NCBI GenBank assembly: GCA_002839355.1
Contig: PGXW01000024.1
Coordinates: 1-40,742, forward strand
DNA from: Spirochaetae bacterium HGW-Spirochaetae-2
GTDB taxonomy: Bacteria > Spirochaetota > Spirochaetia > Sphaerochaetales > Sphaerochaetaceae
Reading direction: 5' to 3'
DNA length: 40,742 nucleotides
Below, piece after piece: positions 1 through 40,742 of this stretch; the stretch's first letter is position 1; each line of letters begins with the position of its first letter. Below the pieces are notes generated by a model. It had not been told where the DNA came from, did no database searches, and saw only the letters and a program-made list of their open reading frames with translations. Position numbers and translations under genes: made by a program.

Positions 1-22
1 GCAATGGATGCTGTTGTGAAAC

Positions 23-116
23 GCAGCTTTAGCTGCTGCCGGTATCAGGCCCTTACAGGGCTGACAGCAAGCCACCGGCTATGCCGGTGGTCATGACTCA
101 TCAATGAAGCTGATGA
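23..116. repeat. Cluster of short hairpins, possible IS200/IS605-type or REP-like end
   Basis: Three stem-loops lie in under 100 bases: GCAGC/GCTGC (23-36), CCACCGGC-TAT-GCCGGTGG (72-90, perfect 8-bp stem with a 3-nt loop) and TCATCA/TGATGA (98-116). A compact GC-rich palindrome with a 3-nt loop resembles the subterminal hairpins of IS200/IS605-family elements and REP sequences. No TnpA or TnpB coding region is visible, so the element, if real, lies mostly outside the window. It sits just downstream of the leftward TRAP operon and could equally be a non-mobile intergenic structure. Confidence 0.35.
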
Positions 117-153
117 ATTAACGATAAAAATCATCGCCAAACCCGATTCGATC

Positions 154-172
154 AAAAAATTGTTGAGCAATT
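154..172 (-). terminator. Weak rho-independent terminator of the first TRAP operon
   Basis: On the minus strand a 5-bp stem AATTG/CAATT with a 5-nt loop is followed directly by a run of T residues. It lies 12 bases beyond the stop codon of the TRAP large permease, as expected for the end of the operon. The stem is short and AT-rich, so termination may be inefficient. Confidence 0.4.
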
Positions 173-183
173 ACAAGTGTGAT

Positions 184-1473
184 TTATGCAAAACCCAACA
201 ACTTTGGAACAAAAAGAACCAAAGGGGGATAATACGTTACAACCAGTACGACAACAAACCCCATGATAATGAACGGCATTGTTGCTTTGACAACATTCTC
301 AAACTTTTCCTTTCCAACGGCGGCCGTTGCATACAAAACCACACCGACTGGAGGAGTTATTAGTCCGACCGTGAGATTCACCAACATCATGACTGCAAAA
401 TGCAAGGGATCTACTCCCATTTTGTATGCAATCGGTGCTAGAATCGGTGCAAATAGCATGATTGCAGCTCCAGTCTCCATCCACATGCCGATTATAATCA
501 GCATGAAATTCATTACGAGTAGAATTACATATCTATTGCTTGTCAAACCCAGCAGACCGGATGCAAGTTGATCGGGTATCTTCTCGACACCGATAGCCCA
601 AGCAAACACAGAAGAAAGGGCAATGATTAAGAACAAGTTTGCGGTACTTTGTGCCGAAGTCCATAAAGCCTCTGTAACTTGCTTGATTTTTAAATTCTTG
701 AACACAAACACACCAACTGCAAGGGCATAGAACACTGCAACTGCGGCAGCCTCAGTGGGAGTGAATATTCCGAGTGTGATTCCCAAAAGGATAATAGCCG
801 GCATTGCAAGAGCAATATACCCATCTCGTGTATATTTACGCCGTTCTTCTTTCGTGTACTGCTTCTCATGTTTAGGCAAATTAAGCCTCTTGGCATTCAA
901 TTTCACATAGAGCATCTGGGAAAGAGCAATCATCAATCCAGGGATGAAACCAGCGTAGAGAACAGCACCGACAGATAATGACATGACTCCTGCGTAAAGT
1001 ATCGCAATATTGCTTGGTGGAATAAGGGGGCTTTGAATTGAGGATGCAGCGGTGATAGAACAAGCGAATGCATTATCATACCCCTCTTCCCGCATGGCCT
1101 CGATTTCCACATGTCCAAGTCCAGCAATATCTGACAAAGCTGCTCCCGAGAGACTCCCCATGACGGTGCTGGCAACAATATTCACGTAGGCCAATCCACC
1201 TCGATATTTTCCTAATCTGATACGGACAAAATCAAACATTCGAGTCGATATCCCTGTCTTGATCATGATTTCAGCCGCTAGCATAAACAATGGCAAAGCC
1301 ATTAATGTGAAGGAGTTCACACCTGAGAACATCCGCATTGGCATGATGGTGATATTCACTGGATTCGTTAGCACCATATAGATAAGAGTCGTGCCACCAA
1401 TGGCAAAAGCAATCGGGAAACCGATGATGATAGTGACCATGAGAATAATGGTCGCAATGGTGAATTCAAACAC
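184..1473 (-). CDS. TRAP transporter large permease, DctM family
   Basis: Large membrane subunit of a tripartite ATP-independent periplasmic transporter, which uses an ion gradient to import an organic acid or sugar acid delivered by the binding protein. The 429-aa product is almost entirely hydrophobic with about a dozen membrane segments. It carries the usual DctM signatures: GIGIF-like and FTPTEAAAVAV near residue 240, and ITPPVG near residue 375. The GTG at 1473 was chosen because AAGGAGGA lies 6 bases upstream; the longer ATG-initiated reading frame runs backward into dctQ. It overlaps the small permease gene by 8 bases, so translation is probably coupled. It is the last gene of a lyase-dehydrogenase-TRAP operon. 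The substrate cannot be read from the sequence; the neighbouring aldolase-type lyase favours a sugar acid. Confidence 0.9.
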   Translation of the reverse strand: MFEFTIATIILMVTIIIGFPIAFAIGGTTLIYMVLTNPVNITIMPMRMFSGVNSFTLMALPLFMLAAEIMIKTGISTRMFDFVRIRLGKYRGGLAYVNIVASTVMGSLSGAALSDIAGLGHVEIEAMREEGYDNAFACSITAASSIQSPLIPPSNIAILYAGVMSLSVGAVLYAGFIPGLMIALSQMLYVKLNAKRLNLPKHEKQYTKEERRKYTRDGYIALAMPAIILLGITLGIFTPTEAAAVAVFYALAVGVFVFKNLKIKQVTEALWTSAQSTANLFLIIALSSVFAWAIGVEKIPDQLASGLLGLTSNRYVILLVMNFMLIIIGMWMETGAAIMLFAPILAPIAYKMGVDPLHFAVMMLVNLTVGLITPPVGVVLYATAAVGKEKFENVVKATMPFIIMGFVVVLVVTYYPPLVLFVPKLLGFA

Positions 1474-1966
1474 GATTTTCCTCCTTAACGATTGGCTGCA
1501 AAAGTACACCCACCAACTGCAGGGCCATGAGAAAGCATCCGATGACAATTGCAGACTGGGGTACCAACATCGGAAACCCCATTGTCGCACTCAGTTGTCG
1601 TAACCCCACACGCGGAAATACCCGTAACCCGAGGATGCCCAGGTAGGTAACCAAACAAAGTATCACTATCTGCATAAGCATAAGCACGATTCGATATATT
1701 TTTGGTGGAAGTTTCATAAGCAGGAAATCAACAGAAATATTGTTCCATTTTCGGATTCCGGTGCTTGTTCCGATGAAAGCCATATAGATCATAAGATATC
1801 GAGCCAATTCTTCAGTCCACGGTGGTGTTGGAATCGGTAGATATCTCGAGACAACCTGTAAAAGGACAACAGCTGCCATAAGTCCTGCAACGAAAGTACA
1901 GAACCATTTTACGACTATATCAAGGTAATACAGGAATTTAAGGTAATAACGCAGCACGATAGTCAT
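1466..1966 (-). CDS. TRAP transporter small permease, DctQ family
   Basis: Small membrane subunit of the TRAP transporter, pairing with the large permease just downstream. The 166-aa product has four hydrophobic segments and the conserved W-x-E-E-L-A-R-Y motif (residues about 55-62) that marks DctQ proteins. A GGAGG ribosome site lies 6-10 bases before the ATG at 1966. The gene overlaps dctM by 8 bases. It is separated from the binding-protein gene by 66 bases that contain a strong hairpin (1983-2015), which may reduce permease expression relative to the binding protein. Confidence 0.88.
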   Translation of the reverse strand: MTIVLRYYLKFLYYLDIVVKWFCTFVAGLMAAVVLLQVVSRYLPIPTPPWTEELARYLMIYMAFIGTSTGIRKWNNISVDFLLMKLPPKIYRIVLMLMQIVILCLVTYLGILGLRVFPRVGLRQLSATMGFPMLVPQSAIVIGCFLMALQLVGVLLQPIVKEENRV

Positions 1967-1982
1967 GAAAGTCCTCCGAACG

Positions 1983-2015
1983 AACAGGCTACCGTCAATT
2001 GTATGGCAGCCTGTT
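1983..2015 (-). promoter_or_regulatory. Intercistronic hairpin between dctP and dctQ
   Basis: AACAGGCT and AGCCTGTT form a perfect 8-bp stem. Past a one-base internal mismatch it continues with CCGT/ATGG around a 7-nt loop. On the transcript it ends about 6 bases before the dctQ ribosome site and is not followed by a T-run. It is therefore more likely an mRNA-stability or attenuation element than a terminator. The second TRAP operon has a hairpin at the equivalent place. Confidence 0.6.
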
Positions 2016-2032
2016 TCTTCTTTGTCAACAAT

Positions 2033-3280
2033 TTATTTCTTGGATCTCTTCAGGACAATCATGGCAACCCCACCTCCTACTACAAGACCGATCAACAAGT
2101 ACAGAATCACCATACCTGCGGAAGTTCCACCATCTTGTGCCGGAAGAGCTGTGGCAGGAGTAGTTGTTGGAGCAGGAGTCGATGCTGCGGCATTTGGTGT
2201 CTGGGCAGTCGTAGGTTGTGAAACCAACGCAGGCCGACCTTGACCAACAGATCCGGATTCAACCACAGCAACCAGTTCGTCTACCAATTTTCCATCGATG
2301 TTGTTTTTCAACCATGCCACTGCGTTGGTCTGGGCAACCTTGAAAGTCTCCATTTGTTCCGGTGTGGGGGAATACACTTGGACCCCGACCTCTTGAAGGG
2401 TTTTAATGGCCAAGGATTCAGCATACCGGACCGTTCCGCGAGCGGCAAACGATGCTTCACGACCTGCCCGTAGCGCAGACTCTTGATCTGCTGGAGACAA
2501 GCCCTGGAACCAATCTTCACCAACTACTAGGAAAGCAAGTCCAAGAAGGTGCCCATCCAGCGTGACATACTTCTGTACTTCATTCAACGACGCTCCCAAA
2601 ATAGTGACAGCAGAATTTTCCTGTCCATCGACAACACCTGTTTGCAATGCACTATAGAGCTCCATGAATGCGATGGGTGTCGGGGATGCGCCTAATGCTT
2701 TTACAATTTCCATATGTACGGGGATGTCCATCGTCCTAATCTTCAGGTTCTTCATGTCCGAAGCCGACTGGATTTCCCTCTTGCTGTTGGAAAAGTTTCG
2801 GTATCCCCCATTATCATAGGATGCAATCACGCGAAAACCAGCTTTCTTTGCCATGTCGTCGAATAGATTTCGACCGAATTGGCCGTCGAGAATATCGTAG
2901 GCTGTCAAGGCTGAATCAAACAGGTAAGGAATCGAGAATACTTGGATATTCTTATAGAATGGAGCCAAAGCACCATCAGCTGGAGTTGCACCCTGGGTTA
3001 CCCCGGACAGTATCTGTTCAAGGTTGGAGGCTGCATCACCCAACGTCCCATAGGGATAGAGTTCCACCGTGTAACGCCCTGAAGTATACTTCTCAAATGC
3101 ACCTTTGAAAGCCAACATTGCAGCGTAGGACGGATGATATATCTGCATATCACCAATCTTCAGTGTCGGTGGATCGGTAAAAGCAATCTTCACGACATTT
3201 TCTGCCGAGAGATTCATTGTACCCCCGATAAGTACAAGAACCAAAGCTACTAAGAAAATCACATGCCTTCTTTTTGTCAT
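2033..3280 (-). CDS. TRAP substrate-binding protein (DctP) with C-terminal membrane anchor
   Basis: Captures the substrate outside the membrane and hands it to the TRAP permeases. The 415-aa product has an N-terminal signal or anchor helix (about residues 7-24), then a standard DctP domain with LYPYGTLGD, a substrate-clamp segment LKIRTMDIPVH, and ELYSALQTGVVDGQEN. After the domain, about 40 residues rich in Pro, Thr and Ala lead into a strongly hydrophobic helix (about residues 388-409) and the basic tail KRSKK. That is a stop-transfer membrane anchor, which soluble TRAP binding proteins lack. Three ATG codons are close together: 3295, 3283 and 3280. GAGGAGG is best spaced (6 bases) for 3280; 3283 is also possible. 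The gene follows the GldA-like gene by 42 bases. Confidence 0.87.
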   Translation of the reverse strand: MTKRRHVIFLVALVLVLIGGTMNLSAENVVKIAFTDPPTLKIGDMQIYHPSYAAMLAFKGAFEKYTSGRYTVELYPYGTLGDAASNLEQILSGVTQGATPADGALAPFYKNIQVFSIPYLFDSALTAYDILDGQFGRNLFDDMAKKAGFRVIASYDNGGYRNFSNSKREIQSASDMKNLKIRTMDIPVHMEIVKALGASPTPIAFMELYSALQTGVVDGQENSAVTILGASLNEVQKYVTLDGHLLGLAFLVVGEDWFQGLSPADQESALRAGREASFAARGTVRYAESLAIKTLQEVGVQVYSPTPEQMETFKVAQTNAVAWLKNNIDGKLVDELVAVVESGSVGQGRPALVSQPTTAQTPNAAASTPAPTTTPATALPAQDGGTSAGMVILYLLIGLVVGGGVAMIVLKRSKK

Positions 3281-3322
3281 CATAAACCTCCTCATGACTC
3301 TTTAGACACTATCGAATCACCT

Positions 3323-4405
3323 CTATGAGATGCGTTCGATTTGTTTTTCAATCAAATCCTTTAAGTGTGAATCTACAATACCCATGTTTTGGAATACATA
3401 CTCTAAAATAATCCGTAGATTTCCGTCGGTTGGCTCAACTCCAATATCCCGCAAAGAAGTTGGAGTCCCTATCTGGTTTAAAAATGTTACCATTTCTGCT
3501 ATACGATCTTCTCCATAGCCATTTACTGCCATTTGGACTTGAATTCCGCATGAGACAATCTCACCGTGCAAAAAAGCTGCCCGTTGTGGTTTGAAATGTG
3601 TCGCTATGCAGTCGTAAATCGAATGGGCGATAGCCAGTTGCTTCCCCCCGCTTGCAAGGCAGGAGACCATACCGGTGAGCGCGATGTTGGCACATGCGAT
3701 ATCCTCGACATCCATGGTCAACGTATTTGATTTGACTGCATTCAATGCCGATTCGCCTTGCGAAAAATATCGCCTTGTATTGAATGAAGCAATCTCGAAT
3801 CCTATATCAGGCAATACCGATTTCTCCCAATCGGATGAATAGCGGATGCTGAAATAGAGTTCAGGCTCCTTTGCAAGGGCATCTGCGATTCCCGATGCGA
3901 ACATTCGTGACGGACAATTGGTGGCAATCAACTCAGTATCGAGAACTACCGCACCTACTTCACGTTCAGTAAAAACAGATTTTATTGTCGAACCGGTATC
4001 GTCATACAGAACACATAGCGAAACATATGCAGCACAGGTCGCCACACTTGTCGGAACAGTGACTACACGCAATTTGGCTTTCTCAGAACCCCATTTTGCC
4101 GTATCCAAACATTTACCACCACCAATTCCAACAATCACGTCCGCTGACATGGCCTTTGCCTTCCGTGCAACTTCATCCGTTGTAGTGTCGGAACAATATC
4201 CACTGAATTCGTGCAATTCGAAACCAACCCCAGCGGCTTGCAGACTGTTTACCGTTACGGAACCGACTTTTTCCCATGGCGTCTTCCCAGCCACAATCAA
4301 TGCATGTGTACCATATTTCTGCACTATCCGTCCCAATTCGTGCAATACTCCAGGACCTTGCACAAAATCTCCCGCCCCCAACAGGATGGGTGTATTGTTT
4401 CTCAT
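3323..4405 (-). CDS. GldA-type iron/zinc-dependent alcohol dehydrogenase
   Basis: Member of the glycerol dehydrogenase group of the metal-dependent (type III) alcohol dehydrogenases, which oxidise a hydroxyl or reduce a carbonyl with NAD(P). The 360-aa length fits the family. The nucleotide-binding GGGK lies at about residues 95-98. The three expected metal ligands are visible: Asp175 (GIADAL), His261 (IAHSI) and His280 (LHGEI), close to positions 173/256/274 in the Bacillus GldA. The ATG at 4405 has GAGG 5 bases upstream; a longer frame starting at 4456 begins inside a hairpin and adds 17 unlikely residues. It lies between a lyase gene and the TRAP genes, so it probably acts on the imported compound or its cleavage product. 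The true substrate is unknown. Confidence 0.85.
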   Translation of the reverse strand: MRNNTPILLGAGDFVQGPGVLHELGRIVQKYGTHALIVAGKTPWEKVGSVTVNSLQAAGVGFELHEFSGYCSDTTTDEVARKAKAMSADVIVGIGGGKCLDTAKWGSEKAKLRVVTVPTSVATCAAYVSLCVLYDDTGSTIKSVFTEREVGAVVLDTELIATNCPSRMFASGIADALAKEPELYFSIRYSSDWEKSVLPDIGFEIASFNTRRYFSQGESALNAVKSNTLTMDVEDIACANIALTGMVSCLASGGKQLAIAHSIYDCIATHFKPQRAAFLHGEIVSCGIQVQMAVNGYGEDRIAEMVTFLNQIGTPTSLRDIGVEPTDGNLRIILEYVFQNMGIVDSHLKDLIEKQIERIS

Positions 4406-4430
4406 AAATTCCTCACATCGTTTGTTGGAC

Positions 4431-4456
4431 TTGGTAACGGAAATATCCGTTACCAA
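4431..4456 (-). promoter_or_regulatory. Perfect 11-bp intercistronic hairpin
   Basis: TTGGTAACGGA and TCCGTTACCAA form a perfect 11-bp stem around a 4-nt loop in the 62-base gap between the lyase and the GldA-like gene. No T-run follows on the transcript. It probably acts as an RNA processing or stability barrier, or a partial attenuator, separating expression of the first gene from the rest of the operon. Confidence 0.6.
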
Positions 4457-4467
4457 TCTTCTGGTGG

Positions 4468-5385
4468 TTATAGTTTTCCAACTTCTTTCAATACACTTTT
4501 CAGTTCTGTCAGCTCATCATTGGTAATAGGAGCGAGAGGACTTCGTGCTGGACCAATCTGTATTCCGGTAATCAGTTCTATGGCTGGTCGCATAATTGAA
4601 TTTGGAAGAATCCTGCCGTTTTGTCCGCAACTTCGACAAAATCGGTACAGTGGTATAAAAAGGTCCAGAGCCTCTTTATTCTTTCCAACCTCGAACAATT
4701 GGAAAATCCTTTTGATTTCATGACCAAAGATATGGGCTCCACCACTTACGATTCCCATTGCTCCCTGTACGATTGTAGGTAGAAGCATAATGTCATCACC
4801 ATTGTAGATGATGAAGTCTGGTCTGATATCCTTCGTAGCAAGATAATAATCAGTGACTTGGGTCGGATTCACTCCAGCCTCATCCTTAATTCCAACGATA
4901 TTGGAAATCTTTGCCAATCGGCCAACAATTTCGGAGCCCATATTTACCCCTACGAATATAGGAATATTGTACAAGAGGATATTTGCTTTTGTATGTTCCG
5001 CCAAGGTTTTAAAATGGTTGAAGATACCTTCCTGTGTCGGTTTGTTGTAAAAAGGACAGACTACCATGCAGGTCTCGATACCCAGATCGTAAGCTTTATT
5101 TGTCAGTGCTATCGTTTCTTTAGTCGAAGCACAACCGGTACCGGCGACGATAGGCTTCCGTCCTGCGACGGCTTCTACTGCCGTCTGCATAAGTTGTACT
5201 CGCTCATCAAAGGTCAACAGGCTCGCTTCTCCGGTTGTGCCAGTCACAATAAATGTATCACACAAGTCGTTCTTGATTAGGTATTCAATCAGTTTTGCAT
5301 ACGTATCATAATCGACTTCCTCTCCCTTCCCGTAAGGTGTTACCAAAGGCAACAACACTTTTCCCAATTTTTTCTGCAAATCCAT
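4468..5385 (-). CDS. DHDPS/NAL-superfamily lyase (pyruvate-type Schiff-base aldolase)
   Basis: Class I aldolase of the DapA/NanA superfamily, which cleaves or forms 2-keto acids through a lysine Schiff base. The 305-aa TIM barrel shows GTTGE (49-53), catalytic Tyr139 (LLYN) and Schiff-base Lys167 (GIKDE). The Arg that follows the Tyr in true dihydrodipicolinate synthases is absent (YNIPIFVG), so a catabolic 2-keto-3-deoxy sugar-acid lyase is more likely than lysine biosynthesis. AGGAG lies 6 bases before the ATG. It is the first gene of the leftward operon with the GldA-like dehydrogenase and TRAP transporter. A FadR-type GntR regulator is divergent, with its candidate operator sites in the shared intergenic region. 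Confidence 0.85.
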   Translation of the reverse strand: MDLQKKLGKVLLPLVTPYGKGEEVDYDTYAKLIEYLIKNDLCDTFIVTGTTGEASLLTFDERVQLMQTAVEAVAGRKPIVAGTGCASTKETIALTNKAYDLGIETCMVVCPFYNKPTQEGIFNHFKTLAEHTKANILLYNIPIFVGVNMGSEIVGRLAKISNIVGIKDEAGVNPTQVTDYYLATKDIRPDFIIYNGDDIMLLPTIVQGAMGIVSGGAHIFGHEIKRIFQLFEVGKNKEALDLFIPLYRFCRSCGQNGRILPNSIMRPAIELITGIQIGPARSPLAPITNDELTELKSVLKEVGKL

Positions 5386-5433
5386 CGTTCACTCCTAGTC
5401 CAATTCTTTTAAGAATTAGTATCTTTTGTAAGA

Positions 5434-5444
5434 TTGTCTGACAT
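5434..5444. promoter_or_regulatory. Candidate GntR (FadR-type) operator, proximal site
   Basis: TTGTCTGACAT differs at one base from the palindrome TTGTCNGACAA. That palindrome matches the general FadR-subfamily consensus TNGTNNNACNA. The site lies 8 bases downstream of the proposed -10 of the lyase operon, so a bound repressor would block it. The perfect form of the motif occurs at the promoter of the second lyase (7365-7375). Confidence 0.5.
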
Positions 5445-5452
5445 CCTACTTT

Positions 5453-5480
5453 AGGATATCATAACTTTTCTAGATGTCAA
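5453..5480 (-). promoter_or_regulatory. Sigma-70-type promoter for the lyase/GldA/TRAP operon
   Basis: On the minus strand TTGACA (5480-5475) is separated by 16 bases from TATCCT (5458-5453). The -35 is perfect; the -10 is moderate. Transcription would begin near 5446 and run into the lyase gene starting at 5385. Confidence 0.45.
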
Positions 5481-5500
5481 TTAGAAATTTTTATTACAAT

Positions 5501-5511
5501 TTGTCTGACTG
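5501..5511. promoter_or_regulatory. Candidate GntR operator, distal site
   Basis: TTGTCTGACTG repeats the left half of the TTGTCNGACAA palindrome, 67 bases from the proximal site and upstream of the lyase -35. It may be a weaker second site for the same regulator. The remaining 5512-5681 stretch holds a TATAAT at 5610-5615 and a GTATAC-centred element (5631-5640) ahead of the GntR start. Confidence 0.35.
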
Positions 5512-5681
5512 GATAGCAATTTGATGGATTCCCACAAAAAGCGGAAAAGATATATACACTCGAAAAAATTCTATAGAGCACCGGAATATTACCTGATATG
5601 ATGAAGTGGTATAATAATGGAAAATTTTTTCTGTATACAATTTTTAGTAACAATAATCAGCGACACATTGGAGTTAAAAAG

Positions 5682-6395
5682 ATGGAGCCAATAAAAAAAG
5701 TGACTGTAGTCAATCAAGTCGTGAATAAATTGAATGAGTTCATCAAAGAGGAATCACTCGGGTATGGGGCCAAACTCCCGACCGAATATGCGCTTTGCCA
5801 ACAACTTGATGTGGCCCGTTCTTCATTACGGGAAGCCTATAGGCTATTGCAAGCACAAGGAATCATTACAATCAAACCTGGGCGTGGTGCATTTGTATCA
5901 AGTCCGTTGATGAATGACTCCTCGGCATTCAGGGAACAATGGTTCTCACAACACAAAGTCCAATATGACGACCTGCTAGAGATCCGTGAAGCACTGGAAA
6001 CACTTGCTATACGCAATGCCGCCCAACGAATCACTAAAGAGGGTCTTTCAGCTCTAGAATCTAATTTATTTGAATTTGAGGATCTGATGGGCGATACGAG
6101 CAATTATAAACGACTTGCCGAACTGGATGAAGAGTTTCACCGAATCATATGCGAAGAGGCAAAAAATCAAATACTGATTGAAATCAACAAACATATAGAG
6201 GAGGAATTATTAATTTTTCGATATGCAATGATGAAAATCGATGGACGTATGATCAATACGTATACTCCACATAGGGTAATTCTCGATGCACTACGAAGAC
6301 ACGACCAAAAGGCTTGCATTGATGCAATGCAAGCCCATTTGGCTACTGCCCGCGCAGATATGGAACAAATGGCACGTGGACAGTATTCAGACTAG
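5682..6395 (+). CDS. GntR-family regulator, FadR/FCD subfamily
   Basis: DNA-binding regulator of about 237 aa. An N-terminal winged helix-turn-helix (about residues 8-72; LPTEYALCQQL, then SSLREAYRLLQ and the wing motif GRGAFV) is followed by a helical FCD effector domain (about 85-230). The FCD domain keeps its usual metal or carboxylate ligands, seen in DEEFHRII, PHRVILDAL and AHL. FCD proteins usually sense sugar acids or other organic acids. GGAG lies 8 bases before the ATG at 5682; the upstream in-frame ATG pair at 5598 has no ribosome site and adds 28 non-conserved residues. Being divergent from the lyase operon, it is the likely regulator of that operon and of the second lyase at 6406-7299. 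Confidence 0.87.
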   Translation: MEPIKKVTVVNQVVNKLNEFIKEESLGYGAKLPTEYALCQQLDVARSSLREAYRLLQAQGIITIKPGRGAFVSSPLMNDSSAFREQWFSQHKVQYDDLLEIREALETLAIRNAAQRITKEGLSALESNLFEFEDLMGDTSNYKRLAELDEEFHRIICEEAKNQILIEINKHIEEELLIFRYAMMKIDGRMINTYTPHRVILDALRRHDQKACIDAMQAHLATARADMEQMARGQYSD

Positions 6396-6405
6396 TTAAT
6401 TTCAA

Positions 6406-7299
6406 TCAAGGAAAATTTATAAATCCCGCCAAGGCCATTGCACTTTTGATTTTATCCTTCTCCTCCTTCGAAAGATGGCATATCGGACTCCTAGGATACC
6501 CAGGAGTTCTTCCCAATAGTTCCAAGGCATACTTGATACGAATAGGAAATTGGTTTCCTGCGATGGTTTTCCAAGTGAAATAGAGCCTATCCTGAATCGC
6601 TAACGCCTCTTCCAGGCGGCTTTCCTTTACCATTTTCCACAAACTTACACACAATTCGGGAAATACAGTCAAAATTGCAGAAATTGCACCGTCGGCACCG
6701 AGTTCAAACGTTGAGTACAACATTTCATCGGTCGCACTAAATATCTTTCCTTTATCCCCACACTCCATCTTCATCTCATAGAATGAAGAAATACCTCCAA
6801 CCGATTGCTTTATTCCAACAACTTCTGGAATATCAAGTAATCTTTGGAATAAAAATGCACTTATGGTGTTTTGTGGAACAACATTGTAAATAACTATTGG
6901 CAATCCGACCTGCGACGCAATTTCTTGGTAAAAAGCATAGTTGCCTTCATCGTCCGGTACCAATACGTTGTATGAAACTGGAGTAACCATAAGCGCATTG
7001 GCTCCTGCCTCTTTTGCACAAAGTGCTGTCCTAATCGCTGCCCGCGTACTGTTACGGATTACACCAGCAATAATCGGGATATTCTGATCAATTCCACGAA
7101 TAATCGTAATAATCCGAACAAGTTCCTCATCGTCAAGTGTAGCACCTTCACCGGTGCTCCCACCAGGACTGATAGCGTTGATATTTGCCTTCAACAATAC
7201 AGCGATTTCATCACGAATTAATTTTTCATCAAGATTTCCTTGTTGGTCAAACGGTGTAATCAAAGGCGGTATAATTCCTTCTAACCATGAATTACTCAC
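6406..7299 (-). CDS. Second DHDPS/NAL-superfamily lyase
   Basis: Another Schiff-base 2-keto-acid lyase of 297 aa, clearly distinct from the lyase at 4468-5385. GSTGEG replaces the Thr-Thr pair, catalytic Tyr138 lies in VIYN and Schiff-base Lys164 in VVGIK. The Arg typical of dihydrodipicolinate synthase is again missing, so a sugar-acid substrate is favoured. The GTG at 7299 was chosen because AAGGAG lies 7 bases upstream; a longer frame starting at 7353 includes untranslated leader. The gene stands alone with its own promoter (7381-7410) and the best copy of the candidate GntR operator. It converges with the GntR gene, whose stop codon is 10 bases away. Confidence 0.83.
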   Translation of the reverse strand: MSNSWLEGIIPPLITPFDQQGNLDEKLIRDEIAVLLKANINAISPGGSTGEGATLDDEELVRIITIIRGIDQNIPIIAGVIRNSTRAAIRTALCAKEAGANALMVTPVSYNVLVPDDEGNYAFYQEIASQVGLPIVIYNVVPQNTISAFLFQRLLDIPEVVGIKQSVGGISSFYEMKMECGDKGKIFSATDEMLYSTFELGADGAISAILTVFPELCVSLWKMVKESRLEEALAIQDRLYFTWKTIAGNQFPIRIKYALELLGRTPGYPRSPICHLSKEEKDKIKSAMALAGFINFP

Positions 7300-7364
7300 G
7301 TAAATTCTCCTTCGCACAACAAAAAGGACACACTTTAAATTGTTGCATTGCATTTATTGTAGGA

Positions 7365-7375
7365 TTGTCAGACAA
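7365..7375. promoter_or_regulatory. Candidate GntR operator over the transcription start
   Basis: TTGTCAGACAA is a perfect odd-length palindrome matching TNGTNNNACNA. It begins 5 bases beyond the -10 hexamer of the second lyase and therefore covers the expected +1. Near-copies occur at 5434 and 5501, so the GntR regulator encoded at 5682 is the likely ligand. Confidence 0.55.
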
Positions 7376-7380
7376 CTGCT

Positions 7381-7410
7381 ATTATAATCAATCATACTCT
7401 TTCCTGTCAA
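7381..7410 (-). promoter_or_regulatory. Strong sigma-70-type promoter of the second lyase
   Basis: On the minus strand TTGACA (7410-7405) and TATAAT (7386-7381) are both perfect hexamers with an 18-base spacer. The expected start near 7374 lies in the operator palindrome and gives a leader of about 75 bases before the GTG at 7299. Confidence 0.65.
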
Positions 7411-7456
7411 GCATCATTCATATATCCCGATGGAATTGGGATAGTGGTGATAATTG

Positions 7457-7702
7457 ATGGAAAAGAAATCGAATAGATGCGTTATATTTTCTCGGATTCC
7501 TCTAGATGATCACGACACTCGATGCGGCAACGATCTAACCAAGATACGGAAACACCTTTCGATAGCTGCCAATAATATGTGGGAATTTTTTGGTAATCAG
7601 GAAAATGAACATGAGTTATCCGTAGAAATTAAGGACCATGTGTTACAAATGAGAAAGTTGATAGACAATGGCTACACCCGATCTTTCAGGAATAGTGAAT
7701 AA
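7457..7702 (+). CDS. Small hypothetical protein, possible FCD-domain remnant
   Basis: An 81-aa frame from the ATG at 7457, fairly charged and without membrane segments or recognised motifs. The ribosome site is weak. The segment around DDHDTRCGNDLTKIRKHL is faintly reminiscent of the last helices of FCD domains (H...I/D...A...M..HL), so it could be the remnant of a GntR gene. That resemblance is weak. It lies alone between two leftward genes and may not be expressed. Confidence 0.25.
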   Translation: MEKKSNRCVIFSRIPLDDHDTRCGNDLTKIRKHLSIAANNMWEFFGNQENEHELSVEIKDHVLQMRKLIDNGYTRSFRNSE

Positions 7703-7716
7703 GTTGAATATTAGAA

Positions 7717-8700
7717 TCAAACAATCGGTCTATAAACCTGTTCAATCACTTCTATCGATTTCAGTGCTTCTGCAATTGAACAGGAAATTGGCTTATCCGT
7801 AAGAATAGCTTGTAAAAATTCTGTGTCCTCATCCCTGAACATGTCATTTCTCTTTGTTGAGAATTCTTGTGTGATCCATTCTCCAGCTTCTTCCGCATAA
7901 TAGGCAAGTGAAGCTTTTTCCCAAGTCGAGAACTCAACGATTACAATACCTGTGGTACCAATTATCTCAAGAGAACGTCTTCTGGGTTTTTGGAAAAAAT
8001 CCAGATGGATATTTGAGACAAGTCTATCCTCAAATTTCAATAAAAGATCTACTGAATCGGGAGCTTCAATACCGATATCGCTATAGGATCCAAATACTCC
8101 ATATGTTTCTTCCACCGATTGATTGGCAAGCCATATTGCGAGATCCAAATCGTGAACCAACTCGAATGCACCGGAATATTTTGCATAATACATATTCAGG
8201 TAGTTCGGCTGAACTGTAGGGAAGTGCTCACCCATATGTGCACGTATATTGATAATTCGTCCGATTGCTCCCTCTTCAACAAATTTTTTCGCCCGTAATA
8301 TGACTTCATGATATCGGAAACAGAACCCTATCATGACTTTCAGATTCTTCTTTGCTGCTAAGTCTTCCAACTCATCTACTCCGATCGATGTATTCGACAG
8401 AGGCTTTTCTATGAATACATGTGCATTGTGAACCAGCGCTTCCGTTGCCATGGAGAGATGCATCGCTGTTGGTGTGAGAATGAAGACTGCGTCGGGAGCC
8501 CATTCGTCAAGAGATTGGCCATAGTTTGTATAAAGATTGACTTCAGGAAAGAGTTTTCTTATCTGTTCACGTTGAACGGATGAAGAATCGCATCCTGCAA
8601 TCTGAGTTACCCCGATTTCTGTCAAAACCTGCATATGGCGTCTACCGATTGATCCGCACCCCACGACGAGCACTTTCAATGAATCATACTTCACTTGCAT
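7717..8700 (-). CDS. Gfo/Idh/MocA-family NAD(P) oxidoreductase
   Basis: Oxidoreductase of 327 aa acting on sugars, inositols or sugar acids. The N-terminal Rossmann fold has GCGSIG (14-19), and the family hallmark EKP with its catalytic Lys is at 98-100. The C-terminal alpha/beta substrate domain contains the HDLDLAIWL stretch, which carries the usual His-Asp pair. The start overlaps the end of the upstream SDR gene by 10 bases, indicating translational coupling. It is the last gene of the second TRAP operon. With the SDR it may adjust a sugar acid before or after the lyase step. The exact substrate is unknown. Confidence 0.85.
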   Translation of the reverse strand: MQVKYDSLKVLVVGCGSIGRRHMQVLTEIGVTQIAGCDSSSVQREQIRKLFPEVNLYTNYGQSLDEWAPDAVFILTPTAMHLSMATEALVHNAHVFIEKPLSNTSIGVDELEDLAAKKNLKVMIGFCFRYHEVILRAKKFVEEGAIGRIINIRAHMGEHFPTVQPNYLNMYYAKYSGAFELVHDLDLAIWLANQSVEETYGVFGSYSDIGIEAPDSVDLLLKFEDRLVSNIHLDFFQKPRRRSLEIIGTTGIVIVEFSTWEKASLAYYAEEAGEWITQEFSTKRNDMFRDEDTEFLQAILTDKPISCSIAEALKSIEVIEQVYRPIV

Positions 8701-9497
8701 GTGGAGAATCCTCCATCGACAACCAGATTCTGTCCAGTCACATAGGAAGATGCCTCGGAGGCGAGGAAAAGGGCAGCTCCCAAAATTTCCTTATGCATCA
8801 CTCCCATGTGCCCAAGGGGAGTTAAAGTTGCATAGGCTTTTACGAAGTCCTGAGATAGTTCACCTTTGTCAAAACCACCAGGAGAGATCACATTTACCCG
8901 AACTCCGAATGGAGCCATATAGGCAGCGAGATCCTTGGCGAAACCCAACACACCACCTTTTGCTGCGGCATATTCAATAGGTTGTTCCATTTTGTAGGTA
9001 TCATGGTATATCTTTCGAGTTCTTCCTACCAAAGCTGCGATAGAGCCCATGTTGATAATAGAACCAGCACACTGTTCCACCATATACCGACCAACAGTTT
9101 GACTACAGAAGAGGGGACCTACAAGATTGCTCTCTATCATGTTCCTAATTAGCTGTGGATCCCGTTTCAGAAAATCACATTCTCCTTTCCCCGAACCACC
9201 ACCGGCGTTGTTGAACAGGATATCGATACGCCCAAACCGATCATGAACCGTATCCGACATACGCTGGCAACTCGAATATTCCGTTTGATCAAGTTGCACA
9301 CCCACCACTTCTGTTCCATAATGTGAGGAAATCTCATGTGCGACTGCTTCGGCTTTGTCGAGTGTTCTTGATGTGATTGCAACGATTGCACCAAATTCTG
9401 CAAGAGCGCATGCAATATCATAACCCAATCCGGTATTACCACCAGTTACAATGGCGACCTTTTGATGAAGTGAAAATAAATTCCTCAACTTTTCCAC
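8691..9497 (-). CDS. Short-chain dehydrogenase/reductase (SDR), classical type
   Basis: NAD(P)-dependent oxidoreductase of 268 aa. It has the cofactor motif TGGNTGLG (18-25), the structural NNAG (96-99), catalytic Ser162 and the Y-A-A-A-K active site (Tyr186, Lys190). The C-terminal VDGG motif is also present. Close relatives include gluconate 5-dehydrogenase-like and 3-ketoacyl reductase-like SDRs; the catabolic setting favours a sugar-acid keto reductase. The start is GTG with a GGGGGAGGAG ribosome site. It lies 59 bases after the TRAP large permease and overlaps the following oxidoreductase, so all belong to one operon. Confidence 0.86.
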   Translation of the reverse strand: MEKLRNLFSLHQKVAIVTGGNTGLGYDIACALAEFGAIVAITSRTLDKAEAVAHEISSHYGTEVVGVQLDQTEYSSCQRMSDTVHDRFGRIDILFNNAGGGSGKGECDFLKRDPQLIRNMIESNLVGPLFCSQTVGRYMVEQCAGSIINMGSIAALVGRTRKIYHDTYKMEQPIEYAAAKGGVLGFAKDLAAYMAPFGVRVNVISPGGFDKGELSQDFVKAYATLTPLGHMGVMHKEILGAALFLASEASSYVTGQNLVVDGGFSTCK

Positions 9498-9556
9498 GCA
9501 CTCCTCCCCCTATTCGACAATGTTGAACACTTTTCTGCTTCTGCAACTTCCTACAA

Positions 9557-10822
9557 TCAGTCCATGAGATTCGGTAGAAACATAACCAGGTCTGGAAATA
9601 TCATGAGGAGGAACAATACCGCGAACAATGGTATGAAGAACGGAATAATCGCCCGTGAAAGAGTCTTGAAGGGAATATTGCCAACCTTGGCTACCACAAA
9701 CAATGAGACACCCATGGGCGGTGTGAGAATACCAATCATCATATTCATTGTCACAACAACTCCAAAATGAACCGGATCGATGCCAAGTTGCATGGCAACA
9801 GGAACCAAGATCGGTACTACCAATAGAATGATCGCCATTGTTTCAACTACCGTTCCCAGTACGAGTAGCAAAGCATTGACAGCCAAGAGGAATACTATCG
9901 GGTGGGAAGTGTAGGTAAGGAAGAATTCGGCGATCTTCTGTGGAATCTGTTCCCTTGCCAAGACATATCCCATCATGGAAATAGCCGCAGTCAAGAATCC
10001 GATCACTGCCGCGTTGCTGAGGGTGTCCTTGAGAATCTTTCGAAGCATTCTGATATTGAACGACTCATAGACAAATATACCGAGTACCAACGCATACAAC
10101 GAAGTTACTGCCGCAGCTTCAGTAGGCGTGAAGATACCGGAAAAGATACCGGCAATGATAATTGCTGGAGTCAATAAAGCGGGAAGTGCGTTGATAAATG
10201 CTTTTCCACGTTCCTTATAGTTTGCTTTTGGGTATACCTTGTAGTCGCGTTTTTTTGAATAGAAATATACATACAGCATGAGAGCAGATGAAACTAGAAG
10301 AGCCGGGACCACACCACCCATAAATAGTTTCCCAACCGAAACACTTGCTATAGCCCCATAGATAACCAATGGAATACTTGGAGGCATAAGTGGTCCTACG
10401 ACACTCGAGGCAGCTGTAATTGCTCCACTGAAGCCATCATCATACCCCTCGTCCCGCATTGCTTGAATTTCAATCTGGCCGAGCCCTCCGGCATCTGCAT
10501 GTGCGGATCCCGACATACCTGAGAATAAGAGGCTAGCGAGAATATTAACATGCCCCAATCCACCAGGGATATGGCCTACCATTTTCTTTGCGAATTTAAA
10601 AATCCGATCGGTAATCCCTGTTGCATTCATCAAATTCCCACTGAAAATGAAAAACGGCACCGCGAGCAATGTGTATGAATCCACTCCGGCAACAATTCTC
10701 TGCGCGGCCAACATAATCCCGCCATTCTGAAGCATGTAAATCAAACTAACAATGATAATAGTGAACGTAATAGGCATACCTGTCAGCAACAATACTACCC
10801 AAGCAAGAAAGAATCCCAACAT
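9557..10822 (-). CDS. TRAP transporter large permease, DctM/SiaM-like
   Basis: Large membrane subunit of the second TRAP transporter, 421 aa and hydrophobic throughout. Recognisable DctM motifs include GLGQIEIQAMRDEGYD, the STRIDE-like SSVVGPLMPPSIP segment, FTPTEAAAVTSLYA and GILTPPMGVSLFV. The ATG at 10822 has GAGGG upstream and starts with the usual MLGFFLAW helix; the frame from 10870 runs through the dctQ end. The dctQ stop is one base away. With its binding protein it resembles sialic-acid TRAP systems, and the nanA-like gene divergent from this operon supports that, but other C9 or sugar acids are possible. Confidence 0.88.
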   Translation of the reverse strand: MLGFFLAWVVLLLTGMPITFTIIIVSLIYMLQNGGIMLAAQRIVAGVDSYTLLAVPFFIFSGNLMNATGITDRIFKFAKKMVGHIPGGLGHVNILASLLFSGMSGSAHADAGGLGQIEIQAMRDEGYDDGFSGAITAASSVVGPLMPPSIPLVIYGAIASVSVGKLFMGGVVPALLVSSALMLYVYFYSKKRDYKVYPKANYKERGKAFINALPALLTPAIIIAGIFSGIFTPTEAAAVTSLYALVLGIFVYESFNIRMLRKILKDTLSNAAVIGFLTAAISMMGYVLAREQIPQKIAEFFLTYTSHPIVFLLAVNALLLVLGTVVETMAIILLVVPILVPVAMQLGIDPVHFGVVVTMNMMIGILTPPMGVSLFVVAKVGNIPFKTLSRAIIPFFIPLFAVLFLLMIFPDLVMFLPNLMD

Positions 10823-10823
10823 A

Positions 10824-11342
10824 TCAGCTATCCCTCTCTTGCATTTCCGTACTGTCGTACAACACAACAATATCTTGCATAATATTGAAAGCTGTACGAA
10901 TGGACATCAATATGAAACTGATTGGAACAACGCCATACAACGCTCCATTCGTAAACGGCAAAGTGAGCGGCCTTTGCATTCTTGCGAATGGCATATTTTT
11001 AAATCCGTAGTACACCAGAATGACGCATGCGGCCAGCATGATTGTATCGACAAGCAAAATCACGATTCTTTGAATAAGAATTGGAGTCTTGACGATGAAC
11101 AAATCGATTCCAATGTGCTCCCTATGATAAATGCCCTGGCTGGCTCCAAAAAAAACTATGTAAACAAATAACCAACGGGAAAGTTCCTCAGTCCAAATTG
11201 GCGAATACGAGATAGTTGACGAAATGAATTTTATCCTGAAGAATATCTGCATCAATACTGTAAAAAAAAGTAGAATAAAGCATATTCCTTCGATAAATTC
11301 CTCTAGTCGCAATGTTTTCTCATACCATTTTCGGTAGACCAC
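10824..11342 (-). CDS. TRAP transporter small permease, DctQ family
   Basis: Small TRAP subunit of about 172 aa with four membrane segments and the W-T-E-E-L-S-R-W motif typical of DctQ. The GTG at 11342 was chosen because a clean GGAGG lies 5 bases before it. The upstream ATGs at 11363 and 11354 have no ribosome site, and the second one overlaps the GGAGG. One base separates it from the large permease gene. The 97-base gap to the binding-protein gene contains a strong hairpin (11390-11423). Confidence 0.83.
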   Translation of the reverse strand: MVYRKWYEKTLRLEEFIEGICFILLFFTVLMQIFFRIKFISSTISYSPIWTEELSRWLFVYIVFFGASQGIYHREHIGIDLFIVKTPILIQRIVILLVDTIMLAACVILVYYGFKNMPFARMQRPLTLPFTNGALYGVVPISFILMSIRTAFNIMQDIVVLYDSTEMQERDS

Positions 11343-11389
11343 AGAAACCTCCATATTCAACATAACTGTTTTAATCTTAAAAATGAAAT

Positions 11390-11423
11390 CGACTCCTCCC
11401 GAAATCTCTCCCGGGAAGAGTCG
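11390..11423 (-). promoter_or_regulatory. Intercistronic hairpin between dctP and dctQ (second TRAP operon)
   Basis: A 12-bp stem with a single C/T wobble pairs 11390-11401 with 11412-11423 around a 10-nt loop. On the transcript it is followed after a few bases by a short T-run (TTTTT). It may be a partial terminator, or a 3'-end stabiliser that lets the binding protein be made in excess over the permeases. It corresponds in position to the 1983-2015 hairpin of the first TRAP operon. Confidence 0.6.
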
Positions 11424-11439
11424 GATTCTATCAAATCTT

Positions 11440-12432
11440 CTACAATCGAGCCAATTGATCTACCAATCCCGGTACTCCAAGTTCCTTCTCAATCTTCACG
11501 TAATATGGAGCCATAGCCTTCCGCATCGGTCCCACATCCGGATACGTAATCGTCAAACCTTCGGATTTAAAGAATGCAATAATTTGATCGGTGCTTTCGG
11601 TGACCAATTTGATGCTTTCATCCTTCGCAGCCTTGCCGGCTGTTCTCAACCATCCTTGCTGTTCGGCGGTAAGACCTTCCCAACGTTTCTGCGAGAAGAT
11701 AATCGACTTGTCTTGGATGACGTGGTTGTCGATGGCGACAGCTGCCTGAGCTTCATAGAATTTCATTGATTCGATTGTCGGAAGAGGGTTCTCTTGAGCA
11801 TCAACACTGTTCGTCTTCAATGCCAAATACACTTCATTGAAAGCTATTGTTGTCGGACGACCACCCATTGCTTCTGCCCAATCTTTCAATCCGCGGGAAT
11901 TGGGCGTTCTGATACGGAGTCCCTTGTAGTCGTCGATCGAGTAGAGCGGTTTGTTCGAAGAGGTTTGCCGGGTACCGAATAACGTCTGATCTAGTATCAT
12001 CAAGTTGTAATCGCTAGCCAACTTTTCTTGTATTTTTTTCCCCCAATCACTTCCCAGTATCCGGGCTATATGATCAAGGTCTTTTACAACATATGCCATT
12101 TCCAGTATCGCTAGCTCTGGAACCATCGTGCTTATTCCTCCGATAGGTTCCATATAGGCGTCCAATTCATTCATGGCAATCTGTTGCAACATTGCTTTTG
12201 CATCTCCCAATTGTCCATTGGGGTAAATTGTCGCAGTAACCATTCCTCCCGAGACACTCCCAAGGGTTTCGGCGAATTTCTGTGCAACCTTGTATTCGAC
12301 GCTCATTGTATTTCCATCCACTCCGAACTTCAATACAACCGGTTTGTCAGCAGAAACTTGTTCTTGTTGCCCCGCTGCGAAAAGACTCGCAGAAACCAAT
12401 AGCAACAAAGCGATAACCAGTAATTTCTTCAT
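11440..12432 (-). CDS. TRAP substrate-binding protein, SiaP/DctP-like
   Basis: Extracytoplasmic binding protein of 330 aa. The signal peptide (residues 1-20) ends in FAAGQQE, a style common in spirochaetes, and has no lipobox Cys. The mature domain has IYPNGQLGD, the clamp segment GLRIRTPNS with the carboxylate-binding Arg, and NEVYLALKTNSVDAQENP. The C-terminal ITYPDVGPMRKAMAPYY resembles SiaP of Haemophilus over the same region. AAGGAGGA precedes the ATG. Together with the nanA-like gene across the divergent promoter region, sialic acid or a related keto sugar acid is the best guess. First gene of its operon. Confidence 0.85.
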   Translation of the reverse strand: MKKLLVIALLLLVSASLFAAGQQEQVSADKPVVLKFGVDGNTMSVEYKVAQKFAETLGSVSGGMVTATIYPNGQLGDAKAMLQQIAMNELDAYMEPIGGISTMVPELAILEMAYVVKDLDHIARILGSDWGKKIQEKLASDYNLMILDQTLFGTRQTSSNKPLYSIDDYKGLRIRTPNSRGLKDWAEAMGGRPTTIAFNEVYLALKTNSVDAQENPLPTIESMKFYEAQAAVAIDNHVIQDKSIIFSQKRWEGLTAEQQGWLRTAGKAAKDESIKLVTESTDQIIAFFKSEGLTITYPDVGPMRKAMAPYYVKIEKELGVPGLVDQLARL

Positions 12433-12504
12433 AAATCATTCCTCCTTGGATTGCAAGTTCCATATTCTTGCCAACCATAGTAATCTTCCCACCCTTTTTC
12501 TGAT

Positions 12505-12530
12505 ATGTCAACTGTTATTTCAGTTGATAT
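12505..12530. promoter_or_regulatory. Inverted repeat, candidate operator for the divergent TRAP and gntR-nanA operons
   Basis: TCAACTG (12508-12514) and CAGTTGA (12521-12527) form a perfect 7-bp inverted repeat with a 6-base spacer, extended by a wobble and two AT pairs. It lies between the two divergent transcription units and just upstream of the -35 of the rightward promoter. The GntR regulator encoded next to it is the natural candidate to bind it. Confidence 0.5.
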
Positions 12531-12535
12531 TTCAC

Positions 12536-12564
12536 TTGAATTTATGCAATGGTAGTTCTATACT
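12536..12564 (+). promoter_or_regulatory. Sigma-70-type promoter of the gntR-nanA operon
   Basis: TTGAAT (12536-12541) and TATACT (12559-12564) are separated by 17 bases. The start would fall near 12571, about 13 bases before the ATG of the regulator, with AAGGGAA as ribosome site in between. Confidence 0.55.
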
Positions 12565-12583
12565 GTTTGAAAGGGAATTGATA

Positions 12584-13243
12584 ATGGAAAAACAAATGGA
12601 TAATAGGACTGATCGCCCAATCTTGGGGGATTCATTGGTTCATGGGGTGTATCACACCGTTCTCGAACGATTGTTGGGCAATGCGATAGCACCGGGTACA
12701 ATTATTAACCGGAAAGCCCTTGCCGAGGAGTTGGGTGTAAGCATGGCGCCTGTGCATGAAGCTTTGGCCAGACTGACCATCGAAGGTTTTTTAGACACCT
12801 ACCCACGTAAGGGAACGATTGTAAAAGCAATTAATCGCGATGATTTGTATGGTAGCATCATACTTAGGGAAGCCATAGAATGTCAGGCGGCTCGAATGTA
12901 CCATGGAAAAACCCTTCAAGATAATAGAGAACACTTATATGATTGGGCTGCACGTGTCGATGCTCCAATTGAAGATTTGGTTGAGCATTGGAAAGTAGAT
13001 ATTGAATTTCATGCTGAATTGGTCAGGTTGTCGGGATGCAAGACACTTAGCCAAACTTTCAAGCAGGTTATGCGTGTAGGGACATTTTATCAAATCAATA
13101 CATTTTTAATGCAACATGATCGGCAAGAGCGGCTTAGCCATAGCCAGTTGATCGACGATCTTTGTACCGATGATCCGAGTCTTGCTGAAAGCGTCATTCG
13201 GGAACATCTGAAGAGCGGCAAACGGAATTTCTATAAAGGATAG
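12584..13243 (+). CDS. GntR-family regulator, FCD subfamily (likely controls nanA and the SiaPQM-like TRAP)
   Basis: Regulator of 219 aa with an N-terminal winged helix (about residues 15-80; INRKALAEELGVSMAPVHEALARL, wing PRKGTIV) and a C-terminal FCD domain. Its ligand positions are seen in DIEFHAELV and IREHLKSGKRN. The ATG at 12584 has AAGGGAA at suitable spacing and lies just behind a promoter. An in-frame extension to 12290 would run back across the divergent operon and is not credible. The nanA-like gene starts 8 bases after its stop, so the two are cotranscribed. Role by context: sensing the substrate or product of the lyase. It is functionally analogous to NanR but assigned only by position. 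Confidence 0.85.
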   Translation: MEKQMDNRTDRPILGDSLVHGVYHTVLERLLGNAIAPGTIINRKALAEELGVSMAPVHEALARLTIEGFLDTYPRKGTIVKAINRDDLYGSIILREAIECQAARMYHGKTLQDNREHLYDWAARVDAPIEDLVEHWKVDIEFHAELVRLSGCKTLSQTFKQVMRVGTFYQINTFLMQHDRQERLSHSQLIDDLCTDDPSLAESVIREHLKSGKRNFYKG

Positions 13244-13250
13244 GTAATAT

Positions 13251-14141
13251 ATGAAGCAATTGAAAGGTATTTTCCCAGCATTACTCACCCCGTTTGCTGA
13301 AAACCAAATTAACGAATCGGCATTGAGAAGTTTGGTAGAATGGAACATTGCCCAAGGAGTATCGGGATTTTATGTCTGTGGAAGTACAGGTGAAGCCTTC
13401 CTGCTTACCCACGACGAAAGAAAACAGGTGCTGGAAATTGTAGCTGATCAAGTCAATGGACGTATTCGGATAATCGCTCACATTGGAGCTATATCAACCG
13501 ATCTTTCCCTTGATTTGGGGCATCATGCATCATCGCTTCCCGGAGTTGATGCCGTATCCTCGATCCCTCCATTCTACTATCATTTTTCCCAAGAAGAAGT
13601 GATCAAATATTATCTGGATCTAGCGAATGAACTTGCTTTCCCAGTTATTCCGTATAATTTCCCAAGATTATCCGGTGTCACGTTGTCTCCCGATATCGTG
13701 AAAGAATTACGCATGAACAAACACATCATTGGAGTCAAATTCACATCGGATAACTTCTATGATCTTGAAAGGATGAAAAATAGCGATCCCGACCTGCTGG
13801 TCTATAATGGGTTTGACGAAATGTTCCTTGCCGGATTATCCATGAGGGCAGATGGAGCTATAGGTAGTACATTCAATTTTATGGCTGACAAGTATATCGC
13901 AATTCACGAAGCGTTCAAAACCGGAAACATTGGAGAAGCCCAGGCAATCCAATCGCAAGCGAACGATGTATTGCAAGCCTTACTGCAAACAAAGTGCTTC
14001 ATGGCTGCAGAAAAATATGTGATTGATCTTATCGGTATACCTTTCGGAGAGCCAAGGCGGCCATTCATTCCTCTGACAGCAGATGAGAAGACTATGTTGA
14101 AAACTAAAGTTCAACCTATGCTCAAACTCGTCTTGAAGTAG
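13251..14141 (+). CDS. nanA: N-acetylneuraminate lyase (NanA-like)
   Basis: Schiff-base aldolase of 296 aa, predicted to cleave N-acetylneuraminate to N-acetylmannosamine and pyruvate. Several stretches follow the NanA pattern closely: GIFPALLTPF, YVCGSTGEAF (GSTGE at 44-48), PFYYHFSQEE, PYNFPRLSGV, YNGFDEMFLAGL and DGAIGSTFNFM. Catalytic Tyr135 and Lys163 match Tyr137 and Lys165 of the E. coli enzyme. Translation probably starts at 13251 with a GGATAGG site overlapping the end of the regulator gene. No nanE, nanK, nagA or nagB was found in the window, so the rest of a sialic acid pathway would have to be elsewhere. A related keto-acid sugar remains possible. Confidence 0.82.
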   Translation: MKQLKGIFPALLTPFAENQINESALRSLVEWNIAQGVSGFYVCGSTGEAFLLTHDERKQVLEIVADQVNGRIRIIAHIGAISTDLSLDLGHHASSLPGVDAVSSIPPFYYHFSQEEVIKYYLDLANELAFPVIPYNFPRLSGVTLSPDIVKELRMNKHIIGVKFTSDNFYDLERMKNSDPDLLVYNGFDEMFLAGLSMRADGAIGSTFNFMADKYIAIHEAFKTGNIGEAQAIQSQANDVLQALLQTKCFMAAEKYVIDLIGIPFGEPRRPFIPLTADEKTMLKTKVQPMLKLVLK

Positions 14142-14331
14142 AATTATGTAGTAGTCGGGATAATTCACAGCAGGTGCTGAAATAATTGAGAGCCGATGCA
14201 TGACCCGCACACATATGGTTATACAGAGGCACTCTCCCAACAATCCCTGCAAAGATGAAATATTCTATTCCAAAAATATTCACGCTTGTTGAATTATTTC
14301 CAACAAACCTACAATTCTCGACAGGAAGGTA

Positions 14332-15024
14332 CTAGATATCACCCACACTATCATTATGGCTGTTTCCTATACGCACACCCATTCCCTGGAGTTTCCGATA
14401 CAGCGTCGACAAACTCATTCCTAAATCTTTTGCAATCTTTCGTTTACTTTCGGTTGAATATCCGTACTTGTCGAGATATTCGAGTAGCATATCACGTTTA
14501 AAAACATCCAGAGTCGATTTGAACGAGTCTTGCGAATCAAGGGACTCTCGTATCATATCATGCGACTCTTCCACGATATATTTAGGCAAATGTTCGTATT
14601 TGAGCACGTCACCATTACAGAAGTTAACAGCATACTCGATGACATTTTCCATTTCCCTGATATTTCCGGGCCATTCATACCGTTTGAACAAATCCAAGAC
14701 TGGATAATCAAAGAATATTTTCTGTTTATTCATTCGATATCTCAACGCCTTTAAGATATGCTCGGCCAAAATGATAACGTCATCTCCCCTTTCCTTCAAA
14801 TTGGGAAGATTGATCGGAATGACATTGAGCCTATAATACAGATCTTTCCTGAACAGATTTTTCTCTACCATAGACTTTAGGTTCTTGTTCGATGCTGCAA
14901 TTATCCGTACATCAAGAGCAATAACATCATTGCAATCATCACAATAGATCTGGGAACGAAATACCATTTTATATGCAAACCTTAAAATGCGTATTAAGAA
15001 CGTTACAAGGTACGTTCGAAGCAT
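14332..15024 (-). pseudogene. 5'-truncated sigma-54-dependent activator (AAA+ remnant plus Fis-type HTH)
   Basis: Only the C-terminal part of a sigma-54 enhancer-binding protein is present. Recognisable homology starts near 14919 with NDVIALDVRIIAASN (sensor I). It continues with LFRKDLYYRLNVIPI, LPNLKERGDDV and the WPGNIREMENVIEYAV sensor II segment, then a Fis-like helix-turn-helix near the C-terminus (KRKIAKDLGMSLSTLYRKL). The Walker A, GAFTGA and Walker B motifs and any sensory domain are missing, so the product could not hydrolyse ATP or remodel sigma-54 holoenzyme. The first 35 or so codons look like chance sequence. The frame begins one base after the stop of the kinase gene at 15025, exactly where base composition jumps. 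It converges with nanA; the 190 bases between them hold no gene. Confidence 0.8.
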
Positions 15025-16509
15025 TCAAGTGAGTGCTTTTCTTACTGCGTTTTTCCAGCCGCCATACAAGGTTTCACGCCATTGATCTTGTCTCGTTGGC
15101 TGGAAGCACTCGCCTTCGATGCGCATGGTTGCGATGTCTTCGATGTTCCACAGGTGCAAGGCCAAGCCACACAGGTACATGGCTCCCGCGGCGGAAAGTT
15201 CCTCGATCTCGTTCTTCATCACCGGAACGTTGAGGATGTCGGATTGGAACTGCATCAGAAATTGATCGCGCGTGGGCCCGCCATCGACACGCAACTCTTG
15301 CAGTGGGATGCCCGACTCGGCTTCCATGGCATACACGACATCTGCGATCTGGTAGGCGATCGATTCCTCGGCGGCCCGGACGATATGGGCTTTCTTCACT
15401 CCCCTGGACATGTTTGAGATGCACGCACGTGCCGTACTGTCCCAGTGGGGAGCACCCAGGCCGACAAAAGCCGGAACGAGGTACACACCCAAGGTGTCGG
15501 GGACGGTTGCGGCGAGGATTCCCGCTTCCCGGGAGGAGGAGATCAGTTCGAGATCATCGACCAACCACTTGATGGTGGCACCGGTACAGTTGATGTTGCC
15601 TTCCAATACATAGGTGATTGTACCGTCGATCGCATACCCTATCGATGAGACAACCGAGTACACACCCTCTATAGGAGAGGAACCGACATGCATCATCACC
15701 GAAGAACCGGTGCCATAGGTGGCTTTCGCCATGCCCTTGCTGGTACAGCATTGTGCGAAGAAGGCGGCATGCGAATCGCCAAGCACTCCGGCGATCGGGA
15801 TATCCACACCGAACAGGGAGGGGTCGACCGATCCGAACAGGGCATTGGAATCGAGTACCTCGGGCATCATGGAACGATCGAGTCCGAACAATTCGAGCAG
15901 TTCATCGTCCCATTGCAGGGTATGGATATTGAACAGTTGCGTCCTGCTTGCGTTGGTGTAGTCGGTGGCATGCACACGACCTGCACTTAGCTTCCATACC
16001 AGATAGGTATCTATGGTACCGAACAACAATCGCCGGTGTGCGAGCAGTTGCTTGGCAACGGGTACATGCTGCAGTATCCACGCGGCTTTCGCCGCCGAGA
16101 AATAGGGAGAGAGACGCAAGCCGGTCTTACGTCGAACCATCTCCGCCGAGCCCTGGGCGGCAAGTGCTGCGGTCAATTCCTCGGCCCGCTGGCACTGCCA
16201 CACAATAGCATTCATCACAGGGGTGCCTGTTAGCTTGTCCCAGAGAACCACCGTCTCGCGCTGGTTGGAAATCGATAGGCCAAGCAGATCGTTGGGCGCT
16301 ATGCGAGCTTGTTCCATGACTTTGAGGGTTGCCGACAACAGACCGGTGAATATCTCCTCGGGGTCGTGTTCGACCCATCCGGACTGCGGATAGTGTTGTG
16401 TCAACGGAATGTCGGCGCGGTCAACCAATGTGCCTTCTTTGTTGAAGAGAACCGCTTTGGTCGCCGATGTACCCTGGTCCACTGCCAACAGATAGTTCGA
16501 TCCATGCAT
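15025..16509 (-). CDS. FGGY carbohydrate kinase, glycerol-kinase-like
   Basis: ATP-dependent kinase of 494 aa in the glycerol kinase branch of the FGGY family. The N-terminal phosphate loop DQGTSATKAVLF (11-22), SISNQRET, NAIVWQCQR, the YGTGSSVMM segment and VPAFVGLGAPHWD are all present. The C-terminal signature RVDGGPTRDQFLMQFQSDIL is also there. The size and motifs match GlpK. However, no glycerol facilitator or glycerol-3-phosphate dehydrogenase is nearby, and the gene ends a polyol/ketose operon, so it may phosphorylate another triose or tetritol, or salvage glycerol, dihydroxyacetone or a similar fragment from the transketolase step. GAGGGGAG lies 8 bases before the ATG. Its stop codon coincides with the compositional junction of the window. 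Confidence 0.82.
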   Translation of the reverse strand: MHGSNYLLAVDQGTSATKAVLFNKEGTLVDRADIPLTQHYPQSGWVEHDPEEIFTGLLSATLKVMEQARIAPNDLLGLSISNQRETVVLWDKLTGTPVMNAIVWQCQRAEELTAALAAQGSAEMVRRKTGLRLSPYFSAAKAAWILQHVPVAKQLLAHRRLLFGTIDTYLVWKLSAGRVHATDYTNASRTQLFNIHTLQWDDELLELFGLDRSMMPEVLDSNALFGSVDPSLFGVDIPIAGVLGDSHAAFFAQCCTSKGMAKATYGTGSSVMMHVGSSPIEGVYSVVSSIGYAIDGTITYVLEGNINCTGATIKWLVDDLELISSSREAGILAATVPDTLGVYLVPAFVGLGAPHWDSTARACISNMSRGVKKAHIVRAAEESIAYQIADVVYAMEAESGIPLQELRVDGGPTRDQFLMQFQSDILNVPVMKNEIEELSAAGAMYLCGLALHLWNIEDIATMRIEGECFQPTRQDQWRETLYGGWKNAVRKALT

Positions 16510-16533
16510 AAGCCAAACTCCCCTCTCCTGGTC

Positions 16534-17481
16534 CTAGGAATGACGTTTTCGCAAGAGTTTCATCATGCGCTGTGCGACCGAGGGACCGGTCATGCCATAA
16601 TGGTGCAACACATCGTAGGCCGACCCCTCGACAGGGATCTCATCCGCAATACCCACTATGTCCAGGGGAACAGGATAGTCCTGCCCTGTAATCTCGGCAA
16701 CAGCAGCTCCAAGGCCCCCGAAGATACTGTGTTCCTCCAAAGTCAGGATAACACCGGTCTCCTTTGCTGCCAGTAGGATCGCCTCCCGGTCGATAGGCTT
16801 GATCGTATGCATATCGAGCACCCGGACCTGAATCCCTTGCCCGGCAAGCAGCATAGCGGCGTCCACAGCGTGGGCAACCATTTCACCGGTAGTGATTATG
16901 GTACCGTCGGAACCCGGACGCACCATATTCGCTTTTCCGAACCGGAAGCTTTCGTCGGCAGTGGTGTAGATATCGGGGACTGCAGAGCGCCCCATCCGTA
17001 CATAGGCAGGTACGTCATGCTCGGCCAGCCACCTGGTAACCGCTTCGGTCTGGAACCGGTCACTTGGAGCAATAACAACCATGTTCGGAAAGGTACGCAT
17101 GACGGCGAAGTCATGGAGTGATTGGTGTGAGAAACCCAACGCTCCATAGCTGACACCACCGCTGATACCGATCACCCGCACAGGATTGCCTGAATATATG
17201 ACATCGACTTTCACCTGTTCCAGACTTCGGGTCGAGAGAAAACAAGCCGGGGCACAGACGAAGACCTTTTTGCCAAACGTAGCCATTCCCGCCGCTATAC
17301 CGACTTCGTTCTGTTCTGCAATACCGACTTCGACGAATTGATTCGGCAAAAGTTGTGCGAACTCGTCGAGGGTCACCGATCCACGCGCGTCGGAGGTAAC
17401 GACAAAAATACTGGGATCCTTCTGAGCCAGTACCGTCAATGTTCGGGTGAATGCTTTCCTGTTTGGAATGGTGTTACTCAT
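16534..17481 (-). CDS. Split transketolase, C-terminal subunit
   Basis: Pyrimidine-binding and C-terminal half of a two-subunit transketolase, 315 aa. It has the VTSDARGS start, VEVGIAEQNEVGIAAGMA (with the conserved Glu that activates thiamine diphosphate), then GALGFSHQSLHDFAVMRTFPNM and the C-terminal domain LDMHTIKPIDREAI. It overlaps the N-terminal subunit by 8 bases, and AAGGAGG lies 9 bases before the ATG. Split transketolases of this length are used in several specialised sugar pathways, for example apulose-4-phosphate transketolase and sulfo-sugar transketolases, and in pentose phosphate metabolism of some anaerobes. The donor substrate here is undetermined. Confidence 0.87.
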   Translation of the reverse strand: MSNTIPNRKAFTRTLTVLAQKDPSIFVVTSDARGSVTLDEFAQLLPNQFVEVGIAEQNEVGIAAGMATFGKKVFVCAPACFLSTRSLEQVKVDVIYSGNPVRVIGISGGVSYGALGFSHQSLHDFAVMRTFPNMVVIAPSDRFQTEAVTRWLAEHDVPAYVRMGRSAVPDIYTTADESFRFGKANMVRPGSDGTIITTGEMVAHAVDAAMLLAGQGIQVRVLDMHTIKPIDREAILLAAKETGVILTLEEHSIFGGLGAAVAEITGQDYPVPLDIVGIADEIPVEGSAYDVLHHYGMTGPSVAQRMMKLLRKRHS

Positions 17482-18316
17482 GAATCGTTACCTCCTTGAT
17501 CAATATATCCATTTCTTGCATAGCCTGGAGATATTGTTCTTCGCTGGGAACTCCATGATGCCACTTCGCCATATCCTGCATATAAGAAACCCCTTTGCCT
17601 TTCACGGTTTGTGCAATAATCATCCGGGGTTTGTGCGGTTTCGGATCGAGTGCGAACGCATGAAGCAAGGCGGCCATGTCGTGGCCATCGACGATGAGGG
17701 TATCCCAGCCGAATGCGGACCACTTCTCTTCGAGGCTCTCCAATCGCATGACACGTTCGGTTTCTCCGCTGATCTGCAGCCTGTTGCGATCGATTATGGC
17801 GGTCAAATTATCCAGATCGAAGTTGGCCGCAGCCATTGCCGCTTCCCAAACCGAACCCTCTGCCTGTTCTCCATCGCCCATGAGGCAATAGACTCGAACA
17901 TCCGAATGGTCCCTTTTCGCTGCCAATGCCATACCGACAGAGCAGGACAACCCGTGCCCAAGCGCTCCGGTATTCAATTCGACACCCGGCACTTTCACCG
18001 AGGGGTGTCCGATCAAACGCGAGCCGTAGGAGGAGAAGGACGCAAGTTCTTCTTTCGGAAAGAACCCCCTGTCGGCCAAAATGGTGTAGAGACCTTCGAC
18101 ACTGTGACCTTTACTGAGGACAAACCGGTCGCGGTCCGGCTCTTTGGGATGCTTCGGATCGATGCGCAACACATGGTAGTAGAGGACGGTCAAAATATCG
18201 ACACTCGACAACGAGCCGCCGGTATGGCCGGTTTTCGCATGATGGATCATACCAAGCAGTTCTTTACGCACCAGAGCCGATTTCAGGCGCAGGAATGCCA
18301 CGGTATCCCTGTTCAT
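17474..18316 (-). CDS. Split transketolase, N-terminal (thiamine diphosphate-binding) subunit
   Basis: Partner of the preceding subunit, 280 aa. It contains SKGHSVEGLYTIL, LNTGALGHGLSCSVGMALA and the thiamine diphosphate/metal motif GDGEQAEGSVWEAAMAAANFDLDN with the downstream Asn. HTGGSLSSVDILTVLYYHVL near residue 31 is the usual N-terminal helix pair. The ATG overlaps the stop of the upstream DUF4432-SIS gene as ATGA, so the two genes are translationally coupled. The operon position between a sugar-phosphate isomerase-like fusion and a kinase suggests transfer of a two-carbon unit from a ketose phosphate produced by this pathway. Confidence 0.87.
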   Translation of the reverse strand: MNRDTVAFLRLKSALVRKELLGMIHHAKTGHTGGSLSSVDILTVLYYHVLRIDPKHPKEPDRDRFVLSKGHSVEGLYTILADRGFFPKEELASFSSYGSRLIGHPSVKVPGVELNTGALGHGLSCSVGMALAAKRDHSDVRVYCLMGDGEQAEGSVWEAAMAAANFDLDNLTAIIDRNRLQISGETERVMRLESLEEKWSAFGWDTLIVDGHDMAALLHAFALDPKPHKPRMIIAQTVKGKGVSYMQDMAKWHHGVPSEEQYLQAMQEMDILIKEVTIHE

Positions 18317-20097
18317 CTTGTCTCTCCCTGCAGCAAGCGCTCTCCGACTGCCCCACTGGGGTGGATGATCGCAAACTGTTCCTTTGTGAATCCGGTCAGT
18401 CGCATGACAGCGATCGCAAGGGCATCGAACAGTGCGATGACGGCCAAGGTACTGGTGGTCGCGAGCATGTTGAACTCGTCAGCCTCCTTCTCGATGGCGA
18501 CGTGCAACAACAGGTCGCAGGATCGACCCAATACCGATTCGGGATGCTCGGTGATGCCGACAATCGTTGTATGCTTAGTTTGCAACGAGGGGATGAGTTG
18601 GACAATCTCCCTGGTACCGCCTCCCTTTGAGATGAGAAATACGATATCACCATCTTGCACCGAACCCAACGCCCCATGGACGGCATCAGCCGGATTCAGG
18701 AATATCGTGGGAATCTCCACACAAGAGAGGCTGTGGGCCAATTTCCGGGCCGCTACACCCGATGTTCCGACACCACATACCGCCACACGTCCATTATGAT
18801 GTGCAAGCAAGCGGACACATGATGCGAAGGCCTTGCGGTCCATATGCGAATCGAGACGTTGTATCTCATGAACGGCAGTCTTCCACACATGGGATGCGAT
18901 AGCCGAGATCTCGGTATCACCAAATTCCGGGTTTTGAGCGACAAGGATTTCGTCCTTGACGGCCTTCACGCGGGTGGGATGCAGTGGGGTTATGGCAATG
19001 GTCAAACGCCGGGAGGCTCCCGGTGCGAGGACTGCTTGGACGACCTGGGAATCGGCACCGTCGCCATGGTCAAGGTCGCTTGCGCCGATTTCAGGCCCTA
19101 CCCCATCCCATGACTTGGGGATGAGCGCCGTGCCGGGGTTTTGCGGCCACAGGAATTCCTTACCGTTGGCACCCCCGCAGGAGTTCCACACCATCGTATA
19201 GGGAGCATGGGGAAAGATGATACCGATACCCGACCCATCGGGATACTCCAACAGCCCTTGGACGAGACCATCGGTCGCATCGAGGTGCGAATGGATATAC
19301 CCGCGCTCCTCGCGGACGGCCACATTCCAGGGCAAACGCCACACCATGTGGTCTTTCGGAACCACACTTCCGAAGCGCTCGCGCACCGTGCGCGAGGGAA
19401 GATGGAAACGGCACCCCGGTCGTGGCCGCAACTGCACATGGTAGCCCCAATCGGGGAAGGCCCCCGCTTCGGAAACATTGGTGATGGTATCGTCGACAAC
19501 CAAGGTTCCGGTGGCGGCATGCAACAATATGCGTTTCTCCACCTTCCACTTCGGCTGCTGCGTCCCTTTCGGCAAAACTGCGATATCATGGTGCACCATA
19601 ACGATTGCACAGATTTCCAGCGTATCATCGGTCTGGAGCCCCACAACCACATCGGTCGCGGGAATATTGGAGACATTTCCGTGCAACGGATGCAGGCGAT
19701 TGTCGGCATCACGATAGTGCATGCCCCAGTTGTCCAGACCAAGCATCTCCACGCCACCGAAGAATTGGGCAATCCAGGAGGTTCCGGGAGTCTCCTTGCC
19801 GTTGACGAGCAAAGCGTTGGACAAGTCGATTGTATCGGGAGATTGGATGCTGTCCAGCGGGGGATCCCAGAACAGGGGAATACCGTCGACCGAACAGGAG
19901 AGAACCGAGAGTCCCTTGGTGGGCAGCAACTCCAGGACAAACTGCTTCCAGCGGATGCGCAGACGTCGCACGGAGGCATGGTCATAGCCATGATGGTACA
20001 ATTCGACTTGTCCGCCACCGATAGTGTGGTGAAAAGCTTCGGACGGATAGTTGTTCCAGTCGGGAATTCGGATACGTGCGGTGTCGCAGCTCTCCAT
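18313..20097 (-). CDS. Fusion protein: DUF4432 aldose-epimerase-like domain plus KdsD-like SIS sugar-phosphate isomerase domain
   Basis: A 594-aa protein made of two parts. Residues about 10-385 look like the DUF4432 group of aldose 1-epimerase-like beta-sandwich proteins (GLSVLSCSVDG, FFGGVEMLGLDNWG, HGNVSNIPA, FPDWGYHVQL). Residues about 395-594 are a SIS domain close to arabinose-5-phosphate isomerases of the KdsD/GutQ type: VCGVGTSGVAARKLAHSL, the aspartate/alanine stretch NPADAVHGALG, LISKGGGTREIV, VEKEADEFNMLATTSTLA and the terminal FAIIHPSGAVGERLL. CBS domains found in KdsD are absent. The plausible job is coupling ring-opening or epimerisation of a sugar to aldose-ketose isomerisation. 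AGGAG lies 8 bases before the ATG; the gene overlaps the transketolase gene by 4 bases. Confidence 0.8.
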   Translation of the reverse strand: MESCDTARIRIPDWNNYPSEAFHHTIGGGQVELYHHGYDHASVRRLRIRWKQFVLELLPTKGLSVLSCSVDGIPLFWDPPLDSIQSPDTIDLSNALLVNGKETPGTSWIAQFFGGVEMLGLDNWGMHYRDADNRLHPLHGNVSNIPATDVVVGLQTDDTLEICAIVMVHHDIAVLPKGTQQPKWKVEKRILLHAATGTLVVDDTITNVSEAGAFPDWGYHVQLRPRPGCRFHLPSRTVRERFGSVVPKDHMVWRLPWNVAVREERGYIHSHLDATDGLVQGLLEYPDGSGIGIIFPHAPYTMVWNSCGGANGKEFLWPQNPGTALIPKSWDGVGPEIGASDLDHGDGADSQVVQAVLAPGASRRLTIAITPLHPTRVKAVKDEILVAQNPEFGDTEISAIASHVWKTAVHEIQRLDSHMDRKAFASCVRLLAHHNGRVAVCGVGTSGVAARKLAHSLSCVEIPTIFLNPADAVHGALGSVQDGDIVFLISKGGGTREIVQLIPSLQTKHTTIVGITEHPESVLGRSCDLLLHVAIEKEADEFNMLATTSTLAVIALFDALAIAVMRLTGFTKEQFAIIHPSGAVGERLLQGETR

Positions 20098-20124
20098 ATC
20101 GGGGCTCCTCTCTCTGCTGCAGAC

Positions 20125-21000
20125 CTAGATCTTGTTGATCGCTATGGTCTCGTTGGAAATCTTGAGCGTATCGGCATAGGCGCTTCCCGCATGCAACAGG
20201 AAATTGATGTAGAGACTTTCGATGATGCACAGTGCGGTGATACGCTTGGACATGATCTCGCCGGTGATATTCTTGGAGAACACCGCCGTCTGCAGGATAA
20301 TGTCGCTCTTCTTGCTCAACGGGCTGACGGGGAAATTTGTGATGAGGATCACTGTAGCACCCCGGTCCTTGGCGACTTTGACAACATCGTGGATCTGACG
20401 GCTCCGTCCGGAATGGCTGATCGCGACAACCACGTCGTTCGGTTGCAGTTGTGTCGCGTAGATCAGTTGGGTGTCGGGGTCGGTCGCGTGCAGCGACGAT
20501 ACACCGATACGCAGGAACCGCAAATGGGCTTCCATGGCAACCGCCCCGGCATCACCCAAACCACAAAACAGGATCCGTTTTGCCGCCACCAGGCGCGTCA
20601 AAGCCCGGGTATAATCATCGGGATCGAGCATGTTGAGCGTGTCGATGAGTCCTTGGGCCGATGATTCGAAGACCTTGCGCATGACATCCAACGGTTGGTC
20701 GTTGTCCAGGATGTTGCCGTACTCATGGATTTCCGACGAGTTCCCGAAGGCGGCGAAATCGCGCTTCAATTCGGGAAACCCTTCGTATCCGAGCTTTTTG
20801 GAGAGACGGACGACGGTCGCTTCGCTGCACCCCGCCTCCGATGCGAATTCCTGGATACTGAGCCTGTCCACACCCGTGGCATGCTCGAGCAGGAAATCGG
20901 CGGCTTTCTTCTCGGCTTTCTTCAATGTATTGTAGACCGCTTGCATCTGGAGCGCACATGCATGCGGCATATGTTCGATTTGTAGTTCCATACTGGTCAT
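20125..21000 (-). CDS. RpiR-family transcriptional regulator (HTH plus SIS domain)
   Basis: About 291 aa. The N-terminal RpiR helix-turn-helix (residues 20-95) contains LSIQEFASEAGCSEATVVRLSKKLGYEGFPELKRDFA. The C-terminal SIS domain (about 125-270), with LFCGLGDAGAVAMEAHLRFLRIG and AISHSGRSRQIHDVV, binds a phosphosugar effector. The ATG at 21000 overlaps the stop of the upstream kinase (ATGA). A second ATG at 20991 is better spaced from GGAGGAGGT and is an alternative start. The much longer frame to 21255 is the reverse side of the kinase. Being inside the operon, it probably controls that operon, sensing a ketose or aldose phosphate from the pathway. Confidence 0.87.
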   Translation of the reverse strand: MTSMELQIEHMPHACALQMQAVYNTLKKAEKKAADFLLEHATGVDRLSIQEFASEAGCSEATVVRLSKKLGYEGFPELKRDFAAFGNSSEIHEYGNILDNDQPLDVMRKVFESSAQGLIDTLNMLDPDDYTRALTRLVAAKRILFCGLGDAGAVAMEAHLRFLRIGVSSLHATDPDTQLIYATQLQPNDVVVAISHSGRSRQIHDVVKVAKDRGATVILITNFPVSPLSKKSDIILQTAVFSKNITGEIMSKRITALCIIESLYINFLLHAGSAYADTLKISNETIAINKI

Positions 21001-22499
21001 ACCTCCTCCCTGAGTCGTTTGAGCGCCGGATATATCCCCCGATACTCTTCGAGCAAACCTGTGTATTTCGAAGCCATGTTCGCATCGGGTTGATACTCTT
21101 TCTTGAACCCGACCATGCGGTCGGCTCCCTCGCGTACGCTCGACCACAATCCTATCGCACTTCCTGCCAATATGGCTGCACCCAGGGCGGCCGATTCGGG
21201 ACAAACCGGTACCCGTACCGGTCGATTGAGGATATTCGCCTTGATCTGCAGCCAATCGGCGGATTTGGAACCACCGCCGACAGCCGATATGGACCGGATA
21301 TCGATTCCCGATGCGCCGAAAGCCTCGAGATTGAGGGCAAGCTCATACGTTTGCGATTCGAGCAGCGCCCGGTACAAATCGGGGATTCCGGTCGACAATG
21401 TCAACCCGACGATCGCTCCGGTGGCGTCCATGTCGCACCACGGGGTTCCGCTTCCGTTGAAGTGGGGAACGATAAAGAGTTTCTGGGGATTCGGCGACAT
21501 GCTCTGGTCGAGATAGTGGTATATGTCCATACCCCGCCGCTGGGCTTCCTCGATCTCCTTGTGGCAGAAAGTCTCCTTGAACCAGCGCAACAGGATACCC
21601 CCGATGTGGTTCAGGCTGAAGGTGAAGTAGGCTCCCGGCAACACATGGCGGTAGCAGGGAAAGAAGCTTTCGTACATGCCGTCGTTGGTGGTCGCCCGCT
21701 CGAGACAGGTGGAGAAGACCTCAGCGGTGCCGGTGGATACAACCGCTTGGCCTGGCGATAGCACTCCTGCCCCCAGGGCTGCGCAACATTGGTCGTGACC
21801 GCCGGTTGAGATCATGGTCGTCCCACTTAGGCCGGCTTCCCTGGCAATGTCGGACGAGAGGTGCCCGATAACGGTCCCCGATGGACGGATCTGGCCAAGC
21901 CGATCCCGGGTGATGCCTCCAAATGCGAGCAATTCGTCGTCCCATTCGGTGCTTTCGAGAGTGCAAGCCATGGTTCGGCTGGCCATGGAGGTGTCGATGA
22001 CCCGCTCCCCGCCCAGTTTCATGGCTATGAAGTCGGCATAGGTGGCAAACGCCGCCGCCGTCTCGAATACCTGCGGATTCAATTCCTTGTAATACAGAAT
22101 CTTGGTAATGCTGTTCAGGGCGTGGGGCCGCATGCCGGTGCGCTCGAAGAGTTGCCGGTCGCCGAAGGTGTTCGCGAACGCTCTGGCCGCATTGGCGGAG
22201 CGGTAGTCCATGCCCAACAGGGCGGGACCCAGCGCATTTCCTGCCCGGTCGACAGGAATTACGGCATCACCTTGTACCGATACGCCGATTGCCTCCACGG
22301 TCTTGAGTCCGCAGGAGGCGATGGCACGGACCAGTACCGTACGTGCACTTCGCCAGACTCCCTCGGCATCCTGTTCGGCCATGCCTCCGGGACCGCTGAT
22401 CACGGCATATTCTTCGAAAGCTGTCGAGAGAACGGTTCCGCAATCGTCGAAGACGACCGCCTTGGCTCCCGTCGTACCAATATCCAGTCCAACAAGCAT
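20997..22499 (-). CDS. FGGY carbohydrate kinase, xylulokinase-like (module A)
   Basis: ATP-dependent sugar or polyol kinase of 500 aa. It has the phosphate loop LDIGTTGAKAVVFD (4-17), GVSVQGDAVIPVD, the STGGHDQCCAALGAG stretch that contains the catalytic Asp, the adenosine motif VSTGTAEVF, and the C-terminal VGGGSKSADWLQIKANILNRPV. Most similar in layout to xylulose and related kinases, but family members also phosphorylate erythritol, apulose and L-ribulose, so the substrate is open. It sits 12 bases after the DRL-type gene and overlaps the RpiR gene, forming the kinase-DRL-MDR trio that recurs at 28.1-32.0 kb. Confidence 0.85.
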   Translation of the reverse strand: MLVGLDIGTTGAKAVVFDDCGTVLSTAFEEYAVISGPGGMAEQDAEGVWRSARTVLVRAIASCGLKTVEAIGVSVQGDAVIPVDRAGNALGPALLGMDYRSANAARAFANTFGDRQLFERTGMRPHALNSITKILYYKELNPQVFETAAAFATYADFIAMKLGGERVIDTSMASRTMACTLESTEWDDELLAFGGITRDRLGQIRPSGTVIGHLSSDIAREAGLSGTTMISTGGHDQCCAALGAGVLSPGQAVVSTGTAEVFSTCLERATTNDGMYESFFPCYRHVLPGAYFTFSLNHIGGILLRWFKETFCHKEIEEAQRRGMDIYHYLDQSMSPNPQKLFIVPHFNGSGTPWCDMDATGAIVGLTLSTGIPDLYRALLESQTYELALNLEAFGASGIDIRSISAVGGGSKSADWLQIKANILNRPVRVPVCPESAALGAAILAGSAIGLWSSVREGADRMVGFKKEYQPDANMASKYTGLLEEYRGIYPALKRLREEV

Positions 22500-22511
22500 G
22501 CGGTATCCCCC

Positions 22512-23798
22512 CTATCCCAGCCGAACGTCTTGGATGTTCCGCAAGTACACGTGCATCCCCTCCGGTACGGCTTCGATCATATCATAGGTTATCGGGGTAT
22601 CCCGAGAAATATCCTTGCTCACCACACACCCCTTGGCCAATCCGAGGGGCAGCAGCTTCTCCGCTTTGGCCACGCTGTACTGTTCGATGCTGCCGCGGTA
22701 GCAATAGCCGCCGATTCCGTCCAATTGTTCGCCCGCCTGCAAGTCGCGCTTGGCGATAGTGATGCACTCGCTGGTCAGCCGGGCCTTGGGGTGGCCGGTG
22801 CTCTCACCATACAGCACACATTGCGCCACGGTAAGGGGAACCTCTATGGAGCAGAGGTGGTACGGCCGGTAGAGGGTGTAATACGGTCCCTCCCCCATAT
22901 CCCGTTGCACCATGCCGTCCTGGATCCGCTTGTTGTCGGTAGTCACGACCAAAAACACTCCCGGGTGTACGCCGATGGCAAAATCGACGATTCCCTTGCG
23001 GTCCAATATCCCGCCATCCTCCTTGGGGATGAACACATGCTTTAGCTCGTCCACGGTCGCATGGGCGGCATGCATGCCACGGATATCGCACACCAGGCCT
23101 GTCGCGTTGCTTACCGCCGCCATCTCCACCGCGGTTTTCGAGCCGTCTACAAACTCGCAGAGCATCGCCGGATTCATCTTCCGCTGCAAGGCCTTCTCCC
23201 GTTCGGTGTCGGGATTCGAGTAGATATTCAACGGGTTGTTCTTTCCTTTCCCCGCCGTGACCACTTCGAAGCCCAGGGCTGTGGCGAACCGGTATAACTC
23301 GATGATCGCGGCAGGCTCGTCACCGGCGGCCAGACTGTAGACCACACCGGCATCTTCTGCGAACTGTCGGAGAATAGGACCGATCGTGACATCGCACTCC
23401 ACGTTCATCATGACCACATGCTTCTTGTAGTGGAATGCGTCCATGGCGATCGTGGCGCCCATTTCGGTCGAACCGGTCGCATCGACGACCGCATCGACAA
23501 ACCGGCTGCGGGTCGCCAGACGGTAATCGCTTGTCGCTATCGATTTGCCAGCCATATGTGCCTCGTCGGCTTCCTTGAGTGTGGTACAGACTTGCACAAC
23601 GTTGGTATGCTTGCTGTGTCCGTAGCCGGCCACCGCCTTGTCGGAAGTGATATCGACAACCACACTCACCTGCATTCCGCGCATCTCACCGATTTGGGTG
23701 ATGATTTCGGTGCCCATCTGGCCCGCGCCTATCACAGCGACCCTGATCGGATTTCCCGCCTGTTCCCGTTCCACGAGTTTCTGGTCATATTCATGCAT
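22512..23798 (-). CDS. DRL-family oxidoreductase (homoserine-dehydrogenase-like Rossmann plus SAF domain), module A
   Basis: A 428-aa protein with an N-terminal NAD(P)-binding domain (VAVIGAGQMGTEI, GxGxxG at 24-29). A central catalytic region follows, including [57 protein letters not shown] and YYTLYRPYHLC. The C-terminal SAF domain (about 335-428) includes LDGIGGYCYRG and LPLGLAKGCVVSKDI. This is the architecture of DRL, the Brucella DXP-reductoisomerase-like enzyme. DRL rearranges and reduces 1-deoxy-xylulose 5-phosphate to 2-C-methylerythritol 4-phosphate. Members in catabolic operons are uncharacterised to my knowledge. AGAGG precedes the ATG. It lies between the MDR and the kinase genes, so it likely acts on a phosphorylated polyol or ketose. 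Confidence 0.8.
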   Translation of the reverse strand: MHEYDQKLVEREQAGNPIRVAVIGAGQMGTEIITQIGEMRGMQVSVVVDITSDKAVAGYGHSKHTNVVQVCTTLKEADEAHMAGKSIATSDYRLATRSRFVDAVVDATGSTEMGATIAMDAFHYKKHVVMMNVECDVTIGPILRQFAEDAGVVYSLAAGDEPAAIIELYRFATALGFEVVTAGKGKNNPLNIYSNPDTEREKALQRKMNPAMLCEFVDGSKTAVEMAAVSNATGLVCDIRGMHAAHATVDELKHVFIPKEDGGILDRKGIVDFAIGVHPGVFLVVTTDNKRIQDGMVQRDMGEGPYYTLYRPYHLCSIEVPLTVAQCVLYGESTGHPKARLTSECITIAKRDLQAGEQLDGIGGYCYRGSIEQYSVAKAEKLLPLGLAKGCVVSKDISRDTPITYDMIEAVPEGMHVYLRNIQDVRLG

Positions 23799-23828
23799 TT
23801 CGTTTTCCTCTTGCTTTCCTTGGTGTAC

Positions 23829-24860
23829 CTACGGTTTTACGAGCACCTTCAAGGCTTCCCTATTCTTGGCGGCGACGAATCCCTCCACGATATCCTCTAG
23901 TCCCACGGTTTTAGTGAAATAGGCCTCCGGATGGATAGTGCTCTTCCGTATCGCCTCCAGGGCTGCCAGATGATGGCGCTTCTGGTAGGAGAAAGTCCCT
24001 ATGATTTCGATTTCATTGTAGTGGATCATGTTACTGTCCAGGCTTGTCATGGGATTGTTCTTGGGAACGCCACCGAAGAGGACCACCTTGCCACGCTTGC
24101 GTACCGCTTCGATGGCAATCTGCTGGCTCTGCACCGAAGCGTTGGCGCAGATGGCGAAATCGACTCCCCGTCCTTCTGTTCGTGCACGCACCGCCGCGAC
24201 GACATCGTCCTTCTCATAGTCGAGCATGAGGTCGGGGCCGAACTGTTGGGCTGCTGCCAATCGGGAACGGCCCGAAATGAATATCTGCGATGCCCCATTG
24301 GCCCGAGCGACTTCGATATGGAGGCACCCGATCGGTCCATCCCCGAGAATCAGGACTGACGACCCCGCACCGATTCCCACACGTTCTTGGGCAGCGATCA
24401 CCGAAGATGCCGGCTCGGAAAGGCACCCCTCGGTAAGACCGACGCCTTCGGGCAGGTGGTGGACAAATCCGTGTGCAAGGATTTCTGCATCCAGGTGGAC
24501 AAATTCGGCGAACCCTCCGGGCCAATTCGTCCCCACCATGCGGTGGTTTTCACACAGATTGATCAATCCCTGCCGGCAATACCAACAGGTGCCGCAACTC
24601 ACATCGGGGGCGAGCGCAATGCGGTCCCCGACGTTGAAGCCAGTCACCTCGGTTCCCATTTCGACAACGGTTCCGGTGAATTCATGTCCCATCACTTGGC
24701 TGGCAATGCCATAGCGTAGACCCGTGGAAAAATTGCGGATATCACCCCCGCAAATGCCACAGGCATGGACTGCAAGTATCAGGTCTCCGGGCCCGCATGG
24801 TTGCAAGGGAATATCCTTGACCTGCATCTCTCCCGGTCGTTCAAAAACTGCGGCTCTCAT
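23829..24860 (-). CDS. Zinc-dependent MDR polyol dehydrogenase (module A)
   Basis: Medium-chain dehydrogenase of 343 aa in the sorbitol/threonine dehydrogenase group. Catalytic zinc ligands are Cys37 (CGICGGD) and the GHE pair His59-Glu60. The structural zinc lobe has four Cys at 89, 92, 95 and 103. The NAD-binding fold carries LILGDGPIGCLHIEVA. It is expected to interconvert a secondary alcohol and a ketone on a sugar alcohol. The AAGGAGAGG ribosome site is strong. First gene of the 24860-15025 operon; its leader contains the CCACGG/CCGTGG inverted repeat. About 38 % of positions appear shared on casual reading with the MDR at 28099-29148, but no alignment was run. Confidence 0.86.
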   Translation of the reverse strand: MRAAVFERPGEMQVKDIPLQPCGPGDLILAVHACGICGGDIRNFSTGLRYGIASQVMGHEFTGTVVEMGTEVTGFNVGDRIALAPDVSCGTCWYCRQGLINLCENHRMVGTNWPGGFAEFVHLDAEILAHGFVHHLPEGVGLTEGCLSEPASSVIAAQERVGIGAGSSVLILGDGPIGCLHIEVARANGASQIFISGRSRLAAAQQFGPDLMLDYEKDDVVAAVRARTEGRGVDFAICANASVQSQQIAIEAVRKRGKVVLFGGVPKNNPMTSLDSNMIHYNEIEIIGTFSYQKRHHLAALEAIRKSTIHPEAYFTKTVGLEDIVEGFVAAKNREALKVLVKP

Positions 24861-24883
24861 CCACCTCTCCTTCCGTTCGTTGT

Positions 24884-24902
24884 CCCACGGGCATTCCGTG
24901 GG
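24884..24902. promoter_or_regulatory. Inverted repeat CCCACGG/CCGTGGG in the leader of the module A operon
   Basis: A perfect 7-bp stem with a 5-nt loop, 23 bases upstream of the MDR start codon. The same core, CCACGG-N-CCGTGG, occurs upstream of the ABC binding-protein gene at 36718-36733 with a 4-nt loop. It could be a DNA operator or an RNA leader structure near the ribosome site. Confidence 0.55.
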
Positions 24903-24929
24903 CTCCTAATGCAACCCTACTCCTAAAAG

Positions 24930-24941
24930 ATGCAAATTGCA
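24930..24941. promoter_or_regulatory. Candidate operator ATGCAAATTGCA
   Basis: TGCAA-A-TTGCA is a short inverted repeat (24931-24941) in the AT-rich region between the divergent MDR and isomerase genes. It shares the ATGCAAA half-site with the clearer palindrome at 25046-25064. Confidence 0.35.
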
Positions 24942-25045
24942 AGTAAATATTTCATACCTACACTCTATTTTTTGAAATATAATAGCGGTGTTGAACATAT
25001 ATCACCCTTTATTCAGGTTATAATTTCATATTTTCCTGTTTGTTT

Positions 25046-25064
25046 ATGCAAATTTTGTTTGCAT
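25046..25064. promoter_or_regulatory. Operator-like palindrome overlapping the isomerase -35
   Basis: ATGCAAA-N5-TTTGCAT is a perfect inverted repeat. Its right arm contains the -35 hexamer of the isomerase promoter, so a bound protein would block RNA polymerase. The RpiR regulator of the divergent operon is the most likely binder. Confidence 0.55.
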
Positions 25065-25086
25065 GCTGAAAAATCTATGATAGAAT
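25059..25086 (+). promoter_or_regulatory. Promoter of the FucI-like isomerase gene
   Basis: TTGCAT (25059-25064) and TAGAAT (25081-25086) are separated by 16 bases. The start would be near 25093, just ahead of the AAGGAGG ribosome site at 25097. Confidence 0.5.
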
Positions 25087-25110
25087 TCAGGTATGTAAGG
25101 AGGGTCTTTC

Positions 25111-26532
25111 ATGAAAGACGGAAAATTGTGCTTTGCCGTGATAGTCGGCACCCGAGGCTTTTTCAATACCGACCTGGCGGTACATGGCAAACGTGATATG
25201 CTCACGGTACTCGATTCCCTGGGTTTCGCGACGATCATCATGCCCGATACTGCGACACCGACGGGCTGTGTGGAGTCAACCGAGGATGGAATAGCGTGTG
25301 CGAACCACTTCAAGAAGCATGCCGATGAGATAGATGGAATTATCGTGACACTTCCCAATTTCGGCCTTGAGCTCGGTATCGTCGCGGCGATCCATGAATC
25401 CAAGCTCAACGTTCCCGTGCTCCTGCACGCCGAAGACGACGATCTGGACAAGATCGATGTCGCCCACAGGCGCGATGCCTTCTGCGGCAAGCTCTCGGTG
25501 GCCAACAACTTCATCCAATACGGCATTCCGTTCACGAACACCACGTTGCATACCTGCAAGGTGAATTCGAAGGTTTTCAAGGACGATGTCGTGCGCTTCT
25601 CGGGAGTCTGCAGGGTGGTCAACGGGTTGCGCAAGGCCCGGATCGGGGCGATAGGCGCTCGACCCGCCGATTTCCAGACCATGCGGGTGAGCGAGAAATT
25701 GTTGCAACGCTCCGGGGTGACCGTCGTTTCGGTCGACCATAGCGAAATCATCTTCGATGCCCTCCGGCTTGCCGACGACGACAAGCGGGTGGTCGACAAA
25801 CTCAAGGAGATCCGTGCCTACGGAACGATCCCCGCCTCTATCCCGGATAAGAATATCCTGAAGCAGGCCAAGTACACGGTGGTCGTGGAGAAGTGGATCG
25901 CCGACAACCGCATCAGTGCCGCCGGAATCCAATGCTGGACGTCCATCCAGAAGAACTACGGTTGCGCAACGTGCCTGACCATGAGCATGTTGGGAGAGGT
26001 CAAGGTTCCGTGTGCCTGCGAGGTCGATGTCGCCGGAGCTATCAGCATGCTGGCACTCACCTTGGCATCGGACAATGCCTCGGCACTGCTCGACTGGAAC
26101 AACAACTACGGCGAGGACCGCAACAAGTGTGTCAACACACACTGCTCCAACTATCCCAAGAGCTTCTTCGGTACGGACGATATCGAGATATCGGAACTGG
26201 ATGTGTTGGGAACGACGTTGGGCAAGGACAACTGTTTCGGAGCGGTCAAGGGAAAGGTCAGGAAAGGTCCCATGACCTACCTGCGCGTCTCCACCGACGA
26301 CTTCACCGGCAAGATCAAAGCCTATGTGGGCGAAGGTGATTTCACCGACGATCCGTGTGCCATGGCTGGTGGTGTCGCAGTCTGTGCGATCGACAACCTG
26401 CAAGAGCTCATGAACCATATCGTACGCAACGGGTATGAACACCATGTCGGTATGGTGCGCACCCATGTGGCCCAAATTCTCCAAGAAGCCTTGCAGAATT
26501 ACCTGGGATGGGAAATCTACCTGCACAACTAG
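25111..26532 (+). CDS. L-fucose/L-arabinose isomerase-like protein
   Basis: A 473-aa protein of the FucI/AraA-like isomerase superfamily, which interconverts aldoses and ketoses with a divalent metal. An N-terminal Rossmann-like part (GTRGFFNTDLAVHG, DGIIVTLPNFG) is followed by a middle domain and a C-terminal domain. CEVDVAGAISML supplies the acidic metal ligand region and NTHCSNYPKSFF a candidate metal His. It is shorter than classical FucI (about 590 aa), as in uncharacterised FucI-like proteins. AAGGAGG lies 7 bases before the ATG. It is the only rightward gene in the right block and shares the operator-rich promoter region with the MDR operon, so it probably works in the same pathway, for example on a pentose or branched pentose. 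Confidence 0.82.
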   Translation: MKDGKLCFAVIVGTRGFFNTDLAVHGKRDMLTVLDSLGFATIIMPDTATPTGCVESTEDGIACANHFKKHADEIDGIIVTLPNFGLELGIVAAIHESKLNVPVLLHAEDDDLDKIDVAHRRDAFCGKLSVANNFIQYGIPFTNTTLHTCKVNSKVFKDDVVRFSGVCRVVNGLRKARIGAIGARPADFQTMRVSEKLLQRSGVTVVSVDHSEIIFDALRLADDDKRVVDKLKEIRAYGTIPASIPDKNILKQAKYTVVVEKWIADNRISAAGIQCWTSIQKNYGCATCLTMSMLGEVKVPCACEVDVAGAISMLALTLASDNASALLDWNNNYGEDRNKCVNTHCSNYPKSFFGTDDIEISELDVLGTTLGKDNCFGAVKGKVRKGPMTYLRVSTDDFTGKIKAYVGEGDFTDDPCAMAGGVAVCAIDNLQELMNHIVRNGYEHHVGMVRTHVAQILQEALQNYLGWEIYLHN

Positions 26533-26641
26533 GTCGGTATACACACCAACAGATTCGAAAACGGGCCGTTGCAAAAGTCTGAAAGGATTTGAGCGACGGC
26601 CTTGCCGTATGCGCACTTCATGCGCACTTCGCATGGCCGAG

Positions 26642-26682
26642 ACAAACAAAAACACCCCGGGAACACTGGCTTCCAAGGGTGT
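26642..26682 (-). terminator. Rho-independent terminator of the ABC/module B operon
   Basis: On the minus strand ACACCC pairs with GGGTGT, with an inner GGAA/TTCC stem, and the T-rich tract TTTTTGTTTG follows. It begins 20 bases after the stop of the TIM-barrel isomerase gene and closes the long leftward cluster. The rest of the 170-base gap to the FucI-like gene holds only a short tandem repeat. Confidence 0.75.
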
Positions 26683-26702
26683 CGGTAGTCTACGTGGCAG
26701 AT

Positions 26703-27587
26703 CTAGAGGGTATACCCGTTGGGGAAATCGGGGGAAAGCTGCATGCGCGCGATGCGCTCGCAATACTTGAGGTAGGTGATTCCGTCCGAAACCGCGGTCT
26801 CGACATCCGGGACCATCGGAGCGCTCTCTATGGTGCAATATCCCGTATAACCGAATCGGATCAGTGCCCGCATGACCGCCTTGAAATCGGTGTTTCCGTA
26901 GCCCGGAGTCAATGAGTTCGTATCCCTGAAATGCAAATGCCACAGCAGCGGTTGCGCTTCATAGATTGCCTCGAAACAGTTCAACTCCTCAAAGCCCGCA
27001 TGGAACCAGTCGAGCTGGATGCCCAGATTCGCGCACCCGGTCCGCCCGATCAGCCGCTTGTGGTTCGCCACGGTGTTCACAAACTTGCCCATCTCCAAAT
27101 GGTTGGTCGCCTCGAACACCAATCGGATATCCTTTTCGGCGGCGTGGCGACACATGGCCTGCAGCGATTCGACGGCGACCTCCACGGCTCCGGCGACGGA
27201 ATCCCGGGTAATATCCTCATGGATTGCCACCGCGACGGTGACAAACTTGGCTCCGAGCTCGGCCGCCATATCGACGGTGGCATTGGTCTCATCGATCGCC
27301 AACCGGGCACCCGTGCGTCCGGTGAGCGTCTTGTAGTCGGGTGAAAAGGGGTCCCAAGCCTCGCCCCAGCAATCGTTCAGACACGATATCTCCAGGTTGT
27401 GCTCCCGGGACAACCGCGTATGGTCGGAGACGAAACGCTCCAAGGACACCCCCTTTCCATACCGCCCCTTGGGAGGAGTGAGCTCGATGGCATCGTAGCC
27501 GTTGCGCTGAAGCCGCGCATAGCTTTTCCCGGGTTCCAGGTATGCCTCGTCCTGGCCGAAGGTCAGTTGGAAATAACTGTATTTCAT
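26703..27587 (-). CDS. Sugar phosphate isomerase/epimerase, xylose-isomerase-like TIM barrel
   Basis: A 294-aa TIM-barrel protein of the AP-endonuclease-2/xylose-isomerase-like superfamily, which includes tagatose 3-epimerases, hydroxypyruvate isomerase and D-apiose isomerase. The expected metal ligands appear in order: Glu in VFEATNHLE, Asp and His in QLDWFHAG, His in HLHFRDTN, and Glu in TIESAP. The ATG overlaps the end of the upstream VOC gene as ATGA. It is the last gene of the cluster, just before the terminator. The likely role is aldose-ketose isomerisation or C3 epimerisation of the sugar handled by the neighbouring MDR, DRL and kinase enzymes. Confidence 0.84.
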   Translation of the reverse strand: MKYSYFQLTFGQDEAYLEPGKSYARLQRNGYDAIELTPPKGRYGKGVSLERFVSDHTRLSREHNLEISCLNDCWGEAWDPFSPDYKTLTGRTGARLAIDETNATVDMAAELGAKFVTVAVAIHEDITRDSVAGAVEVAVESLQAMCRHAAEKDIRLVFEATNHLEMGKFVNTVANHKRLIGRTGCANLGIQLDWFHAGFEELNCFEAIYEAQPLLWHLHFRDTNSLTPGYGNTDFKAVMRALIRFGYTGYCTIESAPMVPDVETAVSDGITYLKYCERIARMQLSPDFPNGYTL

Positions 27588-28102
27588 GGCGTATCTCCTG
27601 TTTCTGGCGGATAGACGCGTTCGGGTATCCGCCGTCCCTTGGGACGACAGATCAGTTCCAAGGTCGTTCCGATCGCATCCTCGGTATCGAGGTACGCATA
27701 GTGCCCGTCACCCTCGAGGCCGAAACCCGCACCATCCATGGTCACCCGGAATCCCGCGGCCTTGGCCAGCCGGATGGCATCGTCCATATCATCGACCAAG
27801 ACACCCAAATGGTGGATGCCATACCCGTGGTCATGGATAAACTGCGCATACACGGTATCGCCGTACTTCTGTTCGATCAGCTCGATGCGCATACTGCCGA
27901 AATACGAAAGGGCCACACGCATGGCGTAGTCGGTCGGATTGCCGTCGCGTGTCATGTGGGGCACGAAGGGCTTCTCATAGGTATAGAAGTGCCACGGTCC
28001 AATACCGAACAGGCGATGGTAATTCTCCACGGTCGCATCGAGATCCTTGACGACAAACGCTATCTGGGCAACTCCCTGTTGCAAGAAGGGCAATGGATTC
28101 AT
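27584..28102 (-). CDS. VOC (glyoxalase/epimerase-fold) family protein
   Basis: A 172-aa two-repeat vicinal-oxygen-chelate protein. The first repeat starts at [12 protein letters not shown], with Gln where many relatives have His. The second has [13 protein letters not shown] (His) and TTLELI (Glu). These are plausible metal ligands. Relatives include glyoxalase I, methylmalonyl-CoA epimerase and sugar-related lyases or isomerases; the short interdomain WHFYTYEKP segment is found in uncharacterised members. Both ends overlap neighbours by 4 bases (ATGA), so it is made in step with the MDR and TIM-barrel enzymes. A detoxifying, epimerase or reactive-carbonyl role is possible. Confidence 0.78.
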
Positions 28103-29148
28103 GGAATGAACACTCCTTTGAGCACCTTGCCGGCCAAGGCGAGGTTGGCGCCCTCGACAAAATCATCCAGGGAGAATACGTGCGTGACCAGTTTCTTCAC
28201 GGGAATCAGACCCGCCTCGATAAGCCTGAGGGCTGTCATGTTGTGTTTCGGACCGAACGTTGAGGTCCCGATGATCGTCAGACCGCGATAGTGGACCAGG
28301 TTCATGTCGATACCAGGCTTGCTGTCATGCTGGGGCATCCCGCCGAACTGTACGATCCTTCCCCCCTTCCTGGCCATCTCCACCGCCTGGACCGTCGCGA
28401 CAGGTGCTGGGGTCGCCACAATGACGACATCGGCTCCCTTTCCACCGGTGAGTACACCGATTGCCTCCACCGGATTGCTTTGGCTGGCATCGATCACGCC
28501 ATCGGGCCCGAAGGCTGCCGCCATGCGAAGTCTGCTTTCGTCTATATCGATCACAAATACACGGAACGCCCCCCGGGCTTTAGCCAGGGCAATATGGATG
28601 CAGCCGATAGGTCCCGAACCGAAGATGACCACAGTGTCGCCCAACGACACGTTGGCCTTCTCCTGGGCATTCACACAGGATGAGATGGGTTCGATGACCG
28701 CGGCGTGGACACTTTCCATGCCGTCGGGGACCCGTTGGATATTGCCATGCGCGATGCACGCGGCGGGAATAGCGGCATATTCGGCCAATCCCCCAGGCCA
28801 ATGCTGACCCAGTTCACGCTGGTTCTCGCACAGTTCGTACCGTCCATCCTTGCAGAAATCGCATTCCCCGCAGTAGGCCAGCGGCCCAATGGCCAACCGG
28901 TCTCCGACACGCCAGGAGCCGGTGCAGGCATCACCCTTCTCCACCACCATCGCGCACAATTCGTGCCCGATGGTCCAGGGAAACGTGATGTGCCGGTGTC
29001 CCGAACGCAAGGTCCTCAGATCGGAACCGCACAGTCCGCATGCCTCCACCTTGACCAGGATTCCGTCGACAGGCAACGCCGGTTTGGGTACCTGCTGGAC
29101 CGAGAATTTGAGGGGAGCCTCGACCACCACTGCTTTCATCAGACTCAT
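28099..29148 (-). CDS. Zinc-dependent MDR polyol dehydrogenase (module B)
   Basis: A 349-aa medium-chain dehydrogenase with catalytic zinc ligands Cys40 (CGLCGSD) and His62-Glu63 (GHE). The structural-zinc Cys residues lie at 93, 96, 99 and 107, and the nucleotide-binding stretch is [16 protein letters not shown]. It is a paralogue of the MDR at 23829-24860 and shares the unusual motif WPGG(L/F)AE after the zinc lobe. GGAGG lies 6 bases before the ATG at 29148, and the start overlaps the DRL stop as ATGA. It probably oxidises a sugar alcohol or its phosphate in the module B pathway. Confidence 0.86.
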
Positions 29149-30443
29149 TTCCCACCTCCGTTGTACAGCGAGTCCTGCATCCGTCGCAGCCGGTAGATGA
29201 AGGTCTTGTCGTTCAGTCGCACATCGTCCTCGGTGATTATCGCACCCTTGGGAATATCGCGGAGCGCCACCGCCTTGGAACCGATGCCGATGGGAACCGC
29301 CTTACGTTTGACCGATTCGCCATAGGTGATGATCTGGCCGTACCAATCGCGCCCCCCGATATCCTCCAACACCTCACCCGCCTTGATCGTCCGCTTGGCT
29401 TTGCACGCTACTTCTGAGTGCATTGCCTCCGCGGTCACCGTCACTTCGTTGAGCAACACCGCCTCGGCTATCGATTGGGGTGTCTCGAGGTCACACAAGT
29501 GGTAGGGCCGAAAGTGAAGGTAGTACGGACCATCGGCGCGGGTGATGAACTTCATCTCCTTGCGCATGCGCTGGTCCTCGGTATATACGATCGCGAAGAC
29601 TCCCGGGGCAATCGGCCCCGTCGAATAGTCCACGCGACCTGGTCCGCTGAAGATACCACCATCCTTTACTGGGATGAACACGCTGGCGAGGTCGTTGGTC
29701 TCAACATGGGGACCGTGCATACCCGGAACATCGGGAACCAGGCCGGTCGCGTTGCTCACCGCCGCCATTTCCACCATGGTCTTCGTCCCATCTTGGAATG
29801 CCGCAAGCATCTTGGGATTCATTCCCTTGGAGAGAGCCTCTTCGCGCACCATGTCGGCGGTGGCGTCGAAATTGATCTTGTTGTTCTTGCCTTTTCCCAA
29901 GGTCACCACGTCGAATCCCATCAGGCGGGCCTGCTCGTAGAGCATCTTACACACGCCCGGTTCATCCCCACTGGCGACCGTATAGAGCGATCCGTAGGAA
30001 CGTGCCAGGTGGTTGAGGTACCAGCCGACGGTGATATCGGTCTCGACATTGAGCATGATGATCGGCTTGTGGTTGATTATCGAGCGGTAGGCGACCTGCG
30101 CACCGATATCGGTCACACCCGTGGCCTCGACATTGGCTTCAAGTGCATCCAACGCGGTCATGAGCAGCGCATCCTGGGTCACTACGCGTTTGCCTCTTTT
30201 CAAAGCATCCTCCGCCTCGCTCCTGCTGTTGGTCTCCAGGATATCGGAGCGGTCGTAGCCGAGGGACACAAGCGTCTCGATCGCCCGACTGGTATCGATG
30301 TCGGCGATGGCGTCGATGCTCATGCCATGTACATTGTTGATCGCATGGGCCAGCCCGGATCCCATTTGTCCACATCCGATAATTCCGACCGAGATCGGAT
30401 TACCATCCTCTGCCCTCTTGTGCAATTTGCTCACCAACTCCAT
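29145..30443 (-). CDS. DRL-family oxidoreductase (homoserine-dehydrogenase-like Rossmann plus SAF domain), module B
   Basis: A 432-aa paralogue of the protein at 22512-23798 with the same order of parts: [11 protein letters not shown] (GxGxxG at 23-28), [68 protein letters not shown], and the SAF domain (about 345-425) with [12 protein letters not shown] and [15 protein letters not shown]. The family is typified by Brucella DRL, which rearranges and reduces deoxyxylulose 5-phosphate. AAAGGGG precedes the ATG. It lies 11 bases after the FGGY kinase and overlaps the MDR, so the trio of module A is repeated here in the opposite order. Confidence 0.8.
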
Positions 30444-30454
30444 TCCATACCCCT

Positions 30455-31999
30455 TTACGTTGTCGCATATCGTTTGGCCAATTCTGCCAATGTGCGGAAG
30501 TCCTGTTTCACATGACCATACAATTCTTTATAAAGCTTGAAATAATCCATATACAATGCATGCAGCTTGCTATCGGGTTCCATCCGGCCGACATACGTTG
30601 CCTTCTCCTTGGCAACCGAAAAGTCCTTGTACATACCTATGGCGATTCCGGCCAGCAGGGCATCACCATAGGGAGCGCCCACGCGATTCTCCACCATGAC
30701 CGTCGGGCAATCGAAGACATCGGTGATGATGCGCCGCCACAGTTCGCTTTTCGCGCCCCCCTCGTTCAACACGATAGGGGTGTGGATATCGATGCCGGTC
30801 TCCCGTATCAGACTGAAGGAGTCGTAGAGCGCGTAGGCGACAGATTCCATCATGGCGCGGACCAGGTGCCCCCGTGTGTGGTGCAGCGACAAGCCGAACA
30901 CCACCCCACGGGCATAGACGTCCCAAATCGGCGTGCGTTCCCCCATCATGTACGGGAGAATGACCAGTCCCTCGCTTCCCGCGGGAACCGTGGCGGCCTC
31001 CTGGTTGATCAGATCGTACACATCCTTCCCTTGGGCCGTCTGTTGCTCGGCTTCGAGCTTGAAGTAGTTGTCCCGCAGGTAGCGGATCAGGTGGCCACCG
31101 GTGGTCGTGGTGGGAACGGTTATGTAGGTGTGCTCCGAATCGGTGGTGTAGTTGAAGGCGATCATGGAGTCGTGGAACACTGGTTTGTCGTGGATGATGC
31201 CGAAATTGCCACAGGTGCCGAGGTTCATCTGGATATCGCCCGCCTCGATCGCCCCGGCACCGCTCCACCCCGCGTTGCAATCGACTTGCCCAGCACAGAC
31301 CGGGGTTCCGATTGCCAGCGAGCACGCCCGGGAGGCTTGTTCCGTCACGTGCCCCACGATCTGCTCGCACCGGTACAAATCGGGAAAGAGCGATTCGGAC
31401 AGTCCGATCGTCGCCAGGATACCACTGTCGAATTTCCTGTTCACTAAATCGTATGCGACGCCGTAGAAGCCCGCACCCGAATAGTGGCCGGTGAATTTGC
31501 CGGTGAATTTCGCGGTTATGAACCCATCGATGGAAAGCGCCTTGTGGACCCGCGCAAACACTTCGGGTCGGTTGCGCTTCTCCCACAACAGGTTCACGAT
31601 CATGGGGTGGTCGTCAAGGCGGTTCTTGGAGATCTCGAAGATCCGTTCGTCGCCAATGGTGCTGCGAAGCCATTCGACCTCGGCTGTCGCCCGCCGGTCC
31701 ATGAGGTTGTACGCCCGCGCAACAGGTTCGCCACCGGTATCGACCATGACCAGGCTCGGCATAGCCGAGGAGACGGCGAGCGCCTTGACCTCGTCAGCCG
31801 AGATTCCGGCCTGTTGCAAGACCTTGGGAATCAACGTGCAGGCCAGGTCCCAATAGGCGTTCGGATCGTGTTCGGACCAACCGGGAAGGTCGGTGAATAT
31901 AGGATATTCCTGGAACGCATAGCCGACAACCGTCGCGGAGGCATCGACCAGGGCGACTTTCCCACCACCGGTACCATAATCTATTCCGAGTACATACAT
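30455..31999 (-). CDS. FGGY carbohydrate kinase (module B)
   Basis: An FGGY kinase of 514 aa with the phosphate loop LGIDYGTGGGKVALVD near the N-terminus, SSAMPSLVMVD, the VCAGQVDCNAGWSGAG stretch with the catalytic Asp, NLGTCGNFG and PYMMGERTPIWDVYARG. The C-terminal NEGGAKSELWRRIITDVFDCP matches the family signature. It is clearly a different subtype from the kinase at 20997-22499 and the GlpK-like one at 15025-16509. The ATG at 31999 follows AGGAGG by 6-7 bases; the frame to 32017 only adds six residues that overlap the permease gene. It phosphorylates the sugar or polyol brought in by the ABC importer immediately upstream. Confidence 0.85.
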   Translation of the reverse strand: MYVLGIDYGTGGGKVALVDASATVVGYAFQEYPIFTDLPGWSEHDPNAYWDLACTLIPKVLQQAGISADEVKALAVSSAMPSLVMVDTGGEPVARAYNLMDRRATAEVEWLRSTIGDERIFEISKNRLDDHPMIVNLLWEKRNRPEVFARVHKALSIDGFITAKFTGKFTGHYSGAGFYGVAYDLVNRKFDSGILATIGLSESLFPDLYRCEQIVGHVTEQASRACSLAIGTPVCAGQVDCNAGWSGAGAIEAGDIQMNLGTCGNFGIIHDKPVFHDSMIAFNYTTDSEHTYITVPTTTTGGHLIRYLRDNYFKLEAEQQTAQGKDVYDLINQEAATVPAGSEGLVILPYMMGERTPIWDVYARGVVFGLSLHHTRGHLVRAMMESVAYALYDSFSLIRETGIDIHTPIVLNEGGAKSELWRRIITDVFDCPTVMVENRVGAPYGDALLAGIAIGMYKDFSVAKEKATYVGRMEPDSKLHALYMDYFKLYKELYGHVKQDFRTLAELAKRYATT

Positions 32000-32013
32000 G
32001 CGGAGCCTCCTGT

Positions 32014-32994
32014 TCACACCTTGAGGATATTGCGCCGTTCGAGTTTCTTGATCTGCGTCGTGCGTACGCTATCGATGAAAACGGCGCTGAATATGATCGC
32101 AGCCATGATGATGGGTTGGATATAGATGTCGATGTTGGCGAATACCAGACCCGCCTGGATCATCTCGATCATCACCGTGCCCAACACGGTACCGGGAAAT
32201 ACCGTACCGATGCCCCCGAATAGGCTCGCCCCGCCGAGGACCGCAGCCGCTATCGCATCGAATTCGTCGCCGCTGCCGAAGCCAGCGTTGACCCGTCCGA
32301 TCTGCGTGATGGTGACGAACCCGCCGAGGGCCGCGAGCAATCCGCTGATCATGTAGGTCGATGCTATCAAGCGGTCGCTCTTGATACCCGCCTTCTTAGC
32401 CGACTCCAGGTCGTTGCCGACCGCATAGAGCTGTCTGCCGTAGCGGGTACGGTTGAGGACGATGGAAGCAAGCAACACAACCATGAGGAAGATGAATATC
32501 TGCAGGGGAATGAATCCCAATACCTTCGAGGTGCTCATGAGGGTCACACTGTCGGGATAATTGACAGCCACCGATCGCGTTATGAACAGTCCGAATCCCC
32601 GGGCGATCGTCTGCGTTATGAGGGTGGTTATAAAGGGAACCAGGCGCAACCGGGTGATCGCGAACGCATTCACCGCTCCGACCATCAACCCCACGAGCAG
32701 GCTCACCATGACGGCGGGAAACACCGGAAGCCCGGCTTCGTTGATCAGCTTGCCGCACACCACAGCCGAGAGGTACATGGTGGAACCGACACTCAAATCG
32801 ATGCCCCCGGTAAGCAGGACGAATGTCATGCCCACGGCGATGATGCCGATATAGGAGGCATTGCTCATGATATTCTGGAAGTTCTTCGCGGTGAAGAACC
32901 GCGGGGCTATCAGTCCGAACATGATGAATATCAATACGAACAATACCGCGGTGGAATTTTTCAACACAAACTTGACGAGCCTATTCGTTTCCAT
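32014..32994 (-). CDS. Ribose-type ABC sugar importer permease (RbsC-like), second
   Basis: Inner-membrane permease of 326 aa with eight to ten hydrophobic segments. It carries RbsC-family motifs GMTFVLLTGGIDLSVGS, the ATPase-contact loop YGRQLYAVGNDLESAKKAGI, and DAIAAAVLGGASLFGGIGT near the C-terminus. The start overlaps the ATPase gene by 14 bases. Together with the related permease at 34541-35593 it is expected to form a heterodimeric channel, whereas many ribose systems use two copies of one permease. Confidence 0.88.
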   Translation of the reverse strand: METNRLVKFVLKNSTAVLFVLIFIMFGLIAPRFFTAKNFQNIMSNASYIGIIAVGMTFVLLTGGIDLSVGSTMYLSAVVCGKLINEAGLPVFPAVMVSLLVGLMVGAVNAFAITRLRLVPFITTLITQTIARGFGLFITRSVAVNYPDSVTLMSTSKVLGFIPLQIFIFLMVVLLASIVLNRTRYGRQLYAVGNDLESAKKAGIKSDRLIASTYMISGLLAALGGFVTITQIGRVNAGFGSGDEFDAIAAAVLGGASLFGGIGTVFPGTVLGTVMIEMIQAGLVFANIDIYIQPIIMAAIIFSAVFIDSVRTTQIKKLERRNILKV

Positions 32995-34531
32995 TCACTA
33001 CCACCTTTTCCTCCATGTCGTAGTCGATATCCTGTCGGAAGGCGATCCGCATGATCCGTTCCTGCGAGAAGTCCTCACGCCGGAACTCCCGCATCACCTC
33101 ACCTTGGCTCCATACGACGATCCGGTCGCACATCGCCATGAGTTCCTCGATCTCGGAGGAGATGAACAGGATTCCCGTTCCCTCGGAGGCGAGTCGTTCC
33201 ATGATCAGGTAGACTTCGTATTTCGCACCGACATCGATACCTCGCGTCGGTTCATCCATGATCAGCAGCGAAGGGTCCTTCAAGAGCCACTTGCCGATCA
33301 CCACCTTCTGCTGGTTGCCGCCCGAAAGACTCTTGACCTTCTGATTCTTCAGGTCGTTGCATTTCAACCGTAGCGACGAGGCAACCTCATCGGCGCGCTT
33401 GAACAACCGCTTGGAATCCACCAACCGGGTAACGGCGGCCGAATAGTCGGGCAACGAGACCAACCCGATATTCTCCAGGATCGGGTAGTCCATGAGCAGC
33501 CCCTCTTCCCGCCGGTTCTCGGTAATGAAAGCCAAGCCCCGCTTGATGCTCTCTTGCGGGTTGTGCTTGGGCAACGGTTCGCCGTCGACGACAATGCTTC
33601 CTTCCTTGTAGGGGTCGATGCCGAAGAGCATGCGCGCAAACTCAGTGCGTCCCGAACCCATGAGGCCGAACATGCCGACGATCTCACCTTCCCGCACACT
33701 CAGGTTGATATCCCGCACCATCCCGGTCTCCGAAACATGCTCGCACGAGAGGATCACCCGATCCTTGATCGAAGGAATACGGTCGGGGAACACATTGTCG
33801 ATCTCGCGACCCACCATGAGGTTGATCATGCGGTGGATGGGGAAGTCGGCGATGGGTCCGCCTCCCATGACCTGTCCGTCGCGCAGCACCACGATATCGT
33901 CGACCAGTTCCTGCACATCAGAGAGGATATGGGAGATGTAGATGATCGATTTCCCCTCGTCGCGCAACCGGCGCATGATCGCGAACAGATTCTCGGTCTC
34001 GTTGGCTGTCAGCGACGTGGTGGGTTCGTCGAACAACAGGATGTCGGCGTTGGTGCTCAAGGCCTTGGCGATCTCCACCAGCTGCCGCTCACCCGGGGAG
34101 AGGTTCTCCACCAGGATATTGGGGGATATGTCCAGGTTCAACGACTGCAGCAGCTTCCTGCTGGAATCCTGCATCGCGCGACGGTGTATGAAGGGGGTCC
34201 TGCGAATGCAGGGAAAACTGCTTATGGATATGTTCTCGGCAACCGAAAGGTTGGTGAACAGGTTGAGTTCCTGGTGGATGAACTCGATGCCGGCACAGGT
34301 GGCATCCAGGGGACTTTCGGGAACGTACGGTTCGCCACTAAGGAACATTTCGCCCTCGTCGGGTTGCAATACGCCTCCCAGGATATTCATGAGGGTCGAT
34401 TTCCCCGCTCCGTTCTCTCCCACCAGACCGAGGATCTTGCCCCGCTCCAGCTCGAAGGAGACGTTGTTCAACGCGTGGACACCAAAGAAGCGTTTGGTGA
34501 TGTTCTTGTATGCGAATACTACTTCAGCCAT
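32981..34531 (-). CDS. Ribose-type ABC sugar importer ATPase (RbsA-like), two nucleotide-binding domains
   Basis: A tandem ATPase of 516 aa energising the importer. The first domain has Walker A GENGAGKST (37-45), signature LSPGERQLVEIAKAL and Walker B ILLFDEPTTSL. The second has the degenerate Walker A GLMGSGRTEFARMLFG, signature LSGGNQQKVVIGKWL and Walker B LLIMDEPTRGIDVG. This asymmetry is normal for RbsA/MglA/XylG proteins. AGGAGG lies 5-6 bases before the ATG. It lies between the two permease genes and overlaps the downstream one. Confidence 0.92.
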   Translation of the reverse strand: MAEVVFAYKNITKRFFGVHALNNVSFELERGKILGLVGENGAGKSTLMNILGGVLQPDEGEMFLSGEPYVPESPLDATCAGIEFIHQELNLFTNLSVAENISISSFPCIRRTPFIHRRAMQDSSRKLLQSLNLDISPNILVENLSPGERQLVEIAKALSTNADILLFDEPTTSLTANETENLFAIMRRLRDEGKSIIYISHILSDVQELVDDIVVLRDGQVMGGGPIADFPIHRMINLMVGREIDNVFPDRIPSIKDRVILSCEHVSETGMVRDINLSVREGEIVGMFGLMGSGRTEFARMLFGIDPYKEGSIVVDGEPLPKHNPQESIKRGLAFITENRREEGLLMDYPILENIGLVSLPDYSAAVTRLVDSKRLFKRADEVASSLRLKCNDLKNQKVKSLSGGNQQKVVIGKWLLKDPSLLIMDEPTRGIDVGAKYEVYLIMERLASEGTGILFISSEIEELMAMCDRIVVWSQGEVMREFRREDFSQERIMRIAFRQDIDYDMEEKVVVNGNE

Positions 34532-34540
34532 GGGATCCTC

Positions 34541-35593
34541 CTACATTTGTGCCTTGCGGATGCGGTTTCTCGCGACGTCCAGAAGCGCCGCCACAAGGAT
34601 CACGGAACCTTTGACCATATCGATGATGTAGAAGGAGAGGTTCAACATGTTCAGGGAATTCGCCAGGATGATGAAGAAGAATACCCCGAAGATTGTCCAT
34701 GTAACCTTTCCTTTCCCACCGGCCAGACTGATTCCACCGATTATGTTCGCTCCCACGATGTCTATGAACAGGGTGCTGCCAAGGGTCGGGCGCCCCATCT
34801 CGAGTCGGGAGGAGTAGAGGATCGCCGCGATCGCCGCGCACAATCCGCTCACCATGTAGGCGGCGATGATGGTCTTGCGCGTGGGAACGCCACTGATCTG
34901 CGATGCGGTGGTGTTGATGCCGACGGCATACAGCCGTTTGCCAAACAACGTCCTGGTCAACACCATATGGGCGATGACAGCCAGCACGATGGCGATGACC
35001 AGGGACCCGGAAACAACACTGAAGGTGGTCTTGCTGATCTGGAGATACGAATCGGGGAGGTGCCTGATGTTCTCGCTCTTGGTGAGGAATATCGCCATGG
35101 CCGAGAAGAGCATCATGGACACGAGTGTCACGATGAACGGCGGCATACGGAAGATTGCCACCGAGAATCCGTTGAGGAATCCGATCGCCAATCCGACCGC
35201 CAGCATGACGGCGATTCCCACCGGTAGGGCGAAGGGACTGGAAGCCATCAACCCACCCTGGTCGGTGAGCAGTGTGCCCCACAGGGGAGATTTGGTGAAT
35301 AGGACCGGATCGGCGCTGCTTGTCATGACCACCGCACCGACGACACTCGACATGGCCATGACCGAAGTCTGGGACAGGTCGATGCCTGCAAGGATCAAGA
35401 CGAAGGTTTGTCCGATGGCGACTACGAGCAACGGCCACATGTTCGACAGGACATTCTGGATGTTCATGGGATGCCACAAACGGGGTATGATCGGTGTAAG
35501 CACGATAAGATACACTATCGTCAGGTAGAGGACGAAATACTCCGACATCAGAATTCTTTTTGCCAGATTCGCCGGTCGTAGGGTCTGTTTCAT
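34541..35593 (-). CDS. Ribose-type ABC sugar importer permease (RbsC-like), first
   Basis: Permease of 350 aa with GQTFVLILAGIDLSQTSVM, the ATPase-contact loop FGKRLYAVGINTTASQISGV, and IVGANIIGGISLAGGKGKVTWT. It has a longer extracytoplasmic insert (about residues 85-115) than the partner permease, and the two are only moderately alike. The ribosome site is weak (AAGGGAAG about 9 bases upstream), so translation may be lower than that of the binding protein. The 82 bases to the binding-protein gene contain a hairpin (35623-35650). Confidence 0.87.
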   Translation of the reverse strand: MKQTLRPANLAKRILMSEYFVLYLTIVYLIVLTPIIPRLWHPMNIQNVLSNMWPLLVVAIGQTFVLILAGIDLSQTSVMAMSSVVGAVVMTSSADPVLFTKSPLWGTLLTDQGGLMASSPFALPVGIAVMLAVGLAIGFLNGFSVAIFRMPPFIVTLVSMMLFSAMAIFLTKSENIRHLPDSYLQISKTTFSVVSGSLVIAIVLAVIAHMVLTRTLFGKRLYAVGINTTASQISGVPTRKTIIAAYMVSGLCAAIAAILYSSRLEMGRPTLGSTLFIDIVGANIIGGISLAGGKGKVTWTIFGVFFFIILANSLNMLNLSFYIIDMVKGSVILVAALLDVARNRIRKAQM

Positions 35594-35622
35594 AACGATG
35601 TCTTCCCTTCATGTATAGCGAT

Positions 35623-35650
35623 GCCAGGAGAGCGGGATTGCCCTCCCGGC
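35623..35650 (-). promoter_or_regulatory. Intercistronic hairpin between binding-protein and permease genes
   Basis: GCCAGGAG and CTCCCGGC pair over 8 bp with one wobble around a 12-nt loop. On the transcript no T-run follows. It is probably a 3'-end stabiliser that favours binding-protein mRNA over the membrane components. Confidence 0.5.
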
Positions 35651-35675
35651 AGCAGATAATCGGATTGTCGGGTAT

Positions 35676-36680
35676 CTATTTCTTCTCTTTGTAGAGAACC
35701 CAACCCCACATCTCCTCGGCACGGGTGGCCAGGTTCGCTTGTGTCAAAGCGAATCCGGGGTCGTCCATCCACTTGTCGGGAGTCTTGTCGCCGGCTTTGA
35801 TCGCGGCCAGCATGGCTTCGAGCATCACGTCGGCTTCGTAGAACAGGTTCTGTACACCAGTCGCGTCGAGATACCCCTCCTCGAGCAATTGCGCAGCGGT
35901 CACGTCACCGTCCAGACCACCAAGAATCACGTGGTTGGGATTGTTGATCTTGACCCACTTGTTCAACGGGGCGAGCACCGATTTGATGACCGGGAAGAGG
36001 AAGTCTGAGGAGGTGAATAGGAAATCGATCTTCGGATTGGCCTGCATGGCACTCTGCAAGTTGGCGAGCGCAACGTTCGCATCCCATTTGGTTGGGATCT
36101 CGACGGGAGGTGCTGCCCAGAGTTCGGGATACTTGGCCATGACGTTCATGAATCCCTGGCGGCGTCCGACTGCATTCGGGTCGCCCAAATCGCCGACCAT
36201 GATCGCGGGGTAGACTTTCCGACCGAGTTTCATGGCTTCCTGAGCCATGTGTTCCACGGCTGCTTCGGCAATGACTTCATTGTTTGCCACGACAACCAGG
36301 TTCTTGGCACTCTTGTCCGAGGGTGGTCGGTTGAAAATACCGATGGGAACGCCGGCTGCATTGGCGGTCTTGGCAATGGTCACAGCACTTTCGCCATCTT
36401 GTGGGATAATGATGATTCCATCGACGCCCTGGGTGATCACGTCTTTGACCTGCTCAAGCTGTCTGTTCGCATCCTCATTGGCATTCTTTTCAATGACTCT
36501 TATTCCATTTTCCCGCAACGACTCGGTGATTGCCTTGTGTCCGGCGACCCAGAACTCAGTCTCCAGGTCCTGGAAACAGAAAGCAATGGTAATCTGGTCG
36601 GATTCTTTCTTACCGGCCGAGAACAGCAATGTCGGCACCAAAAGGCACAAGACAACGAACAACACGATACCTTTTTTCAT
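35676..36680 (-). CDS. ABC sugar-binding protein, ribose/galactose type (peripla_BP_4)
   Basis: Extracytoplasmic binding protein of 334 aa with a signal peptide (1-22) ending in FSAGKKES, no lipobox Cys, and a two-lobed periplasmic-binding-protein fold. Typical motifs are FQDLETEFWVAGHKAI, DGIIIIPQDGESAV, VGIFNRPP-like IGIFNRPP, VYPAIMVGDLGDPNAVGRRQGFM and HVILGGLDGDVTAAQLLEEG. Good AAAGGAG precedes the ATG at 36680; the frame to 36728 adds 16 residues from the leader. It is the first gene of the importer operon and follows the YesM gene after 118 bases, so it may have its own promoter. A ribose-like small sugar, a pentose or a polyol could be the ligand. Confidence 0.87.
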   Translation of the reverse strand: MKKGIVLFVVLCLLVPTLLFSAGKKESDQITIAFCFQDLETEFWVAGHKAITESLRENGIRVIEKNANEDANRQLEQVKDVITQGVDGIIIIPQDGESAVTIAKTANAAGVPIGIFNRPPSDKSAKNLVVVANNEVIAEAAVEHMAQEAMKLGRKVYPAIMVGDLGDPNAVGRRQGFMNVMAKYPELWAAPPVEIPTKWDANVALANLQSAMQANPKIDFLFTSSDFLFPVIKSVLAPLNKWVKINNPNHVILGGLDGDVTAAQLLEEGYLDATGVQNLFYEADVMLEAMLAAIKAGDKTPDKWMDDPGFALTQANLATRAEEMWGWVLYKEKK

Positions 36681-36716
36681 AACCTTTCTCCTTTTATGAA
36701 TTTGTACATACAGGAT

Positions 36717-36734
36717 ACCACGGCACACCGTGGT
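36717..36734. promoter_or_regulatory. Inverted repeat ACCACGG/CCGTGGT in the leader of the ABC operon
   Basis: A perfect 7-bp stem with a CACA loop, 36 bases upstream of the binding-protein start codon. Its core CCACGG-N-CCGTGG is shared with the leader of the module A operon (24885-24901). A second, AT-rich palindrome TTTCAT-AAA-ATGAAA lies at 36777-36791 near the end of the sensor kinase gene. Confidence 0.55.
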
Positions 36735-36798
36735 GAAAAGGGAGAGAAACTAGACATTTTGTTGGAAAACTTGCACTTTCATAAAATGAAATATGAAA

Positions 36799-38694
36799 TT
36801 AATAAATGAATACGGGCTTGCTATTCCCACTGATATAGGTGCTCTTGGGCTTAAGGGTGAGATACGGCAACAACATGAGGACCTCGGTGCCCTCCGTGTT
36901 GCTCTCGATCTTCAGATAGTACTCGGAACCGAAGTTCAACAGGATGCGGTCGTGGACGTTCCGCAATCCCACACTGTTGATCCTGCTCGACTCGCGCAAA
37001 TCGGAGTGGACCCTATCGAGGGTCAGCCGATCCATACCCTGTCCGTTGTCCTGCACCGAGACCAGTACCTTGCCTTCGACAGCATGGGCGGATATGGTGA
37101 TGATGCCTCCGCGATCCATATGGTTGAAGGCATGGAGAATGCTATTCTCCACAATGGGTTGCAACATGAATTTGAGGGTATACACATCCAGCAGCGACTC
37201 CTCGATGTCGTAAACGACGGCAAACCTGTCGGAATACCGGTAACGCTGCAGATCGATGTACAGCTGGGCGTGCTCCAGTTCCCTGCGCAGGGTGACATAC
37301 GGCTCGCCATCGCCGATCGAAATCCGAAAGAGTTTCGCCAGCAACTTGACCATCTCGACGGCGCGTTCGTCTTTCATGGTGATCATGAAGCGGATCGTCT
37401 CGAGGGTGTTGTAGAGGAAGTGCGGATTGATCTGGGCTTGCAACGCATTCATCTGGGTATCGCGTAGCATGATGTCGATTCCATGGCGTTCCAAGTCGTT
37501 CAAATTTTTCAGTTTCTTTACAAAGGTATTGAAATATTCTGCAAGACGACCGACCTCGTCGTTGGAGCGGATCTCCAAGGTACTGGAGAGGTTCGCCTCC
37601 CCTTCCGAAAGGTCTTGGATCTTCTTGGTGATCTGCGTGATGGGCTTGGTGATGCGCCGACCCAGAAATATTCCCAGGATCTGTGCGACGACCAGCGAGA
37701 TGCCGAAGATGACGATGAATATCACGCGTATCGCATACAGGCTTCCATAGAAGTCGTGCATGGTCGAACCGACGATCACTATCCAGTTCATCTCGGATAT
37801 GTATTTGAAATAGGCCAGGTGCTTGGCGGGCCGACCTGTCTCGCTGTCGATCTGGGTATATTGGATTCGCCCATTGCGCTGAAACACGAGACTCACGATA
37901 TCCTCATGGCTCATCAGTTGCTTGCCTTCGTCCTCGGGGTGCACCACCACCCGCCCGATATAATCGACGATATAGGGTACACCTTCCCTTCCGACCGGGA
38001 CGCTGAGCAACTGTTCCCTCAGGGCGTCCATCTGGACCTGATCCTGGGAAACGTAGGTGGCGCCGACCACCTCTCCTTTTTCGTAGAGCAGCTGATATCC
38101 GGTGAAGACCCACTCTTTCTCGATATAGTCGTAATCTCGTCCATACCACGTTTCTTCGCGCATCATCAGTGTGTAGATGGGAGAATCGGTGGGGATGAGC
38201 CATCCGATGCCCTGGTAGGCATTGGCACTGCGGTCGCTGGAGGAGACACACACGAATCCCCGGTCGGTGAGCACATAGAGGGAGGCCACCCCGGCGGTCT
38301 TCTCGGAGATGCGGTCGACCACCCAATGGTCGAGGGACACGTCGAACCCTCCGATGCGCAAGGAAGGCACATCCATTTCAAAATAGGTTTCCCGTACCGG
38401 ATTGTAGACGCGTAGATTCCTGGACTTCGAAGAGTCCAGCACGATATCCTCTCCGATATAGTGTTGTGCGACGACCAGGTCCTTGGGGATCTCTCCGCGC
38501 TTGTTCTCTATACTGGTCTCGACGATTTTGGTTATAAGGGCGCTGGAGGTGTCGAGGTTCGCATCCACCGTTTCCGTTATGATCGTCTCGATCCGCGAAT
38601 AGGTGAGGATTCCGGCGAGCAACAGGACCAGTGCGATCAGCAGTCCAAAGGAGATTCCCAGCTTCGAGGAGATGTGGACGATCCGCCTACGCAT
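36799..38694 (-). CDS. Sensor histidine kinase, YesM type
   Basis: A 631-aa membrane sensor. TM1 lies at about 13-32, an extracytoplasmic sensory domain (Cache-like) at about 33-320, TM2 at about 323-350, then a HAMP domain (GRRITKPITQITKKIQDLSEG) and a His_kinase domain. The phospho-acceptor His sits in the motif LQAQINPHFLYNTLE, and the ATP-binding domain shows QPIVENSILHAF and DNGQGM. YesM kinases commonly sit with sugar ABC importers and sense the sugar directly or through its binding protein. It overlaps the response-regulator gene by 8 bases. Confidence 0.9.
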   Translation of the reverse strand: MRRRIVHISSKLGISFGLLIALVLLLAGILTYSRIETIITETVDANLDTSSALITKIVETSIENKRGEIPKDLVVAQHYIGEDIVLDSSKSRNLRVYNPVRETYFEMDVPSLRIGGFDVSLDHWVVDRISEKTAGVASLYVLTDRGFVCVSSSDRSANAYQGIGWLIPTDSPIYTLMMREETWYGRDYDYIEKEWVFTGYQLLYEKGEVVGATYVSQDQVQMDALREQLLSVPVGREGVPYIVDYIGRVVVHPEDEGKQLMSHEDIVSLVFQRNGRIQYTQIDSETGRPAKHLAYFKYISEMNWIVIVGSTMHDFYGSLYAIRVIFIVIFGISLVVAQILGIFLGRRITKPITQITKKIQDLSEGEANLSSTLEIRSNDEVGRLAEYFNTFVKKLKNLNDLERHGIDIMLRDTQMNALQAQINPHFLYNTLETIRFMITMKDERAVEMVKLLAKLFRISIGDGEPYVTLRRELEHAQLYIDLQRYRYSDRFAVVYDIEESLLDVYTLKFMLQPIVENSILHAFNHMDRGGIITISAHAVEGKVLVSVQDNGQGMDRLTLDRVHSDLRESSRINSVGLRNVHDRILLNFGSEYYLKIESNTEGTEVLMLLPYLTLKPKSTYISGNSKPVFIY

Positions 38695-40276
38695 CGGGCG
38701 CCACCTTCCGATACTCCAACGGGGTGAGTGTGGTGCAGCGCTTGAATACGTCGCTGAAATAGTGCTGGTCGCTGAAGCCGACAGCCTCGGCGATCTCGTA
38801 GATCTTCTCGTTGGTCTCGCGCAACAGCCGCTTGGCTTCCGATATCTGCTTTTCCAGCAGGTATTCCTTGAAGTTGACTCCCACTTCCCGTTTGAACAGT
38901 TTGCTGAGGTATGTGGAGGTGAGGCCCAGCTCCCGCGACAATTCCTCCAGGTTCACATTGCTCTGGTACCGCTGTTCGATAAGTTGGAGCGCATCCCGGA
39001 TATTCTTGCTGTAGCAGTGGTCCTTGTGCGAGGCGATTGTCTGGCATGCGAATTCACCCAAGGCGGTGGCGAGCTGCAGCACCCTGGCGTGCGTGGCGCA
39101 ACAGCGTACGAGGGGTAGGACGGAATCGCCAATCGTGGCCATCGGGGCCGGATTCGCTCCTCCCAGTTCTATGTTCTCCTTCAACGCCCCAAGATAGTCC
39201 TGCATCCATGTGACGGGGGAGCCCACTTCGACGATGGGAGTCGAGTCCGGATGGGTAGGATCGTCCACAACGGGTCCGTTCCTTTTCCGGGTACAGATAT
39301 CCTTGGCCAAGGCTGTCGGAACAGGTAACAGGTAGGGTTTCACGTGTGCCTTCAGCCGATCGGCGGGAACGGCTTCTAGTGTGCCCAAGGGGCTGTCCCA
39401 GAACAAGCGGTCGGCGTATCCGACGAGATTTCTCAGGCTGGTATCCGACCAGGATTCCCCTTCCCCATCGGCTCCATACAGGCCCATAAGATCGAGCGGC
39501 ATATCCTTTCGTAGTAGCGTCCGCAGTTCTCCGAACAGTTGGATGATCGCAGCCTTCGCACCTGCACCTTCACTGGGAAGAAGGCAGAGGAACCGTTCCT
39601 GCGGTAGCCGTATCGCCAGCAGTCCTTCGCGCTCCAGATGGGAATCAAACGCGTCGTAGAGCGGGAGGCTGAAGATGGGGTCGGTGAATTGTCGGTGAGC
39701 CAATGCCGAGAGGAAGATATCCTCGCCAGGCACCAATTGCAGCAGCAGGACGCCCGTGTTTGCATGCCGAAACTGGTGCTTCCACGCCTGCATGCCGGGT
39801 GCCTCCTCGTACGATATCTTCCCGGCGACGAGGTTCGCCAGCTCTTCCTGCAGTAAGATCCTGTTCATTTTCGTAACCGATAGCTTGCGTTGCTTGAGTT
39901 TCTCAATTTCCTTGTGCAACCGGGTGAAGACTTCGATGATCTCCTCTTCCGCGCAAGGTTTCAGCAGATAATGGTACACGCCGTAGCGTATGGCATTCTG
40001 CGCGTAGGAGAAGTTGTCGTATCCGCTGAGGATCACCACCCGTGTCTCGGGGTAATTCAGTTTCACCAGCCGGGCCAATTCGATGCCTGAGATGCGGGGC
40101 ATGCGTATATCGGCGAGAATCACATCGATGGGTTCCTTCTCCAGGAATCGTAGTGCTTCTTCGCCCGATGCCACTGCCCCCACGACCGTGTACCCCAGGT
40201 CTTCCCACGCAACGACGTGTTCCAATCCCTTGCGGATCACTTCCTCATCATCGACTAGTAGAATGGAATATGCCAT
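38687..40276 (-). CDS. Response regulator with AraC-type output, YesN family
   Basis: About 529 aa. The N-terminal receiver domain has the acidic pair in VDDEE, phospho-acceptor Asp56 (ILADIRMP), a Ser/Thr switch in VILSGYDNF and the conserved Lys in YLLKPC. A long middle region of unknown fold follows. The C-terminal AraC helix-turn-helix pair (about 430-525) includes LEELSRELGLTSTYLSKLFKREVGVNFKEYL and the second motif IYEIAEAVGFSDQHYFSDVFKR. The ATG at 40276 gives the canonical MAYSILLVDDEE start. It lies 6 bases from a perfect TATAAT, with no ribosome site, so its mRNA is probably leaderless. It is the likely activator of the downstream importer operon. Confidence 0.88.
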   Translation of the reverse strand: MAYSILLVDDEEVIRKGLEHVVAWEDLGYTVVGAVASGEEALRFLEKEPIDVILADIRMPRISGIELARLVKLNYPETRVVILSGYDNFSYAQNAIRYGVYHYLLKPCAEEEIIEVFTRLHKEIEKLKQRKLSVTKMNRILLQEELANLVAGKISYEEAPGMQAWKHQFRHANTGVLLLQLVPGEDIFLSALAHRQFTDPIFSLPLYDAFDSHLEREGLLAIRLPQERFLCLLPSEGAGAKAAIIQLFGELRTLLRKDMPLDLMGLYGADGEGESWSDTSLRNLVGYADRLFWDSPLGTLEAVPADRLKAHVKPYLLPVPTALAKDICTRKRNGPVVDDPTHPDSTPIVEVGSPVTWMQDYLGALKENIELGGANPAPMATIGDSVLPLVRCCATHARVLQLATALGEFACQTIASHKDHCYSKNIRDALQLIEQRYQSNVNLEELSRELGLTSTYLSKLFKREVGVNFKEYLLEKQISEAKRLLRETNEKIYEIAEAVGFSDQHYFSDVFKRCTTLTPLEYRKVAPDA

Positions 40277-40282
40277 TCGCCC

Positions 40283-40310
40283 ATTATACCGCACAAACGG
40301 GCATTTGCAA
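40283..40310 (-). promoter_or_regulatory. Promoter of yesN-yesM, predicting a leaderless mRNA
   Basis: On the minus strand TTGCAA (40310-40305) and TATAAT (40288-40283) have a 16-base spacer. Only six bases separate the -10 from the ATG at 40276, so transcription is expected to begin at or next to the start codon. Confidence 0.55.
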
Positions 40311-40349
40311 GAAAGTTGGCGAGCAAGGTACCTGGTACGAAAATTCATT

Positions 40350-40361
40350 TTTGTATACAAA
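40350..40361. promoter_or_regulatory. Palindrome TTTGTATACAAA, site 1
   Basis: A perfect 12-bp palindrome in the divergent yesN/nadC region. It fits GntR/LacI-type operators with a TTGTATACAA core. An identical copy lies 94 bases away, and a related CTGTATACAA precedes the GntR gene at 5631. The 325-base gene-free stretch 40277-40601 otherwise holds the yesN promoter, the nadC promoter, and nothing else that I could recognise. Confidence 0.55.
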
Positions 40362-40443
40362 CCCATGGGCGTAGTAACACTCTTCATGTCATTGATACTT
40401 TTTCGAGCATACCCGCATGAGATTGTTTGTACGATTCATCGAT

Positions 40444-40455
40444 TTTGTATACAAA
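40444..40455. promoter_or_regulatory. Palindrome TTTGTATACAAA, site 2
   Basis: Second identical 12-bp palindrome. The centres of the two sites are 94 bases apart, close to nine helical turns, so a dimeric regulator could bind both on the same face of the helix and loop the DNA. The site lies about 80 bases upstream of the nadC -35. Confidence 0.55.
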
Positions 40456-40536
40456 AACCAAAACCGGTGTCAGGCACCACTAGTAACGTTCTTCTAATTA
40501 TTCTTGATAAATATTTAATTTTTGTCAGGATAAAAA

Positions 40537-40565
40537 TTGAACTTTCGTTCCTCCTCCGCTATAGT
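40537..40565 (+). promoter_or_regulatory. Promoter of nadC
   Basis: TTGAAC (40537-40542) and TATAGT (40560-40565) are separated by 17 bases. Transcription would start near 40572, about 30 bases before the first recognisable nadC codon. Confidence 0.55.
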
Positions 40566-40601
40566 AGTCGCTACAAAGAATCTTTAGGAAGGAAGTACCA
40601 T

Positions 40602-40742
40602 ATCATTAACGAACTTATCAGGATGGCGTTGTCCGAAGACCTCGGCATACAAGGTGACGTGACCTCACAGGCAATTTTCACCGATGAAGAAGATATCTTC
40701 ATCCTATTTGCCAAGGACAGTGGGGTGTTGTGCGGGTCGGAG
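40602..40742 (+). CDS. nadC: Nicotinate-nucleotide pyrophosphorylase (quinolinate phosphoribosyltransferase), 5' part
   Basis: The 47 codons before the window edge read as the N-terminal domain of NadC, which converts quinolinate and PRPP to nicotinate mononucleotide in NAD synthesis. INELIRMALSEDLGIQGDVT-SQAIF and the later AKDSGVLCGSE follow the usual start of this enzyme, including the conserved E-D-L-G and G-D-V-T residues. An oddity is that no ATG, GTG or TTG lies in frame between the AGGAAGGAAG ribosome site and these codons. Initiation would need ATC (40602) or ATT (40605), or else a base is missing from the sequence. The first in-frame ATG (RMALS) would delete part of the first helix. 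Confidence 0.75.
   Translation, partial: MINELIRMALSEDLGIQGDVTSQAIFTDEEDIFILFAKDSGVLCGSE

Follow-up and report, generated by a model that had tools for sequence, protein, structure and literature searches.

A single gene encoding DUF4432 and SIS domains

Does one uninterrupted gene of the spirochaete Spirochaetae bacterium HGW-Spirochaetae-2 join a DUF4432 domain to a SIS domain in a single protein chain, and what might such a protein do? The gene lies in a window of 40,742 nucleotides (contig PGXW01000024.1), the whole stretch of DNA analyzed here. The original prediction was of a continuous 594-aa frame with domains at both ends and no internal start with a strong ribosome site, and all of this was borne out. 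The minus-strand frame of 594 codons runs from an ATG at 20097 to a stop at 18313, the plus strand being interrupted by stops in this region, and Pfam searches detected DUF4432 (PF14486) at aa 42-250 (E 2.4e-18, 66.4 bits against a gathering cut-off of 32.5) and SIS at aa 434-563 (E 4.9e-18, 65.6 bits against a cut-off of 25). The proteins of two related genomes, G002 and G054, also score above the PF14486 cut-off. A strong ribosome site, GAGAGAGGAG, is present 7 bases before the ATG. Of the six internal starts that lie in frame around the linker (aa 365, 377, 404, 419, 430 and 438), none has a comparable one, and a reading as two genes with an internal start was rejected. The next gene encodes the N-terminal half of a split transketolase, and its start overlaps the stop of the fused gene by 4 bases. 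The parts of the fused gene are as follows.

18313-20097, minus strand: fused gene, DUF4432 half, linker and SIS half, 594 aa (open reading frame and Pfam; kept in G002, G054 and G022)
18982-20097, minus strand: DUF4432 half, aa 1-372, predicted mutarotase fold with conserved H139, H220 and E336 (Pfam, structure match to 3ty1, invariant residues)
18928-18981, minus strand: variable linker, aa 373-390 (dN close to or at saturation, both halves constrained)
18316-18927, minus strand: SIS half, aa 391-594 (start approximately 391), KpsF-like, lacking CBS domains, GxGTSG type (Pfam, match to 3fxa, active-site residues)

Recurrence and origin of the fusion

The same one-chain fusion was found, uninterrupted in each case, in G002 (65% identity), G054 (62%) and G022 (60%; contig JAQQAI010000075.1, 'Sphaerochaetaceae bacterium'). 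Carriers thus number 4 of the 61 genomes of the family in that search, the window's own included; the four are assigned to one family, whose name is taken from the G022 contig. Pairwise comparison of the four fused proteins gave dN values of 0.36-0.42 for the DUF4432 half and 0.17-0.21 for the SIS half, against a dS that was saturated or nearly so, and both halves are under purifying selection. The 18-aa linker is almost unconstrained. Recurrence in three more genomes, that of G054 within a contig of 3,554,903 bases (a single-contig genome), together with dN far below dS in both halves, rules out a chance frame, a frameshift or an assembly error joining two genes, and a true single-chain fusion is indicated, as first proposed. 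The SIS halves of the four proteins form one clade (support 92/90; 1 label change compared with 3.8 in shuffles), from which a single origin of the fusion in Sphaerochaetaceae is likely.

The expectation that DUF4432 and SIS are normally separate was also upheld, since the other DUF4432 frames of 296 Spirochaetota genomes were standalone and a PF14486 scan of these genomes yielded no further DUF4432 and SIS chain. No further fusion was detected in 395 genomes of the class scanned with a sub-family profile or in 299 genomes of the Dialister phylum, and none of 72,556 plasmid records had a match covering 80% of the fused protein. These genome sets are samples, and a collection of 84,980 species was probed with six exact peptide patterns only; the fusion may occur elsewhere, beyond the sampled genomes. 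Viral contigs scanned for a DNA pattern yielded 10 short matches. All remaining sub-family relatives found in Spirochaetota are separate genes. The architecture is therefore lineage-restricted within what was searched, being found in the few Sphaerochaetaceae carriers rather than as a common, named family, and no description of it was found, each half being of a known kind. The literature searched made no mention of PF14486 and of DUF4432 only in unrelated contexts, and no DUF4432 enzyme assay was found in it.

Other DUF4432 genes were noted during these searches. A 640-aa frame in genome G389 (L098, 8696-10615) has DUF4432 at its C-terminal end (aa 283-604) and no Pfam match in its first 280 aa; it was rejected as a SIS fusion, only DUF4432 being found by Pfam, and may represent a different kind of DUF4432 fusion or a frame called too long. 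A long DUF4432 frame of 677 aa is also present in G068 (contig C86). The genome carrying the window has an ordinary standalone DUF4432 gene (L044, G000:C55:8364-9284, 324 bits) and thus encodes a DUF4432 protein besides the fused one.

Unfused relatives share a gene cluster

The closest standalone SIS relatives, in other spirochaetes, are 55-62% identical, approximately 205-235 aa long and start where the SIS half starts, and the closest standalone DUF4432 relatives, also in other spirochaetes, are 37-43% identical and approximately 374-448 aa long. G472 (contig QNBK01000005.1) has separate DUF4432 and SIS genes, 11.6 kb from each other within a single divergent cluster. Homologues of several proteins of the window are encoded there too: the histidine kinase, response regulator, ABC transporter, dehydrogenase, FGGY kinase, RpiR regulator and TIM-barrel protein. 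An orthologue of the SIS half (51-57% identity) was present in four of the five genomes with a full-length standalone DUF4432 gene of this sub-family (G098, G456, G470, G472 and G432), a co-occurrence that serves as support rather than as a test, these genomes not being independent. Among the non-fused relatives in the fusion search, standalone SIS orthologues that close were seen in three only (G047, G082 and G098), and in G047, G082 and G888 the SIS gene was present and no DUF4432 gene of the sub-family was found. Homologues of the split transketolase of the window are found close to the standalone DUF4432 gene of G470. The shared cluster of G472 and the co-occurrence in four of five genomes support a functional link between the two domains, and this link most likely predates the fusion.

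The DUF4432 half has a predicted mutarotase-type fold

An AlphaFold2 model of the fused protein was built from 15 sequences (mean pLDDT 84, pTM 0.68), in which the packing of the two halves is not fixed and residues around 122-125 and 136-139 are of low confidence. The modeled DUF4432 half matched 3TY1, a putative aldose 1-epimerase of Klebsiella pneumoniae, over the whole domain (Z 35.1, rmsd 3.0, 343 residues, model residues 5-391, 20% identity; profile E 1.4e-11), although 3TY1 is a standalone protein whereas the fused protein is one chain with SIS. Mutarotases came next among the structure matches, including YeaD (Z 22.8, 275 residues) and 2cir, the hexose-6-phosphate mutarotase of yeast (Z 20.8, 267 residues), and the model is that of a whole mutarotase-type fold. 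Nine sub-family proteins all have H139, H220 and E336, which hhalign places at the conserved HG, YH and GLE positions of ordinary DUF4432 proteins (E 2.6e-12). Profile comparison of the sub-family with GalM (aldose epimerase) gave no alignment in either direction, so the designation of E336 as the catalytic Glu is made from ordinary DUF4432 proteins only. E314 is likewise invariant and is an alternative candidate base; it belongs to an invariant EF motif (aa 314-315) located in a loop that is absent from ordinary DUF4432 proteins. Yeast Gal10 (1Z45), a mutarotase/UDP-galactose 4-epimerase, provides a precedent for a mutarotase joined to a sugar enzyme of the same pathway, but differs from the fused protein in its unrelated partner domain, domain order and pathway.

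The SIS half belongs to a wider KpsF-like group

The SIS half had been described as KdsD-like, a designation that proved only partly apt. It is of the KpsF type and retains four KdsD active-site positions, His88, Glu111, Glu152 and His193, as H474, E497, E538 and H579, all invariant in the 10 closest spirochaete proteins. The KdsD numbering and residue roles are those of the E. coli enzyme, the count agreeing with the alignment to 2xhz to its end. However, scores fell below the NCBIfam cut-offs for TIGR00393 (151 against 203.7 bits), GutQ (139 against 481) and KdsD (136 against 505), no CBS pair follows the SIS domain, beyond which the fused protein ends, and the position of KdsD Lys59 is occupied by Thr445 (GVGTSG), such that activity on arabinose-5-phosphate cannot be assumed. 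Family profiles and alignment thus place the SIS half in a wider KpsF-like SIS group and not among KdsD, GutQ or KpsF proper; these three features count against the name KdsD, and not against a role as an aldose/ketose-phosphate isomerase.

Structure matches of the SIS half were to Listeria 3FXA (lmof2365_0531; E 9.3e-60, Z 28.3, rmsd 2.1, 192 residues, 46% identity), the KdsD SIS domain 2xhz (Z 26.3, 173 residues) and E. coli CFT073 c3406 with arabinose-5-phosphate (5UQI; Z 25.3, 188 residues). Like the SIS half, c3406 has a SIS isomerase fold lacking CBS domains, but it is only 32% identical and has Lys where the fused protein has Thr445. 3FXA is likewise a CBS-less, KpsF-like protein of the GxGTSG type, and this motif, with Thr at the Lys59 position, is common to 3FXA, all close spirochaete relatives and the Rbl-like proteins of Pantoea and Duffyella. 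Members of this CBS-less group were found beside either FGGY kinase and ABC transporter genes or PTS, rpe and rpiB genes; 3FXA and its relatives are standalone beside galactitol-type PTS, rpe and rpiB genes, whereas the fused protein is encoded in an ABC/FGGY cluster.

The fused gene lies in a putative sugar or polyol catabolic cluster

The genes surrounding the fused gene are listed below.

15025-16509, minus strand: GlpK-like FGGY kinase (domain and family profile matches)
16534-18316, minus strand: split transketolase, TktC (16534-17481) and TktN (17474-18316)
20125-20997, minus strand: RpiR-type regulator (HTH_6 and SIS), same operon, 84-87% identical in G054 and G002
20997-22499, minus strand: FGGY kinase 1, XylB-like, below cut-off
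22512-23798, minus strand: DXR-II-like oxidoreductase 1 (PF21135; Brucella 3upl/3upy, E 1.5e-115)
23829-24860, minus strand: Zn alcohol/polyol dehydrogenase 1
25111-26532, plus strand: conserved L-fucose-isomerase-like protein (PF02952; 58% identical homologue in the unfused cluster of G456)
26703-27587, minus strand: TIM-barrel epimerase/isomerase (in G472 and G456 its orthologue adjoins the standalone DUF4432 gene)
27584-28102, minus strand: glyoxalase-superfamily protein
28099-29148, minus strand: Zn alcohol/polyol dehydrogenase 2
29145-30443, minus strand: DXR-II-like oxidoreductase 2
30455-32017, minus strand: FGGY kinase 2
32014-36728, minus strand: ABC sugar transporter (permease, ATPase, protein at 34524-35612, binding protein)

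Read 5' to 3' along the minus strand, the order is response regulator, histidine kinase, sugar-binding protein, transporter components and FGGY kinase 2, then DXR-II-like oxidoreductase 2, dehydrogenase 2, glyoxalase, TIM-barrel protein, the oppositely oriented fucose-isomerase-like gene and dehydrogenase 1, followed by DXR-II-like oxidoreductase 1, FGGY kinase 1, RpiR regulator, fused gene, transketolase N- and C-terminal halves and GlpK-like kinase. Permease-like proteins occupy the place of the 34524-35612 protein in three related loci (L025-L027). G054 retains this arrangement between FGGY kinase 2 and the fused gene, and its transketolase genes are not adjacent. At the positions diagnostic of DXR-II (121, 229 and 250, Brucella numbering), DXR-II-like oxidoreductase 1 carries Gly, Thr and His, with Thr in place of Val351, and an ordinary DXR-I for isoprenoids is encoded in the same genome as both DXR-II-like enzymes. 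The paired DXR-II-like genes possibly indicate a pathway for a branched polyol phosphate; literature searches on apiose and methylerythritol gave nothing usable.

The G+C content of the window steps near position 15020, from 43.1% (1-15020) to 56.0% (15021-40742). This coincides with the truncated start of a sigma-54 activator gene (14332-15024) and the end of the GlpK-like gene, and has the appearance of a junction left by recombination or assembly. Well inside the G+C-rich side, the fused gene matches G002 in this respect.

The cluster resembles the D-ribulose system of Citrobacter rodentium (RblABCD-RblK-RblI), in which an ABC transporter, an FGGY D-ribulokinase and a KpsF-like SIS protein are encoded in one operon and deletion of the isomerase causes no growth defect (PMC12307932). 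It differs in that the Rbl system has neither DUF4432 nor a fusion, and the window's two FGGY kinases score 123 and 109 bits against a TIGR01315 cut-off of 408.7, compared with 690 for the kinase neighboring the Pantoea SIS gene; membership of the Rbl kinase in TIGR01315 is deduced from the search used in that study (PMC12307932). The SIS relatives in Pantoea and Duffyella have an Rbl-like gene layout. In addition, the pneumococcal aga operon carries both SIS isomerase and aldose 1-epimerase genes (PMC5018945).

Proposed function of the fused protein and alternatives

We consider it an even chance that the fused protein is a bifunctional catabolic enzyme, combining anomer conversion by the DUF4432 half with aldose/ketose isomerisation of a 5-phosphosugar by the SIS half and feeding transketolase. 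The directly supported features are the fusion, its conservation, the shared cluster, the predicted folds and the retained residues, and from these we infer both enzyme activities, a hand-off between the halves and the substrate, which is best read as a pentose-like, perhaps branched, sugar or polyol. In such a scheme the ABC transporter would import the substrate and the dehydrogenases and FGGY kinases would oxidise and phosphorylate it; the DUF4432 half would interconvert ring anomers of the sugar or sugar phosphate, and the SIS half would isomerise a 5-phosphosugar of the arabinose-5-phosphate/ribulose-5-phosphate type, supplying pentose phosphates to the adjacent transketolase. Single fusion of two separate genes of one cluster would give equal dosage and perhaps a quick supply of the anomer. 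A bifunctional enzyme is favored because the fusion is conserved and its SIS halves form one clade, because G472 retains an unfused cluster, and because of the fold matches, the kept residues and the Rbl and aga parallels. Weighing against it are Thr445, the dispensable Rbl isomerase, the failure of the GalM profile to align and the SIS genes without DUF4432 in G047, G082 and G888.

The main alternative, somewhat unlikely in our judgment, is that the halves act on different molecules of one pathway, DUF4432 on the free sugar and SIS on a later phosphorylated intermediate, the fusion then serving dosage with no hand-off. This would suit the variable linker, a model in which pTM gives no firm domain interface, and the location of the standalone DUF4432 gene with TIM-barrel genes in G472 and G456, in the former on the opposite cluster arm from SIS; however, the keeping of one chain in four genomes favors a benefit of physical linkage, though dosage would suffice. 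The cluster might instead specify an undescribed branched sugar or polyol pathway in which the DXR-II-like enzymes convert the branched phosphate by rearrangement to a pentulose phosphate and the fusion determines which anomer, and which of the aldose and ketose forms, enters the following step; we regard this as rather unlikely. Improbable, to a slightly greater degree, is action of one or both halves on a branched or non-pentose sugar by chemistry other than mutarotation or aldose-ketose isomerisation, such as epimerisation, within a new pathway centered on the two DXR-II-like enzymes. Two such oxidoreductases, two FGGY kinases and two dehydrogenases do accompany the fusion, DXR-II interconverts branched and linear chains, and isoprenoid synthesis is already served by the DXR-I, but the DXR-II-like paralogues tested from outside the true DXR-II clade failed to complement a DXR mutant (PMC3847144).

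A suggestion in the original prediction, that the SIS domain is a phosphosugar sensor, here a non-enzymatic allosteric binder controlling the DUF4432 half or controlled by it, now appears quite improbable. Replacement of KdsD Lys59 by Thr, the sensor role of SIS domains in RpiR proteins and the dispensability of RblI (PMC12307932) are consistent with sensing, but all other active-site positions are invariant, a dedicated RpiR regulator is encoded next door, and the standalone SIS relatives are operon genes beside kinases and transporters. Least probable is synthesis of arabinose-5-phosphate for KDO by a KdsD-like SIS half. Besides this half no KpsF-like protein was found in the genome, where two KdsB-like genes score over the cut-off, but no KdsA was found there and the KDO role was rejected for that reason, the sole match, below cut-off, being a DAHP synthase-prephenate dehydratase fusion; moreover, the operon of the fused gene is catabolic, and the window showed no kds gene.

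Two loci encountered in this search can be described further. The KdsB-like genes flank a DHDPS-type aldolase gene near a ROK protein and a TRAP transporter (L137, 8772-11199; G000:C34, approximately 16.8-19.2 kb), possibly reflecting salvage of KDO or a related sugar acid in a genome lacking KdsA. The DAHP synthase-prephenate dehydratase fusion (L138, 1433-3352; G000:C79) is 639 aa long and has an ACT domain.

The fusion, together with the unfused pair in one cluster, constitutes 'Rosetta stone' evidence tying this DUF4432 sub-family to one pathway. It thereby offers a clue to DUF4432 function and points to substrates worth trying first for the sub-family. The conserved spirochaete cluster, with its paired DXR-II-like enzymes, FGGY kinases and dehydrogenases, represents a candidate sugar or polyol pathway.
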